Assembly (NCBI GenBank): GCA_016795205.1 | Contig: JAEUHZ010000028.1 | Location: 124,001 to 188,000 of the forward strand | Direction of reading: 5' to 3' | Source: Planctomycetota bacterium | GTDB lineage: Bacteria > Planctomycetota > UBA1135 > GCA-002686595 | DNA: 64,000 nucleotides | In this document: positions 1 through 64,000 of the stretch, piece after piece | Position numbering within the stretch: position 1 is the first letter of the stretch | Layout of the letters: each line of letters opens with the position of its first letter | Notes under the pieces: generated by a model | Databases searched by the model: none | Told to the model about the DNA's origin: nothing | Seen by the model: only the letters and a program-made list of their open reading frames with translations | Made by a program: the position numbers and the translations under genes

Positions 1-1649
<1,649 letters not shown>

Positions 1650-1694
1650 CGTGCCGCAGAGGTTAGCGGCCGCACGCGATCCCCGCTGCGCCCG

Positions 1695-2459
1695 TCACAG
1701 GTCCGCGATCACCGGCGCATGGTCGCTCGGCCCCGGACCCTCGCGCGCCGCGAGGTCGATCGAGCAGGCGCGGAGCGACTCGTACGCCGGCGGCGTGACG
1801 AGCAGGTGGTCGATGCGCAGGCCGGCCTGGCGCTGGTAGCCCTTCGTGCGGAAGTCCCACCAGGTGTAGTGCCCCCCCTCCTCGTGGAACTTGCGGAAGG
1901 CGTCCTTCAAGCCCAGCGACGTCAGGCCCGCCAGCGCGCGCCGCTCCGGCGTGCTGCACAGGATCTTCTCGTGCCACAGCGCCGGATCGTGCACGTCGCG
2001 GTCGTCGAAGGTCACGTTGAAGTCGCCGCACACGACGCCCTTCTCGTCGAGCACGCAGCGCCGCGCCGCGAAGTCGCGCAGGCGGTTCAACCACTCGAGC
2101 TTGTAGCGGTACTTGTCGGCCCCGACCTCCTGGCCGTTCACCACGTAGGCGTTGACGATCATCACGTCGCCGACCTGGGCCGAGATCACGCGCGCCTCGG
2201 GGTCCTCGACCCCGTCGTCCAAGCCGCGCACGACGTCCTCGATCCGTCCCCGGGCCAGGATCGCGACGCCGTTGTAGGTCTTCTGGCCGAACGTGGCGCA
2301 GGACCAGCCCAGGTCCTCGAGCGGATCGAGCGGGAAGGCCTCGTCGAGGCACTTCGTCTCCTGCAGGCAGACGACGTCCGGCCGGGCGCGCTCCAGGAAC
2401 TCGATGAGCCGCGGCAGCCGCGCGCGGACCGAGTTCACGTTCCAGGTGACGATGCGCAT
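1695..2459 (-). CDS. xthA: Exodeoxyribonuclease III (AP endonuclease, Xth family)
   Basis: This is a 254-residue EEP-superfamily nuclease, close to the 268 residues of E. coli ExoIII. The start is the ATG of MRIVTWNVNSVRARL, the usual first strand of the family; an in-frame ATG 66 bases upstream would add an unconserved tail. Visible motifs are NVNSVRAR, LQETKC (catalytic Glu), the VVCGDFNV Asp/Asn motif and the C-terminal SDHAPV catalytic His-Asp. The enzyme cleaves the DNA backbone at abasic sites in base-excision repair and removes 3' blocking groups; it is cytoplasmic and Mg-dependent. The start lies back-to-back with the DUF4177 gene, so the 64-bp interval holds two divergent promoters. 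Confidence 0.93.
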   Translation of the reverse strand: MRIVTWNVNSVRARLPRLIEFLERARPDVVCLQETKCLDEAFPLDPLEDLGWSCATFGQKTYNGVAILARGRIEDVVRGLDDGVEDPEARVISAQVGDVMIVNAYVVNGQEVGADKYRYKLEWLNRLRDFAARRCVLDEKGVVCGDFNVTFDDRDVHDPALWHEKILCSTPERRALAGLTSLGLKDAFRKFHEEGGHYTWWDFRTKGYQRQAGLRIDHLLVTPPAYESLRACSIDLAAREGPGPSDHAPVIADL

Positions 2460-2523
2460 GCGCGCGCATCCTAGCGTCGAAGGAACCATGCTCCGCGGGC
2501 GTACACCGTTCCCGGAGGCCCCC

Positions 2524-2724
2524 ATGCAGCGGCACTACGAGTACAAGTTCGTCCGGCTCGGCGAGGGCTGGCTCGGCGTCCGGAAGGCGGCCGTCCAGGG
2601 CTACCAGCAGGTCGTCCACGACCACGCCCGCGACGGCTGGCGGCTCGTCCAGGTCTTCGCGCCCCCCACCGGCGCCTACGGCGTCGCGAAGTTCTTCGAG
2701 CTGATCTTCGAGCGCGAGGCCTGA
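2524..2724 (+). CDS. DUF4177 domain small protein
   Basis: A 66-residue protein starting HYEYKFVRL and ending in a hydrophobic strand (KFFELIFE). The pattern of a YEYK start, a central DGWRLVQV and a final FE strand matches the DUF4177 family of tiny alpha/beta proteins, whose function is unknown. ATG 2524 is preceded by GGAGG at 5 bases. A second in-frame ATG at 2488 also has an AAGGA in front, so the protein may be 12 residues longer, but the family normally starts at this HYEYK region. It is divergent from the exonuclease gene and 60 bp ahead of the helicase gene. Confidence 0.75.
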   Translation: MQRHYEYKFVRLGEGWLGVRKAAVQGYQQVVHDHARDGWRLVQVFAPPTGAYGVAKFFELIFEREA

Positions 2725-2784
2725 TCCCGGGCCGCGCCGGGGCCTGGGGCAACGGCTCGCGCAGGAATCCCCCTCGGTCGTCTT

Positions 2785-5061
2785 GTGGACGGGGCTCTCG
2801 GCCCTAACCTACTGAGGTCCCAATCCATCCGACGTGAGATCGATTCCAAGTTGACACCCCAATTCCAAGGCGGCCGGCGCGGAGCAGCGCGCGGCCGCGG
2901 ACCCCGTGGCGGCGCCGCGACGGCGCGCCCGAAGAGTTCCGAAGCCATCCGCCCCCTCGACCCGACCGCGACCCCCCCGGAGATCGACTCGTTCCGGCAC
3001 TGGGAGGGGCTCGGCGAGGAGATCCAGGCCGCGATCGCGGAGATGGGCATCACCAGCCCGACTCCGATCCAGCGCCTCGCCATCGGCCCCGTGCTGGCCG
3101 GCAAGGACGTCATCGCCAAGGCCGAGACCGGCACCGGCAAGACGCTGGCGTTCGGCGCGCCGATGATGGCCAAGATCGACCCGCAACGCGCCTCGGTCCT
3201 GGGCCTGGTCCTGTGCCCCACGCGCGAACTGGCCGAGCAGGTCCAGAAGGTGCTGGCCGCGCTGGGCAAGCCGCGCGGCATCGAGGTCGCGCTGATCGTG
3301 GGCGGCGAGCCGGCCGAGCCGCAGGTGCGCGCGCTGAAGCGCGGCGCGCAGGTCGTGGTCGGCACGCCCGGGCGCATCCTGGACCTCTACAAGCAGAAGT
3401 TCCTGTCGTTCCCGTGGACCGAGTTCGCGGTGCTCGACGAAGCCGACGTCATGTTCGAGATCGGCTTCATCGACGACGTGAAGGAGATCCTGTCGCTGAC
3501 GCCCGAGGAGCGGCAGACGCTGCTCTTCTCGGCCACGTTCCCGCCGGAGCTCTTGAAGCTGGCGCGCGAGAACACGCGCGACCCGGCCGAGGTCGCCACG
3601 GCGGCGGGCGTCAAGACCGTCGACAACATCGAGCAGAGCGTGATCTTCGTCTCCGACGAGGATCGCGCGCTGGCGCTCATGCGCCTGATCGAGAACAGCG
3701 AGCCCGAGGACGTGTTCCTGGTCTTCTGCCCGCGGCGCACGGACGTGGACAAGCTGATCCGCCGGCTCGAGCGCATGCCCTATTCGATCAAGGCCCTGCA
3801 CGGCGGCTACGACCAAGCCGCGCGCTTCCGCGTCATGGGCGCGTTTCGCACGGGCGAGGTCAAGGCGCTCATCGCGACCGACGTGGCCTCGCGCGGACTC
3901 GACGTGGCGCACGTGACGACCGTCGTGAACTACGGCTCGCCCCAGGACATCACGGACTACACGCACCGCATCGGCCGCACGGGCCGCGCCGGGCGCAAGG
4001 GCCGCGCGATCACGCTCGTCGGCGGCCTGGATGCACGCCGCTGGAAGCAGATCGAGCGCGAGGCCACCTGGACGATCCCCGAGGTCGAGCCGCCCCTGCG
4101 CGCGCCGCGGGGTGGCCCGCGGCGCGCCGAGGCACCCGCCCCGCGCGCCGGAATCCGGCCGCCGGCCGACGACCAGCGGCGCGCCGAGCAGGCCCCGGCC
4201 GGGGCCGAGCGCGCGGCGCCCAGGGCCGATCGCGGGGAGCGCGGAGAGCGCGTGGCTGAGCGGCACGTGCGCGGAGAGCGTGTCGCCGAGCGCCGTGAGC
4301 GCACTGCCGAGCACAGTGGGCGCGCGGCGCCGCGCTCGGAGCGCGCCGAGCGCCCGAGCCGCAGCGCGGAGCAGCCGGAGCGCGAGGCGCGAGGAGACCA
4401 AGGGGAGCGCAACGTCCGTCGCGAGTCGCCCGCGCGTCCCGCGGCCTCCGCTCCGCGGAGCGCAGCGCGCTCCAGCGCGTCCGGGCACGAGGCGCGCGCG
4501 GAGCGCGGCCCGGATGCGCTCCGCGGCCCGCCCGCGGCGCCGCCGCGTTCCGCGGAACGCCGGGAGCGCTCGTGGCCGCAAGACGAGCACTCGCCGGCCG
4601 CCGCGGCAGCGCCGCGCGGGCGCGACGCCGATCGCCAGCTCGAGCCGTGGCCCGACGACCCGGTCGACCGGCGGGACCGCCCGCTCCGTCACCGGGACGA
4701 GGCGCCGCGCTGGCCGGTCGACCACGAGTCCCCGCGCTCGCAATCCCGCGAGCGGCCGGCTCCGACGGAGCGCCCGGAGCGGCGCGCAGCGCCGACGCCG
4801 CGCGCAGCGGAGCCGGTCCGCCCGCCCGCTCCCGGCCGCGGGCGAGCAGCGGAACGCACCCAGCTCGGCGAGCGGGCCCCGCGTGGCGAGCGCGAGGTTC
4901 GCCGTCCGGCACCGCCACCGGCCGCCGGACGGTTCCCGACGCTGGACCCCGAGATTGCTCCCGAGCGCGACGTCCGCCCGCGCGGACCGGACGCGGCCCA
5001 TGCTCCGCGCCGGGCAGCGCCGCGCCCGCCCGACCGCGAGCCGCGCCGCCGCGAGCGCTAG
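2785..5061 (+). CDS. DEAD-box ATP-dependent RNA helicase with long Arg/Glu/Pro-rich tail
   Basis: A 758-residue protein. Residues about 70-430 are a complete DEAD-box core: Q motif ending PTPIQ, Walker A AETGTGKT (113-120), PTREL, DEAD at 218-221, SAT near 249, and [13 protein letters not shown] from 394. It should unwind or remodel RNA using ATP, as in ribosome assembly, cold adaptation or RNA decay (RhlE/CsdA type). The N-terminal 65 residues carry a [13 protein letters not shown]-like patch, and the last 330 residues are low complexity, built of R, E, A, P and S with many RxER units; both look disordered and RNA-binding. The start is GTG 2785; TTG 2851 is an alternative. The ferredoxin gene follows after 14 bp. 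Confidence 0.92.
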
Positions 5062-5075
5062 CCGAGGCCGAAGCC

Positions 5076-5477
5076 ATGGGTGGGCACAACCCCTTCCTGA
5101 AGAGCCAGGGCACGCCGAAGCCGACGAAGCCCTACACGATCACGTTCCTGCCCGGCGGGACGCGGATCGAGGTCGACCCGACGAAGGTCCCCTACTCGCG
5201 CGATGGGTTGCCCGGCTCGATCCTCGAGATCGCGCTGGCGCACGGCGTCGAGATCGACCACGCCTGCGGCGGGGTGTGCGCCTGCTCGACCTGCCACGTG
5301 ATCGTCAAGGAGGGCTACGAGACGATCCCCGCTGCGAGCGAGGACGAGGAAGACCAGCTCGACAACGCACGCGGCCTGAAGCCGACCTCGCGCCTCGCCT
5401 GCCAGGCGGTACCGAACGGCGCGCGGGACGTGGTGGTCGAGATCCCGAGCTGGAACCGGAACCTGGTCAGCGAGTAG
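5076..5477 (+). CDS. 2Fe-2S ferredoxin, adrenodoxin/ISC (Fdx) type
   Basis: A 133-residue ferredoxin. The cluster ligands are visible as C64-x5-C70-x2-C73 and C109 ([13 protein letters not shown] ... LACQ), with one extra Cys at 68. The [13 protein letters not shown] start and the DEEDQLDNA segment are typical of vertebrate-type/ISC ferredoxins, which carry electrons for Fe-S cluster assembly and for low-potential enzymes. About 15 N-terminal residues ([10 protein letters not shown]) are an unconserved extension. The gene follows the helicase by 14 bp and ends directly at the left inverted repeat of the transposase unit. IspH, a 4Fe-4S enzyme needing an electron donor, lies on the other side, so a ferredoxin-ispH pair may have been split by the insertion; that is inference. 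Confidence 0.9.
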
Positions 5478-5506
5478 TACGGAGTCAGACTCCACTCCGC
5501 CGTTCT
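5478..5506 (+). repeat. Left inverted repeat of RAYT unit
   Basis: It starts TACGGAGTCAGACTCCACTC and ends CCGCCGTTCT. The inner GGAGT-CAG-ACTCC is a perfect 5-bp stem. It pairs with the arm at 6656-6684 with mismatches at two positions only. Confidence 0.85.
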
Positions 5507-5582
5507 CGCGGCTCGACGCCTAGAAGTCCGGAGCCAACTGCGACCCGGACGTGCGCCCAGCGTCCACCTCGCGGAGGACGAC

Positions 5583-6677
5583 ATGCCCCGCGCACCCCGC
5601 CTGGACGCCCCCGGCGTCTGGCACCACGTCATGCACCGCGGCATCGCCCGCCGCACCGTCTTCGAGGACGACCAGGACATCCGCTACTTCCTGTCGAGGG
5701 TCGCGCGGGCGGCACGTGCCGGCTGGATCGCCATCCACGCCTACTGCGTCCTCACGACGCACTTCCACCTGCTCATCGAGAGCCGGGAACCGGGACTCTC
5801 TTACGCGATGCGCCGCATCCTCAACGACTACGTCCGCTGGTTCAACCGCGGGCGAAGGCGCGATGGGGCCCTGTTCCGCGGCCGCTTCAGCTCGCGGCAG
5901 GTCGATTCGCTCGAGTACCGGCGCGTCCTCGTGCGGTACATCGACGACAACCCGGTGCTCGCGCGGCTCGTGCCAGAGCCCGGGATCTACCCGCACGGCA
6001 GCGCACGAGCCTACGCGTGCCGCCGCGGGCCGCTGTGGCTCGAGCGGAGCTGGATCGAGCACGAGGTCCGCGCGCGCTCCAACTCGGACGAGTACGAGCC
6101 GTCACGCTACGCGGAGTGCTTCGGCGCCCCGCCTTCGAGCGCTCTCGCTCGCACCGTGGAGCACCGGATCCGGACTCGCGGGCGAGGCCGCGATCCGCTC
6201 GACGACCTGCTCGGCGCAGCGCCGGAGCGGGTCCTGGCGTGGATGCGGGACAAGGCGCGGCTCGCCGACCAGACCCGGATCGACTGGCCCGTCTGCGACG
6301 CGGCCGAGATCTCCGCGCTCGTCCGTGCCCACGCCTGCGACCACGGCGAGTGGCCGGTCGAGCTCACGCGGATCCGCTCCTCGGGGTGGAGGCTCGTCGA
6401 GGTCGCCTTGCTGCGCGACCTGTGCGCGAGCACATGGACCGAGATCGGACGCCGGATCGGGACTGGAGAACAGGGCGCGATCCGGGCCCATCGGCTCCAC
6501 GGGCGGGCGTTGCTCGAGGTCTCGAGCTACGGTCCGACCGTGTCGCGCCTCGCGTCGGAGGCGATCGCGCAGTGCTACGGGGCGCGTCGCGCCGCCGGGG
6601 GCTTCGCGCCGCGAGAGTCGCAGGCTGGCGACGGCCACCCGCGAGCCCGGCGGGAAGAACGGCGGAGTGGAGCCTGA
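5583..6677 (+). CDS. REP-associated tyrosine (Y1/HUH) transposase, RAYT-like
   Basis: A 364-residue protein with an N-terminal Y1 transposase domain: [17 protein letters not shown] start, HUH-type H60-F-H62 in [14 protein letters not shown], and Y119 in RYIDDNP, the position of the presumed catalytic tyrosine. Such enzymes cut and join single-stranded DNA at small hairpins. The C-terminal 200 residues (from about 170) hold an HTH-like extra domain seen in long RAYTs. ATG 5583 is preceded by GGAGG. Its 3' end overlaps the right inverted repeat. The reading frame is intact and its composition resembles the host, suggesting an old or domesticated copy. Confidence 0.88.
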
Positions 6678-6684
6678 CTCGGTA
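6656..6684 (-). repeat. Right inverted repeat of RAYT unit
   Basis: Read on the minus strand it begins TACCGAGTCAGGCTCCACTC and ends CCGCCGTTCT, 27/29 identical to the left arm. It overlaps the last 22 bases of the transposase gene and ends 10 bases before the ispH start, so it probably forms part of the ispH leader. Confidence 0.85.
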
Positions 6685-6694
6685 CGCTTTCCGG

Positions 6695-7627
6695 ATGGAC
6701 GTTCGTCTGGCCAACCCTCGTGGATTCTGCGCCGGCGTCGACCGCGCGATCGAGATCGTCGAGCGCGCGCTCGAGCTGCACGGCGCGCCGGTCTTCGTGC
6801 TGCACGAGATCGTCCACAACCGCCACGTGGTCGACGACCTCAGCGCGCGTGGGGTGCAGTTCGTCGACGATCTCGAGGAGGTTCCGCCCGGCTCGGTCAC
6901 GATCTTCAGCGCGCACGGCGTGTCGGACGTCGTCGTGCGCACGGCCGAGGAGCGCGGGCTGCGGGTCATCGATGCGACCTGCCCGCTCGTCACGAAGGTC
7001 CACATTCAGGCGCAGAACTACGCCGGCAAGGGTCACGAGGTCGTGCTGATCGGCCACCCCGGCCACCCCGAGGTCGAGGGCACGCGCGGGCGCATCCCCG
7101 GGCCGGTCTACGTGCTGTCGACCGTCGCGGAGGTCGAGAACCTGGTCGTGCGCGACGAAACGCGCTTGGCGTACGTGACGCAGACCACGCTCTCGATCGA
7201 CGACACGCGCGAGGTCATCGACGCGCTCGTGAAGCGCTTCCCGAAGATCCAGGGGCCCGAGCTCAAGGACATCTGCTACGCGACGCAGAACCGGCAGAAC
7301 GCCGTGAAGAGGCTGGCGGACGAGGGCGTCGACCTGCTGCTGGTCATCGGCTCGAAGAACTCGAGCAATTCGAACCGCCTGGCCGAGCTCGGCGCGCGCC
7401 GCGGCGTGCCCTCCTTCCTGATCGACGACGCGCGCGAGATCGATCCGGCTTGGATCGCGGGCAAGCGGCGCGTGGGCGTCACGGCCGGTGCGTCGGCGCC
7501 CGAGAGCCTCGTCCAGCGCGTGCTGGCGCGGCTCGTGGAGTTGGGCGCGGAGGACGTGCGCGAGATGCAGGGCGTCCCCGAGAACGTCGAGTTCAAGCTG
7601 CCCGACGAGCTCCAGGCGCGCCGATGA
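6695..7627 (+). CDS. ispH: 4-hydroxy-3-methylbut-2-enyl diphosphate reductase (IspH/LytB)
   Basis: The 310-residue protein has the three cluster-binding cysteines of IspH at C12 (RGFCAGV), C96 (DATCPLV) and C194 ([10 protein letters not shown]), plus the HEIVHN, GHPGHPE and [11 protein letters not shown] motifs. It catalyses the last step of the MEP isoprenoid pathway, reducing HMBPP to IPP and DMAPP with a 4Fe-4S cluster in the cytoplasm. The length is normal for the family. The transposase right repeat ends 10 bases before its ATG, so its native upstream region has been replaced. The next gene starts inside the ispH stop codon (ATGA overlap), implying translational coupling. Confidence 0.97.
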
Positions 7628-7941
7628 GGATCGGGGCAGTGTTCGTGCTGGTTCTGGCCGCCTGCGCCGCGCCGCGGGGCGGCGCGGAGTTCGCGGGAGA
7701 GGTCGAGGCCGCGTGCGGCGCCTGCATCCTGGGGCTCGCGGGCGACGGTTGCGAGCTCGCAGTCCGGATCGACGGCCGGGTGCTGCTCGTCGACGGCTCG
7801 GGCATCGACGACCACGGGGACGCCCACGCGCCGGATGGGTTCTGCAACGCCACGCGTCGTGCACGCGTCACCGGCCGGGTCGAGGGCGGCCGGTTCCAGG
7901 CCGCGTCGTTCGAGCTGCTCCCGGCGCAGCCGGCGCGCTGA
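7624..7941 (+). CDS. DUF6370-like small lipoprotein
   Basis: A 105-residue protein with a short hydrophobic start ending in a lipobox-like LAAC (residues 11-14), so it is probably a lipoprotein. The rest has two cysteines in CGACILGL, then [20 protein letters not shown] and a [14 protein letters not shown] stretch, a pattern I associate with DUF6370, a small uncharacterised family common in Planctomycetes. Conserved Cys, His and Asp residues could bind a metal, but that is inference. It overlaps ispH by four bases. Confidence 0.7.
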
Positions 7942-7993
7942 ACGGGACTCGAACGCACCCGGTCGGCGCTCGGCGCTTAGACTCGCCGGCGTC

Positions 7994-9367
7994 ATGCACC
8001 TCGCACCCTGGATCCTGGCCCTGGCGCTCGCCGCGAGCTCCGAGGACGAGGCCCGCGCCGCCCTGGAGCGGGCCGAGTCCGCGGCCCGCGCCGGACGTTT
8101 CTCCGAGGCCAAGGCCGGCTACGAGCGCCTGGCCAAGCGTCATCCCGGCACGGAGGCCGGCCGCGTCGCGGCGCGCCGCGCGACGCCCTCGGCGTTCCTG
8201 GGCTGGGACTGGGTCGTGCAGAACGGCCCCTCCGCGAACCGCGTCGACGTCGTGCTCATGGGCGACGGCTACGAGCTGGAGCACCTCAAGGGCTGGACCA
8301 AGCTCGCGGCCGACATCCCGCCGCTCTTCGAGCGCCAGCCCACGTTCCGCGAGTACTGGCGCTACCTGAACTTCTTGCGCTGTGACCTGCTGTCCGCCGA
8401 CGGCGGCGTGGACGGCTTCGGGCGCGAGTACGACACGGCGCTGAACGCCAGCACGGGCAACACGTTCGCCGGCCACGTCGTCATCGATCGCGCGCGCGTC
8501 CAAGCGATGTTCGCCGAGCTCCCCGAGCACGACGGCTTGGCGATCTGCTTCGTGAAGAACGGCGTGCTCGGCACCGGTGGCGGCGGCATCGCCACGATCG
8601 GGGGCCGTGAGTACACGACCACCGTGCACGAGTGGGGCCACGCCTTCGGCCGGCTCGGCGACGAGTACGACTCGGAGCAGTCGGCGCACCAGGGCGCGAC
8701 CGGGCGCGCCCCGAACGTCTCGGACACCGGGGACCCCGCGCAGGTGCCGTGGGCGCACTGGCTCGAAGCCAAGCATCCCAGCGTGGGCGTCTACGAGGGC
8801 GCCGCGGCGCGCCGCAAGGGCGCCTGGAAACCGACGACGAGCGGCTGCACGATGCAAAGCGGCGAGCGCTTTTGCGTCGTGTGCCAGGAGGCGCTGGTCC
8901 TGCGCATCTACGCCTTCGTCGACCCGATCGACGCCACGACGCCCGAGCCGCAGCCGCACCGCTCTGCGCCGCCGTTGCAGGTCGGCCCCGAGGGCCTCGA
9001 GATCGAGGTGCGCGTGATGCGTCCGTCGAGCCACGAGCTCGAGGTCACCTGGTGGATCCTGCCCGAGGCGCGCTTCCCCGTGACGGGCGGCGCGGCACCC
9101 GGCGCGCGCTCGACCACGTCGAAGGACCGCGCGAAGCGCGGAAGGCTCGAGCCCCTCGGCGATGCGCCGCACCGCAAGCCGCGCCGCGAGGCCAGCGGCC
9201 GCCACGTGCTGCGCATCGCCCCGAAGGACCTGCCGTCCGGGAAGCACCTGGTCGTGTGCCGCGCCAAGGACACGACCGAGATCCGCGGCGAGCGTTGGCC
9301 TTGGGTGCTCTCCGATCCCGACGGGCTGCTCGAGTCCGAGCGCTCGTGGTGGATCGAGGTGCCGTGA
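7994..9367 (+). CDS. M64 family zinc metallopeptidase (IgA-peptidase M64 type), secreted
   Basis: A 457-residue protein. A signal-like start (MHLAPWILALALAASS) is followed by a TPR-like helical stretch (residues 17-55), then the M64 catalytic domain. The zinc site is H212-E-W-G-H216-x6-D223-E-Y, matching HExxH...DEY of M64. The C-terminal third (from about 320) holds beta-rich repeats and SGKHLVVCRAKD, probably an Ig-like substrate or surface domain. M64 enzymes in planctomycetes are exported proteases of largely unknown target. The gene stands alone, 52 bp after the DUF6370 gene. Confidence 0.85.
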   Translation: MHLAPWILALALAASSEDEARAALERAESAARAGRFSEAKAGYERLAKRHPGTEAGRVAARRATPSAFLGWDWVVQNGPSANRVDVVLMGDGYELEHLKGWTKLAADIPPLFERQPTFREYWRYLNFLRCDLLSADGGVDGFGREYDTALNASTGNTFAGHVVIDRARVQAMFAELPEHDGLAICFVKNGVLGTGGGGIATIGGREYTTTVHEWGHAFGRLGDEYDSEQSAHQGATGRAPNVSDTGDPAQVPWAHWLEAKHPSVGVYEGAAARRKGAWKPTTSGCTMQSGERFCVVCQEALVLRIYAFVDPIDATTPEPQPHRSAPPLQVGPEGLEIEVRVMRPSSHELEVTWWILPEARFPVTGGAAPGARSTTSKDRAKRGRLEPLGDAPHRKPRREASGRHVLRIAPKDLPSGKHLVVCRAKDTTEIRGERWPWVLSDPDGLLESERSWWIEVP

Positions 9368-9460
9368 GCGCCGCGCGGCGCATGCGCTGATCCCCGGCGC
9401 GCGCGCCCCACGGCGCAGCGCGAGCCCCATGGCCCAAAGGTGCGTCCCTCTGGCGCTCGA

Positions 9461-10351
9461 TCAGGGCGCGACGCCGTGCGCGCTGCGCACGCGCGACGGC
9501 AGCACGACCGCGCCGTCCGCGCCGCGCCACGCCGAGAGCGCCCGCACCAGCTCGGCCTCGAGCCGCGCGCGGTCTGCCGCGGGGCGACCCGCCAGCGCGC
9601 GCTGCACGCCGCCCGAGCCCTCGAGATAGAAGCTCGCGGCGTCCGCCACCGAGGCGAAACGCGGCTCGACCGTGCACTCGGTCTCGACGACGTCACGGAA
9701 CCCGCCGCGGGCGAGGGCGTCCGCCAAGGCGCCCGAGCGGCCCAAGGCGAGCGGCCCCGGCGCGCCGAGCGCGGGCGGCGGGAGGCCTAGAGCATGCTGG
9801 AGCACGCCGAGCGTCAGCGTGCAGAAGGGCACCTCCGTCTCCCCGCCCCACACACAGGCGGCGAAACGGCCTCCCGGCCGCAAGACACCGCGGACCGCGC
9901 GCGCCACCGCGGCCGGGTCGGGCGTCAGCATGAGCGCGAAGCGCGACACCGCCGCGTCGAACGTCCCGAGCCCGACGAGGTCCGCGGCCTCGCGCGCGTG
10001 GAACCGTGCGTTCGAGAGGCCCGCGGCCTGCGCGCGCTCGCGCGCGCGCTCGATCATGGGCTCGGCCAGATCGACGCCCACGACCTCGCCCGCGGGTCCG
10101 ACCAGGCGCGCGATGGTCAGCGCGGGCTCGCCGTGGCCACAGCCCACGTCGAGCACGCGCAGGCCCGGCGCGACGCCCGCACGCCGCGCGAGCTCGGCGC
10201 CCAGGCGGCCGGCGAAGGCCTCGAAGTGCGCGAAGCCGCGGTCCCAGCCGGGCGCGGCCGCGCTCCAGGCCTCGCGCTGCGCGCGCACGAACTCGGCCGC
10301 GTCACGTGCGCTGGCGGTCGGATCGGCCGGGCCCGGCTCGCTGGCGCTCAT
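9461..10351 (-). CDS. Class I SAM-dependent methyltransferase (UbiE/arsM-like)
   Basis: The 296-residue protein has a Rossmann methyltransferase core: motif I VLDVGCGHGEP, an acidic VVGVDLAEPM, then GTFDAAVSRFAL and VLRPGGRFAACVW. This resembles UbiE/COQ5-like and Methyltransf_11 enzymes; the substrate cannot be told. The ATG (10351) overlaps the stop codon of the upstream GH38-like gene by four bases, so the two are cotranslated. The start MSASEPGP is chosen for that overlap; a longer frame would run through the upstream gene. Confidence 0.85.
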   Translation of the reverse strand: MSASEPGPADPTASARDAAEFVRAQREAWSAAAPGWDRGFAHFEAFAGRLGAELARRAGVAPGLRVLDVGCGHGEPALTIARLVGPAGEVVGVDLAEPMIERARERAQAAGLSNARFHAREAADLVGLGTFDAAVSRFALMLTPDPAAVARAVRGVLRPGGRFAACVWGGETEVPFCTLTLGVLQHALGLPPPALGAPGPLALGRSGALADALARGGFRDVVETECTVEPRFASVADAASFYLEGSGGVQRALAGRPAADRARLEAELVRALSAWRGADGAVVLPSRVRSAHGVAP

Positions 10352-13300
10352 GGTGAGAGGCGCACCCGCACGACCTCCATGCGCCCGGCACCCAGCGACA
10401 ACCCGACCGTCCGGGCCGTCGTCGTGAGCATCGTGAGCGGGAGCCCCAGGGCGTCGATGCGCTCGGCGCCGAAGGGCTCGCGCGCGAAGACGAGCTCGAC
10501 GTTGCACGGCTCGCCGCGCGTCTCGATGAGCCGCAGGTCGACGCAGCCCTTCGGCCCGGCCTCGATGGACAGCGGCACGAGCCCAGCCGCCGGGCCCAGC
10601 GTGCGCCGGCCATCGCGCTCGACGCGCGCGATGCGCACGAGCGGCTCACGGGGCGCGCCGGTCCGGCCCGGGTCGTCGAACGCCACGCGCAGTGGCTCGT
10701 GCGCCGCCTCGTGCGCCGCGCCATCCAGCCCGGCCGCCCGCCAACCGCCCGTGCGCCCCAGCACGCGGAACGACGCAGCACGCGCGGCGGCGGCGCCCGA
10801 CTCGGCCAGCAGGAGCTCGAACGCGCGCTCGTTCCAGCGGAACGCGAGCGAGCCATCGGCGAAGAGCGCCAGCGTCGCGCCGCCGTCGCTGGCCGCAGCC
10901 CAGCCGTCGAGCGGCCGCAGCGTCTCGGGCGCTGGCTGGAGCGGCACCGCTCCGAAAGGCACGGCGGCCAGCGCGCTGGCCGTGGCGCGCGCCAGCGGCA
11001 AGCGCAGGTAGACGTCCCCGCCGCGATCGAGGAGCTCGACGCGCGCGCGTACCTCGAGTCCCGCGGCACCACCCGTCACGCGCACCAGGGTCTCGACGCG
11101 CGCGCGCGGCGACTTGCGCACCACGCGCACGGCGGCGCGCAGCGGGCCGCGCTCCACGTACTCGATCGACTCGAGCTCGCCCAGCGGCTCGGACGCGCCG
11201 TTCGCCGCAACCCACACGAGCTGCTCGCCACCGTCGCGCAGCAGCTCGACCTCGCGCCCGTCGGCCAGCGCCACGAGCCGCGCGATGCGACCGGTCTTCG
11301 GATCGAGGCCGACCTCCAGGTCGTCGCTGCGCATCGTCCACCCGGCGAGCCGCACGCGCGCCGGCGCGCGCAGCTCGGCGAGCTCGTCGCGGCGCACGCG
11401 CAGCGCGGCCGGACCCGCGCCGCTCGAGGCCAGCTCCACGAGCACGCCCCCGGAGGCCGCGCGCTGCGCGGGCAGGTCGCCGGCCGCGCCGGCCACGCGC
11501 AGCGCCGCGTCCCCGAACTCGAGCAGCGCGCGGCGCGGCCAGGGCAAGGGATCCAGGAGGGCGAGCGGCACACCCGGGCCCGCGGGCGGCAGGGCGGCGC
11601 GCAAGCGCGCAAGGCGCTCCTGCGCCGCGGCGCGGGCGCGCGCTTCCACCTCACGCGCCGCGGCGGCCGCTGCGGCGGGCACTGCTTGCGCCGCCGCCCT
11701 GAACAGTGCGGCGCGCGCCAGGGGCGCGTGCTCGCCGGGCGCGGCGCCGCCATCCAGCGTCGAGAGCGCCTCGACCGCCGCCGCGCCGAGGATCGCGCGC
11801 TCAGCGGCGCGCACGGCCGCCAGGGCTTCGAGCTCGGCGCGCAGCGTCGCGCGTTCGAGCGCCGGAAGCGCCGCGGGCTCGAAGCGCAGGGCGCGATCCG
11901 CGCGCGCCGCGGCGACCTCGCGCAACGCGACCCAGGCGAGGTCCGGCGCGGCCGGGGCGGCCGACAGCTCGGCCACCAACGCCAGTGTCTCGCGCGCCGC
12001 TCGCGGCGCGACGTCGGCCTGGACCAGGAGCGGCGCGCGCCCGGCCGGCGCGGAGGCCGCTGCGGTCCACGGCCGCCAAAACACCGGGTCGAACCGCAGC
12101 GGGCCGTCCGCGCGGATCGCCGGGGCGAGCGCCAGCACCTGGGTCCCGCCCGCCTCCCAGCGCGCGACGGGATTCCCGGGACGGCGCGGGGCGGACTCCA
12201 GCAGCGCGACCGCGATGCCCGCCGACTCCATGACGGGCGGGAGCAGGTGGATGCGCGCGACCTCGGCGTCGACGCGGGCCAGCACGCTCGGTGCACCGAC
12301 GAGCCGCGCGAGCTCGAGCTGGTCCGCGGCGACCCGTCGCGCCAAGAGGTCCGCACCCAGACGCGCGCTCGAGGCCGCGTCGAGGATCGTCGCGTACGGC
12401 GTCCAGGTGCCCGCGGCCACGCGCGCGCGCAGCCGCTCGAACGCGGCCGGGTCGCTCGCGGCGAGGCGCGCGATCGACTGCGCCTCGCCGCCAGCGACGG
12501 GCAGATCCTCGGGCAGGAAGCCGGGGCGCAGCACGGCCGCGAGGTCCGCGTCCCCGCCGTCGAACGTCGCCGCCAGCTCGATGCGCGCGGACTTGCGCCC
12601 GCGCGCCGCGTCGGCCTGCAGCGCGAGCCCGGCGGCGAGCTGGGTGCGCGCCGTGGCGAGATCGCGCGTGAGCAGCGCGTCGAACAGCGGACGGTCGGCG
12701 TCCGGGTCCGCGGCCTCGGCACCGAAGCTCGCTCCGGCGCGCCGGTTGGCGAGATAGAGACGCAGCGCGGCGCGATCCTCGTCGGCGAGCCCCTCGACCG
12801 ACTCGGCTGCGCGCGCCAGCCATCGCGCCCGGAAGCGCGGATCCGCGGCGCCGTCACGGCGCCACAGGCTGGTCACGGCCAACACCGCGAGTCGGGGATC
12901 GTCGGGCAGGAGCAGCGCGGCCAGGCTCGCCGGCGACGCGACGTCGACGGACAGCAGCACGGGGACGGGGGCCAGGCCCTCGGAGGGCGCGCGCGCCGGG
13001 ACGACCAGGGGCTCGAAGGTGCGGGATCCGTCGACGGCGGCCAACCCCAAGCGCGTCTCGAAAGGCTCTCCCGCCAGGTTCGCGACCGAGAGCCACAGCT
13101 CGTAGAAGCGGCCACCCTCGAGCGGATCGAGCCCCACGCGCTGTCCGCGCGCCAAGAAGGCGGCGCGCCCATCGGTCGCGAAACGCAGCGGCACGCACGG
13201 CCCGGTCCAGCTCAAGCCACGCGGCAGCACGGCGGCCGCGAGCGGATCCGGACCGCGTTCGGCCGCGCGCAGTCCAGCGAGGTCCGCAGCGGCCCAGGGA

Positions 13301-13863
13301 TCGGCCACGTCCCCGCGCACGGCGACGTGGCCGGGTGCGAACTCGGCCTGGGCGCCGAGGACCACCGCTCCGGCCGCGCTCTCGGGCGCTTCCAGACGGC
13401 GGAGCCCGCCCTGGAGCTCGTCGTGGAACACTTCGATCCGCGTGCCGTCCGCGCGCTCGACACGCACGTCGTCGACGGCGAAGACGATCTGGGCACCGCG
13501 CTCGCCGCGCGCGACGAGTTCGAAACCCACGATCCGGGCGCCGGAGGACAGCGGCGCGCGAACCTCGATCCACCGGCCGCTCGCGGCCAGCGGCGGCGCG
13601 CCCGTGCGGCGCCCGTCGTCATGGACGGCTTCGACGCCGCGCGCACCGGCGCCGGGCACCTCGCTGCGCGCGAGGTAGACGAGCACGTCACCGGGCTCGG
13701 TGCGGAACGGCGCGGCCGGGATGGCGACGGCCGGGTCCGCGACCTGCGCGAGGGGCGGCGCGGCCAGGAACGCCAGCAGGCGACCGGCCGGCGCGGGATC
13801 CTGGGCGGCGCGCGCGCTGGCGCACAGGACCAGGAGCAGGAAGCACGGGAGAGCGCGCCGCAT
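10348..13863 (-). CDS. Secreted GH38-like (alpha-mannosidase-like) protein, probably degenerate
   Basis: An 1171-residue exported protein (signal peptide RRALPCFLLLVLCASARA). The C-terminal half resembles GH38 beta-sandwich domains: LLDPLPWPRRALLEF, then DDLEVGLDPKTGRIARLV and IEYVERGPLRAAVRVV. The middle (about residues 400-560) keeps the GH38 helical outline (AFERLRARVAAGTW, then LPPVMESAGI), but the catalytic HxHxD and PDxFG motifs are not recognisable. The N-terminal 330 residues look like a jelly-roll or carbohydrate-binding module. Known GH38 enzymes trim alpha-mannosides; this one may bind without cleaving. Very Ala/Arg-rich. The methyltransferase gene follows with a 4-bp overlap. Confidence 0.5.
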   Translation of the reverse strand: MRRALPCFLLLVLCASARAAQDPAPAGRLLAFLAAPPLAQVADPAVAIPAAPFRTEPGDVLVYLARSEVPGAGARGVEAVHDDGRRTGAPPLAASGRWIEVRAPLSSGARIVGFELVARGERGAQIVFAVDDVRVERADGTRIEVFHDELQGGLRRLEAPESAAGAVVLGAQAEFAPGHVAVRGDVADPWAAADLAGLRAAERGPDPLAAAVLPRGLSWTGPCVPLRFATDGRAAFLARGQRVGLDPLEGGRFYELWLSVANLAGEPFETRLGLAAVDGSRTFEPLVVPARAPSEGLAPVPVLLSVDVASPASLAALLLPDDPRLAVLAVTSLWRRDGAADPRFRARWLARAAESVEGLADEDRAALRLYLANRRAGASFGAEAADPDADRPLFDALLTRDLATARTQLAAGLALQADAARGRKSARIELAATFDGGDADLAAVLRPGFLPEDLPVAGGEAQSIARLAASDPAAFERLRARVAAGTWTPYATILDAASSARLGADLLARRVAADQLELARLVGAPSVLARVDAEVARIHLLPPVMESAGIAVALLESAPRRPGNPVARWEAGGTQVLALAPAIRADGPLRFDPVFWRPWTAAASAPAGRAPLLVQADVAPRAARETLALVAELSAAPAAPDLAWVALREVAAARADRALRFEPAALPALERATLRAELEALAAVRAAERAILGAAAVEALSTLDGGAAPGEHAPLARAALFRAAAQAVPAAAAAAAREVEARARAAAQERLARLRAALPPAGPGVPLALLDPLPWPRRALLEFGDAALRVAGAAGDLPAQRAASGGVLVELASSGAGPAALRVRRDELAELRAPARVRLAGWTMRSDDLEVGLDPKTGRIARLVALADGREVELLRDGGEQLVWVAANGASEPLGELESIEYVERGPLRAAVRVVRKSPRARVETLVRVTGGAAGLEVRARVELLDRGGDVYLRLPLARATASALAAVPFGAVPLQPAPETLRPLDGWAAASDGGATLALFADGSLAFRWNERAFELLLAESGAAAARAASFRVLGRTGGWRAAGLDGAAHEAAHEPLRVAFDDPGRTGAPREPLVRIARVERDGRRTLGPAAGLVPLSIEAGPKGCVDLRLIETRGEPCNVELVFAREPFGAERIDALGLPLTMLTTTARTVGLSLGAGRMEVVRVRLSP

Positions 13864-13928
13864 GGGGAGCGGGGAAGTCTACTCCCTGCCCGTGGGGCCA
13901 GCCCGCCCCTACGCTCGCGCTCCACGCC

Positions 13929-14693
13929 ATGGACACCGAGGACTGGGACGATCACGACCTCTACGAGCGCAGCGTGCAGGACGCCGAGGCCTCCGTGCAG
14001 CTCCTCGAGCGACTCCACGGCGGATCGCCGCGCGTCCTGGGCGAGGACTTCGCCGGCACGGCGGCCCTGTCACGGGCCTGGGTCGCGCGCGGCCGGGAGC
14101 GGCGAGCGTACGCGGTCGACCGCGACCCGCGCCTGCTGGCTCGCGCGGGCCACCCGCAGGTCGCCGCGCACGTCCTCGACGTGCGCTCGGCCGAGCTCGC
14201 GCGGCTCGCGCCCTGCGACGTCGTGCACGCCGGGAACTTCTCGATCGGCGAGCTGGGCTCGCGCGCCGAGGTCCTCGGCTGGGCGCGCACGGCGCGGGCG
14301 CGGCTCGCGCCGGGCGGCCTGCTCGCCGTGGACACGTACGCGGGCGAGTCCGCCTGGCGCCGCGGCGCGCTCGAGCGGCGGCGTGCCCTGGGCGGCGGGA
14401 TCGAGCTGCGTTGGACCTGGGAGCAGCGGCGCGCCGACCCGCTCACGGCGCGCGTCGAGAATGCGCTGTCCTTCCGCGTGCTGCGCGATGGAGAGGTCGT
14501 GCAAGACCGCCCCGAGGCCTTCGTCTACGGCTGGCGACTGTGGTCGCCCGCCGAGCTCACCGACGCGCTGGCCGAGGCCGGCTTCCGCGACGTGGAGCCC
14601 GTGACCTGCGTCGACGGCTCCGTCGCGACGGGCGCCAGCCAGGCAACGGGGTGTGTCGTTCTGCTCGCCGCGCGCGACGGAAGCCTCGGGTAG
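13929..14693 (+). CDS. SAM-dependent methyltransferase (class I)
   Basis: A 254-residue protein whose start MDTEDWDDHDLYERSVQD and VLGEDFAGTAALS correspond to the N-terminal helix and glycine-rich SAM loop of small class I methyltransferases. AYAVDRDP is the acidic motif, GNFSIGEL the motif IV region, and LAPGGLLAVDTYAG the post-IV strand. The substrate is unknown. It is divergent from the GH38-like gene with a 65-bp spacer. The 214 bp that follow contain the foldback element described separately. Confidence 0.82.
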   Translation: MDTEDWDDHDLYERSVQDAEASVQLLERLHGGSPRVLGEDFAGTAALSRAWVARGRERRAYAVDRDPRLLARAGHPQVAAHVLDVRSAELARLAPCDVVHAGNFSIGELGSRAEVLGWARTARARLAPGGLLAVDTYAGESAWRRGALERRRALGGGIELRWTWEQRRADPLTARVENALSFRVLRDGEVVQDRPEAFVYGWRLWSPAELTDALAEAGFRDVEPVTCVDGSVATGASQATGCVVLLAARDGSLG

Positions 14694-14738
14694 CCTGGAC
14701 GCGGCCTGTCGGGCCCGCCACTCATGATCCGTCACCGC

Positions 14739-14888
14739 GAAGCTGACCCCGTTCGCTGGACCTCGCTGGCTGCAAGTCCGTCAACGACGCCGACCTGGAG
14801 CGGGCCAGCGGCTCGGCCCGCGGCCTTCGCACAAGTGCTTAGATGACAGAGGTTTCACGATCCAGGCCCAGCGAAGTGGGTCAGCTTC
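14739..14888. mobile_element. 150-bp foldback/MITE-like element (copy A)
   Basis: The ends are 25-nt inverted repeats that match at 22 positions: 14739-14763 starts GAAGCTGACCCCGTTCGCTG, and 14864-14888 read on the minus strand starts GAAGCTGACCCACTTCGCTG. A central hairpin GCGGGCC-8 nt-GGCCCGC sits at 14800-14821, so the whole element can fold back. It encodes nothing recognisable and part of it is more AT-rich than its surroundings. It ends 19 bp before the first start codon of the cytochrome operon, so it probably contains or displaces that operon's promoter. The AAGCTGAC-CCGTT core recurs in copy B at 40806-40959. Confidence 0.65.
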
Positions 14889-14907
14889 CGGACCTCCGGA
14901 ACCGAGA

Positions 14908-17187
14908 TTGCCGGGCGTGGCCGTGATTTGGCTCCTGCCCCCCGCCCTGCTCCTGGCCTTGGGCCTCGTCTTGGCCGCGCTGGGCGTGCGGCGGGCGGAG
15001 CGGCGGCGGTTGCAGGGCCTGCTCGACGAGCGGCAGCGCGCGCGGGCGCTCGGCAGCGATCGGGCGCGGCTCCAGCATCCGCACATCGACCTGTCGCGCT
15101 GCATCGGCTGCGGAACCTGCGTCGCGGCGTGCCCGGAGGAGGGCGTGCTCGAGCTCGTCCACGGGCAGGCGGTCGTCGTCCACGGTGCGCGCTGCGTGGG
15201 GCACGGGCGGTGCGCGGCCGAGTGCCCGGTCGGCGCGATCGCGCTGACCCTGGGCGATGTCCGCGAGCGGCGCGATCTGCCCGTCCTGACCGAGGAGCGC
15301 GAGTCTCCGCACGTTCCGGGACTGTTCCTGGCCGGCGAGGTGACGGGGTACGCGCTCGTGCGCACGGCGATCGGCCACGGCACTGCGGCCGCAGACGCGG
15401 CAGCGCGGCGTGCGCGGCAGGCCGGCGCGCCCTCGCTCGTGCGGCCGGCGCGCGATGCGGCCGGGCGCGGCGGCGTGGCGCTGGCCGACGAGCCGCCGGT
15501 GCTCGACCTCGTCGTCGTCGGCGCCGGTCCGGCTGGGATCGCCTGCTCACTGCGCGCCAAGGAGCTGGGCCTCGCTTTCACCACGCTGGAGCAGGACGAG
15601 CTGGGCGGAACCGTCGCCAAGTACCCGCGGCGCAAGCTCGTGATGACCCAGCCGGTCGATCTGCCGCTCGCCGGACGCCTGTCGCGCACGAGCTACACGA
15701 AGGAGGAGCTCGTCGCGCTGTGGGAGCGCCTGGCGCGCGAGCACGCTCTGCCGATCCGCCACGGACAGGTCTTCCGCCGCGTCGAGCGGCTGGCGGACGG
15801 CACGCTGCGCGTCCACACGCTGGACGGGGCGGTCGACGCGCGCTCCGTGGTCCTGGCGCTGGGACGGCGCGGCACGCCGCGGCGGCTGGGCGTCCCGGGC
15901 GAGGAACTCCCCAAGGTGGCCTACTCGCTGCTCGACGCGCACGGCTACCAGGGGCGGCGCATCCTGGTCGTGGGTGGCGGCGACAGCGCGGTGGAAGCCG
16001 CGCTGGGCCTCGCGGAGCAGCCCGGCAACCAGGTCGTGATCTCGTACCGCAAGGAGGCCTTCTTCCGCCTCAAGTCCAGGAACGAAGCGCGCTTGGCGGA
16101 GGCGCTGCGCTCGGGCGCGCTGGGCGCGCTGTTCTCGAGCGAGGTCCTGGCGATCCGCCCCGACGCCGTCGACGTGCGCCTGGCCTCGGGCGGGGTCGAG
16201 ACGCTCGCGAACGACGAGGTGTTCGTGTTCGCGGGCGGCACGCCGCCGACCGAGGTGCTCGAGGCCTCGGGCGTGTCATTCGATCCCGGGGAGCACGCCG
16301 CGCCCCCCTCGCTCTCGGAGCAGGGCACCGGGCTCGGTCCGGCGCTCGGCGCGGCGTTCGTCCTGGCGGCGCTCGTGCTGGCCTGGGTGTTCGTCCACCA
16401 GGACTACTACCGCCTCCCGGCGGTCGAGCGCCCGCACCATCCGGCGCACCCCCGGCTCGCGCCGACCGGCGTGGTCGGGCTGTGGTGTGGCGTGGCCGCG
16501 GCGTTGTGCGTGCTGGCAAACCTGGCTTACCTCGCGCGGCGCTCGCAGCGCTTTCCGTGGATCCCCGGCTCGCTGCGTGCCTGGATGACGTCGCACGTCG
16601 CCACCGGGCTCGGGGCGCTGCTCCTGGTGCTCGTCCACGGCGCCATGGATCCACGCCCCACGCACGGGGGGCGCGCGGCCTGGGCCCTGTGCTTCCTGGT
16701 CTTGACGGGCGCGATCGGGCGCTACCTCTACAGCTTCGTGCCGCGCGCGGCGAACGGCCGCGAGCTGGAGCTCGAGGAAGCGCGCACGCAGGTCGTGGCG
16801 CTCTCCTCGGAATGGGATCGCGGCCGCGGCGGGTTTTCCGAGCGGATCCGCGCCGAGGTCGACCGCACGAGCGCACAGGCGCGCTGGACCGGGCCGCTCG
16901 TGGTGCGCCTCGCTGGCCTCTTCCGCGAGCGTCATGCCGCGCGCCGCCGTCTCGCGGCGCTGCGCGCTCAAGCCCTGCGGGAAGGTGTCGCGCCACCCGA
17001 GGTCGAGCGCCTGATCGACCTCGCGCGACGAGCGCAGCGCGCGGCCCTGCTCGCCGACCACCACGAGGAGCTGCGCGGGATCCTGGCATCCTGGCGCTAC
17101 TTCCACCGCTGGGTGGCGCTGTTCTTCGTGCTGGTGCTGGCTTGGCACGTGCTCCTCGCTCTGCGCTATGCGAGGCTCTTTCCGTGA
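14908..17187 (+). CDS. Inner-membrane 4Fe-4S / FAD-NAD(P) oxidoreductase with di-heme-b-like membrane domain
   Basis: A 759-residue multidomain protein: an N-terminal membrane helix (about 5-28), two 4Fe-4S motifs (C65-x2-C68-x2-C71-x3-C75; C96-x2-H99-x2-C102-x3-C106, with His replacing one Cys), a thioredoxin-reductase-like flavin domain with GAGPAG near 205 and GGGDSA at 356-361, then about five membrane helices (480-498, 522-543, 563-581, 587-607, 733-755). Two helices carry H-x13-H (H563/H577, H733/H747), a spacing used to bind two b hemes. It could pass electrons between cytoplasmic NAD(P)H or ferredoxin and periplasmic cytochromes. No CxxC redox disulfide is seen. The start is TTG 14908; GTG 14917 or 14923 are alternatives. 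It overlaps the next gene (GTGA). Confidence 0.85.
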   Translation: MPGVAVIWLLPPALLLALGLVLAALGVRRAERRRLQGLLDERQRARALGSDRARLQHPHIDLSRCIGCGTCVAACPEEGVLELVHGQAVVVHGARCVGHGRCAAECPVGAIALTLGDVRERRDLPVLTEERESPHVPGLFLAGEVTGYALVRTAIGHGTAAADAAARRARQAGAPSLVRPARDAAGRGGVALADEPPVLDLVVVGAGPAGIACSLRAKELGLAFTTLEQDELGGTVAKYPRRKLVMTQPVDLPLAGRLSRTSYTKEELVALWERLAREHALPIRHGQVFRRVERLADGTLRVHTLDGAVDARSVVLALGRRGTPRRLGVPGEELPKVAYSLLDAHGYQGRRILVVGGGDSAVEAALGLAEQPGNQVVISYRKEAFFRLKSRNEARLAEALRSGALGALFSSEVLAIRPDAVDVRLASGGVETLANDEVFVFAGGTPPTEVLEASGVSFDPGEHAAPPSLSEQGTGLGPALGAAFVLAALVLAWVFVHQDYYRLPAVERPHHPAHPRLAPTGVVGLWCGVAAALCVLANLAYLARRSQRFPWIPGSLRAWMTSHVATGLGALLLVLVHGAMDPRPTHGGRAAWALCFLVLTGAIGRYLYSFVPRAANGRELELEEARTQVVALSSEWDRGRGGFSERIRAEVDRTSAQARWTGPLVVRLAGLFRERHAARRRLAALRAQALREGVAPPEVERLIDLARRAQRAALLADHHEELRGILASWRYFHRWVALFFVLVLAWHVLLALRYARLFP

Positions 17188-19478
17188 AGCGTGGCGCGGC
17201 GGGGCTGTGGCTGGGCGCGATCTCGGCCACGATCGTGTTCCTGCTCGTGCTCCTCGATCCGAGCGCCTCGTCACCCGGGCCGATCAGCGCGGTCCACGCG
17301 CTGTCGGCCGGGATCGACGAGCACGACTGCGCTGCGTGTCACGGCTCGGCGCGGTCGGACCTGCGGACGGCCTGCGCGGCCTGCCATGCCGAGGTGGAGG
17401 TCGACGTGCAGCGTGGCCGCGGCTTCCATGGCCAGCTCGCCGACGGCGGGACGTGCGGTCGCTGTCACGCGGAGCACCACGGCGCGGGCTTCGAGCTGGC
17501 CAGCGCCGGCGCGTTCGCCCTGGCCGGCGTGCCCGACCGCGCCGCGTACGACCACGCTGGCCTCGACTTCCGGCTCGGCGGCGATCACGCCGCGGGTCTC
17601 GCCTGCAGCCGGTGTCACGAGCACGCCGACGCGCCGCTGCTCGCCTCGGGAGCGCGGCGCTTTCGGGGTCTCTCCCAGGAGTGCGCCAGTTGCCACGACG
17701 ATCCGCATGCCGGGAAGCTCCCCGACTGCCGCGCCTGCCATGGCGAGACGGAGCCGTTCGCCCTGGCGGCAGCGTTCGCGCACCCCGCCACGTTCGCGCT
17801 GGAAGGCGCACATGCGCGCGCTCGCTGTGTGGACTGCCACCCGCGGGGCGGCGAGTTCGCGATCGAGGCTGGCGGTGGCGCGGAAGCGACCCGCGCGGCG
17901 CGCGACTGCGCCGCGTGCCACGCCTCGCCGCACGCCGCGCCGTTCGTCGCTGCGCTCGCGGCGCGACTCTCCGTCGCGGCCGGCGCCTCGTGCGCGAGCT
18001 GCCACCCGGTCGAGAGCGGACCGTTCCGCGAGCCGCGCGCGCTGACGGCGGCCGAACACGCGGCGACGGGCTTCGCGCTCGACCCGCCGCACGCGCGCGC
18101 GACCTGCGCCGACTGCCACCCGCGGATCGACGCGCCCGCCGCGCACACCGGCGCGTTCGCCGACTATCGCGCCGCGCACCCGGGTCGCGCGGCGGACGAT
18201 TGCGCTGCCTGCCACGCCGATCCGCACGGTGGGCAGTTCGCGCAGGGCGCGACGGGTGTCACGGACTGCCTCGCCTGCCACGAGCGCCTGCGCTTCGACC
18301 CGGTCGTGTTCGGCGCTCGCGAGCACGCGCGCACCGGTTTCGCTCTCGACGGCGCGCACCAGAGCTCGAGCTGTCACGCCTGCCACGAGCGGCGCGGTGA
18401 CGCGCCACGGGCCTTCCGAGGGACCAACGCACAGTGCGCCGCCTGTCACGCCGACGTGCACGCGGGTGCCTTTGCACGGGGCGCGGCGAGCCCCGCGGAC
18501 CGCGAGCGGGCCCAGGACTGCGCGGCCTGCCACACGACGACCTCGTTCGCCCGCGGGCAGGACTTCGAGCACGCGCGCTGGACCGGCTTCGCGCTCCAGG
18601 GCGAGCACTCCGGGCTCGCGTGCGAGGCCTGTCATCCGCGGCGCGCGGTTCGCGACGCGCACGGCCGCGCCTTCGGCCTCGTGGCCGAAGCCTTCCCGGG
18701 CCCGACGGACGACTGCGCCACGTGTCACATCGACGCCCATGGCGGGTACTTCGCGCGCGCGCCTTCCGCGCCGGCCTGTGCTGCTTGTCACGACCCGCAC
18801 GGGTTCGAGGCGGCGGCCGTCGGCTTCGACCATGCGCGCTGGACAGGGTTCCCGCTCGTCGGCGCGCACGCGCGCAGCGCCTGTGCGGCCTGCCACGCGC
18901 AGCGCGCGGACGGGACACGGACGTTGGTCCATTCCGGCGCACGCGGCCCGCAGGACTGCGCCGCGTGCCACGCCGATCCGCACGCCGGGGCCTTCGCGGC
19001 GCGCGGCGCAGGGACGGAGTGCGCCTCCTGCCACTCCAGCGAGTCCTTCGCGCCCGCGCTGCCCGGGAGCTTCGATCACGGGTCGTGGACCGGCTTCGCG
19101 CTGGGCGGCGCGCACGCCGCCGCGCTGTGCACGAGCTGCCACCCGCGGCTCGCGGCGCGCGACGCGACCGGACGCAGCTTCGCCCGCGCCGCCGGAGCGA
19201 GTTGCTCCGACTGCCACGCCGATCCGCACGCCGCGCAGTTCGCGCGCGGCGGCGCGACCGACTGCGCCGCGTGCCACGCCACCGGGCCGGACTTCCTCGC
19301 GCTCGTGTTCGATCACCAGCGCGACGCGCGCTTCGCGCTCGACAGCGTGCACGCGCGGCTCTCCTGCTCCGCCTGCCACGTTCCCTGGCCGCTCCCCGGC
19401 GGCGGGAGCGCGGTGCGCTACAAGCCGCTGGGGACGGCCTGCGGCGACTGCCACGACCCGCGCGGGGGACAGCGATGA
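17184..19478 (+). CDS. 26-heme c-type cytochrome (periplasmic)
   Basis: A 764-residue protein with an N-terminal signal or anchor helix (WLGAISATIVFLLVLL) and 26 CxxCH heme-attachment motifs by my count. After four N-terminal hemes come seven repeats of about 75-95 residues, each with three hemes, then one last heme. The repeat outline is CxxCHADPHxGxFA, CxxCH, then FDHxxxTGFxLxGAH and CxxCHPR. The spaced DH/EH/GAH histidines are probable distal heme ligands, so most hemes should be bis-His. Such a chain would act as a long periplasmic electron wire or capacitor. It starts with a GTG overlapping the previous stop and ends overlapping the beta-barrel gene. Confidence 0.93.
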   Translation: MKRGAAGLWLGAISATIVFLLVLLDPSASSPGPISAVHALSAGIDEHDCAACHGSARSDLRTACAACHAEVEVDVQRGRGFHGQLADGGTCGRCHAEHHGAGFELASAGAFALAGVPDRAAYDHAGLDFRLGGDHAAGLACSRCHEHADAPLLASGARRFRGLSQECASCHDDPHAGKLPDCRACHGETEPFALAAAFAHPATFALEGAHARARCVDCHPRGGEFAIEAGGGAEATRAARDCAACHASPHAAPFVAALAARLSVAAGASCASCHPVESGPFREPRALTAAEHAATGFALDPPHARATCADCHPRIDAPAAHTGAFADYRAAHPGRAADDCAACHADPHGGQFAQGATGVTDCLACHERLRFDPVVFGAREHARTGFALDGAHQSSSCHACHERRGDAPRAFRGTNAQCAACHADVHAGAFARGAASPADRERAQDCAACHTTTSFARGQDFEHARWTGFALQGEHSGLACEACHPRRAVRDAHGRAFGLVAEAFPGPTDDCATCHIDAHGGYFARAPSAPACAACHDPHGFEAAAVGFDHARWTGFPLVGAHARSACAACHAQRADGTRTLVHSGARGPQDCAACHADPHAGAFAARGAGTECASCHSSESFAPALPGSFDHGSWTGFALGGAHAAALCTSCHPRLAARDATGRSFARAAGASCSDCHADPHAAQFARGGATDCAACHATGPDFLALVFDHQRDARFALDSVHARLSCSACHVPWPLPGGGSAVRYKPLGTACGDCHDPRGGQR

Positions 19479-21112
19479 GACGCCTCGCGCTCACGGCCCT
19501 CGCGCTGGGGCTCCTGGCGCTGGGCGCGCGCGCCGAGGACGTGCGGATCGAGCTTTCCGTGACCAGCGTCGCGGGCTCGGCCGTGTACGTCGACCGCGGC
19601 ACCGCCGGCGGCCTCGAGACCGGTGACCGGGTCGAGTTCCGCCTGCCGAACGGCGCGCTGGCGACGGGCGTCGTGCGCTCGGCGGGCCCGAACAGCGCGC
19701 GCATCGAGCTCGACCCCGGCTCGCTCTCGCCGCGGGTCGGTGCGACGGGGACCGCGACCGTGCCCGACACGCGCCCGGGTGCGCAGGAGCCGCGCACGCC
19801 CGCGGGGCCGCCGGCCGAGCGTCCGCCCTGGACGCACCCGCCGGAGACTTGGTCCGAAGACCGGCCGTTGCTCGCGCCAGCCTTCAGCGTGGCCCCCGAG
19901 GACCGCGCGCCACGCTGGCGCGGCCGCGCCTGGCTGCGCTTCGATGGCACGTTCGACCGCGAGCGTGAGCGCGAGTACTCGCTCTTGGCCGTGGGCGCCG
20001 ACGCGACGCTCGAAAACCCGTTCGGCGACGGCGGCTCGCTGCGGATCGGCGCCGAGGGGTTCGCACGCCAGAGCGACCTGGAGGGCGATCTCTTCGAGTA
20101 CGACGACGCGCGCCTGCGCCTGGACCGATTGGTCTACCAGGTCGGCGGCACCGAGGACCGCCCGCACCGCTTCCTCGTCGGCCGCTTCCTCCAGGACAGC
20201 TTCCCGGAGTTGGGCGTGCTCGACGGCGCCGAGTGGAGCGTGCGCACGCGCGGCGGGACCGTGATCGGCGCCTCGCTGGGCTACAGCCCCGAGCCGTTCG
20301 CCGATTTCGACTCGTTCGAGGACCTCCAAGCCGCCGTTTCCGTGCGGCAGTTGTTCGCGTCGGCCGACGTGGGGCTCGCGTACCAGAACACCTGGCACGA
20401 GGGAACCCAGGACCGGAACCTCTTCGTTCTCGACGCCGGCGCGCGTCCGACGGACCGGTTGTCGCTGCGCGCCTCGGCCTGGATCGACGTGTACGGCGGC
20501 TCCGACACGCTCAAGGACGACGGCGTGGAGCTGACCGAGGGCCGCCTCTCCGGCACGTACACGGCCGACGGAGGCCACGGGGTCTCCGCCTTCGTCCTGC
20601 AACGCCGCATCCCCGAGCTCCTGCGCGACGAGTTCCTGATGCGACGCGCGGACGACGTGCAGAACCTGGTGGTCGACCGCGCGGGGATCAACGCCTGGAC
20701 CCGCGCCGGACGCGACGTGCGGCTCGACGCGCGCGTCGAAGGCTGGGACGCTGGCGAGGACGACGGCTGGTCGGCCGAGGTCGGCGGCGGGCTCGACGGC
20801 GCGTTGGGCGGCCAGAGTTCGCTCTACGGTGCGCTCTCGTGGGCGCAGGGGGCGTACAGCTCGGGTCCTGGAGCTCGCATCGACGCCCGCCGCACGTTCG
20901 GCACCACGAGCGCCGGCCTGGGCTGGCGCGCGGCCTGGTACGAGCACGACGACTTCGGCGGCGACGAGGACGAGCTGGCGCAGCACGCCGTCTACGGCAG
21001 CCTGGACCTACCGCTGTGGGGCCGCTGCGACCTGTCGCTCACCGCGGACCGCTCGTTCGGCGACGGCCTCGACGCCTGGGCCGCCGGCATCCTCCTGCAG
21101 GCACGCTTCTGA
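19475..21112 (+). CDS. Outer-membrane beta-barrel protein of the cytochrome operon (porin-like)
   Basis: A 545-residue protein with a signal peptide (RRLALTALALGLLALGARAE), a small N-terminal beta domain (about 22-95, VTSVAGSAVYVDRGTAGGLETG-like fold), a Pro-rich linker (about 97-125) and a long C-terminal region of alternating polar and hydrophobic strands. It ends in Phe (LLQARF), the usual signal for outer-membrane insertion. No CxxCH is present. Its place between two multiheme cytochromes resembles MtrB/PioB-type porins that sheath a cytochrome through the outer membrane, though I cannot show sequence homology by eye. The ATG overlaps the stop of the 26-heme gene. Confidence 0.75.
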   Translation: MRRLALTALALGLLALGARAEDVRIELSVTSVAGSAVYVDRGTAGGLETGDRVEFRLPNGALATGVVRSAGPNSARIELDPGSLSPRVGATGTATVPDTRPGAQEPRTPAGPPAERPPWTHPPETWSEDRPLLAPAFSVAPEDRAPRWRGRAWLRFDGTFDREREREYSLLAVGADATLENPFGDGGSLRIGAEGFARQSDLEGDLFEYDDARLRLDRLVYQVGGTEDRPHRFLVGRFLQDSFPELGVLDGAEWSVRTRGGTVIGASLGYSPEPFADFDSFEDLQAAVSVRQLFASADVGLAYQNTWHEGTQDRNLFVLDAGARPTDRLSLRASAWIDVYGGSDTLKDDGVELTEGRLSGTYTADGGHGVSAFVLQRRIPELLRDEFLMRRADDVQNLVVDRAGINAWTRAGRDVRLDARVEGWDAGEDDGWSAEVGGGLDGALGGQSSLYGALSWAQGAYSSGPGARIDARRTFGTTSAGLGWRAAWYEHDDFGGDEDELAQHAVYGSLDLPLWGRCDLSLTADRSFGDGLDAWAAGILLQARF

Positions 21113-21120
21113 GGCACGCC

Positions 21121-22359
21121 ATGAGATCGCGCACCATTCTGGGACTCCAGCGCACGCACGCCGCGGTCGCGGCGCTGGCGCTGGCGCTCTTGTGCCTGGC
21201 CTGCGCCGCAGGCAGCGCCGGCGGAGCGCAGAGCGTCGCGCGCCAGGCGTGGCGGAAGGCCCGCGGTCCGGTCGTCCCCCACGACACGTTCCCGCGCGAC
21301 TGCTCGCTGTGCCACGTGGGTTCGTCGTGGAACGAGATCCGCGACGACTTCGCCTTCGACCACGCGGCCGAGACGGGCGTGCCGCTCGCCGGCGCGCACC
21401 AGGCCGCCGAGTGCTTGCGGTGTCACAACGACCGGGGACCCGTCGCGGTGTTCGCGGCGCGCGGCTGCGGCGGCTGCCACGAGGACGTCCACCTGGGACG
21501 TCTGGGAAACGCCTGCACGGTGTGCCACGACGAGGCGGCGGGCGACTGGCGGCCAGGCGGCCCGGTTGCCGAGCACGCCAAGACGCGTTTCCCGCTGGTC
21601 GGGGCGCATGCCTCGACCGCCTGCTGGGCCTGCCACCCCGGCGCGCAGGTGGGCAACTTCGTCCAGGCCAGCACGCGCTGCGTCGACTGCCACGCGGCGG
21701 ACCTGGCAGGCGCGAACGAGCCCGACCATGCGCGCCAGGGCTGGACCGACAACTGCGAGCGCTGTCACCTGCCGACGAGCTGGTCGCAGGCCGGTTTCGA
21801 GCACGGGTTCTTCCCGCTGCAGGGCGGGCACCGTGGGCTCGCCTGCTCGGCCTGCCACGTGGGGCGCGACTTCGGGGGCCTCGATCCCACCTGCTACGCC
21901 TGCCACCAGGACGACTACCGCGGCGCGCGCGACCACGTGACGCAGAACTTCCCCACGGACTGCACGCTGTGCCACACGATCGCGCGCTGGGAAGGCGCGC
22001 GCTTCGACCACCGCGGCATCGTCTCGGGCTGTGCCGCCTGCCACCTCGACGACTACCAGGCGGCGCGCCGGCCCGACCACGCGGGTAACGGGTTCCCGAC
22101 CTCCTGCGAGCAGTGCCACACGACGAAGACCTGGGGCGACGGCCAGTTCTCGCACCCGCAGTTCCCGATCACGAGCGGCGCGCATCGCAACCTGACGTGC
22201 CAGCAATGCCATCCCGTGCCAGGCGCCTTCCGCCAGTTCTCCTGCACGGACTGCCACGAGCATCGCCAGCGCGAGACCGACGACGATCACGACCGCGTGC
22301 CCGGCTACGTCTACAAGAGCTCGGCCTGCTACGCTTGCCACCCGGACGGGAACGACTGA
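21121..22359 (+). CDS. 15-heme c-type cytochrome, probably exported to outer membrane or surface
   Basis: A 412-residue protein with a signal sequence (AALALALLCLACAAG; the LAC could be an imperfect lipobox) and 15 CxxCH motifs by count. Repeating units FDHxxxTGVPLxGAH-CxxCH and FPTxCxxCHTTKTW, plus the C-terminal VPGYVYKSSACYACHPDG, match the cytochrome c3/c7-like family found in bacteria with extracellular electron transfer. As a lipoprotein or secreted partner it could be the outer terminal of the conduit. GAGG lies 6 bases before ATG 21121, and the gene is 8 bp after the barrel gene. Confidence 0.92.
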   Translation: MRSRTILGLQRTHAAVAALALALLCLACAAGSAGGAQSVARQAWRKARGPVVPHDTFPRDCSLCHVGSSWNEIRDDFAFDHAAETGVPLAGAHQAAECLRCHNDRGPVAVFAARGCGGCHEDVHLGRLGNACTVCHDEAAGDWRPGGPVAEHAKTRFPLVGAHASTACWACHPGAQVGNFVQASTRCVDCHAADLAGANEPDHARQGWTDNCERCHLPTSWSQAGFEHGFFPLQGGHRGLACSACHVGRDFGGLDPTCYACHQDDYRGARDHVTQNFPTDCTLCHTIARWEGARFDHRGIVSGCAACHLDDYQAARRPDHAGNGFPTSCEQCHTTKTWGDGQFSHPQFPITSGAHRNLTCQQCHPVPGAFRQFSCTDCHEHRQRETDDDHDRVPGYVYKSSACYACHPDGND

Positions 22360-22406
22360 CGTCGCGCGCGGGCCGGAGCGCGGCGCGCACCCGTGCGCGG
22401 CTTCCG

Positions 22407-23777
22407 ATGCAGCACCTGTCGCGACTCACGCTCCTCGGCCTGGTGGCGCTGGGCTTGCTCGTGGTGGCCCTGGTCGCGGCGTTGGTCCTGCGCTGGACGG
22501 GCGCGGCCGCGCGCGCCGACGAGCTCGCGCGCCTCGCCACACAGCGCCGCCCGGCGCTCCCGGCCGACCTGCCGGAGCCGACAGACCCGCGGCCCGAGGC
22601 CACGGGTTGGTTCGCGGAGCTCGTCGCGGCGCGCATCCGCTGGACGCCCGAGGAGCTCGCCGCGCCGGAGTCGTACGCCCGTCTGCGGGCCAGGGCGCGG
22701 GCCACAGAGCTGGCTGCGGAGGCCGAGGAGGCCTTCGCCGCGCTCGAGGGTTGCGCCGGCACGGGCGCGAGCGAGGCCCTGCAACGCGTGGTCGAGGTGC
22801 TCGCAGCGCGCGACGGGATCGCCGGGGAGCCGCCCTGCGGCGCGGAGGCAGCGCGGCTCCTCGCGCTGGGAACGCGCGCGCGGCTCGACGTCGCGCGGCG
22901 CGCGCGCGAGTACGGGGCGGTGTCACCACGCGTCGTGAACGGTGCGTTGGAACGCGACGGCGCCGTGCTGCCGCAGCTCCCGATCCTGCAGGCGCTCGAG
23001 CTCGCCGATGCCGTGTCGCTCGAGCTGGCCCGCGCGATCTGGTCGGAGCAACCCGCGCTCGTGCCCGAGCTGCTGCTCGCAGCGCTCGACGTGGCGCGCG
23101 TCCTGGGCAGCGCGCCCTTCCTGGTGGCCGCGCTGGGCGCGTCCGAGGTCGAGTCGCGCCTGCTGGCGGCGCTCGAGTTCGCGCTGTCCGCGGTGCCCGA
23201 GGACCTGGACCTCTCCAAGATCGAGGACGAGCTCGCGGCACTGCGGCCCCGCGAGCGGCTCGTGCGCGCCATGGAGGGCGAGCGCGCGCTCGGGAACCGC
23301 GCCTTCGAGCTGCTGAGGCAGGGCGCGCGGCCGACCTGGGTCGACGGCGGATCCTGGCTGCCGATTGCCCTGATCGCAGCGCACGACCAGGCCGCGTTCC
23401 TGCGCGCCTGGCGCGAGCAGATCGGGCGCGCCGGCTGCGCCGCGTACCAGCGCGAGCCGCCGGCTCGGCCGGGCTGGTCGGACCGTCAACTCGCGCCGAT
23501 CACGGCGCTCCTCGTGCGCACGGACTTCGCGGGCGCGGTCGACGCGCTCGAGGCCCGCCTGGCGCTGGCGCGCGCCGCGCTCGTCGCGCGCCGCGGCGGG
23601 GCGCAGGCGCTCCTGGAGCACGTCGCCCGCAGCGCGGACCCCTACGACGGCCGTCCGCTGCGCGTGGGCTTCGCCGACTCGGGCGTGGTCGTGCTGTGGT
23701 CCGTGGGAGCCGACGGGCGGGACGACGGCGGGCTCGACGAGGCGCGCGACGTCGTGTGGCGCTTCAAGCCGCGCTGA
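22407..23777 (+). CDS. Membrane-anchored hypothetical protein at end of cytochrome operon
   Basis: A 456-residue protein with one N-terminal membrane helix (LTLLGLVALGLLVVALVAAL, about 7-28) and a long alpha-helical, Ala/Leu/Glu-rich exported domain. The C-terminus has DPYDGRPLRVGF followed by WSVGADGRDDGG and DVVWRF, a tail I recognise from uncharacterised planctomycete exported proteins. There is no heme motif. It follows the 15-heme gene by 47 bp without an obvious ribosome binding site, so membership in the operon is likely but not certain. The 3' end overlaps the convergent BtuF-like gene by 14 bp. Confidence 0.7.
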   Translation: MQHLSRLTLLGLVALGLLVVALVAALVLRWTGAAARADELARLATQRRPALPADLPEPTDPRPEATGWFAELVAARIRWTPEELAAPESYARLRARARATELAAEAEEAFAALEGCAGTGASEALQRVVEVLAARDGIAGEPPCGAEAARLLALGTRARLDVARRAREYGAVSPRVVNGALERDGAVLPQLPILQALELADAVSLELARAIWSEQPALVPELLLAALDVARVLGSAPFLVAALGASEVESRLLAALEFALSAVPEDLDLSKIEDELAALRPRERLVRAMEGERALGNRAFELLRQGARPTWVDGGSWLPIALIAAHDQAAFLRAWREQIGRAGCAAYQREPPARPGWSDRQLAPITALLVRTDFAGAVDALEARLALARAALVARRGGAQALLEHVARSADPYDGRPLRVGFADSGVVVLWSVGADGRDDGGLDEARDVVWRFKPR

Positions 23778-24534
23778 CCCCCGAGCGCGCGGCTTCGATG
23801 CGCGAGAGCGCGTACTCGATGCCCGCCGGGGTACGCGAGCCGTGCCAGGACAGGTACTCGCCATCGACGATCTCGAAGCGGTGCCGCGCCAGGCCGGTGA
23901 GCGCGGCCAGCTCGTCCGCGTGATGCTCTTGGAACGGGAACGGCTCCGTGCACAGCAGCACGGCGTCGGGCGCGGCTGCGGCCAGCTCCTGCGCGCTGAT
24001 CTCCGGGTAGCGCTGGGCATGCCGCGCGAACACGTTCTCGCCTCCGGAGAGCTCGAGCAGGGCGCTGGCATAGGTGTCGCCGTTGACCGCCATGAACGGC
24101 TTGCGCCAGATCAAGTAGGCGAAGCGGACGCGCGGCTTGCCGTCGGCCCGCAGACGCGCCTCGACGATACGCCGCTCGATGTCGGCTGCCACGGACGCTC
24201 CGGCCTCGGGGCTCCCGATCGAATCGGCGATGGAGCGCACCATCGCGGCCGTCTCAGCCGCGTCGCGCGGCATCGAGACGTGGCAACGGATCCCGGCCTC
24301 ACGCAGCAGCTCGGCATCCTCGCGACGGTTCTCCTCCTCGTTCATCAGGACCAGATCGGGGGCGAGCTCGACGATGCGGCGCACGTCGGGCGTCTTCGTG
24401 CCGCCGACCTTCTCGACGCGCGCGACGCCTTCGGCGGGGTGCACGCACCACTCCGTGACGCCGACCAGGTCGGCGCCCCGGCCCAGGGCGAAGACGAGCT
24501 CGGTGAGGCTCGGGCACAGGGAGACGATGCGCAT
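23764..24534 (-). CDS. BtuF-like cobalamin/metal-chelate-binding protein (helical backbone receptor)
   Basis: A 256-residue protein with the two-lobed periplasmic-binding fold of BtuF/FhuD: start MRIVSLCPSLTELVFALG, VGVTEWCVHP, the VGGTKTPDVRRIVELAPDLVL segment and AVNGDTYASALLELSGG. Such proteins deliver vitamin B12 or siderophores to ABC importers. It lacks a signal peptide, like a known group of cytosol-predicted cobalamin-binding proteins, and no permease lies nearby. The B12-dependent mutase and MeaB genes 10-16 kb away make cobalamin a sensible ligand, but this is inference. Confidence 0.8.
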   Translation of the reverse strand: MRIVSLCPSLTELVFALGRGADLVGVTEWCVHPAEGVARVEKVGGTKTPDVRRIVELAPDLVLMNEEENRREDAELLREAGIRCHVSMPRDAAETAAMVRSIADSIGSPEAGASVAADIERRIVEARLRADGKPRVRFAYLIWRKPFMAVNGDTYASALLELSGGENVFARHAQRYPEISAQELAAAAPDAVLLCTEPFPFQEHHADELAALTGLARHRFEIVDGEYLSWHGSRTPAGIEYALSRIEAARSGVSAA

Positions 24535-24573
24535 CGTGCGGAGAATGTCCCTCCAGAGTACCCTGCGTCGCGC

Positions 24574-25110
24574 ATGAGCGCCTTCGATGCAGCGACGGAG
24601 ATCGATGCCTTTCAGGCGGGAGCCGCGGCCGTGCTCGCGCTCCTCGGCGGAGATGCTCACGCGCTCGCGGCGCGCAACCCGGCGGTCTCGGGCTGGTCCG
24701 CGCTGGAGCACGCGAGCCACGTGACGCTCGCCAACGAGCTCGTGCTGCGCAACCTCCAGAACCTGGCCCGGGGTGCGGGCCTGCTCGTGGTGGCCGAGGC
24801 CGAGCAGGACCCGCGCGCGCTGGCGATCCTGGAGCGCGGCGTGCTGCCGCGCGGGGAGGCGCGCTCCCCGCGCATGGTCGTGCCGCCCTCCGACATCGAC
24901 CTCGCGACCGCGCGCGAGTGGGCCGAGCGCTTCGTGGCCGATTTGCAGGCGTTTCGCCGGGGATTCACCGCGCGAGGAGGCCCGCCCCGCCTGTTCGTCC
25001 CCCACCAGATCCTGGGCCCGCTGAGCCTCGCGGAATGGGCGCGCTTCGGCGCCGTCCACACGCGCCACCACCTCGCGATCGCGCGCGAGGCGCTGGCGGC
25101 GACGGTCTGA
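24574..25110 (+). CDS. DinB family protein
   Basis: A 178-residue helical protein. SGWSALEHASHVTLANELVLRNL gives the first conserved His helix, and the C-terminal FGAVHTRHHLAIAREAL gives the second (HTxHH), as in DinB/YfiT four-helix metalloproteins that bind a metal through three His and often act as thiol transferases. The function is not known here. It is divergent from the BtuF-like gene (39-bp spacer). Confidence 0.82.
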   Translation: MSAFDAATEIDAFQAGAAAVLALLGGDAHALAARNPAVSGWSALEHASHVTLANELVLRNLQNLARGAGLLVVAEAEQDPRALAILERGVLPRGEARSPRMVVPPSDIDLATAREWAERFVADLQAFRRGFTARGGPPRLFVPHQILGPLSLAEWARFGAVHTRHHLAIAREALAATV

Positions 25111-25307
25111 GGCCTGTTCCGACCCGTGACGCCGTCGAAGCCAGGATCGGGGGCGCTGTCAGAGCGTTGCCCTGCCGGGGGCCGTTCCACGATGCTAGCT
25201 GACGTGCTGCCCCCCTCGCCTGAGCGAACCACGCCTCGTGACACGCGACCGAGCTGCTGGTCCGCGCTGGCGCAGGTCCGCACCGTCCCCTCGCGGAGTG
25301 ACGCAGC

Positions 25308-27365
25308 GTGACGGAGTGGCTGGCGCGCTTCGACCCCGCTGGCGCCACAACCGCCGCACGCTGTGCTGCCGACGGGCCCGCAGCGGACGGCCGCGCGCGC
25401 TTCGAGCGGGCGTGCGCGCGGGCGCTGCTCGGACGCGACGACGAGGCGCGCGCAGATCTCCAGGCTTGCGCAGCCGAGCTCGGTGACGCCGCGCACGTCG
25501 AGCTCGCCCATCTCGACGTGCGCGGGCGCGGCGGGGTCGAGGCGGCCTGCTCCGTGCTCGAAGCCGTGCTCGCCCGCGTCGAGCGCGGGAGCGCGCTCGA
25601 GGCTCGCACCCTCCACATCCTGGGTCTCGCCCGTGGGAAGCTGCGGCGCACGGCTTTGGCCACCGACGCGCTGCTGAGCGCGGCGGATCGCTACCGCGCC
25701 CTGGGCGACCTCGGGGCGTTGGCGCAGGTGCAGGACACGCTGGGATCGCTGTTCGCGGCGCAGGGACGCCTCGACTTCGCGTCAGCGCACTATGCGGCGT
25801 CCATGGTCGGGAAGCTGCGCGCCGGCGACGTGGCCGGGATCGCCGTGACGCTCGGCAACCTCGGTCGGCTCCACCTGCGCGCCGGACGGTTCGAGGAGGC
25901 GCTCGACTGCTTCCGCCTCGATCTCGAGCTCGCCACGAGCCTCGCGGACGAGCGTGGGATGGCGCGCATGCACGAGGACCTCGGCCGCGCCCACATGGGG
26001 CTCGAACGCTGGGACGAGGCGCGGGCGGAGCTCCAACGTGCGCTGGCGATCGCCGAGCCGCGCCAGCATCTCGACCTCGTGTTCTTCGCGCGGCACGACT
26101 TGGCGCTCGTCGAGCTCGAGGCTGGGCGCGCCGACGAGGCGCGGGAGCACGTGGCGCGCGCCGAGGCCGCCCTTTCCGAGCCGCGCGACGCGTACCTCGA
26201 GGCCCTGCTCGTCGCCGTGCGCGGGCGCCTGCTGGCCGTGGCGGGCGACCCGGCGGCGAGCGCGCTGCTCGAGGACGCCTGCGAGCGCTTCGGGCGCCTC
26301 GAGTTGCCCGATCACGAGATCCCCGCCCGGCTCGCGCTGGCCGAGGCGCGGCTCTCCTCCGACGAGCGCGTCGCGGCCGAGCGCGACCTCGCGCGCGCGC
26401 TGGAGCTGGCCCGGCTCGACGGCCAGGCCCGCTGGCTGCCCCCGGTGCGCGAGGCCATGGCGCGGCTCTCGGTGGTCGAGAGCCTGGTCGACGAGCGCGG
26501 GCGCCTGGCCGCACCCGGAGAGAAACCCGCGGGAGCTGACGGCTACGTGCTGCTCGCGCAACTGGGCAAGGGAGCGTTCGGCGAAGTCTGGCGGGCCTAT
26601 GACCCGCAGCGCGCGCGGGTCGTGGCGTTGAAGCGGCTCGACCTCGAGCGCCTGTACGACCCCGAGAAGCGTGCGCGCCGCGTGGCCTCGGCGCGCACCG
26701 AGCTGGCCGCGGCGTCCGCCCTGCGCCACCCGGGGATTGCACGCGTCTTCGCCTTCGGCGTCGACGGCGCGCAGGGCGCCTACGTCGTGCAGGAGCTCAT
26801 CGACGGCGAGAGCCTGCGCGCCCGGATGTCCAGGCGGACACCCGACGCTCCCGGCCGCGTGCTGGACACCGCCGGCCGCATGGCCCGCGCGCTCCAGACC
26901 CTGCACTCCGCCGGCGTCGTGCACCGCGACCTGAAGCCCGAGAACGTGATCCTGCGCCGCACGAGCGGCGGACCGGTGCTGATCGACTTCGGCCTGGCGC
27001 TCGCGCCCGGCGGGGAGCTCGCGCCGAACGCCGTGGCCGGCACGCTCCTCTACATGGCGCCCGAGCAGGCTGCGGGCGAGGAGGTGACGGGTGCCGCCGA
27101 TCTGTACGCCTTGGGCACCGTGCTCTACGAGTGGTGGGCCGGCCGACGCCCGCTGAGCTTCAGCGGAGCGAGCTTCGAGGAGTGCGTGGAGACCCTGCGG
27201 CGCGAGACGCCGGTGTCGCTCGCCGGCCTGCGCCCCGATCTCGGAACGGAATGCACGAGCCTGGTCGACGAGCTGCTGCGCAAGGAGCCCACGAGCCGCC
27301 CCGACGTCGAAGAGGTCGCGGAACGCTGCGAGGCGCTCGCCGCGAGGCTGCTCGGCCGGGCCTGA
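25308..27365 (+). CDS. Ser/Thr protein kinase with N-terminal TPR domain
   Basis: A 685-residue protein. Residues about 30-400 are TPR-like helical repeats (ALDCFRLDLELA, EARAELQRALAIAEP). The kinase domain runs from 412 to the end: P-loop LGKGAFGEVW (419-428), VALKRL lysine near 442, catalytic H539-R-D-L-K-P-E-N, D560-F-G, and the MAPEQ activation-segment motif. Every catalytic residue is present, so it should be active. There is no membrane helix. The TPR domain precedes the kinase, the reverse of many bacterial STKs. GTG start 25308. The sigma-like gene lies 132 bp downstream on the same strand, a pairing seen with STK-linked ECF sigma factors of planctomycetes. Confidence 0.9.
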   Translation: MTEWLARFDPAGATTAARCAADGPAADGRARFERACARALLGRDDEARADLQACAAELGDAAHVELAHLDVRGRGGVEAACSVLEAVLARVERGSALEARTLHILGLARGKLRRTALATDALLSAADRYRALGDLGALAQVQDTLGSLFAAQGRLDFASAHYAASMVGKLRAGDVAGIAVTLGNLGRLHLRAGRFEEALDCFRLDLELATSLADERGMARMHEDLGRAHMGLERWDEARAELQRALAIAEPRQHLDLVFFARHDLALVELEAGRADEAREHVARAEAALSEPRDAYLEALLVAVRGRLLAVAGDPAASALLEDACERFGRLELPDHEIPARLALAEARLSSDERVAAERDLARALELARLDGQARWLPPVREAMARLSVVESLVDERGRLAAPGEKPAGADGYVLLAQLGKGAFGEVWRAYDPQRARVVALKRLDLERLYDPEKRARRVASARTELAAASALRHPGIARVFAFGVDGAQGAYVVQELIDGESLRARMSRRTPDAPGRVLDTAGRMARALQTLHSAGVVHRDLKPENVILRRTSGGPVLIDFGLALAPGGELAPNAVAGTLLYMAPEQAAGEEVTGAADLYALGTVLYEWWAGRRPLSFSGASFEECVETLRRETPVSLAGLRPDLGTECTSLVDELLRKEPTSRPDVEEVAERCEALAARLLGRA

Positions 27366-27497
27366 GGCATGGCCGCGGCGGCCTCGAGACCGCATGCTGG
27401 GGCACGCGCGCGCGAAGTCGCCGCGCGGGACGGGAGCCGTGGCCTGCCGCGCTAGGATGCGTCGGGCCCTCGCAGGTCCCGCCCCGAGCATCGCTTC

Positions 27498-28133
27498 CTG
27501 ACCACGAGCTGGAGCCTCGTCGCCGCCGCGACGGACTCCGAGCGCGCGCGCGCGGCGCGCGGCGGGTTGGCCCAGGCCTATTGGTTCCCGCTCTACGCCC
27601 ACGCGCGGCGGCTCGGGGTCGAGCCGCACGAGGCCGAGGACGTCGTCCAGGGCTTCTTCGCACGCCTGCTCGAGACCAGTGACCTCGCCCGACTCGTGCG
27701 TGGCGAGTCGCGCTTCCGCGCCTCCCTCTGGGCGGCGCAGCGCAACCACGTGGCGGACCGGCGGGCGCGCGAGCTCGTCGGTCGCGCGCTCGCGCGTCTC
27801 GAGACCGAGTACCGCGGCACGGGACGCGGCGCGCTCTTCGACGCGCTGCGCCCCGAGCTGGAAGCCCGCGGCGAGCCCGACCGGCGGTACCTGCACGCCT
27901 CGGAGGTCAAGACCGACCTGGGCGCGGCGCAGCAGCCACCCGCGCCCAGCTCCGGCCCGGCGCTGGCCGCGCGCGCCGCGGATCCAACCGCGAGCCGTGC
28001 GCGGGACGTGCGGGCCTCCCCCCCACGGTCCGTGCCCAGGCTCGTGCCACGCGACCTCTTCCTGCGCCTCGTGATCGCGCTCGTGATCGGCCTGAACCTC
28101 CTGGCACTCCTGCTCATCCTGCTCCTCTTCTGA
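27498..28133 (+). CDS. Truncated sigma-70-like protein: region 2 fused to a C-terminal membrane helix
   Basis: The frame reads TTSWSLVAAATDSERA, then AYWFPLYAHARRLG, the start of planctomycete ECF-like sigma factors. Region 2 follows (DVVQGFFARLLE, FRASLWAAQRNHVADRR) and GTGRGALFDALRPEL, which in full-length relatives precedes region 4. Region 4 is missing. Instead there is a Pro/Ala-rich linker and a 24-residue membrane helix (FLRLVIALVIGLNLL...). The start is uncertain: no ATG or GTG is in frame after the stop at 27453, so CTG 27498 or TTG 27567 are the options, and homology favours the upstream one. It could be a membrane-held sigma fragment controlled by the upstream kinase, or a decayed gene. 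Confidence 0.6.
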   Translation: MTTSWSLVAAATDSERARAARGGLAQAYWFPLYAHARRLGVEPHEAEDVVQGFFARLLETSDLARLVRGESRFRASLWAAQRNHVADRRARELVGRALARLETEYRGTGRGALFDALRPELEARGEPDRRYLHASEVKTDLGAAQQPPAPSSGPALAARAADPTASRARDVRASPPRSVPRLVPRDLFLRLVIALVIGLNLLALLLILLLF

Positions 28134-28144
28134 AAGGCAAGCCC

Positions 28145-28306
28145 GTGAACCTCCAAGTGAACCCTGGCACCAACGCCGTGCTGCTGCTGAGCGTCGTGAC
28201 GACGCTCGTCGGCGTGATCTCGACCGTCTTCTGGATGGTCGTGAGCTGGCGCGCGATGCGCGCGCACGAGCGCATCGCCGACCGCATCGACGAGAAGCTG
28301 CGCTGA
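28145..28306 (+). CDS. Small single-span membrane protein (53 aa)
   Basis: It starts GTG 28145, 11 bp after the sigma-like gene, with AAGGCAAG in front. One membrane helix (AVLLLSVVTTLVGVISTVFW) is followed by a charged tail with a short amphipathic coil (HERIADRIDEKL). I do not recognise a family. Its tight spacing to a protein that itself ends in a membrane helix suggests the two may act together. Very short, so moderate confidence. Confidence 0.55.
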   Translation: MNLQVNPGTNAVLLLSVVTTLVGVISTVFWMVVSWRAMRAHERIADRIDEKLR

Positions 28307-28311
28307 CGGAC

Positions 28312-29877
28312 TCAGGCCCGCGTCGTCGCGGACACGGCGTGGCGCGCGAGCTCTAGGCCCAGCGCAGCACGGAAACGCGCGCGTTCCGGCCGCTCCGACG
28401 AGGCCAGATCGATCCACAGGTCGACCGCGCGGCCCAGGCGCGGGAGCTCGTCGGGCTCGATCCGGTCGTCGACGACCAGGACCTCGAGCTGTGCCTCGGA
28501 GTCGGGTAGCGCGTCGGCCGCCTCGGCCAACGCCGCCAGGGCGACCTCGAGCGGACCGTCGTGCTGCGCGTCGTGTCGCAGGCACAGGGCCGGCGCGCCT
28601 CCCACCGCTGCCAGCGCCGCGGGCGCGTCCGCGAGCAGCGCGGCCAGCTCCTCGCGCTCCCAGACCGGCCAAGCCAGCGCTCGCCGGTCAGCCGCGGTGG
28701 AGAGCGGCCAAGGCGCGGCCCGCTCCAAGTCCGCGAACGACACGAGCTCCAGCTCCAGGAGTCCGCGCACGAGCCCCTCGCGCCGCGCGACTTCGAGGAG
28801 CTCCTGCTCGACGCGCGCCAGACGCGACGCGACCGCTCGCGCGATCGAAGCGCGCCGCAGCACGCGCGGGTCCAGCGCCGCCAGCTCGCGCGCCTCGCGC
28901 TCCAAGTCCGCGAGATCCGGCAACCGCTCGACCACGTAGGCGTCGGCCGTGGCCAGCGTCAGGCCGCGCGCGAAGGCCAGCTCGGGGGCGCTGACCGACC
29001 CATGGCGCGTCGCAGCCAGGCGCACGGCAGCGTGCACGCGGGCGCGCTCCGCAGCGGCGCGCTCGAGCACCTGGCAGGCGGGGAGGCTACGCGGGGCCAC
29101 CGCTGCCCGCACCTCGGGCGGGCGCGCCGGGACGACCACGGCCGTGCGCGGCGGCGTGAACCCAGCGCGCTCGCACAGCTCGAGGTACGTGTCGCGGACG
29201 GCGGCGTCCAGGTCGCCTTCAGCCGGCGAGCGCTTCAGGGCTGCGTCGGGGAAGGCACGCGCGATGGGGGCGCCGACCGCGCGCTCCAGCCGTTCGAGCC
29301 CGGACTCCGTGAGAACCTGCTCGAAGTGCAGGAACAGCCACTCGCCGCGCCCGGCGAGTGCGTTCAGGATGCTCTGGTGCTGCTCCAGCCAGATCGAGAG
29401 TGCTCGCTCGCGCGTCATCGCGACGCTGCGCAGGTAGTCGGCCTCGCGGCACTCCTTCTCGATCGAGTGCGCCGTGGCGGCCGGATGGCGGAACACGCAC
29501 ACACGCAACGCGTCACCCACGAAGGGCTCCCAGGCGGGCAGGCTGTAGCAATAGCGCGGATCCTTGTAGGCCCAGGGCGCGCGGCGCACTGCACGCCGGA
29601 TGCGCTCGTCGGAACGTGCCGTCGGGGTGCACACGGCGCCGCGCGGGAGCCGCGCCAGCCAGCGCTGCCACGGACCGAGCTCCTCCGCGGCGGGCGTGCA
29701 GGCCGCCAGCAGATCCTCGTTGATGCCGTTGATCTCGGGCGACTCGAAGAAGCCCTTGGGATTGGCCGCGCGCGCGCCGTACGGCGCGTCGCCCACGAAC
29801 CAGCCCGCGTGCGCCAGCGTGCCGCCGACCATGCTCGTGCCCGAGCGGCCGGACCCCAGGATCAGGACATTCCTCAA
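28312..29877 (-). CDS. Sulfotransferase-family protein with C-terminal extension
   Basis: A 521-residue protein. Residues 5-15 (ILGSGRSGTSM) are the PAPS-binding P-loop, YKDPR near 105 and FRHPAATAHS near 130 the second PAPS motif. In the family this domain moves sulfate onto sugars, lipids or proteins. The C-terminal 270 residues (LEREARELAALDPRVL, then LCLRHDAQHDGPLEVAL and VVDDRIEPDELPRLG) are like the extra region found in bacterial sulfotransferase or glycosyltransferase fusions. The start is TTG 29877, chosen because GGAGGA lies just upstream. That site is inside a predicted hairpin. Confidence 0.78.
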   Translation of the reverse strand: MRNVLILGSGRSGTSMVGGTLAHAGWFVGDAPYGARAANPKGFFESPEINGINEDLLAACTPAAEELGPWQRWLARLPRGAVCTPTARSDERIRRAVRRAPWAYKDPRYCYSLPAWEPFVGDALRVCVFRHPAATAHSIEKECREADYLRSVAMTRERALSIWLEQHQSILNALAGRGEWLFLHFEQVLTESGLERLERAVGAPIARAFPDAALKRSPAEGDLDAAVRDTYLELCERAGFTPPRTAVVVPARPPEVRAAVAPRSLPACQVLERAAAERARVHAAVRLAATRHGSVSAPELAFARGLTLATADAYVVERLPDLADLEREARELAALDPRVLRRASIARAVASRLARVEQELLEVARREGLVRGLLELELVSFADLERAAPWPLSTAADRRALAWPVWEREELAALLADAPAALAAVGGAPALCLRHDAQHDGPLEVALAALAEAADALPDSEAQLEVLVVDDRIEPDELPRLGRAVDLWIDLASSERPERARFRAALGLELARHAVSATTRA

Positions 29878-29878
29878 C

Positions 29879-29938
29879 GCCGTTCCTCCGCTGCCCGCGC
29901 AGAGCGCGGGACGTCTCGGAGGGATCGGCAGGAACGGC
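29879..29938 (-). promoter_or_regulatory. Leader hairpin sequestering the sulfotransferase ribosome binding site
   Basis: Read on the minus strand, three stems nest exactly: GCCGTT with AACGGC (29933-29938 / 29879-29884), CCTCCG with CGGAGG (29917-29922 / 29885-29890), and CCCGCGC with GCGCGGG (29904-29910 / 29894-29900, loop TCT). The CGGAGG of the second stem is the Shine-Dalgarno sequence of the TTG start at 29877. The fold would block ribosome entry. It may be a regulatory leader or a terminator-like remnant of the upstream GNAT gene. Confidence 0.45.
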
Positions 29939-29989
29939 GGCCGGCTTCAGCGCGGCCTGTCGCCCGTCCCGCTCGGAGGACAGCGCGCC

Positions 29990-30409
29990 TCAGGAGGCGG
30001 CCAGATCCTTCTTGACGATCAGGGACGTGTGCTGGAGGTAGCCCTGCTCCTGGTAGAAGCCGAGGGCCTCCGGCCGGCTGTCGAGGAACACCCGCTCCAG
30101 GCCGCGCTTGCGGGCCTCGCCCTCGGCCGCCGCGAGCAGGGCGCGACCGACGCCCCCGTCCCGGCGCTCCGCGGTCACGACCAAGTCGTCGACGTGCAGG
30201 TGGAGGCCTCGCGCGAAGGTCACGAGCGGCCGGAAACCGATCACGCCGACCAACGCGCGGCCGTCGAAGGCGCCCCACAGCTCGTAGCCGGCCTCGCGCT
30301 GGCGCCGCGCGTAGAGCAGGAACTCCTCCTCGTCGAGGTGCGCGCGCAGCTCGCGGACGATCGGGAAGGCAATCTCCAGCTCGTGGTCGAAGATCGGTCG
30401 GACATCCAT
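29990..30409 (-). CDS. GNAT family N-acetyltransferase
   Basis: A 139-residue GNAT. The acetyl-CoA site RRDGGVGRALLAAAEGEARKRG contains the R/Q-x2-G-x-G/A signature, followed by VFLDSRPEALGFYQEQGY, the typical last strands. The substrate is unknown. The ATG overlaps the stop of the MBL hydrolase gene by one base (TGATG), so they form an operon. Confidence 0.88.
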   Translation of the reverse strand: MDVRPIFDHELEIAFPIVRELRAHLDEEEFLLYARRQREAGYELWGAFDGRALVGVIGFRPLVTFARGLHLHVDDLVVTAERRDGGVGRALLAAAEGEARKRGLERVFLDSRPEALGFYQEQGYLQHTSLIVKKDLAAS

Positions 30410-31302
30410 CACGCGTCTCCTGGGGTGACCACTGCGTAGCGTTGCCCCTCGCGCACGACGCGGCCGAACGCATGGTCGACGTCGTGGTAGAAGCAACCGG
30501 TCCAGCCACGATCCGCCGCGCGCGCGAGCCATGCGGAGCGCACGGAGAAGCTACGCGCCACGTCGAGGTCGTAGGCCATGATGTACGGGGGCTGGACGTG
30601 GTGCGCGGTCGGCACGACGTCGCTCCAGAATAGCGCGCCGTCGTCGCGCTCCTCGTCGAAGGTGACCACGGACACGCCGTCCGAGTGGCCCCCGAGCACG
30701 TGGACACACAGGCCAGGGAGAACTTCCTGCACCCCCTCGATCGCGGTCAGGATGCCGGCCTGCTCGATCGGCTCGACGTCCTCGAGCCGGTAGCTCGCGG
30801 CACGCACCGGGTCGGCTCCGAGGGCCACGTCGCGCTCGACCCGTGGCAGGAAGTGACGGGCGCGCGGGAAGCGCGGGACGAGGACCCCGTCCCGCTCGAC
30901 GGCCCAGGCCCCGATGTGGTCCCAGTGCGCATGCGTGCCGATCACGTGGGTGATGGCGTCCTCGGCGACACCGATCGTGGAGAGCGACCCAGCCAGGGTC
31001 GGCGAGCGCACCAGCCCGTAGATGCGCGCCAGCTTGGGAGACCAGCGGTCCCCCACGCCGGGCTCGACCAGGACCTTCTGGTCCCCGCGCTCGGCCAGGA
31101 AGGGCCGGAGCGCCAGCAGGATCGTGTTGTCGTCCGCTGCGGGCGTCCAAGCGTTCCAGAGCACCTTGGGGACGACACCCCACATCGATCCGCCGTCGAG
31201 CCGCAGCCAGCCGTCCGAGAGGGCCGTGATCGTCCACGACCCCGCGCGGACACGGCGCGGGCTCCAGGCAGGCGGGCTGGACGAGGCCGGCGGCAGGACC
31301 AT
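30409..31302 (-). CDS. MBL-fold metallo-hydrolase
   Basis: A 297-residue metallo-beta-lactamase-fold protein. The metal site is T123-H124-A-H126-W-D128-H129, with further ligands in VLGGHSDGVSVV and SDVVPTAHHV. This subgroup (long N-terminal strand ITALSDGWLRLDGG) includes lactonase-like hydrolases. ATG 31302 is preferred over an upstream TTG at 31338, which would only add an unconserved stretch. It is divergent from the PilZ gene (99-bp spacer). Confidence 0.87.
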   Translation of the reverse strand: MVLPPASSSPPAWSPRRVRAGSWTITALSDGWLRLDGGSMWGVVPKVLWNAWTPAADDNTILLALRPFLAERGDQKVLVEPGVGDRWSPKLARIYGLVRSPTLAGSLSTIGVAEDAITHVIGTHAHWDHIGAWAVERDGVLVPRFPRARHFLPRVERDVALGADPVRAASYRLEDVEPIEQAGILTAIEGVQEVLPGLCVHVLGGHSDGVSVVTFDEERDDGALFWSDVVPTAHHVQPPYIMAYDLDVARSFSVRSAWLARAADRGWTGCFYHDVDHAFGRVVREGQRYAVVTPGDA

Positions 31303-31401
31303 CGATCCGAGCAGACCCCCGCGACCGCTCGCCCGCAAGCATCAAGACGCGGGAGCGGCATTCAGGCCCCGGGCGGCGCCTGCCGATCACTGACGACGGC
31401 C

Positions 31402-32214
31402 ATGATCCCGCCCAAGGCCCGCTCCGGCTCGATCCCCCTCCCGAAGGCCGCCATCGTGCGCGAAGGCGCGCCCTTCGCGCTGGCTCAACCGTCGCCCGAC
31501 AACCTGCGCCGGCTCCACCGGGTCTCGCTGGTCCATGGACCCGCGATCCGACTCGAGGTCCGGCGCGCGGACGGCCGCAAGCTCGTGGGCGTCGTCGAGG
31601 ACATCTGCTGGTCGGGCGTCGCCGTGCGCTTCGACCTCGGCTCCGACCCGCGCATCAAGCCCGAGCAGGTCGGGGTGGTCGTCGTGACCGCGCTGCGCCT
31701 CCCGGACGTGGAGCTCAAGGCGCGCGTCGCCAGCGTGGATCCACTGGCGAACGGCGGGACGCGCTACGGCCTGCACTTCATCGACGACGAGGAGCTGCGC
31801 CAGCGGGTCACGCCCGAGTGGCGGCGCTGGTTCAGCCAGCGCCGCAGGCCGCGCTTCACGCCGCGCGCCGACCTTGCTGCCAAGGTCTCCGTGACATGGC
31901 GGGGTGGGTCCACGTATGCGCGCGTCGCCGACGCGTCCATGGAGGGCTTGGGCGTCGAGGTGGAACTCGGGCCCGCGCGCTCGATCGTCCTCGCGCGCAC
32001 GATCGGGCTCTTGCTCTCGTTCCCAGGATCCCAAGGTCCGCTGCGGCTGCACGCCGTGGTTCGCGGCTCGAAGCAGGGCCCCGACGGCGTCCGCCTCGGG
32101 CTCGAGTACCTCCCGGATGACCTGCTCGACCTGGCCCGGCCACGGCTCGAGGCTTGGATCGGGCGCCTGCGCGCGCAGGAGTCCAAGGACGCGACGAGTC
32201 GGCCCGGGTTCTGA
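31402..32214 (+). CDS. Tandem PilZ-domain protein (c-di-GMP effector)
   Basis: A 270-residue protein with two PilZ-like domains. The second (about 145-255) has a full c-di-GMP signature: R151-FTP-R155 followed by D177-A-S-M-E-G. The first (about 38-135) has RRLHR and DICWSG, where the usual Ser is Cys, so it is probably weakened. No output domain is fused, so it should work by protein contact, as YcgR-type or alginate-type adaptors do. It is cytoplasmic and stands alone between divergent and convergent neighbours. Confidence 0.82.
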   Translation: MIPPKARSGSIPLPKAAIVREGAPFALAQPSPDNLRRLHRVSLVHGPAIRLEVRRADGRKLVGVVEDICWSGVAVRFDLGSDPRIKPEQVGVVVVTALRLPDVELKARVASVDPLANGGTRYGLHFIDDEELRQRVTPEWRRWFSQRRRPRFTPRADLAAKVSVTWRGGSTYARVADASMEGLGVEVELGPARSIVLARTIGLLLSFPGSQGPLRLHAVVRGSKQGPDGVRLGLEYLPDDLLDLARPRLEAWIGRLRAQESKDATSRPGF

Positions 32215-32327
32215 CGAGTCGGCAGCCCCTGCCGGGGCGACGCGGCGACGAGCTGCGCACGGGCGCGAGGCCGTCCCGTCAGGTCGGACGATCGCGGCTC
32301 GCAGGCCGCGCGCGACCGCAGCGCCCG

Positions 32328-33542
32328 TCAGGCGCGCGCACCGCCGCGCAGCAGGCTGCGGGCGATGATGATGCGCTGGATCTCGCTGGTGCCTTCGCCG
32401 ATCACGCACAGCTTCGCGTCGCGCCACATGCGCTCGACCGGGTACTCGCGCGAGTAGCCGTAGCCGCCGTGGATCTGGATCGCGTCGTACGTGCAGCGCA
32501 TCGCCGCCTCCGACGCCAAGAGCTTCGCCATCGCCGCCTCGCGGCCGTACGGCTGGTCCGCGTCCTTCAGGCGCGCGGCGTGGTAGACGAGGTGGCGCGC
32601 GGCTTCGATGTCGAGCGCCATGTTCGCCAGCTTGAACTGCACGGCCTGCTGGTCGCTGAGCGGCTTGCCGAACGCTTCGCGCTCCTGCGCGTACTTCAAG
32701 GAGACGTCCAGCGCGCCCTGCGCGATGCCGAGGCTCAAGGCACCGATCGAGATGCGCCCGCCCTCGAGCGTCTTCATGAACGTCTTGAAGCCCTCGCCTT
32801 CGGGCCCGAGCAGGTGATCGCGCGGAATCTTGGCGTCCTGGAACACCAGGCTGGCCCAGTCGCTGCCGCGCATCCCGAGCTTCTCCTCGCCGGGCTCGAC
32901 GCGGAACCCCGGGGTGTCGCGCGGCACGACGAAGGCGCTGATGCCCTTGGGGCCCAGCTCGGGGTGCGTCACCGCCGTGCAGATGAACGTGCCGGCGTGG
33001 TTGGCGTTGGTGATGAAGCACTTCGCGCCGTTCAGGACGTACTGGTCGCCCACCAGGCGCGCCGTGGTCTGCGTGCCGCCCGAATCCGAGCCGGCGTTGG
33101 GCTCGGTCAGGCCGTACGCGCCCATGTACTCGCCGGCGATGAGCTTCGGGACGTAGGCCTTGCGCAGCTTCTCGCTGCCCCACTTGTAGATCGGGAACGT
33201 GCCCAGCGACACGTGCGCGGCCAGCGTGAGGCCCGTCGAGCCGCACACGCGGCTGATCTCCTCGACGGCCAGGCAGTACGCCAGCGTCCCGCCATTGCTG
33301 CCGCCGTACTCCTCGGGGAACGGGATCCCCGGCAGGCCCATGTCGACGATCTTGCGCCACGTCTCGACCGGGAAGCGGTGCTCCTCGTCGATCTCATGGG
33401 CCAGCGGCGCGACCTCGGCCAGCGCGAACTCGCGCACCGTGTCCCGGATCATCTGCTGATCCTGCGTCAGGTCGAACCCGTGCTGGATCGGGGGCAGCGT
33501 GTACGTCGTCGGTGCTTCGGTCTGCATGGGGCGCGGGTTCAT
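32328..33542 (-). CDS. Acyl-CoA dehydrogenase (first of two)
   Basis: A 404-residue FAD enzyme of the short/branched-chain acyl-CoA dehydrogenase type. Signatures are [34 protein letters not shown] and [16 protein letters not shown], whose Glu is the family's catalytic base. It oxidises an acyl-CoA to the 2-enoyl-CoA and passes electrons to ETF. The ATG at 33542 overlaps the stop of the upstream helix-turn-helix gene by four bases; an internal ATG 15 bases later is the alternative. It is the last gene of the mutase operon. The YEGT of close relatives reads GEGT here. Confidence 0.93.
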
Positions 33543-33850
33543 TCCTCGATCTGCCAGCCGGCGGTCCGGCGCGTCCGCGGGCGGTCCGGCGTGCCGTTCT
33601 CCGGCAGCCGCGCGGCACGCGGCGCCGGCAGGAGTTCTTCGTCCCGCGACACCGCCTCGGATTCCCGGTAGAAGCGGCTGCTCTTTCCGCTCCCGACCCA
33701 AGCGATCAGTGCGGCCCGCGAGAACTTCCACTCGCGCCCGATCTTGCGGGCCGGGAGGTCCTCGCTGTGCAGCACCTTGTTGAAGGTCTTCACCGAGACG
33801 CCCAGCAGCTCGGCGGCTTCGTCGATGTTCAAGATCTCGCGTTCGGCCAT
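33539..33850 (-). CDS. Excisionase/MerR-type DNA-binding protein
   Basis: A 103-residue protein. Residues 5-58 are a winged-helix excisionase-like domain ([39 protein letters not shown]), typically a DNA-binding module of about 50 residues. The rest is charged and disordered. ATG 33850 has GAGG 7 bases upstream. It sits between the B12 subunit and the acyl-CoA dehydrogenase and overlaps the latter, so it is likely a local regulator of this operon. Confidence 0.8.
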
Positions 33851-33874
33851 GGTGTCACCTCGCGGAGGTTCGGG

Positions 33875-34297
33875 TCAGCTCGCCGCGTTCCGGGCCCGGC
33901 GCTTGGCCATCTCGGCCTCGATGTACGCGCCGATGTCGTCGGTGCGCGTTCCCGGGCCGAACAGCTTGGCGAAGCCGGCGGACTCCAGCTTCCGCATGTC
34001 GTCGCTCGGGATGATCCCCCCACCGACGAGCAGCACGTGGCCCATTCCGCGCTTCACGAGCTCGTCCCGCACGCGCGGGAAGAGCTCCATGTGCGCGCCG
34101 GAGAGGATCGAGAGGCCGACGACGTCGACGTCCTCCTGCATGGCGGCCTCGGCGATCATCTCGGGCGTCTGGTGCAGGCCAGTGTAGACGACCTCCATGC
34201 CGCGGTCGCGCAGCACGGACGCCACGGTCTTGGCGCCGCGATCGTGTCCGTCGAGGCCGGGCTTGGCGACGAGCACGCGGATCTTGGTTTCGACCAT
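33875..34297 (-). CDS. Acyl-CoA mutase small subunit, cobalamin-binding (McmA2/IcmB type)
   Basis: The 140-residue protein is a stand-alone B12-binding domain. D16-G-H18-D-R-G21 is the DxHxxG motif whose His is the lower axial cobalt ligand; VGLSILSG and LLVGGGI complete the site. It pairs with the catalytic large subunit encoded upstream, as in two-subunit isobutyryl-CoA and archaeal-type methylmalonyl-CoA mutases. ATG 34297 is used; GTG 34306 adds only three residues. A small membrane protein gene separates it from the large-subunit gene. Confidence 0.93.
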
Positions 34298-34302
34298 GGA
34301 CT

Positions 34303-34494
34303 TCACTGCTTCCGCCTGCGGGGAAAGAACACCTGGAGGACCAACACGGACGCCGCGCCCGCCACCCCACCGATCACCGCCGGGCGGTTCTCGGCCAGGA
34401 ACCCGCTGGCGTCGCGCAGGACGACCTGCAGGCCGAGCGCCACCAAGGCGCCCACCGCTGCACAGACCAGCATGGCGATGAGGAAGCGCTTCAT
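34303..34494 (-). CDS. Small two-helix membrane protein between the mutase subunits
   Basis: A 63-residue protein with two hydrophobic segments ([37 protein letters not shown]) and a basic C-terminus (PRRRKQ). Its ATG overlaps the stop of the mutase large-subunit gene (ATGA), and it ends 5 bp before the B12-subunit gene, so it is translated in the middle of the mutase pair. I recognise no family. Confidence 0.65.
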
Positions 34495-36173
34495 AGGATC
34501 TTGGGCTCGTGGTACTCGCCGAAGGCCTGGCGCAACACGTCGGCGATCTCGCCCAGGGTGCAGTCCGCGTGAGCCGCGGCCACGAAGCGCTGGAGCAGGT
34601 TGCAGTCCCCGGACGCGGTGCTCGAGCGCACCGCGCAGGCGTCACGCACGTCGTCGAGCGCGCGCTTGACCCGGCCGGCGTCGCGCTGGCGGCGCAACGC
34701 GGCGAGGCGCGCGTGCTGCTCCCGTTCCACCGCCGGGTCGATGCGGTGGATCTCGATCGGCGGGCCACCGCTCTCGTCTTCCTGGAAACAGTTGACGCCG
34801 ACGATCTGCTTGCGGCCCTGCTCCGTCGCGCGCTGGTAGGCGACGGCCGAGCGGTGGATCTCGCGCTGGATCCAGCCCTGCTCGGTCGCCGGCACCACGC
34901 CGCCCCGGCGGTCGATCTCCTGGAAGTAGCGCTCGGCGTCTTGCTCCAGGCGGTTCGTCTGGGCCTCGACGAAGTAGCTGCCGGCCAGGGGATCGATGAC
35001 GTGCGCGACCTCGGTCTCCTCGGCCAGGATCTGCTGCGTGCGGAGCGCGATCTTGACCGCCTTCTCGGTCGGCAGCGACAGCGTCTCGTCCATCGAGTTC
35101 GTGTGCAGCGACTGCGTGCCGCCCAGCACCGCGGCCAGGGCCTCGTAGGCCGTGCGCACGATGTTGTTCTCGGGCTGCTGTGCGGTCAGCGTCACGCCGG
35201 CCGTCTGCGTGTGGAAGCGCAACATCCACGAGCGCGGGTCCTTGGCCCCGAACTGGTCGCGCATCTTCCGGGCCCAGATGCGGCGCGCGGCGCGGAACTT
35301 GGCGATCTCCTCGAAGAAGTCGATGTGACTGTCGAAGAAGAACGACAGGCGCGGGGCGAAGGCGTCGACGTCCAGACCGGCTGCCACGCCGCGGCGCACG
35401 TACTCCATCCCGTTCGCCAGCGTGAACGCCAGCTCCTGCGCCGCCGTCGAGCCCGCCTCGCGGATGTGGTAGCCGCTGATCGAGATCGTGTTCCACTGCG
35501 GCACCTTCTGCGCGCAGTAGCCCATGACGTCGGTGATCATGCGCAGCGCGGGCTCGGCCGGCACCAGCCAAGCGTGCTGGGCTTGGTACTCCTTGAGGAT
35601 GTCGTTCTGGACCGTGCCGCGCAGCTTCCTCGGGTCCACGCCCTGGCGCTCGCCGCAGGCGATGTAGAACGCCAGCAGGATCGGCGCGGGCCCGTTGATC
35701 GTCATCGAGGTCGAGACCTCGGCCATGGGGATGCCCTCCATGAGGGTCTCCATGTCGCGCAGCGAGGAAATCGCGACGCCCACCTGACCGACCTCGCCCC
35801 GGCTGCGCTCGTGATCCGAGTCGTAGCCCATCAGGGTCGGGAAGTCGAAGGCCGTCGACAGGCCCGTCTGCCCGTGCGCCAAGAGGTACTTGAAGCGCTC
35901 GTTCGTCTGGCGCGCGCTGCCGAAGCCGGCGAACTGCCGCATCGTCCACAGGCGGCCGCGGTACATCGTGGGGTGGACGCCACGCGTGAACGGGAACTGC
36001 CCCGGGTGTCCCAGGTCCTGCTCGGGATCGAGCGCGACGTCGTCCGGCCCGTAGAGCGGCTCGAGCCGGGCGCCCGACACCGTCGTGAACTCGGCGTCAC
36101 GCTTCTCGCCCTGCTCGAACGCCCGACGCCAGCGGGCTTCGGCGTCGGTGCGGATCACGTCCTGGAGGCTCAT
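34491..36173 (-). CDS. B12-dependent acyl-CoA mutase large subunit (methylmalonyl- or isobutyryl-CoA type)
   Basis: A 560-residue TIM-barrel catalytic subunit with [31 protein letters not shown] and [14 protein letters not shown], matching two-subunit acyl-CoA mutases, which use adenosylcobalamin radicals to shift a carbon skeleton. The B12 domain is on a separate subunit. The substrate-site residues are mixed: Tyr71 (PTMYRGR) as in methylmalonyl-CoA mutase, but Gln199 (EYQAQHAW) where methylmalonyl-CoA mutase has an Arg contacting the carboxylate and isobutyryl-CoA mutase has Gln. Substrate is therefore uncertain. It heads a five-gene minus-strand run, with GGAGC 9 bases before the ATG. Confidence 0.9.
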
Positions 36174-36241
36174 GCGGGTGGGGCTCCGGTCGGCGGGGCG
36201 GGCCGGCCGCGCGCGCGGCGACCCCGGTCACTCAACCGCCC

Positions 36242-36270
36242 AGTATACGGCCGGCGAGTTCCTTCCAGCA
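36242..36270 (-). promoter_or_regulatory. Possible sigma-70-type promoter for the mutase operon
   Basis: On the minus strand TATACT (36242-36247) is the only good -10 hexamer in the 110-bp spacer. TGCTGG lies 17 bases upstream and matches a -35 box poorly. The transcript would carry a leader of about 65 bases before the ATG at 36173. Weak evidence. Confidence 0.25.
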
Positions 36271-36283
36271 CGCCTCGCCGCCC

Positions 36284-39200
36284 TCAACCCGTCGGACCCG
36301 AGAGGACCCACCCCGCCCAATCACGCGGCCCGTACCGGGGCCGTCCGGCTTCGTCGGTGGCCGCCCGCAGGCGCTGCTTGGCGTTCCACAGCGCGGCGCG
36401 CGGATCCTGCTTGTGAATCCACAGGCGGCGATAGACGTCGAGCATGAGCTCGGCCGTCGACTCGTCGGGCACGCGCCACAGGGACGTCACGACGCGGCGC
36501 GCACCCGCGCGGTGCAGCGCGGTCCGCAGCGAGGCCAGGGAGAGGCCCGCGCGGCGCACGCCGACGCCGGTCTCGCAGGCGGACAGGACCGCCAACTCGC
36601 AGCGCCGCAGGTCCCAGGCCGCGAGTTCCTCGCCCGAGACGCGCCCCGCCGGCGGATGCAGGCCGTCCGCGATCGCGTTCGCGCCCGAGAAGGCCAGCCC
36701 CGAGAGGAGCAGCGGCGAGGCTCGCCGCACCAGCTCGCGCGCGTCGCTGGCGAAGAGCCCGCTCCCCGCGTCGAGCAGGGACCGACGCTCGCCCACCGGC
36801 ACGGACTCGGGCGCGAACCAGCCGTGCGTGGCGCAGTGCAGGTAGACGGCGGAGACCGCAGCGCGCTCGACGGCCTCGCGACTGGCCGCGGCCCCGCGCA
36901 AGGCGGTGCGCACCGCGTCGGCGCCGAAGGCGCGCTCGTGGTAGGCGACGATCGCCGCGATCTCGGCGTCCGAGGCCGGCAGCGGCGGGAAGCCCGGGTC
37001 CCAGACGCTCCGTGGCGGGTGCTCGGCCGCGGGATCGAAGCCCGCGTCGAAGTCGAGCCCGCCGACAGCGAGCAGGGGCCCGGGCCCCAGCCCGGGCAGT
37101 CCCGCCACGAGGTCGTGCGCGCCGCGCACGACCTCGAACCGCCGTTCGTCCCCGGCGCGACCGCCCGCGGATTCCAGCGGCAGCGCGTCGAAGGGCACCA
37201 GGTGGAGCGCACCCTCTGGCACGATGGCCAGGTGCTGGATTCCCGTCAGGAATGGCTCGAGGGGGTCGAGGACCAGCGAGCGCAGGGCGCGACCCGCGTC
37301 GAGCTCCGGCGCCTCATCGGGCCGCGTGAGCCCGCGCTCGCGGGGCGCGAGCAGCGCCGTGCGCCACAGATCGACGGCGCGCTCGACCGCGCTCGCCGTG
37401 CCGATCTCGGCTCGCTCCAGCCGGCCGTCTGCGCGCAGGACGAACGCGACGACGCGCTCTTCCTCGGCGAGCGCGCCCCCCTCCTGCGGTGTGCAACGCG
37501 TGTAGGTGCCGAAGGAGACGTAGGCGCGGTCCGCGACCAGGCGCCGCGCGAACTCGCGCACCCCGAGGACGGGCGCCGCGCCCGCGGACGGCGCGGCGTG
37601 CGCGAGCTGCAACGCGTCCAGGCGCCGGCGGAGGCTGGCGAGCTCCGCAGCCGGAGCCCCCACCGCGGCTGCGCGCGCCAGCTCGGTCGTCGCGGCGCGC
37701 ACTGCGGCGTGCCTGGCGCTCTCAGCGGGCCCGCCGGGCAGGTGGCGCGAGCCGCCCTCGGGCGCGAGCCGCAGGGCTTCGACGAGCTCGAACGCGCGGC
37801 GCGAGAGCTCCGCATCGGGCCCCGCTTCGCGCACGGGGAGCGCGAGCGAGAGCAGCGTCGAGATGTCGTCCGCTGCGGCGCCCACGCGCTCGTCGAGCTC
37901 GCGCGGGGCAAGCCATTCGGGCCAGGAGCGCGCGGCGCGCTCGAGCGCGTCGGCGAGTGCCGCGGCAGCCGAACGCGCCTCCGCGACGCGGCCCAGGCGC
38001 GCCAGGCTCCAGGCCAGATTGCGCCGCGAGAGCAAGAGGTCGGGATGATCCGGCGGCAAGGTCCGCTCGCGCAGGGCCAGCACCTGCTCCAGCTCGGCCC
38101 GCGCCGTTGCGAGCTCTCCGAGCTCGAGCAAGGTCACGGCCAGGTTGTTGCGCAGTCCCAGCACGCGCGGGTGCGTCGGGGGATGCTGCTCCAAGAGCCC
38201 AGCCAGCGCGCGTTGCTCGAGCTCGAGCGCGCGGCTGGGCTCCGCCTTGCGTACGACCGCGGCGAGGCTGGCCCGGGCCGTGGCCGCCGCGATCCGGTCC
38301 GCGGACGACCCCAGCGCGGCGGCCACGGCTTCGAGGATGGTGCGCGCGCTCTCGCCTTGGCCGAGATCCTCGAGGACCAGCGCCAGCGCGAGCCGCGCGT
38401 CGAGCCCCCGGCGACCAGCCGGCTCGCCGAGTTCGACCTCGCGCTCGAGCAACGCGCGGGCCTGCGGCAGGTCGCCCAGGTCGCGCAGCACGAGCGCGCG
38501 ATTCAAGCGCGCGGCCCCGAGCGTCGGATGCGGCTCGGGGAGCGTGCGCTCGAGCCCTGCCAGGGCCAGCGCCGAGAGCGCGTGCGCGCGCTGCAGGTCG
38601 CCCAGCGCGCGGCAGGGCTCGATCAGATTGATGCGCGCCAGGTGGGACGCGGGGTGATCGGAGCCATACGCGGCGAGCTGCGCCCGCAGCACGCCCTCGA
38701 GCGTCTCGAAGGCCGCCGCCGGATCGCCCAGACGCAGGCGCGCGATGCCCAGGTTCGAGAGCACGCCGACCTGGACGCTCCCCTCGCCCGGGGGCAGGGC
38801 GGCCAGCGCGCGTTCCAGGGCGCTGACCGCGGAAGCCGGGTCCCCAGCGCGCAGCGCGAGCAGCCCGCGCAGCGCGTCGGCGCGCGCGCGCAGGCCATGC
38901 GCTGGCGCGCTGTCGTCCGCCAGGGCCTCCTCGATCGCGGCCAAGCTCACGCGTGCTTCCGTGTCGCGGTCCGCGACGGCCAGGACGGCCGCCAGCTCCA
39001 GCTCGGCTGCCAGGCGCTCGGGGTCCGCGGCGGCACGCGTGCGCAGGCTCTCGGCCACGCGCTGGCGCAGCGCGATCTCCGCCACGGCGTCCCCCAGCTC
39101 GCCCACGGTCTGTGCCAGCGTGCGGCGCGCGTTCTGGATCAGCACGTCCTCCAGCGGGTGCTCGCGCTCGAGCGCCGCCAGCGCGCGCTCCTGGATCGCG

Positions 39201-39796
39201 CGCGCCGCGGCCAGCTCGCCCGCGAGGCGCAACGCGGTGCCCAGGTTGAGCCGCGCACGCTCCAGCTCGAGGCCGCCCGTCGCACCGCGGGCCTCGGCCG
39301 ACTCGAGGCCCCGCCGCAGGCAGCTCGCGGCCAGCTGCGCGGCGCCGGCGCGCAGCGCCTCCGTGCCGAGCTGGAGCGCCAGCGACTCGGCGTTCACGTC
39401 GAAGTCGCGCGCGTTCGCGGGCAGCTCGGCGAACGCCGCGGCGAGCACGGCGCGCGCTCGCGCCAGATCCCCTGAAGCGCGCGCAGCGCGCGCCTCGTCG
39501 AGTCGTTCGGTCGCGGTCGCGGAGGGAGCCGGCGCCGGAGCCTGCCCGACCGCGAGCGGCTGCGCGGCAGCCAGGGCGATCAAGAGCAGACCCCGCCAGG
39601 GTGCGCGGAGCCAGAACCGGCCAGCGCGGGCTGCGGCGCGCTCGCCCGGCGTCGGGCGCCGAGCGGGCGCGCCACGGACGCGGGCCCACCCGCGAGGCTC
39701 GGTCTGCCCGGCCGCCGTGGCGCCGGCCTGGCGGGTCCGGCTCGCGCGCGGCGCCCAGCCGATCAGCCGGGGGGGGTGATCGCCCTGACCCTGCAT
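36284..39796 (-). CDS. TPR-CHAT protein (caspase-like protease fold), membrane-anchored or secreted
   Basis: An 1170-residue protein. An N-terminal basic stretch is followed by a hydrophobic helix (APWRGLLLIALAAAQPLAV), about 600 residues of TPR repeats (pattern LNLGTALRLAGELAAARAI, LRNNLAVTLLELGEL), and a C-terminal CHAT domain. The protease dyad is present: H991 in HCATHGW and C1074 in VLSACETGVG. CHAT domains are caspase-related and in known cases cleave partner proteins on activation. It follows meaB by 68 bp on the same strand, an unusual place beside acyl-CoA genes. The substrate is unknown. ATG 39796 is the only start giving the membrane helix without a long unrelated tail. Confidence 0.87.
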   Translation of the reverse strand: MQGQGDHPPRLIGWAPRASRTRQAGATAAGQTEPRGWARVRGAPARRPTPGERAAARAGRFWLRAPWRGLLLIALAAAQPLAVGQAPAPAPSATATERLDEARAARASGDLARARAVLAAAFAELPANARDFDVNAESLALQLGTEALRAGAAQLAASCLRRGLESAEARGATGGLELERARLNLGTALRLAGELAAARAIQERALAALEREHPLEDVLIQNARRTLAQTVGELGDAVAEIALRQRVAESLRTRAAADPERLAAELELAAVLAVADRDTEARVSLAAIEEALADDSAPAHGLRARADALRGLLALRAGDPASAVSALERALAALPPGEGSVQVGVLSNLGIARLRLGDPAAAFETLEGVLRAQLAAYGSDHPASHLARINLIEPCRALGDLQRAHALSALALAGLERTLPEPHPTLGAARLNRALVLRDLGDLPQARALLEREVELGEPAGRRGLDARLALALVLEDLGQGESARTILEAVAAALGSSADRIAAATARASLAAVVRKAEPSRALELEQRALAGLLEQHPPTHPRVLGLRNNLAVTLLELGELATARAELEQVLALRERTLPPDHPDLLLSRRNLAWSLARLGRVAEARSAAAALADALERAARSWPEWLAPRELDERVGAAADDISTLLSLALPVREAGPDAELSRRAFELVEALRLAPEGGSRHLPGGPAESARHAAVRAATTELARAAAVGAPAAELASLRRRLDALQLAHAAPSAGAAPVLGVREFARRLVADRAYVSFGTYTRCTPQEGGALAEEERVVAFVLRADGRLERAEIGTASAVERAVDLWRTALLAPRERGLTRPDEAPELDAGRALRSLVLDPLEPFLTGIQHLAIVPEGALHLVPFDALPLESAGGRAGDERRFEVVRGAHDLVAGLPGLGPGPLLAVGGLDFDAGFDPAAEHPPRSVWDPGFPPLPASDAEIAAIVAYHERAFGADAVRTALRGAAASREAVERAAVSAVYLHCATHGWFAPESVPVGERRSLLDAGSGLFASDARELVRRASPLLLSGLAFSGANAIADGLHPPAGRVSGEELAAWDLRRCELAVLSACETGVGVRRAGLSLASLRTALHRAGARRVVTSLWRVPDESTAELMLDVYRRLWIHKQDPRAALWNAKQRLRAATDEAGRPRYGPRDWAGWVLSGPTG

Positions 39797-39864
39797 GGCG
39801 CGAGCAGCATAGCTGCGCGGGCGACGAGCGGTTGCGCTGTGCCGCGCGCGGTGCGGACGATCGT

Positions 39865-40905
39865 TCAGCCCGCGCCGCGCAGCGCGCCGACCAGCGCGGC
39901 GGCGAGCTCGTCGACGACGTCGTAGGGCGTGCGGCCGGCAGCCAGCAGCGTGCGCGCGCGTCGTCCCTGACCGCCCTCGCTCCACAGCGCGGCGCCCAAC
40001 CGCTCCTGGAGCACCCGCTGGACCTGCGCGACGCGCTTCTCGGCCCGCACGGCGTCGAGCCCCGCCGCCTCGAGGTGCTGGCGGTGGCGCTCGAGCGCCG
40101 CCACGACGTCCTCGATGCCTTGAGACTTCCCGGCGCTGCAGCCCACGACCGGTGGGATCCAGGCGCTCCGTCCGGCGTGACGGATGTGCGCGGCCTCCTC
40201 GAGGTCGAGCAGCAGCCGGTCGGAGCCCGGCAGGTCGACCTTGTTCACCACGAGCACGTCGGCCACCTCGAGGATGCCGGCCTTCATGGCCTGGATGCCG
40301 TCGCCCGCGCCGGGACACAACACGACGAGGACCGTGTCCGTGGCCGACACGACGTCGTACTCCGCCTGGCCGACGCCCACGGTCTCGAGCAGGATCTCGT
40401 CGATCCCGAAGGCGTCGATCGCGTCGCAGGCGTCGCTCGCCGCACGCGAGAGGCCGCCGTGGCTGCCGCGGCTCGCCATCGAGCGGATGTAGACGCCGGG
40501 GTCGCTCGTGCGCTCCTCCATCCGAATGCGGTCGCCGAGCAGCGCGCCGCCCGTGATCGGGCTGGAGGGGTCGACGGCCAGGATGCCGACGGTCCGCGCC
40601 CGCGCGCGCAGGACCTTGGCCAGCTCGTTGACCAGCGTGCTCTTGCCCGCCCCCGGCGGCCCCGTGACGCCCGTGCGCCAAGCTCGCCCGACCGTGGCGT
40701 AGACCTCGCGCAGGAAGCCCGCGAACTCCGGACTGCCGTTCTCCGCCCACGAGATGGCCCGCGCCAGCGCGGCCTTCTCCCCGGCGCGAAAGCGCGCGAC
40801 GAGGCCGTTGACAACGGTGTCAGCTTGATCCTTCAACGGCTTGGACGAGCGCGGAGAGCAAGCGGTCCCTGGGGCGGGTACAGCCGTCCCGCGCGCGGGA
40901 CGCAT
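39865..40905 (-). CDS. meaB: MeaB/ArgK-type GTPase chaperone of the B12-dependent mutase
   Basis: A 346-residue G3E GTPase with Walker A TGPPGAGKST, switch DPSSPITGG, ETVGVGQAE and NKVDL. MeaB loads and protects adenosylcobalamin in methylmalonyl- or isobutyryl-CoA mutase. Family members normally begin just before RFRAGEKAALARA. Here 33 extra residues precede, encoded within the inverted-repeat element copy B (DQADTVVNG is the left arm in frame), including the only ATG. Position between an acyl-CoA dehydrogenase and the CHAT gene in a minus-strand series that also contains the mutase supports the assignment. Confidence 0.92.
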   Translation of the reverse strand: MRPARGTAVPAPGTACSPRSSKPLKDQADTVVNGLVARFRAGEKAALARAISWAENGSPEFAGFLREVYATVGRAWRTGVTGPPGAGKSTLVNELAKVLRARARTVGILAVDPSSPITGGALLGDRIRMEERTSDPGVYIRSMASRGSHGGLSRAASDACDAIDAFGIDEILLETVGVGQAEYDVVSATDTVLVVLCPGAGDGIQAMKAGILEVADVLVVNKVDLPGSDRLLLDLEEAAHIRHAGRSAWIPPVVGCSAGKSQGIEDVVAALERHRQHLEAAGLDAVRAEKRVAQVQRVLQERLGAALWSEGGQGRRARTLLAAGRTPYDVVDELAAALVGALRGAG

Positions 40906-40959
40906 CGCGCTGCGCGTGCTCCTAGGGGTTGATGAACCAAGCTGGCACCGATGTCAACG
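40806..40959. mobile_element. 154-bp foldback/MITE-like element (copy B)
   Basis: Terminal arms 40806-40830 and 40935-40959 are inverted repeats matching at 21 of 25 positions. Inside the left arm TGACA-ACGG-TGTCA is a hairpin. The centre holds a perfect 18-bp palindrome (CGTCCCGCGCGCGGGACG, 40885-40902) immediately before the meaB start codon. Read outward, the arms contain AAGCTGACACCGTT, close to AAGCTGACCCCGTT of copy A, but with opposite orientation. The element fills the spacer between an acyl-CoA dehydrogenase and meaB and provides meaB's start. Confidence 0.6.
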
Positions 40960-40961
40960 TG

Positions 40962-42107
40962 TCAACGGGCGGTGATGGCGCGGGCGATCACGATGCGCTG
41001 GATGTCGCTGGCTCCCTCGTAGATCTCCGTGATCCGGGCGTCGCGGAACAGGCGTTCGACGTGGAAGTGATCGGTGTAGCCGGCACCGCCGTGGATCTGC
41101 AGGGACTCGTCGGCGCAGAAGTTGGCGGTCTGGCTGGCGAACAGCTTGGCCTCGGCGGCGGCTTGCGAACTGCGCTCGCCGCGGTCGCGCATCCAAGCGG
41201 CCTTCATGACCAGGAGCCGGGCGGCGTCCAGGCGCGTGGCCATGTCGGCGAGCTTCCACTGGATGGCCTGGAACTCGCCGATCGGCCGGCCGAACTGCTC
41301 GCGCTCCTTGCTGTACTTGATCGCGGCCTCCAGGCACGCGCGTCCGATGCCCACCGCCTGGCTGGCGATCCCGATGCGGCCGCCGTCGAGCGTGTCCATC
41401 GCGATCCGGAAGCCGTCGTTCAGGGAACCGAGCAGGTTCGAGCGCGGCACGCGCACGTTGGAGAACTCGACCTCGGTCGTCGAGCTGCCGCGGATGCCAC
41501 ACTTCTTCTCCGGCTTGCCGACCTGGATGCCGGGCGAGTCCCCCGGGACCAGGAGCGCGCTGATGCCCTTGGCGCGCGACGTCCCCGGCTCGGTGCGGAC
41601 GTAGACCAAGAACAGCCCGGCCCAGCCTCCGTTCGTGACCCAGACCTTGGTGCCGTTGACGACGAAATCGTCCCCGTCGATACGGGCGCTGGTGCGCAAT
41701 GCTCCGGCGTCGGAGCCCGCGTTGGGCTCGGTCAGGCAGTAGGCGCCGATGACCTCGCCGCTGGAGAGCCGCGGCAACCACTCGCGCCGCTGCGCCTCGC
41801 TGCCGAACTTGCGCAGCGGAGCGCCGATCAGGCTGTTGTGCACCGAGAGTGTCACGCCGGTCGAGGCGCAGGCGCGGTTGACCTCCTCGAGCACGACGGC
41901 CAGCGCCAGGTTGCCCAGGCCCGCGCCGCCGTACTCCTCGGGGATCGTCAGCCCCCACAGGCCCAACTCGCGCAGCTTCTCGAACACCTCGCGGTCGAGC
42001 GTGCCTTGACGATCGTGCCGCGTCGCGCGCGGCAGGAGCTCCGCCTCGGCGAAGCTCCGCGCCATGTCGCGGACCAGGGTGAGTTCCTCGTTCAGCGCGA
42101 AGTCCAT
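40962..42107 (-). CDS. Acyl-CoA dehydrogenase (second of two)
   Basis: A 381-residue FAD enzyme, full family length. Motifs: [42 protein letters not shown] and IYEGASDIQRIVIARA with the catalytic-base Glu. It resembles short-chain/butyryl-CoA dehydrogenases that feed ETF. Translation starts at ATG 42107 with GAGG 8 bases upstream, 10 bp after the hydroxyacyl-CoA dehydrogenase gene. The 3' end abuts the foldback element. Confidence 0.95.
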   Translation of the reverse strand: MDFALNEELTLVRDMARSFAEAELLPRATRHDRQGTLDREVFEKLRELGLWGLTIPEEYGGAGLGNLALAVVLEEVNRACASTGVTLSVHNSLIGAPLRKFGSEAQRREWLPRLSSGEVIGAYCLTEPNAGSDAGALRTSARIDGDDFVVNGTKVWVTNGGWAGLFLVYVRTEPGTSRAKGISALLVPGDSPGIQVGKPEKKCGIRGSSTTEVEFSNVRVPRSNLLGSLNDGFRIAMDTLDGGRIGIASQAVGIGRACLEAAIKYSKEREQFGRPIGEFQAIQWKLADMATRLDAARLLVMKAAWMRDRGERSSQAAAEAKLFASQTANFCADESLQIHGGAGYTDHFHVERLFRDARITEIYEGASDIQRIVIARAITAR

Positions 42108-42117
42108 CGTGCGTGCC

Positions 42118-42990
<873 letters not shown>

Positions 42991-42991
42991 C

Positions 42992-44173
42992 TCAGGCGCG
43001 CTCCACGGACAATGAAACCGCGTTGCCGCCGCCCAGGCACAGCGAGGCCATGCCGGTCTTCGCGCCGCGTTGCTGCAGGGCATGCAGCAGCGTGGTCAGC
43101 ACGCGCGCGCCCGAGGCACCGATCGGATGGCCCAGGGCCACGGCGCCGCCGTTGACGTTGACCCGCTCGGGATCGAGGTCGAGCACGCGGATCAGCGCGA
43201 TCGACGCCACCGAGAAGGCCTCGTTGATCTCGTGCAGGTCGAACTCGCGCGGCTTCCGGCCCTGCTTGGCGGCCGCCGCGGCGATCGACTTCTCCGGCGC
43301 CATCATGACCCACTCCGGCGCGCAGCCGCCCACGGCGTAGCCCGTGATGCGCGCCAGTGGCTTCACGCCATGCTTCTTGGCTGCGTCCGCGCTCATCACG
43401 ACCAGGGCCGAGGCGCCGTCGTTGATCGAGCTGGCGTTGGCCGCCGTGACCGTGCCCTGCGGGTCGAAGGCCGGCTTGAGCTTGGCGATCGCGTCGGCGG
43501 TCGTGTCGCCCCGCACGCCCTCGTCGGCCGTGAACAGCACGGGCTCGCCCTTCTTCTGCGGGATCTTCACCGCGAACTTCTCGGCGTCGAACTTGCCGGC
43601 CGCGGCCGCCGCGCCGGCGCGCTGATGGCTGCGGGCGGCGAACTCGTCCTGCTCGCGGCGCGAGATCTCGTACTTCTTGGCGACCAGCTCGCCGGTGTTG
43701 CCCATGTGGAAGTCGTTGTAGACGTCCCACAGCCCGTCCCAGACCATCGAGTCGATCAGCTTGCCGTGGCCCAAGCGCACGCCAGCGCGCGCCTCGGGGA
43801 GCAGGTAGGGCGCGTTCGTCATGCTCTCCTGGCCGCCGGCCACGATGATCTCGGCATCGCCGGCGCGGATGGCCTGCGCGGCCAGCATCACGGACTTGAG
43901 GCCCGAGCCGCAGACCTTGTTCACCGTGAAGCTCGGCACCGTGTTCGGGATGCCCGCCGCGATGGCCGCCTGCCGCGCGGGGTTCTGGCCGATCCCGGCC
44001 GTGAGCACGTTGCCCATGATGACCTCGTCGACGAGCTCGGGCGCGATCCGTGCGCGCGTCAGGGCCTCGCGGATCGCCAACGCGCCCAAGGCCGGCGCGG
44101 TGAACCCCGAGAGGGCCCCCTGGAACTTCGCGATCGGGGTACGGCAGGCGGCGGCGATGACGACGTCTCTCAC
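42992..44173 (-). CDS. atoB: Acetyl-CoA acetyltransferase (thiolase)
   Basis: A 393-residue thiolase II. The catalytic Cys lies in [12 protein letters not shown], with [34 protein letters not shown] and CLGGGNAV (second Cys) all intact. It condenses or cleaves acetoacetyl-CoA. GTG start 44173 has GAGGAG 8 bases upstream. It is the first gene of the thiolase-hbd-acd-meaB run on the minus strand. A palindromic site lies about 75-100 bp upstream. Confidence 0.95.
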
Positions 44174-44246
44174 GGTCGATGCTCCTCGGGAGGTGCTCGC
44201 CCGGGCGCGCCGGGGAGGCGCTGGCCGCGAGTCGAGGGCGAACAGT

Positions 44247-44273
44247 CTAGGCCGAATGAGGCCCCCGGCCTAG
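44247..44273. promoter_or_regulatory. Palindromic site upstream of the thiolase operon, possible operator
   Basis: CTAGGCCG (44247-44254) and CGGCCTAG (44266-44273) form a perfect 8-bp inverted repeat around 11 bases, 73-100 bp before the thiolase start. TetR- or GntR-like fatty-acid regulators bind sites of this shape. There is no T-run, so a terminator is less likely. No regulator gene can be assigned. Confidence 0.35.
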
Positions 44274-44318
44274 CCCGGCGGCGAGCCGGCCCACGTCGCC
44301 CTCGAGCGGGCACGTGAC

Positions 44319-44405
44319 TCAGCCGTCGGGAGCGCGCTGCGCCTCCCGGGGCACGAGGGACAGGAACGCGACCGCGGGGAACAGCACCAGGGTCTGCAGC
44401 TTCAT
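44319..44405 (-). CDS. Possible 28-aa signal-peptide-like micro-ORF
   Basis: It begins ATG 44405 and has a hydrophobic core (LQTLVLFPAVAFLSLVP) and a short polar end. A GGAG lies about 10 bases before the ATG. It follows the heme lipoprotein stop by 18 bp. It may be a real secreted micropeptide, a remnant of a truncated exported gene, or chance. Confidence 0.25.
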   Translation of the reverse strand: MKLQTLVLFPAVAFLSLVPREAQRAPDG

Positions 44406-44423
44406 CGGCGCGCTCCGCGGTCC

Positions 44424-47400
44424 TCAGCGTCGGAAGGCGGGGTGCGCCGGCGATCCGCCCGAGCGCAGGTAGGCGAACAGGTCGAGCACGCCTTCCTCGT
44501 CGAGCGCGTCGAGCAACCCGCTCGGCATGCGCGACACGGGGTACGGCCGACGCAACTCGACCTCGTCGGCCTCGATCAGGACCAGCTCGTCGCTCGGCGC
44601 GCGTCGCAGGCGGATCACGCCCTGCTGCTCGGCCTCGACGCGGCCCACGAACAGGTCGCCGCCGGCCGTGCGGATCTCGACGTCCTGGTACTGGTCGGAG
44701 ATCGCGGCGGACGGCTCGAGCAGGGCGTCGAGCAGGTCGCCGAGCCCAAAGCGCGACGAGGTCGTCGTGAGGTCGGGCCCGGTCGCGCCCCCCTCGGCGC
44801 CCACGCGATGGCAGGCGTTGCAGGTGGCGCGCGCGTAGGCCGCGCGGCCGTGCTCGTACGAGCGCGGCGTGGCCGGGCGTCCCAAGACCTCCTCGAGCTC
44901 GGCACGCGTCCACTTGCGCACGAAGGTGGCCACCGCGCCGCCGGAGGCCGAGCCCGCCTGCGGCGGCTCGAGCCGTGCAGCGAGCGCCGCGCGCTCGGGC
45001 TCGGGGATGCGCGCCACGAAGTCCTGGCGGATGCGGTCCACGTACTTCGCGAGGCTCAAGCCGCCGGCGAAGCCCCGAGCCCGCCCATCGAGGAAGTCCA
45101 GGAACCGCACGCGCGCCGCGCTCGTCCAGCCGGACTCGACCGCGCGCAGGCAGTAAGCCTCCCAGAGCGCGTCTTCCTGCGTCGCAGCGGCCTCCAGGCG
45201 GTCCAAGAGGGTCGCGACGACGTCCGGCGCAGCGAGGAAGGCGAGCAGCGCGGACGCACGCCGGTCCGCGTCGCGATCGCGGCTCGGGGTTCGGCCGGCC
45301 ACCAGGGCCGCGATGCGCGCGCGCCGCTCGGGGGGGACGACGCCGCGCGCGAACGCCACCTCGACGAGGCGCAAGGCCTCGCCGAAGGGCACGGCGCTGG
45401 TCGCGGCCAGCGCTCGGTCGAGGGCTTCCAGCGCGCGCTCGCGGTCCGGATGGTCGACGTGCACTGCGGCGAGAGCCGCGCGCACCCGTGCCCGCTCTGT
45501 GCCGCAGGCCTCCCACACGCTCGCCCACTGCGCCGCCGGTGTGTGCTCCAGCGCCACGCGCGCCGCGCCGGCCAGGAAGCGGTCGTCGCTCGCGAGCCCG
45601 CGCGCGATGCGCGCCAGCTCGTCCGGGCTGCGCTCGCGCGGAGCGTGCAGGCCCTCCAGCGCACGGCGCTCGGCCTGCGCGGCCGTGAGCGGCTCGGCGA
45701 CCGGCGAGCGCTCGTCGAGCTCGCCCGTGAACACGATCCGGTACAGCGCCGACTGCGTGCGACGTCCGCCCGTCGCGACGTACAGCGCGCCGTCGGACGC
45801 GCAGCACAGGTCGGTGACCTGGAACGGCTCGCCGCGCGCGAAGACGTCGGCTGCGCCGCTCCAACTGGATCCGTCGGGGGTCAGGCGTACGCGCCAGATG
45901 CGCCCGTAGGTCCAGTCCGCGGCGTACAGCGCGTCACGCCAGGCCTGCGGGAAGCGCGCGCGAGCTCCGAACTCGACGCCCGTCGGCGAGCCGCGCCCCA
46001 GATCGAGGACCGACGGCCAGGTGTCGAGCGAGTCCGCGGGCCACTTGCCCGAGCCGTGACGCCAGCCGAAGTCCGTGCCGCTCGCGAGGTGCAGGATGCG
46101 CGTCGGGCGGTACCAGGGCGCACCGACATCCCACTCCATGTCGCTGTCGAAGGTGAACACCTCGCCGCGTGCGTCGAAGTCGAAGTCGTAGGCATTGCGC
46201 AGGCCAGCCGCCACGATCTCGATCTGTTGGGCGTCGCGCTCGAGCCGCGCGAGCCAGCCGCCCGGCGCCAGGCGACCGACGGCGTGACCGCCGGGGTCGT
46301 CGATGCGCGGCAGGAGCAAGTCCTCGCCCCAGGTGGGCGGCACGCGCGTCGAGGTGTACGGCGGCAGATCCGTGTGGTTCCCCGCCAAGAGCCACAGCGC
46401 GCCATCGGGGCCGAGGCGCACGGCGTGCGGTCCGTGCTCGCCGGAGCCCTGGAGCTCGAGCAGCAGTTCGCTCGTGTCGAGCGCGTCGTCGCCGTCCGTG
46501 TCCGTGAGGCGATAGAGACCGCAGACGCGGCCCGGGTCGCGCTCCGAGACCACGACGTACAACGCGTCGTGTGCCCACAGGAGTCCGTGCGCGCTGCCCA
46601 GGTCGATGTCGACGCGCTCGACGCGCGTCGCGCTGGCCGGCGCTCCGCGCGGCGCGGGCGTGACACGCCACAGCGCGCCATGCTGGTCGGCAGCGTACAG
46701 CCGGCCCCGCGGGTCCTCGCACAGGGACACCCACGAGCCCTGCTCCTCGCGCGGGACCTCGTGCACGAGCTCGGCCGCGAAACCCGGTGGGAGCTCGATC
46801 GCCGCCGCGGGCAGCGCGCGCGCCGCCGACTGGGCCTCGATGCGGTCACCGCCCGGACGCGGGCCGTCCAGGGCCGCGCCCCAGGGGTCGATCCCGAAGG
46901 GCCCGAAGGCGTGCGCCGGACCGCTGCGCGCACGGTCGATCGAGGTCGGCGTGGTGCGCGTGTAGGGCGCGCCAGCGCCCAACGACGTGGCGATCCAGCT
47001 CGCGTCCGTGGCGAGGCGCACGCGGCGGCCGGCGGGGTCCTCGACGACGAGCTCGGCCCAGGCAGCCGCCGGACCGCCATCGTTGCGCGCGACGAGCGCC
47101 AGCACGTTGGCCCCGCGACGCACGTCGGACGTCACGTCGACGACGCGCGCCTCGGCCCACTCCTCGTGGTCGCCCACGAACTCGCCGTTCAGGAAGGCCC
47201 GCGCCCGGTTGTCGGCCGAGAAGCGCAGCGTGGCGCGCGCGATCGGGCGCGGCAGGTCGAAGGCCCGCTCCAGCACGACGACTTCGCTGTCCACCGGTGC
47301 CGGCCCGGCCCAGATCCACTGCGGCGGCAGGTTCCGCGGCAGGCGCGCGAGCGGCGTCGGCTGCGCGTTCGGGTCGGCGCGCACGCCCCTGGCCTCCCCG

Positions 47401-47510
47401 TCCTGCGCAGCGGCGGGTGCAGCCGCCGCGGGCGGCGGAGGCCCCGCGGTCTCGCACGCCGCACCGACGGTCGCGATGGACACGAGCAGGACGAGCAGGG
47501 ATCGGCGCAT
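44424..47510 (-). CDS. PVC-type lipoprotein: propeller sugar-dehydrogenase-like domain plus c-type heme domain
   Basis: A 1028-residue exported protein with a lipobox-like VGAAC at residues 15-19. Domains: a jelly-roll module (about 60-180, SADNRARAFLNGE), a six-bladed PQQ/sugar-dehydrogenase-like propeller (about 235-600, ending LYVATGGRRTQSALYRI), HEAT-like helices, then a cytochrome c domain with C897-N-A-C900-H901 and a distal Met near the C-terminus (VSRMPSG). This architecture is abundant in Planctomycetes and Verrucomicrobia. It probably oxidises a sugar or alcohol and passes electrons to the heme; the substrate is unknown. Confidence 0.88.
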   Translation of the reverse strand: MRRSLLVLLVSIATVGAACETAGPPPPAAAAPAAAQDGEARGVRADPNAQPTPLARLPRNLPPQWIWAGPAPVDSEVVVLERAFDLPRPIARATLRFSADNRARAFLNGEFVGDHEEWAEARVVDVTSDVRRGANVLALVARNDGGPAAAWAELVVEDPAGRRVRLATDASWIATSLGAGAPYTRTTPTSIDRARSGPAHAFGPFGIDPWGAALDGPRPGGDRIEAQSAARALPAAAIELPPGFAAELVHEVPREEQGSWVSLCEDPRGRLYAADQHGALWRVTPAPRGAPASATRVERVDIDLGSAHGLLWAHDALYVVVSERDPGRVCGLYRLTDTDGDDALDTSELLLELQGSGEHGPHAVRLGPDGALWLLAGNHTDLPPYTSTRVPPTWGEDLLLPRIDDPGGHAVGRLAPGGWLARLERDAQQIEIVAAGLRNAYDFDFDARGEVFTFDSDMEWDVGAPWYRPTRILHLASGTDFGWRHGSGKWPADSLDTWPSVLDLGRGSPTGVEFGARARFPQAWRDALYAADWTYGRIWRVRLTPDGSSWSGAADVFARGEPFQVTDLCCASDGALYVATGGRRTQSALYRIVFTGELDERSPVAEPLTAAQAERRALEGLHAPRERSPDELARIARGLASDDRFLAGAARVALEHTPAAQWASVWEACGTERARVRAALAAVHVDHPDRERALEALDRALAATSAVPFGEALRLVEVAFARGVVPPERRARIAALVAGRTPSRDRDADRRASALLAFLAAPDVVATLLDRLEAAATQEDALWEAYCLRAVESGWTSAARVRFLDFLDGRARGFAGGLSLAKYVDRIRQDFVARIPEPERAALAARLEPPQAGSASGGAVATFVRKWTRAELEEVLGRPATPRSYEHGRAAYARATCNACHRVGAEGGATGPDLTTTSSRFGLGDLLDALLEPSAAISDQYQDVEIRTAGGDLFVGRVEAEQQGVIRLRRAPSDELVLIEADEVELRRPYPVSRMPSGLLDALDEEGVLDLFAYLRSGGSPAHPAFRR

Positions 47511-47579
47511 CCGCGCACGATAACCCGGGCAGGCATGGCCACGACGCGCCCGGGCGCCCGCCGGCGTGCGTCGGAGCCT

Positions 47580-48275
47580 TCAAGCCCCGCGAGCCGGCTG
47601 CGCGGCGTTGGGGTCGAGACCCACGGCCGACACGCTGGAGAACCCGGCGAGGTCGGCTGGCGCGGCGATCCAATGATCGGGCGCGCAGGCCTGCAGCGCG
47701 GCGCTGTCGAAGGGTCCCCAGGCGACGGCGGCCGTGCGCGTGCCGGCGGCACGACCGGCGGCGAGGTCGTGGGGCGAGTCGCCGACCATGACGGCGCTCC
47801 TGGCGTCGCGCCCCAGGCGCGCCAGTGCCGCCAGCACGGGCGCGGGATGCGGCTTGTGCTCGGCGACGTCGTCGACCCCGATCACGACGTCGAAGAGATC
47901 CTCGAAGCCACAGTGCGCCAGGCCGCGCCGCGCACTGGCGTGCAGCTTGCTCGTCACGATCGCGATGGCCAGTCCGCGCTCGTGCAAGGCGCGCACGGCC
48001 TCGGCCGCGCCCGGGTAGGGCCTCACGAGTTCGTCGTGGTGCGCCAGGTTCCACCCGCGGTAGGTCGCGATCATGGCCTCGACCTCGCGCTCGTCGCGCA
48101 CGTACTGCGAGAACTGCCAGCGCAGCGGGCGGCCCAGCCCGGCGAGCCACTCCCCGCGCTCCAGCTCGCGGCCCAGGTGGACACGCACGGCGTGCTCGTA
48201 GGAGCGCCGGATGAGCTCGATCGAGTCGATCAGCGTGCCGTCGAGGTCGAACAGGACCGTGCGGATCGACTCCAC
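47580..48275 (-). CDS. HAD-superfamily phosphatase (phosphoglycolate phosphatase/PpaX-like)
   Basis: A 231-residue protein with HAD motif I DLDGTLIDS, motif II IVTSKLH, the motif III Lys in HKPHPAPV and motif IV VGDSPHDLAAG. It has a helical cap between residues 15 and 80. The PpaX/Gph type dephosphorylates phosphoglycolate or pyrophosphate. It is 19 bp downstream of a secreted-protein gene and 69 bp before the heme lipoprotein gene on the same strand. Confidence 0.9.
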   Translation of the reverse strand: MESIRTVLFDLDGTLIDSIELIRRSYEHAVRVHLGRELERGEWLAGLGRPLRWQFSQYVRDEREVEAMIATYRGWNLAHHDELVRPYPGAAEAVRALHERGLAIAIVTSKLHASARRGLAHCGFEDLFDVVIGVDDVAEHKPHPAPVLAALARLGRDARSAVMVGDSPHDLAAGRAAGTRTAAVAWGPFDSAALQACAPDHWIAAPADLAGFSSVSAVGLDPNAAQPARGA

Positions 48276-48294
48276 GAGAACCGCGCCGGGAACG

Positions 48295-49500
48295 CTACCG
48301 CGCCAGCGTCCGCACGTGATCGCGCCAGGCCTGCTCGATCTCGTCGGCCTTCATGTCCACCGCGTCGGTCAGCGCCTTCATGGACAGCTTGCCCTTGGCG
48401 CCCTCGCGCAGGAACGTGCCGAAGCCCGGACGCAGCGCCCCATCGCGGCCGTGCGCCAGGAAGTGCACGAGCGTGTAGGCGCAGGCCGACAGCTCGGCGG
48501 CCTCCTGGCCGTCGGTGAAGTCGTTGCGCGCGCCGCGGAAGAGCCGCTCGAAGGTCGTCTCCGTCCCGGCAGCGGTCCGGAACAACTCCTGGACGGGCGT
48601 CGCCGGGCTGGGCCACGCGCCGCCGGGCGTCTGGGGCACGGTCCAGCCGAAGTAGACCTCGATGCCGGAGGCCACCCAGGCCGGCATGTTCGCCGTGGGG
48701 CCCTCGCTGCGACGCAAGGCACTGAACAGCATCTGCCGCGCGAGGACCGACACGACCTCCGGCAGCCGGACGGGCTGGTCGGCGGCCGCGTGGAGGCAGT
48801 TCTCGCCCTCGCTGAACCACACGCGCTGCCCCGCGACCGGCGGCGCGGGGTAGGCCGCGGCCGTGCCGTACACACGGATCTCCGGCAGCTCCTTCTCGTC
48901 GAAGATGTAGAGGCGCAACGGCGCCTGGAGCAGGTCGTAGAAGGTCTTGTGGAAGCGCTCGAGGCCGATGCCGATGTCGAGCGCGCGCTGCAGAGCCACG
49001 TCCGTCTTGAGCTCGAAGTGGGTCGTGCCGAGCGTGTACGCGTTCGACCACTTGGGCTGCGTCTCGCGCAAGCTGCTGAGCTTGAGGTGCTCCTTGCCGA
49101 GGTGGACCGTGGGGTCCTCCTTCGAGCCGCGCACGTCCAGCGCCTTGCGCGCGGCCTCGTTGTCGGGCTCTAGGAGCAGCACGCGCAGCCACAGGTTGCG
49201 GGCTTCCGCCTGGAGGCCGGCGTTGGCGGAGTCGATCGCCATCGCGCCGAAGACCGCGGCGCTGTCGGCCTGGAAGTCGCGCTCCAGGAGCTGCGCCAGG
49301 CTGCGCTCCAGCGACAGGATCGACTGGATCTCCGCGCGCGGGATGGTGCGGTCCTTGCGGTTCACCCGTAGCACGACCTCGTCGGGGCTCTCGTGGACGA
49401 CCCGGCCCGCGAGGACCTTCCCGTCCTGCAGGGTGACGTGGTCGGGGCCCTCGGCGAGGAGAGCCGGCGCGGCGAGCAGCAGGGACGACAGCAGGTTCAT
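48295..49500 (-). CDS. Secreted protein with DUF1570-like C-terminal domain
   Basis: A 401-residue exported protein (signal LLSSLLLAAPALLAEG). An N-terminal beta segment DHVTLQDGKVLAGRVV resembles a small Sm/SH3-like strand repeat often found at the start of planctomycete exported proteins. Residues about 190-390 (FHKTFYDLLQAPLRLYIFD, PAWVASGIEVYFGW, LVHFLAHG) look like a gluzincin-like DUF1570 peptidase fold, but no HExxH is seen, so it may be inactive. It is 98 bp after the Rossmann-fold oxidoreductase gene. Confidence 0.65.
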   Translation of the reverse strand: MNLLSSLLLAAPALLAEGPDHVTLQDGKVLAGRVVHESPDEVVLRVNRKDRTIPRAEIQSILSLERSLAQLLERDFQADSAAVFGAMAIDSANAGLQAEARNLWLRVLLLEPDNEAARKALDVRGSKEDPTVHLGKEHLKLSSLRETQPKWSNAYTLGTTHFELKTDVALQRALDIGIGLERFHKTFYDLLQAPLRLYIFDEKELPEIRVYGTAAAYPAPPVAGQRVWFSEGENCLHAAADQPVRLPEVVSVLARQMLFSALRRSEGPTANMPAWVASGIEVYFGWTVPQTPGGAWPSPATPVQELFRTAAGTETTFERLFRGARNDFTDGQEAAELSACAYTLVHFLAHGRDGALRPGFGTFLREGAKGKLSMKALTDAVDMKADEIEQAWRDHVRTLAR

Positions 49501-49598
49501 GGCGGTATGTGGCGGGCCGGTGGGCGCACCGCGGCGCAAAGCATAGGCGCGCGGATCCGCGCGGCAATGCCGGATCCTGCTCGGCGCACGCAACGGGC

Positions 49599-50609
49599 TC
49601 AGGCCAAGCGCCCGAGCGCGCTCCAGAACGCACGAACGAGCGGTCGGCGCACGTCGCAGGGACCACCCGCCCGCCAGCGGCCGAAGCGCTCGACGAAGCC
49701 CTCCACGGCCGAATCCTCGAGCCCGTCCTCCAGCGGGTAGCCGCCGCGACCCGCGGCCACTCCGGCGGCGAGGCGCCGGAAAGCGATGCGCTTCATCGAA
49801 TCCATGCGCGCGGTGACGCTCGCGTCTGGCAAGTCCGCTCCCTGCAAGGCGATCTCGGCCTCGTCGAGGCGCGTCGTGCACTCCCCGGCGCGGAATCCCA
49901 CACACCGCCCGCGCTCGAGCAGCACCTCGAGCCGCAGGCCGGTCTCGCCGGCCTCGAAGCGGTCAGCGACCAACACGCGCTCACCGGCGACGAGCACCCG
50001 GCCGCGCGCGTAGTCGCGCGGCTCCAGCACCGTGACGCGCACGCCGCCCTCCAGCTCGATCTCGCGTCGAGCCCCGTCGGCGGTCCGTGCGCGGCGCACG
50101 CGCAACACGCGCCGCGCGCCGGACAGCGCCTTGGCCGCCGCGAACCCGTGGTAGGCGTAGGCCGAGCGATCGAAGGTGATCGCGCGCACCGGGCCGGAGG
50201 CGGCACGCGCCGCCTCGTACCACGGCAAGTAGGCGACGTCCTCGGCCACGCTGGCGCGCAGCCAGCCGGCAAGGAGGGGCGCGCAGCGCAGGTGCTTCAG
50301 CTTGAGCACGGGCGTGTCGACCAGGAGCTCCAACCGCGGCCGGTCGAGGCTCGCGAGGCGCGCCAGGACCTCCGGCATCGCGTCCTTCCCCACCGCGACG
50401 TACAGCACGTCGCCGTCAGCGAAGTCGGAGGGCTGCGCTGCTTCCAGCGCACGGACCGCCCAGCGCGCACCGGCGGCCTCGAGCTCGCGCGCCGTCCGCG
50501 CCAGCACGCCCGCCACCTCGAGCGTGCCGCGCAGCGACCGGAGCGCCGGCAGCGCGGTCTCGCGCACGCGCCGGCCCGCGCCGACGATCCACACCCGGCG
50601 CGCGCTCAC
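49599..50609 (-). CDS. Gfo/Idh/MocA-like Rossmann oxidoreductase paired with GMC gene
   Basis: A 336-residue protein whose N-terminal fold is NAD(P)-binding (VWIVGAGRRVRETALPAL, VAGVLARTARELEAAG), as in Gfo/Idh/MocA dehydrogenases, with LLVDTPVLKLKH where the family has its EKP loop (the catalytic Lys motif is altered). The GTG start overlaps the GMC stop by four bases. The two probably act in the same sugar or alcohol oxidation. Substrate unknown. Confidence 0.7.
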   Translation of the reverse strand: MSARRVWIVGAGRRVRETALPALRSLRGTLEVAGVLARTARELEAAGARWAVRALEAAQPSDFADGDVLYVAVGKDAMPEVLARLASLDRPRLELLVDTPVLKLKHLRCAPLLAGWLRASVAEDVAYLPWYEAARAASGPVRAITFDRSAYAYHGFAAAKALSGARRVLRVRRARTADGARREIELEGGVRVTVLEPRDYARGRVLVAGERVLVADRFEAGETGLRLEVLLERGRCVGFRAGECTTRLDEAEIALQGADLPDASVTARMDSMKRIAFRRLAAGVAAGRGGYPLEDGLEDSAVEGFVERFGRWRAGGPCDVRRPLVRAFWSALGRLA

Positions 50610-52282
50610 CGTGCGACCTCCGCGCCCGACAGGGCCTGCGACAGCCGCCGCGCCAGCCGGATCGACAGCGCCACGATCGTCAGCGTGGGGTTCGCGCAGC
50701 CGCTGGTCGGGAACACGGAGGCGCCCGCGATCCACACGTTGCGCGCACCGTGGAGCCGCAACTGCGGATCGACGACGCCCAGCCGAGGGTCGGCGCTCAT
50801 GCGCGTCGCACCCATGTGGTGCGACGCGTCCTGGTCGATCGGCCAGGGATCCGCGTGCTCCAGGTCCCCCTCGAGCTCCCCCAGCCCGTTCGCCGCGAGC
50901 TCGGTACGGAGCGCGCGCCACAGCTCGACGAGCGAGCGCCGGTCGAGCTCGCCGCAGGCGTGCCGCACGCGCGGCAGCGGCACGCCGTGCGCGTCGCCAC
51001 GCTCCGCCAGCTCGATGCGGTTCGAGTCGTCGGGCCGCATCTCGAGGAAGTGCCGCAGGCGCACCCGGCGCACCGCGGGCCGACGCCGCCCGAGGCGGAA
51101 CCAGGCGTAACGCACCACGCTCGGCGCGTGGAGCACGACGCTCCCGGCGAGCCGCAGGGTCGTGAGCTTCCCGGCGCGTGCGTTCTGACGCTCGGAGTCG
51201 TCGCCGGTCTCGGACCAGTCACGCAGCTCGACGACCTCGTCCGCGCGGCCGCGCTTCCAGCGCGAGTAGAGGCCCTGGCTCCGCTTGACGAGCGTGACGA
51301 GCGCTTCGACGCCTGCGTCGTCCGACCAGGGGAACAGCGGCTCGAAGCGCGCGTAGCTGTTCAGCACGCCGAGCTCGCGCTGGCGGGCCTCCGAGAGGCG
51401 CAGGCCCGCGTAGCCCGCGAACCCGCCGTGGAGCGCGCCGAAGAAGTAGGGCAGCTCCTCGATCGGGCGCGCGAGGCGCAGGATCCCGAAGTAGTTCTTC
51501 GGGTGGTTCATGAAGCCCAAGCCCACGCGTCCGGTCTCGTTGCCCAGGCCGGCCGGACAGGCGCCGCGCGACACGAGCAGCAGGCGTGCGTTCTCGATGC
51601 CGCCCGCCGCCAGCACGAAGGCGCGGGCGCGGACCCAGAGCTCGCCGTGGGCCGTGCGCACGCGTGCCGCGGTCGCGCGCGCCGCTCCCGGTGCGCCCGC
51701 GGCGACGAGCTCGACCACGGTGGCGTCGAGCAGCAGGTCGACGTTCGCCGCGGCCCAGGCGTCCGCGCACTCGCGTCCAAAATCCTGGGGCTCGGCGGCG
51801 GCCAGGAACACCTTCTCCTCGAGGCTCTTCCAGGCGATCTGCGACGCGCCGCGTGCCCGCAGCCGCGCGAAGCCCTCGGGCCCGAAGTCGCGCGCGGCTG
51901 GAAAGCGATAGCGCGCCGCGGCTTCCTCGTAGAGTGCCAAGAGCTCCGCGCGCGGGATCGGCCAACCGGGCGCGCCGGCCCACGGACGCGGCGCGAGGTC
52001 GATCGGGTCGAGCGGGCTGGAGAGCCCGGCCCAGGTCGTCGAGGCGCCGCCCAGGACGCGCTCGCGGGACCACTCCTTGACGCGGATGCCCGCGCTCTCG
52101 CAGCTCCGCAGCGCGTCGCCCTTCTGCGTCGGGACCCGCACGCCGCTCTCCAGCACGCACACGCGCAGCGGTCCGCCGGCCAGCTCGCGCGCCAGGGTCG
52201 CGCCGGCCGGCCCCGAGCCCACGACGCACACGTCGTACTCCGGGAGCTCCGGCGCGGCGTCCTTCGCGAGATCGACGATCAC
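50606..52282 (-). CDS. GMC-family FAD oxidoreductase
   Basis: A 558-residue protein: GSGPAGATLARELA FAD loop, GGASTTWAGL, ARAFVLAAGGIENARLLL, and C-terminal NVWIAGASVFPTSGCANPTLTIVALSIRLARRL, with a His-rich active site (DASHHMGATRM). This is the glucose-methanol-choline family, which oxidises alcohols or sugars. No signal peptide and no tat motif, so cytoplasmic. GTG start 52282. It is divergent from the M20 gene by 42 bp. Confidence 0.9.
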   Translation of the reverse strand: MIVDLAKDAAPELPEYDVCVVGSGPAGATLARELAGGPLRVCVLESGVRVPTQKGDALRSCESAGIRVKEWSRERVLGGASTTWAGLSSPLDPIDLAPRPWAGAPGWPIPRAELLALYEEAAARYRFPAARDFGPEGFARLRARGASQIAWKSLEEKVFLAAAEPQDFGRECADAWAAANVDLLLDATVVELVAAGAPGAARATAARVRTAHGELWVRARAFVLAAGGIENARLLLVSRGACPAGLGNETGRVGLGFMNHPKNYFGILRLARPIEELPYFFGALHGGFAGYAGLRLSEARQRELGVLNSYARFEPLFPWSDDAGVEALVTLVKRSQGLYSRWKRGRADEVVELRDWSETGDDSERQNARAGKLTTLRLAGSVVLHAPSVVRYAWFRLGRRRPAVRRVRLRHFLEMRPDDSNRIELAERGDAHGVPLPRVRHACGELDRRSLVELWRALRTELAANGLGELEGDLEHADPWPIDQDASHHMGATRMSADPRLGVVDPQLRLHGARNVWIAGASVFPTSGCANPTLTIVALSIRLARRLSQALSGAEVAR

Positions 52283-52324
52283 GCGCGCAGGCTACGGTGT
52301 CCGCGCGGCGATTCCACCCGTACG

Positions 52325-53707
52325 ATGCCGGGCGTGGACACACGCACGCACGCCGGAACGCGCCTCCTCCTCGGAACTTCGTTGCTCGCCGCCTGCGCCG
52401 CGGGGCCCGAGCGCGCCTCGCTGGCCGAGACCGCGGCCCCGACGCGCAGCGCGAGCACGGTGGCCGCGAGCCCGCTGGCGCGCGCGATCGACGCGCACAT
52501 CGACGCCGGGAAGGAGCGCCTCGTCGGCTGGCGGCGTCACTTCCACGAGCACCCCGAGCTCGGCAATCGCGAGTTCGAGACGGCCAAGTTCGTCGCCGCG
52601 CGCCTGACCGAGATGGGGCTCGAGCCGCGCACCGGCGTGGCGCGCACCGGAGTCGTGGCCGTGATCGAGGGCGGAAGGCCCGGCCGCGTCGTCGCCTTGC
52701 GCGCGGACATGGACGCGCTGCCGGTGAAGGAGGAGGTCGACCTGCCGTTCGCGAGCAAGGCGACGGGGACGTTCGAGGGCAAGACGGTGCCCGTCATGCA
52801 CGCCTGCGGGCACGACGCGCACACGGCGATGCTGCTCTCCGCCGCGGAAGCGCTGGTCGCCGTGCGCGCCGAGCTCCCCGGCCAGGTCGTGCTGCTCTTC
52901 CAACCCGCCGAGGAGAGCGTGCCGATCGAGGAGCAGCCGGCCGGGGCGGAGCTCATGGTCAGGGAGGGCGTGCTCGACGACCTCCAGGTCGACGCCATCT
53001 TCGGTCTGCACGTGTTCGCCGGCGTGGAGACCGGGCGCATCGCGCTGAAGCCCGGCCCGCTGCTGGCCGCCGCGGACCGCTTCGAGATCGTGGTCAAGGG
53101 TCGGCAGACGCACGGCTCGAAGCCCTGGGCCGGGGTCGATCCGATCATGGTCGCGAGCGAGATCGTCGGCGCGCTCCAGACGATCGTGTCGCGCACGCAA
53201 GACATCGTGAAGGAGCCGGTCGTCGTGACGGTCGGCCAGTTCGAGTCGGGCGTGCGCAACAACATCATCCCCGACACGGCGCGGCTCGTCGGCACGATCC
53301 GCACCTTCGACGACGCGATGCGCGCCGACGTGCACGCGCGCGTCGAGCAGCTCGCCCAGGGCATCGCCGCCTCGCACGGCGCAACCGCGACCGTGCGGAT
53401 CGAGCAGGGCTACCCGGTCACCTCGAACGACGCGGGTCTGGCCGCGGCGATGCGCCCGACGCTCGAGCGCGTCGCGCCGGGCAGGGTCTTCGACGCCACG
53501 AAGATCACGGGCGCGGAGGACTTCTCGTTCTATGCGCGCAAGGTCCCCGGGCTGTTCGTGCTGCTCGGCATCACGCCAGCGGTCCAGTTGAAGACGGCGG
53601 ACTCGAACCACTCGCCGCGCTTCTACCTGGACGAGGCCGCGCTGCCGGTCGGCGCCAAGGCGCTGGCGAACCTGGCGGCGGACTGGCTGGCGGCGAATCC
53701 GCGTTGA
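52325..53707 (+). CDS. M20-family amidohydrolase/carboxypeptidase, lipoprotein
   Basis: A 460-residue protein with lipobox SLLAAC (residues 19-24). The M20D core follows: [46 protein letters not shown] and the late [12 protein letters not shown]. The Cys/His/Glu residues match M20D amidohydrolases that deacylate amino acids (hippurate/IAA-amino-acid hydrolases). Anchoring to the cell envelope suggests it acts on extracellular N-acyl amino acids or peptides. Confidence 0.9.
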
Positions 53708-53786
53708 GAGCGCGGCGCGCGCCGGGCCTGGGGCGGCTGCTATCCTGCGCTGCTGCGCACGGGCCCGCGGCTCGCGCGAGCACCTC

Positions 53787-55496
53787 ATGAGCCACGATAC
53801 GCCGCCGAGCACGGGAACCGAGAGCACGCGCCACCGCCACTTCATCCACGACGAGATCGACGCCGATCTCGCCGCCGGGAAGCACCAGGGCCGCGTCCGC
53901 ACGCGCTTCCCGCCCGAGCCGAACGGCTATCTGCACCTCGGGCACGCCAAGGCGATCTGCGTCGACTTCGGCTTGGCGGCGGAGTACGGCGGCCAGTGCA
54001 ACCTGCGCTTCGACGACACGAACCCGTCCAAGGAGGAGCAGGAATACGTCGACGCGATCCAGGACGACGTGCGCTGGCTGGGCTTCGAGTGGGACGGCCT
54101 GTTCTACGCCAGCGACTTCTTCGAGGAGCTCTACGGCTACGGCGAGCACCTGATCCGCACGGGCCACGCCTACGTCTGCGATCTCACGCCGGACGAGGTC
54201 GCCGCGTACCGCGGACGGCTCGACGCGCCCGGGCGCGAGAGCCCGTATCGCCAGCGCTCGCCCGCGGAGAGCCTGGACCTGTTCCGCCGCATGCGCGCGG
54301 GCGAGTTCCAAGACGGCGCGCGCACGCTGCGCGCCAAGATCGACATGAGCTCGCCGAACCCGAACCTGCGGGACCCGGTGCTCTACCGCATCCTGCGCGC
54401 GCACCACCATCGGACCGGCGACGCGTGGTGCATCTACCCGATGTACGACTTCGCGCACGGACAGTGCGACGCGCTGGAGGGCATCACCCATTCGATCTGC
54501 ACGCTGGAGTTCGAGATCCACCGGCCGCTCTACGAGTGGTTCCTGGATCACCTGCCGGTCCCCCACCGGCCGCGGCAGATCGAGTTCGCGCGGCTCAACG
54601 TCACGTACACCGTGCTCAGCAAGCGCAAGCTCCTCGAGCTGGTGAAGACCCAGGTGGTCGAGGGCTGGGACGACCCGCGCATGCCGACCCTGCGCGGCAT
54701 GCGGCGGCGCGGCTACACGGCGGCGGCGCTGCGCGCGTTCTGCGACCAGATCGGCGTGGCGCGCTTCAACAGCACGGTCGACAAGCTCGTGCTGGAGAAC
54801 GCGGTGCGCGACGACCTGAACAAGTCGGCCGCGCGCGCGCTGGCCGTGCTGCGACCGCTCAAGGTCGTGATCGAGAACTACCCGGCGGACGGGCTCGAGT
54901 GGATCGACGCCGTGAACAACCCCGAGGATCCTGCTTCGGGCACGCGCCGGCTGCCGTTCGGGCGCGAGCTCTGGATCGAGCACGACGACTACAAGGACGA
55001 CGCGCCCAAGGGCTGGTTCCGCCTCTCGCCGGGGAAGGAGGTGCGACTGCGCTATGCGTACTGCATCACCTGCAAGGAGGTGCGGCGTGACGCGTCGGGC
55101 GCGCCGATCGAGCTCGTGTGCACGTACGACCCGCAGTCCGCGCACGGCAAGACCTCCGATGGCCGCAAGGTCAAGGGCATCATCCACTGGGTCGCGGCGA
55201 GCCACGCGATCGAGGCGCCGGTGCGGCTCTACGACCACCTGTTCGCCGCCGAGTTCCCCGAAGACGTCGCCGAGGGCGTCGATTGGAAGGCGAACCTGAA
55301 CCCCAAGTCGCTCGAGGTCGTCGCTGGCGCGAAGCTCGAGCCCGCGCTGCGCGACGCGCGACCTGGCCAGCACTTCCAGTTCGAGCGCGTGGGCTACTTC
55401 GTGGCGGACACGCGCGACTCGCGGCCGGGCGCGCCCGTCTTCAACCGCACGGTCACGCTGAAGGACACCTGGGCCAAGCTCGAGAAGCGCGCCTGA
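53787..55496 (+). CDS. glnS: Glutaminyl-tRNA synthetase
   Basis: A 569-residue class Ic synthetase, the length of bacterial GlnRS. HIGH signature as [12 protein letters not shown] and KMSKS variant as [23 protein letters not shown] and [18 protein letters not shown] are GlnRS-specific (distinct from GluRS). The C-terminal beta-barrel anticodon domain follows. It charges tRNA-Gln with glutamine, so this organism need not rely only on the amidotransferase route for tRNA-Gln. A hairpin follows the stop. Confidence 0.97.
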
Positions 55497-55520
55497 GCCC
55501 GCCGGGCCTGCACGGCGGGC
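55497..55520 (+). terminator. Hairpin directly after glnS
   Basis: GCCCGCCG and CGGCGGGC form a perfect 8-bp stem around 8 bases, beginning at the base after the TGA. There is no U-run, so it may be a Rho-dependent or pause-type end. Confidence 0.4.
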
Positions 55521-55643
55521 CGGGGCGCCTGTCCGCGGCAGCTTGCGAGGCGGCAGCGGTCGGCTCCCCCGCGACCTGGCCCCCTCCCGTTCCAGCGCCC
55601 GGGCCGTGGATTCGCGCGGCCGCTTCCCTCACCATTCGCGCCC

Positions 55644-57191
55644 ATGGCCACACCCCAACTGCTCGCGGTGCCCGAGCTCGCCAAGGCCGCGAAGCTCGGC
55701 TTCGACTCTGCGGTCCTCGTCGCCCACGACCTGGCCGGCGCGCCCCCCGCCTGGCGCGGCGCGATCGAGGCCCAGCGCGCGATCGACGCGCGCGCCAGCA
55801 CGCAGCTCGCGCTGGTCGCCTGCGCCGCCGCGCCGGGCGGGCGCCTCGTGCTGAGCCCGACCGGACCCGTGCAGCGCGATCACGACGACGTGCGCCGCTA
55901 CGCCGACGCCGCACGCAACGGCCTGCGCCGCGCGCGCGATGCGGGCTCCAAGGCGCCGCTCGTGGTCCAGCTCGCTCCGCCACGCGACGCGCGCCTCGCG
56001 CACGCCACGCCCGTGGCGGCGCTGGCCGCGCTGGGCGCGCTGTGGGAGCCGCTGGAAGCGCGCGAGGCGCGCGGCGAGAGCGTGGTCGAGCCGGTCGAGA
56101 AGGTCGGCTTCCTGGCGCCCGCTGCCGGCTCGTTCGGCGCGCGCGAGGCGGCCGAGGTCGCGGCGATCGAGGGCGGCCTGCGCATCGCGCGCGACCTGTG
56201 CGGCACGGACCCCGAGCGCATGGCCGCGCCGCGCTTCGCCGAGTACGTCAAGCAGGCCTTCAAGGGCCTGCCCGTGACGGTGCGCGTCGTCGCTGGCGAA
56301 GCCCTGAAGCGCGACTACCCGCTGATCGCCGCCGTGGCGCGCGCGTCGCTGCCGGTCGCGCGCCACCGGCCGTGCGTGATCCGGCTCGAGTACGCGCCGA
56401 AGGGACGCGTCGAGCGCAGCCTGCTGTTCGCCGGCAAGGGCCTCACGTACGACACCGGCGGCGCAGACATCAAGGCCGGCGGCTTCATGGCCGGCATGAG
56501 CCGCGACAAGGGCGGGGCGGCCGCCGTCGCGGGCCTGGTGTGGACCGCCGCCAAGCTGGGGCTCAGGGGCGTGCGCCTGATCGCCGAGCTGGGCGTGGTG
56601 CGCAACAGCATCGGCAGCGACGCCTTCGTGACCGACGAGATCGTGACCAGCCACGCCGGCGTGCGGGTCCGGATCGGCAACACCGACGCGGAGGGACGGC
56701 TCGTGCTGGCCGACCTGCTCTCGCACCTGCGCAAGCGGGCCGGGAAGGAGACCGAGCCGCGCATCCTGTCCGTCGCGACGCTGACGGGCCACGCCGGGCG
56801 CGCGGTCGGCCCGTACAACATCGCGCTGGACAACGGGCCGGCGCGCAAGCTCGGCATCGCCGAAGCGCTCGGGCGGACGGGTGACCTGTGGGGCGACCCA
56901 TTCGAGATCTCGCGCCTGCGCCGCGAGGACTTCGACTTCGTCGCGCCGCGCTCCCGGGCCGACGACGTCCTGTCGTGCAACAACCTGCCCTCGAGCGCCA
57001 CCGCCCGTGGCCACCAGTTCCCGATGGCCTTCCTGGCGATCGCCTCGGGCCTCGACCAGCACGCGCTCGATTCGAAGGCGCCGCTGCCCTTCACGCACGT
57101 CGACATCGGCGGCAGCGCGACCGAGGGCGGCGACTGGCAGCACGGCCGGCCGACGGGCCGGCCGCTCGTGGCGCTCCTCAAGGCGCTCTGA
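55644..57191 (+). CDS. M17 leucyl aminopeptidase-family protein
   Basis: A 515-residue protein. The metal/catalytic site of M17 is intact: GKGLTYDTGG (Lys and Asp), MSRDKGGAAAV, NTDAEGRLVLADLL. The N-terminal domain is diverged. Such enzymes release N-terminal residues from peptides in the cytoplasm with two metal ions. The C-terminal PFTHVDIGGSATEGGDWQ is typical. It is 147 bp after glnS. Confidence 0.92.
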   Translation: MATPQLLAVPELAKAAKLGFDSAVLVAHDLAGAPPAWRGAIEAQRAIDARASTQLALVACAAAPGGRLVLSPTGPVQRDHDDVRRYADAARNGLRRARDAGSKAPLVVQLAPPRDARLAHATPVAALAALGALWEPLEAREARGESVVEPVEKVGFLAPAAGSFGAREAAEVAAIEGGLRIARDLCGTDPERMAAPRFAEYVKQAFKGLPVTVRVVAGEALKRDYPLIAAVARASLPVARHRPCVIRLEYAPKGRVERSLLFAGKGLTYDTGGADIKAGGFMAGMSRDKGGAAAVAGLVWTAAKLGLRGVRLIAELGVVRNSIGSDAFVTDEIVTSHAGVRVRIGNTDAEGRLVLADLLSHLRKRAGKETEPRILSVATLTGHAGRAVGPYNIALDNGPARKLGIAEALGRTGDLWGDPFEISRLRREDFDFVAPRSRADDVLSCNNLPSSATARGHQFPMAFLAIASGLDQHALDSKAPLPFTHVDIGGSATEGGDWQHGRPTGRPLVALLKAL

Positions 57192-57240
57192 CCCACGGAC
57201 GCCTCGACGCGGGCGGCTCCTGGCGCCGGGCGTGGCCGGC

Positions 57241-58089
57241 TCAGCGCAACGAAAGCGCGTACCCGATCGCCTGCTGGCGCAACGCGAGCAGCTCCGAGAG
57301 GGCCTCCTCGCCCAGCCCCAGCTCCACGACGACCGGCTCGTCGCGCGGGAAGTCCTCCGGCTCGAGGGCATCTTCGAGGGCCCAATGCGCGAGCAGGTCC
57401 GCCAGGCGCGTGAGCCGCGCGTCGGGCGCGTACTCGCTGGCCGCGCTGGGTTCGTGGTGGCAGGCCACGACGACCTCGATCGGGTAGGGCAGCCCCCAGG
57501 CGTGGACCAAGCGCGCCCCGACGCGCGCATGGAAGGTGTCCATGGCGGCCTCGAGCAGGGCGCCCCCCGCCGGGTCGCAACCCAGGAGCTCCGGACGCTC
57601 GACCGCAGCCTGGAAGACGATCGGCCGGCCGACGTCGTGCATGAGGCCCCACAGGAAGGCGACCTCGCCATTGCGCCGCAGGCGCCGGGCCACCTCGCGC
57701 GCGAAGACCGCGGTCAAGGCGCAGTGTGCCCACATGGCGCGCGTGTGCTCCTCGTGCTGCCGGCTGCAGAACACCCGCCCTTGAAGGGTGACGGCGATCG
57801 ACAGGTTGCGGATCATCGTCATCCCCAGGCGCCCGACCGCCTGCTTGAGCGAGACGATGGGCTCGACCGGCGCGAACACGGCCGAGTTCGCCAGCCGCAG
57901 GACGTGGGAGGCGAGCGAGGGATCGCGCTCCAGGGCCGCGACGATGTCCTGGGACTCGGTCTCCGGGTCCTCGCACAGGGACAGGATCCGCGCGGCGGCT
58001 TCGGGCAGGACCGGCAGCTCGAGGTGCTCGTCCAGGTAGCGCGCCAGCGCTTCGTGGACCTCGAGGGACAGCTCGGTGGACGCACTCAT
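57241..58089 (-). CDS. HDOD-domain signalling protein
   Basis: A 282-residue protein with one HDOD domain: LPVLPEAAARILSLCEDPET start, HVLRLANSAVFAP, SLKQAVGRLGM and the HD-like WGLMHDVGRP and CHHEP. Such proteins lack phosphohydrolase activity in most cases and act in signalling, including motility and c-di-GMP-linked routes. Divergent from the ECF sigma gene (74 bp). Confidence 0.87.
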   Translation of the reverse strand: MSASTELSLEVHEALARYLDEHLELPVLPEAAARILSLCEDPETESQDIVAALERDPSLASHVLRLANSAVFAPVEPIVSLKQAVGRLGMTMIRNLSIAVTLQGRVFCSRQHEEHTRAMWAHCALTAVFAREVARRLRRNGEVAFLWGLMHDVGRPIVFQAAVERPELLGCDPAGGALLEAAMDTFHARVGARLVHAWGLPYPIEVVVACHHEPSAASEYAPDARLTRLADLLAHWALEDALEPEDFPRDEPVVVELGLGEEALSELLALRQQAIGYALSLR

Positions 58090-58163
58090 GCTGCGAGACC
58101 ATCGACCGCCAGCACGCGGCGCCTGAAGTCCCCGGCGCTCCGCGCCTTGCAGCGTTCCCCGGG

Positions 58164-58790
58164 GTGCGATACGAAGGAGGCGGGGAGGTCTCCCCACACC
58201 CGCCCCCCTCCGTGGAAGAGCTCGAACTCGTCGCAGGCCTGCGCGAGCGGCGCGATGACGCCGTGCGGACGCTCCTGGAGCGCTACCGGGCCCTGTTCTT
58301 CCACTGCATCGGCAGCTTCGAGGCCGATCCCGCCGCGCGTGACGACCTGCACCAGGAGGTCGTGCTCTACGTGCTCGAGCGCCTCGACGCCGGCAGCTTC
58401 GACCCGGAGAAGGGGTCCTTCGGGACCTGGCTCTACCGGGTCACGTGGTGCCGCTGCGTGGACCTGAAGCGCAAGGCCGGCGCGCGGCGCACGCCCAAGC
58501 TGACGCCGGCCGGGGACAAGGTGCCCGAGCGCGCCGACCTCGCGCCGGGACCGGGCGAGGAAGCCGGAACGGAAGAGATCGGCGCCATCGTCCAACGCGG
58601 CATGGCCCACCTCGAGGCCGAGGACCAGCGGCTGCTGCTCTTGCGCTACGTCGATGCGCGCACGCTGATCGAGATCGGCGCCGAGCTCGGGATCTCCGTG
58701 GAGCAGACGAAATACCGGCTGAAACGCGCGGCGACGAGCCTGCGCCGCGTGCTGCTGAACGACTTCGCGATCGAGGAGGCGGTGCGATGA
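58164..58790 (+). CDS. ECF RNA polymerase sigma factor
   Basis: A 208-residue sigma-70 family protein with both key regions: region 2 (LLERYRALFFHCIG, DDLHQEVVLYVLERL, FGTWLYRVTWCRCVD) and region 4 (DQRLLLLRYVDARTLIEIGAELGISVEQTKYRLKRA). It recognises promoters when released from its anti-sigma partner. Start is GTG 58164, with GTG 58212 as alternative (the latter removes 16 non-conserved residues). Stop overlaps the next gene (ATGA). Confidence 0.9.
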   Translation: MRYEGGGEVSPHPPPSVEELELVAGLRERRDDAVRTLLERYRALFFHCIGSFEADPAARDDLHQEVVLYVLERLDAGSFDPEKGSFGTWLYRVTWCRCVDLKRKAGARRTPKLTPAGDKVPERADLAPGPGEEAGTEEIGAIVQRGMAHLEAEDQRLLLLRYVDARTLIEIGAELGISVEQTKYRLKRAATSLRRVLLNDFAIEEAVR

Positions 58791-59968
58791 GCGGTGACCC
58801 CCGGGAAAATCCCGAGCGGCAAGCCCCGCTCCACGGCGCGGCCTCGGACTCTGGACCGGCGATGAAGAACACATCGAACGGGCCCCGGCTCCTTCCCGCC
58901 GAGCTCCAGAACGATCCAAAGGCCGCCCACGACGCCCTGCTGCACTGGGATGCGCAGGACGAGCAGATCCTGAGGCTGCTCGCCCGGCACCCGGAGCACG
59001 GGGGGCGGCTCCACACCCTGCAGCGTGCCGACGGCTGGTTGCGGCAACGTGCAGCGGACGCGATCGTCGCCCGGAACCATCCCGGCGCATCCGGGCCGGG
59101 GCCCGACCTGCTCGCCTGCCCGACCCCCGACGAGCTCTACGACTTCGCCGGTGGTCCGGGGGCCGTTCCGCTCGTGCGCGAGCGAGTCTTGGCGATCGAC
59201 CGGCACCTCGCGGCCTGCCAGGCCTGCGACGGGTTCGCCGCGACGCTGGCCACGGCGCCCCCGGCGGCGCTCCTGGTCGGCGCCGATGGGAGCCTGGAGC
59301 AGCTCCCCGCCCCGCGCCTCCACCCGCGGGGTGCCCCGGCTCCGGTGCGGCGTTTCCCGGTCCGGCGCGTGCTGGTGCCCCTGGCCGCAGCCGCGACGCT
59401 GGTCCTGGCGGTGGGCGTCTGGCGAGCCTTCACCCCGGTTGCGACCCGGGCCGCGTGGCCTGCGGCGCCCGTCCTGCGCGGCGAGACCGCGCACGCGCTC
59501 GTCTGGCCCCGTGGACGCGTCCTGGAGCGTTCCCCGGCCGTCGAGCGCTTCGTCCCGGCCCTGGCTGCTGCCTTGCCCTTCGAGGTCGCTGCGGAGTCCG
59601 GCCCGGTGCGGATCCAGCTCTTCCGCACCGCGGGCGGAGCCTTCGACGAGCCGCAGCTCGTCGCCGAATGGGTCGACGGAGCCGGCTCGCCGCCGGCGCT
59701 CGCCGCGGGCCACTACACTTGGAAGGCCTGGACGAAGGAGCGCGGGCTCGAGGTCGAGCTCGGGAGCCGCGACTTCGAGGTCCTGCGCGATGAGGCCCTC
59801 CTGCGCGAGCTCGCCGCGATCCTGGAAGGCGGCGGCGACGACGCCGGCGTCCGGGCGGTGGCCTGCCTGGACGCCCGGGGCTTCCGGGCGGACGCCCGCG
59901 CGCTGGCGCGGACGCTCCCCGCATCGCCCGAGCGCGACGCCTACCTGGGCCGCGCCCCGGGCCGGTAG
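58787..59968 (+). CDS. Single-span anti-sigma-like protein with Zn-finger motif
   Basis: A 393-residue protein. H140-x3-C144-x2-C147 (HLAACQACDG) matches the ZAS zinc-binding helix of anti-sigma factors. One membrane helix lies at about 194-212 (VLVPLAAAATLVLAVGVW), then an exported domain. The N-terminal 90 residues are helical and could hold the sigma factor. It starts inside the sigma stop codon, the usual arrangement of sigma/anti-sigma pairs. The long exported domain is a likely sensor. Confidence 0.78.
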   Translation: MSGDPRENPERQAPLHGAASDSGPAMKNTSNGPRLLPAELQNDPKAAHDALLHWDAQDEQILRLLARHPEHGGRLHTLQRADGWLRQRAADAIVARNHPGASGPGPDLLACPTPDELYDFAGGPGAVPLVRERVLAIDRHLAACQACDGFAATLATAPPAALLVGADGSLEQLPAPRLHPRGAPAPVRRFPVRRVLVPLAAAATLVLAVGVWRAFTPVATRAAWPAAPVLRGETAHALVWPRGRVLERSPAVERFVPALAAALPFEVAAESGPVRIQLFRTAGGAFDEPQLVAEWVDGAGSPPALAAGHYTWKAWTKERGLEVELGSRDFEVLRDEALLRELAAILEGGGDDAGVRAVACLDARGFRADARALARTLPASPERDAYLGRAPGR

Positions 59969-59978
59969 GGGCTGCGCC

Positions 59979-62426
59979 GTGCGGGCCGCGGCACGCATCC
60001 TCCTGGCCGCGTTGGCCGTGTGGGGCTGGGTCGCCGCCGGCGCGCCGGCGTTGGCGCGCAGCGCAGTCAGGACCCAGGAGGCCCCCTCCGCGGCGGTGGC
60101 GGGCTCGGCCGCGGAGCGCGAGGCGTTCGCGGCGGCCCTGCGCGCGTTCCGGGGGGGGGACGAGGGCGCGCGCGAGCGGCTGCTCGCGTCTGGAGCGCGT
60201 CTCGCGGCGCTCGGGCGCCCCGATGCCGGCGCGATCGCCGGCTTCTACACCGGCCTCTCCGCCGAGGACCGCCGCGCAGGCCTGGCCGCGGAGGTCCGCT
60301 TCGAGGCGCTCTACGCCGAGGTCGCGCGACACGACGGCCGCGCGGCTGACGGCTGGCCCGCGCGGCGCGCGGCGATCCTGTCCGAGCTCTCGGCCCTCGC
60401 CGCCGAGCAGCGCGCGGCGCCGGATCCCGCCCCGGCTGCGCGCGCGCTGTCCCTGGCCGCCGTGCTCGACGAGCAGCGCGCGCGCCACGACGTGGCCCTC
60501 GCGCGGGCCGAGCGCGACGCGCTCCTCAGCCGCGCGGCGCAGCACGCGCGCGAGTCGCTGGAGCTGTTCGCGCGCCCTGGGTTCCTGACCCCCACGCTGG
60601 AGCCGACTTGGCTGCTCGCCAGCGTCGACGAGGCGCGCGGTGACGGCCACGCGGCGCGCGCCGGCTTCGAGGACTGCCTCGACCTCGCCGAACGCGTCGG
60701 GCTCGACGCCTGGCGCGTGCGCGCGCTGCGCGGGCTGGTCGCGGTGGCCGAGTCGACCGGCGACCTGCTCGAGCAGCGCGCGCTGCTGCGCGAGCTCGCC
60801 GCGATCCGCTCGCCGCGCGACGACGCCTGGCTCACGCGGCGCTGGGGCGCGTTGCTCGTCGCCGAGGACGAGCCGGAAGCCGCGCGCCGCTTCCTCGAGG
60901 AGCATCCGCCCTCCGACCCGGCCGAGCGCGGGCCGTGGCACTTCCTGCTGGGCAGCGCGCTCCAGCGCCTGGGGCGCGGCGCCGAGGCCGAAGCCCATTT
61001 CGCGCTCGTGCGCCTGGCTCAGGGCGGCGACGGTGACGGCTGCGCCCAGGTCGAAGCCGCGATCTTCCGGGCCCAGGCGGCGCTCGATCGCGGTGCGGCG
61101 AGCGAGGCCCTGGCGATCGCCGAGCCGCTCGACGACGTGCTCTGCGCCGAGGCGGCGCGCGCGCAACGCGCCTGGACGATCGGCGCGGCGCGCCTGGAGC
61201 TGGGCGACGCGCACGGCGCGGAGGTTGCCCTGCGCGGGGCGCTCGAGCACGGGCGCGCGCTCGAAGCGCGGCTCGCGCGCACCGACGACGGATCCGTGTT
61301 CGGCGAGGTCGTGGGCCTGGAAACCGTGGCGCTGCTGGCGGACGCCCTGCTCCAGCAGGGGCGACCGCTCGAGGCCGTGCGCGCCGCCGAGGAGTTCCAG
61401 GCGCGCTCCCTGCGGAGCCGCGGCGAGGCGCGCGTCGAGGCAGACGACGTGCGCGCCTGGGCCGCGGAGTTCGAGCGCGGGCTCGTGACCTGGGTCGTCG
61501 GAGCCGACACGACGGTCTGCGCGCACGTCGGACCCGACGGCGGCGCGCAGGGTGTCACGATCCGACTCGGTCGCGAGCGACTCCACGAGGCCGTGCGCCG
61601 CGTGCGCGAGGCCGCGATCGCGGGCGACGAGGCGCGCGCGCGCCGCCTGGCGTTGGAGGTCGAGGCGCGCATCCTCCCGCCGAGCCTGCGCGAGCGGGTG
61701 CGCGGCGGCGGCCGGCTGCTCGTTCTGGCGCACGGTCCACTGGAACGCCTGCCGTTCGACCTCACGACCCTCGCGGACGAGGGCCCGCTCTCCGTGTTGC
61801 CGGGCCTCGCGGCGCAGCGCCCCGGCCCGCCGCCCGCGGGAGAGGCCTACGCGGCGTGGTCGGTCCTGGGCGGCCCGACGACGCCGGGGGGGGCGAGCCT
61901 GCTGCCCGGCGCGCGCGCCGAGGTCGAGGGCGTCGCGGCGCGCCTCGGCACGCGCCCAGTCGTGGGCGACGCGTTCGATCGCACGGCGTTGGCGGACGCG
62001 CTGCGCAGCGGACGGCCGCTCCACGTGGCCACGCACCTCGTGCGCGGCGCGGGCGCGGGCACGCGGGACTGGGCGCTCGCCGTGGCGCGGGGCGCGCAGC
62101 TCGCCACGCGCGAGATTCGCGAGCTGGGCCCACGTCTGCCGCTCGCCGTGCTGGCCGCGTGCGAGACCGCGGACGGACGCTTCGTCGACGCCCAGGCGCT
62201 CTCGGGGGTCTCGAACGCCTTCCTGGCCTCGGGCACGCGCAATCTGTGCGTGACCCTCTGGCCGGTCGAGGACGGTGCGGCGCGGGCCTGGTCGGAGGCC
62301 TTCCACCGCGCGCTGGCCGCGGGCGCGCGCCCCTCCGCGGCCGCGTCCCGTGCGCGGGACGACCTGCGGCGCGCCGGGGTGCGCGTCTCGGAGTGGGCGG
62401 CGTTCCGGTTCGCGGGCAGCGACTGA
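59979..62426 (+). CDS. Secreted TPR-CHAT protein (caspase-like) of the ECF operon
   Basis: An 815-residue protein. GTG start 59979 gives a signal peptide (ILLAALAVWGWVAAGAPALA); TPR-like repeats (about 130-470) follow; the C-terminal CHAT domain (about 540-815) has H686 in HVATH and C728 in AACETADG, the caspase-type dyad, and GTRNLCVTLWPVEDG. The gene begins 10 bp after the anti-sigma gene. Sigma factor, membrane anti-sigma and exported CHAT protein form one unit, so the protease could cut the anti-sigma or be an output of the regulon. Target unknown. Confidence 0.85.
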   Translation: MRAAARILLAALAVWGWVAAGAPALARSAVRTQEAPSAAVAGSAAEREAFAAALRAFRGGDEGARERLLASGARLAALGRPDAGAIAGFYTGLSAEDRRAGLAAEVRFEALYAEVARHDGRAADGWPARRAAILSELSALAAEQRAAPDPAPAARALSLAAVLDEQRARHDVALARAERDALLSRAAQHARESLELFARPGFLTPTLEPTWLLASVDEARGDGHAARAGFEDCLDLAERVGLDAWRVRALRGLVAVAESTGDLLEQRALLRELAAIRSPRDDAWLTRRWGALLVAEDEPEAARRFLEEHPPSDPAERGPWHFLLGSALQRLGRGAEAEAHFALVRLAQGGDGDGCAQVEAAIFRAQAALDRGAASEALAIAEPLDDVLCAEAARAQRAWTIGAARLELGDAHGAEVALRGALEHGRALEARLARTDDGSVFGEVVGLETVALLADALLQQGRPLEAVRAAEEFQARSLRSRGEARVEADDVRAWAAEFERGLVTWVVGADTTVCAHVGPDGGAQGVTIRLGRERLHEAVRRVREAAIAGDEARARRLALEVEARILPPSLRERVRGGGRLLVLAHGPLERLPFDLTTLADEGPLSVLPGLAAQRPGPPPAGEAYAAWSVLGGPTTPGGASLLPGARAEVEGVAARLGTRPVVGDAFDRTALADALRSGRPLHVATHLVRGAGAGTRDWALAVARGAQLATREIRELGPRLPLAVLAACETADGRFVDAQALSGVSNAFLASGTRNLCVTLWPVEDGAARAWSEAFHRALAAGARPSAAASRARDDLRRAGVRVSEWAAFRFAGSD

Positions 62427-62665
62427 GCTGCCGCGCCCGTGGGGGCCGAGCCCCGGGCGGCGCTGGAGGCCGGCCACGCGCAGAGCCGGGCCATTCCTGA
62501 CGCCCGGCGGGGGGAGTGGCAGCCCCCGCCCCAGGCCCTGGGACCTGTGCCCGCGGGCGCGGCGCCCCTCCCCCGCCCGGGAGCCGGCGCCCGGGGCGTG
62601 AAGGCCTCTCAAGGCCGGCGGGGCGTCGGCCGATCTCTGTGCAGCCAGCGGGGCCTCCGCCCCGC
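62415..62665. repeat. Cluster of GC-rich hairpins between the CHAT gene and a secreted-protein gene
   Basis: Three perfect stems stand out: GGCAGC/GCTGCC (62415-62432, spanning the CHAT stop), GGCGGGGG/CCCCCGCC (62506-62530) and GCGGGGC/GCCCCGC (62648-62665, 20 bp before the next ATG). No coding frame is supported in the 259-bp spacer. They may terminate the CHAT operon or be a structured leader. Confidence 0.35.
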
Positions 62666-62685
62666 GGCCCACCGAGACCGCTCCG

Positions 62686-63264
62686 ATGCACAAGCTATCC
62701 GCTGCACTCCTCGCCCTCCTGGCGCTGACCGTCCCGATCACCGCCGTCGAGGAGTCGCCCGAGCCGGCCCCCATCGACGTCGGGATCAGCGTGACGGGCA
62801 CGCGCTTCTACGCGCGGAACTACTCGGGGACGAGCTACGTGCTGCTGTTCAAGAGCGGCAGCACGGTGATCTGGCGCACGCTCTCCTCGGGCCACGACCT
62901 GGTGTGGGAGTACCCGACGCAGCTCCTGTCGGGGGTCGAGCTCGAGGTCGCGACGTGGGCCGACGGCGCCTGGCGCCGCACGGGCTCGATCTTGCTCGAG
63001 AACGTCGCGGCGCGCGGCACCGAGGCGCTGTGGGTCCAGAGCGACTCGAAGCGCACGAGCTGGGCGGAGCTGGGCTCCGCGCTGTTCGTCGAGGACACCG
63101 GCGCGAGCTTCTTCCCCGCCACGTTGCCCAGCGATTCGAGCCTCGGCTCGTCGGCCGAGGAGGCCTTCGCGGCGCCGACGCACGTGCCGGTCATCACGCC
63201 GAGCGAGAACCCGGTCGGCGACGTGCCGCCGCGGATCGAGGAACGGCCGCTCCCGCCGGTCTAG
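62686..63264 (+). CDS. Secreted hypothetical protein
   Basis: A 192-residue protein with a signal peptide (LSAALLALLALTVPITAVEE). The mature part is beta-rich (VGISVTGTRFYARNYSG, TSYVLLFKSG, VELEVATWADGAW) then becomes Pro/Ser-rich and disordered at the C-terminus. I do not recognise a family. Followed by an intrinsic terminator, so transcription ends here. Confidence 0.6.
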   Translation: MHKLSAALLALLALTVPITAVEESPEPAPIDVGISVTGTRFYARNYSGTSYVLLFKSGSTVIWRTLSSGHDLVWEYPTQLLSGVELEVATWADGAWRRTGSILLENVAARGTEALWVQSDSKRTSWAELGSALFVEDTGASFFPATLPSDSSLGSSAEEAFAAPTHVPVITPSENPVGDVPPRIEERPLPPV

Positions 63265-63327
63265 GCTGCGGGTGCGGTTGGTCGAAGGGACTGTGGAGAG
63301 ACGAGAGAGCTGAGAGACGACGATGGG

Positions 63328-63364
63328 ACCGCGGCCGCCCCGCTCGGGGCGGCCGCGGTGTTTT
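63328..63364 (+). terminator. Intrinsic (Rho-independent) terminator
   Basis: ACCGCGGCCGCCCC and GGGGCGGCCGCGGT make a perfect 14-bp stem with a 4-base loop (GCTC), followed by GTTTT (TTTT at 63361-63364). It ends the secreted-protein transcript 16 bases before the phosphofructokinase start. Confidence 0.85.
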
Positions 63365-63379
63365 CGTAGGCTCTCGCGC

Positions 63380-64000
63380 GTGGAAGCACGCATCCGAACG
63401 CTGGGCCCGGCTCGATTCCCCTCGCCGCTCTCGAGCCCGGTCTCCGACGGCGTACGCGTCCCGGAGACGATCCTGCGCGTCGACGGCGACATCGAGCCGT
63501 GCACGACCTGGGAGGTCGCGGGCCCGCGCGAGCGGCTGTTCTTCGCGCCCGGCGCGCTGCGCGCCGCGGTCGTGACCTGCGGCGGGCTGTGCCCCGGGCT
63601 GAACAACGTGCTGCGGTCGCTGTTCCTGCACCTGCACCACTTGTACGGCCTCAAGGAGCTGCTCGGCGTGCGCTACGGCTACGCCGGTCTGGACCCCGAC
63701 AGCCAGCACCCGCCAGTGCCCCTCGCGCGCGCCAGCGTGGGAGCCATCCACCGCCTGGGCGGCACCGTGCTCGGCACGTCGCGCGGCCCGGTGCCGCTCG
63801 ATCGCATGCTGGCGACACTGCGACGGCTGGAGGTCGGTGCGCTGTTCTGCGTGGGCGGCGACGGGACCATGCGCGGCGCACACGCGCTCTCCGAGGGGGC
63901 GCGCGCGGCCGGCTACCCACTCGCGGTCGTCGGCATTCCGAAGACGATCGACAACGACATCCAGCACGTGACGCGTTCCTTCGGCTTCCGCACCGCGGTC
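63380..64000 (+). CDS. 6-phosphofructokinase (PFK-A superfamily), 3' part beyond window
   Basis: GTG 63380 opens a frame that runs off the window (207 codons). VVTCGGLCPGLNNVLRSL is the ATP-binding Gly-rich strand, FCVGGDGTMRGAHAL the GGDGT phosphate loop and GIPKTIDNDI the catalytic loop. A Gly follows GGD, where PPi-type enzymes have Asp, which suggests ATP rather than PPi; the PKTIDND Lys is typical of plant-like and long PFKs. It phosphorylates fructose 6-phosphate in glycolysis. An N-terminal extension of about 55 residues precedes the core. Little spacer separates it from the terminator (16 bp), so its promoter must overlap the hairpin region. Confidence 0.9.
   Translation, partial: MEARIRTLGPARFPSPLSSPVSDGVRVPETILRVDGDIEPCTTWEVAGPRERLFFAPGALRAAVVTCGGLCPGLNNVLRSLFLHLHHLYGLKELLGVRYGYAGLDPDSQHPPVPLARASVGAIHRLGGTVLGTSRGPVPLDRMLATLRRLEVGALFCVGGDGTMRGAHALSEGARAAGYPLAVVGIPKTIDNDIQHVTRSFGFRTAV

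Follow-up and report, generated by a model that had tools for sequence, protein, structure and literature searches.

What is known of the mechanism of extracellular electron transfer comes mostly from Proteobacteria and Desulfobacterota, where quinol donates the electrons at the inner membrane. The planctomycete locus reported here is like MtrCAB/CymA of Shewanella and PioAB in the parts that it is predicted to bring together, that is, an inner-membrane donor, a periplasmic multiheme cytochrome, an outer-membrane barrel and an outer cytochrome. The Pcc cluster of Geobacter (OmbB-OmaB-OmcB) resembles it in having a porin with periplasmic and outer cytochromes in one cluster, with heme numbers other than those found here; to our knowledge, an inner-membrane oxidoreductase is not part of that cluster. 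In Verrucomicrobia, which belong to the PVC superphylum, a different porin, with 20 or more predicted transmembrane segments, is encoded beside multiheme genes, and the periplasmic partner there has 8 hemes (PMC5615132). Like our locus, the extHIJKLMNOPQS genes of Geobacter include cytochromes, a b-type membrane module and a protein resembling a porin, but they have a Rieske/cytochrome b core and a selenoprotein (PMC5877670). In the open-access PMC literature we found no description of the planctomycete four-gene operon. Iron-reduction potential was annotated in four Planctomycetota MAGs, which may overlap with the present loci, and the operon is not described in the accessible part of that text (PMC10732223).

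Organization of the locus

The window, a stretch of 64,000 nucleotides, is part of a 4.6-Mb draft genome. An open reading frame check placed five genes on the plus strand, joined by 4-bp overlaps or short gaps, exactly where the original prediction had put them. FLAV (14908..17187), an inner-membrane oxidoreductase of 759 aa as judged by Pfam, alignment and topology, starts with TTG; an alternative GTG at 14923 fits the starts of its orthologues better. MHC26 (17184..19478), a c-type cytochrome with an N-terminal hydrophobic helix, follows with a 4-bp overlap (GTGA), and BARREL (19475..21112), a predicted outer-membrane protein, with another (ATGA). MHC15 (21121..22359), a cytochrome with a lipobox-like Cys28, begins after a gap of 8 bp, and the fifth gene (22407..23777), which encodes a signal-anchored protein, after a gap of 47 bp. 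The motif count gave exactly 26 CxxCH in MHC26 and 15 in MHC15, the numbers claimed before.

The fifth gene had also been counted as part of the system. FLAV, MHC26, BARREL and MHC15 proved to be conserved together, but comparison of the flanking genes revealed homologues of the fifth gene in only two relatives (L074 and L075), indicating that it is at best a lineage-specific add-on; its product had no significant Pfam or NCBIfam match. We therefore set it aside as a component, and it probably lies outside the conserved conduit.

The membrane flavoprotein

FLAV consists of an N-terminal transmembrane (TM) helix, a dicluster ferredoxin, a TrxR/FNR-type FAD-NAD(P)H domain and a TM domain predicted to hold two b hemes. 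It was compared in two alignments, A3 (24 sequences, 47-57% identity) and A5 (12 sequences, including split genes). The ferredoxin-like domain (plus strand, 15079..15243, residues 58-112; Fer4_10, 1.1e-10) has Cys 65/68/71/75 and Cys 96/102/106 invariant in A3, with one of the usual four Cys missing from the invariant set of the second Fe-S cluster. The FAD/NAD(P)H domain (plus strand, 15499..16293, residues 198-462) belongs to the TrxR fold of FAD/NAD(P) proteins, with a Pyr_redox_3 match at 1.2e-40 and 140 bits against a cut-off of 30, and among its relatives of known structure are YpdA and ferredoxin-NADP reductases of the TrxR type. There is no redox-active CxxC within residues 200-470, and a thioredoxin reductase proper was rejected.

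In the TM domain (plus strand, 16333..17184), His 563/577 and 733/747 were invariant in 24/24 sequences of A3 and 12/12 of A5, two per helix and 14 residues apart. Weak and consistent matches were obtained to Ferric_reduct (PF01794) in 12/12 members, DUF4405 in 11/12 and b561 in 6/12. FLAV of the window itself scored 16.2 bits for Ferric_reduct, under the Pfam cut-off of 28, and a PDB profile search with this domain yielded nothing beyond coiled-coil noise and a weak match to cytochrome b6. With its His paired in each of two helices, the domain is predicted to have a two-heme ferric-reductase/b561-like fold. Positively charged residues come after TM1 and occur throughout the TM3-TM4 loop, which suggests that the FAD/Fe-S domain is cytoplasmic and that one heme lies near each face; this topology was derived from hydropathy and charge. 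The Pyr_redox_3 and Fer4_10 matches, the four invariant His and the likely topology all support the inner-membrane flavin/Fe-S/b-heme protein of the original prediction.

The two cytochromes and the barrel

For the 26 CxxCH motifs of MHC26 there are exactly 26 non-motif His that reach 80% conservation or more among the sequences having the column, so that candidate distal ligands equal the number of hemes. Cytochrome_C7 matched in 10 stretches (Pfam). Among solved structures, the profile matched best to 3ov0 (2.7e-12), which we take to be the Geobacter dodecaheme GSU1996, followed by MtrF (4e-10) and 6r2q_A of the MtrCAB complex (2.1e-9); high-molecular-weight cytochrome c was another relative. 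At the N-terminus there is a single hydrophobic helix for which the sequences share no consistent cleavage site, and a conserved SPGP...H motif comes immediately after it, indicating that MHC26 is probably anchored in the inner membrane. The 26-heme cytochrome stands as predicted, but it looks anchored in this way rather than freely periplasmic. Its AlphaFold2 model was weak (pLDDT 70.7, pTM 0.35) and had no Foldseek match, and we therefore draw nothing from it on the shape of the wire or its insertion into the barrel.

BARREL was modelled by AlphaFold2 from 35 sequences (mean pLDDT 86.4, pTM 0.77) as an N-terminal beta domain (about residues 23-96), a Pro-rich linker and 22 long strands over residues 147-544. 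Outer-membrane proteins, with ushers, OprD-type porins and AlgE among them, made up the top 50 of 214 Foldseek matches. A search of this kind had been named beforehand as a check, and the predicted 22-stranded fold agrees with an outer-membrane barrel. The C-terminal Phe, also noted before, is present here and in 30/35 aligned homologues. The MtrB/PioB family (PF11854) had no match in BARREL or anywhere else in its own genome, and the A1 profile of BARREL matched no barrel in the PDB and gave no sequence link to MtrB.

MHC15, to which a signal sequence had been assigned earlier, has 15 CxxCH and a hydrophobic stretch near its N-terminus. In an alignment of 28 sequences (A2), the Cys28 after the hydrophobic stretch was invariant (28/28). 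A loose lipobox fits most orthologues, the CLAC of the window's own copy not being a strict fit, and the lipobox-like site suggests a lipoprotein-like cytochrome. Furthermore, the protein can be divided into a conserved 7-heme core (residues 1-224), in which 7 invariant distal His match 7 hemes, and an extensible tail, here of 8 hemes. As many as 9 distal His are well conserved in the tail, and the window copy may therefore have been derived from a 16-heme form by loss of one heme.

Distribution and gene order

A scan of genome contigs with the MHC15 alignment found 175 relatives, of which the best 80 were kept; by name, nearly all of these 80 were Planctomycetota, together with one Kiritimatiellales MAG and a few labelled 'bacterium'. 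The same contigs scanned with the single BARREL sequence gave nothing, as it was too divergent. BARREL was present in 28 of 294 sampled genomes of the window's phylum. A relative of the terminal cytochrome MHC15 occurred in 81/392 sampled Planctomycetota genomes and 66/266 genera, though the weakest matches may be other multiheme proteins, and in the phylum of the Kiritimatiellales match the MHC15 profile matched in 2/289 genomes. The nearest relative among the best 80 of 175 (L074) was a MAG from Lac Pavin, whose proteins reached 57-80% identity in their best segments. The complete genomes of the isolates Poly30 and Pla86 have two full-length FLAV copies each, and the window's genome has a second operon on another contig (C74).

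The original prediction had named conserved gene order as a check, and the order recurred in dozens of Planctomycetota genomes. FLAV, MHC26, BARREL and MHC15 followed each other in 49 of the best 80 loci, with FLAV directly upstream; the rest were mostly cut by contig ends or had FLAV split. In the split form FLAV is two genes, the membrane gene mostly lying directly before MHC26 and the Fe-S/FAD gene elsewhere in the cluster. When MHC26, BARREL and MHC15 were found on one strand (89 loci), 74 loci had the order of the window and 13 the order MHC26-MHC15-barrel; the 4-bp MHC26/BARREL overlap was kept in 42 of the 74. Such recurrence indicates that the arrangement is not due to chance. No further gene was conserved in the flanks of most loci. 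ResB, for heme c maturation, was found near some, for example about 3 kb upstream of the second operon in the window's genome.

Heme numbers and a sister operon

Our results revealed that heme numbers change in steps of three. In 82 loci the protein in the MHC26 slot had 23 (37 loci), 26 (36), 29 (3), 20 (2) or 17 (1) hemes, with three exceptions, i.e. a remainder of 2 on division by 3 in 79/82. The terminal cytochrome ranged from 7 to 46 hemes, with a remainder of 1 in 64/82. These loci are related to one another, so that p-values computed across them exaggerate the significance, though the three-step pattern itself is clear. Among 14 loci with a 7-heme terminal protein, 13 had 23 hemes in the MHC26 slot and the fourteenth had a cut gene. 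In 13/14, this sister operon also had an open frame of about 800-1200 aa for an 11-heme protein. The one in L054 (921 aa) is lipoprotein-like and distantly similar to ExtM of Geobacter (85 bits against a cut-off of 800); no ExtM match was present in the window operon.

A proposed electron conduit

We would put at about 0.6 the probability that the products of these four genes form a single electron conduit across the envelope, fed by NAD(P)H (or ferredoxin) and probably directed outward. Support comes from the gene order, the two FLAV copies in each of the two isolates, the distal His, the four TM His, the Ferric_reduct, DUF4405 and b561 matches, the charge pattern that places the FAD/Fe-S domain inside, the TrxR-type ferredoxin-NADP reductase relatives, the barrel fold and the lipobox-like Cys, and from the TM gene that directly precedes MHC26 even where FLAV is split and the ResB genes near the loci. 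If the proteins are loaded with their cofactors and form a complex, NAD(P)H, or reduced ferredoxin, on the cytoplasmic side would hand electrons to the FAD of FLAV, whose ferredoxin-like clusters would split the pair into single electrons; a TrxR-type reductase joined to a ferredoxin suits this step, as hemes require single electrons. They would then cross the inner membrane over the two b hemes to the anchored MHC26, whose bis-His wire would span the periplasm and enter or dock to the 22-stranded BARREL. MHC15, a putative lipoprotein on the outer side, would pass them to an extracellular acceptor such as a metal oxide, a humic quinone or another cell. Outward flow is the likelier direction, given the strongly reducing nature of NAD(P)H and a membrane potential that favours transfer from the cytoplasm to the outside. 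Such flow would be a discharge route and not an energy-conserving step, and may serve redox balancing by disposing of excess reductant in bacteria equipped with oxidases as well. Against this, energy would be wasted if NAD(P)H electrons were sent outward with no coupling site on the way. In addition, the host has four COX1-family genes and looks capable of oxygen respiration, so it is not evident why it would need an acceptor outside the cell; together with NapC-type proteins encoded elsewhere in the genome, these genes indicate other electron routes in the same cell.

A more specific version is put forward tentatively, at rather less than even odds: the conduit may be widespread in planctomycetes and quinone-independent, with FLAV driving NAD(P)H electrons through the barrel along an anchored, periplasm-spanning heme wire, its length tuned by three-heme modules (20-29 hemes inside, 7-46 terminal). 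It is unlikely that quinol is instead the physiological donor at the b-heme domain of the same conduit, the FAD/Fe-S domain feeding the quinone pool or having a regulatory role. Where FLAV is split, the FAD/Fe-S gene is sometimes found at a distance or on the opposite strand (L139), and proteins related to the TM domain, b561 among them, often handle quinones; however, most loci have the FAD/Fe-S and heme domains in one fused protein, and the four His and the helix layout suit straight transmembrane transfer. An inward conduit, with Fe(II), reduced minerals or a partner cell as the electron source, seems improbable. It would agree with the heme-copper oxidases of the host, with the origin of its closest relative, among the best 80 of 175, from ferruginous Lac Pavin (PMC6386445), and with iron-oxidation genes reported for Planctomycetota (PMC10732223), but the partner at the inner membrane is a flavoprotein of the NAD(P) type, and transfer from Fe(II) to NAD(P)+ would run uphill and against the membrane potential. 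Envelope detoxification of metals or selenite-like oxyanions, or electron storage, with the barrel as a substrate channel, is very unlikely, as its hint, the ExtM likeness of the sister operon to a Geobacter selenite/tellurite cluster in which a porin mutant could still reduce Fe(III) citrate (PMC5877670), is lacking in the window copy, and conduction is a better fit for a chain that is ordered and anchored and whose terminal heme array expands.

Under the outward conduit from NAD(P)H or ferredoxin, the operon points to a separate route in Planctomycetota, which may use one continuous anchored heme wire, and bacteria that have it may pass electrons directly outside. Its presence in the complete genomes of Poly30 and Pla86 makes electron exchange between planctomycetes and their surroundings directly testable, and the three-heme stepping offers a natural series on how the length of a heme wire is set.

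Comparison with known systems

As the original prediction had it, the logic is that of a porin-cytochrome system and the gene set is not MtrCAB. Order and barrel fold agree with the former: a predicted outer-membrane barrel is co-encoded with predicted inner and outer multiheme cytochromes in conserved order. For the MtrA/DmsE family (TIGR03508, cut-off 192) MHC26 reached only 62 bits and MHC15 30 bits; for the OmcA/MtrC decaheme family (TIGR03507, cut-off 209) MHC26 reached 29.6 bits and MHC15 had no match; and the cluster has no CymA/NapC-type donor, that place being taken by FLAV. We therefore rejected membership in MtrCAB, in view of the failed MtrB, MtrA and MtrC sequence tests and the different donor, and regard the locus as a variant of the porin-cytochrome conduit. 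The differences extend to the barrel, with 22 predicted strands instead of 26 and outside MtrB_PioB, to the hemes, 26+15 instead of 10+10, and to a predicted NAD(P)H-type flavocytochrome b in place of CymA. Membership in the Geobacter ext system was likewise rejected on the ExtM scores. MHC26 shares c7-like heme units with GSU1996-type dodecaheme cytochromes, which differ in having 12 hemes and no barrel operon. FLAV, like ferric reductase/NOX-type enzymes, would combine a cytoplasmic NAD(P)H flavin domain with two b hemes across the membrane, but its flavin domain is of the TrxR/FNR type and accompanied by Fe-S clusters, and the proposed electron recipient is a heme wire instead of a small substrate. 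Judged from sequence, the system would work like a porin-cytochrome conduit with a different barrel family, different cytochromes and a different donor.

The second Fe-S cluster of FLAV, the predicted flavin/Fe-S/two-b-heme inner-membrane protein, had invariant Cys at three of the usual four positions (15079-15243), and it may be a 3Fe-4S cluster or otherwise ligated. Neighbours of the candidate conduit operon, encoding a GH38 C-terminal-domain protein (10348-13863), a Peripla_BP_2 protein (23767-24564), a DinB-like protein (24562-25107) and a TPR serine/threonine kinase (25308-27365), appear to have no relation to it.

Heme-rich cytochromes were observed in the terminal slot, the position of MHC15, at two other loci: 1168 aa with 46 CxxCH in a Phycisphaerales MAG (L129:9896-13399) and 1077 aa with 43 CxxCH (L125:9953-13183). 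The split form, with FLAV as two genes, occurred at L145 in a MAG labelled Kiritimatiellales, reflecting either horizontal transfer or a mislabelled bin.

The window's own genome (G000) carried another ORF with 13 CxxCH close to a NapC/NirT-family match (L053, C22:206000-209500). It also harboured a second copy of the operon (L054, C74:8000-27900; locus positions 6076-15645), with a ResB gene about 3 kb upstream (C74:10775). This copy encodes FLAV, a 23-heme multiheme cytochrome, the barrel and a lipoprotein-like cytochrome with 7 hemes, together with a protein of 921 aa and 11 hemes that distantly resembles ExtM of the Geobacter ext selenite/tellurite cluster.
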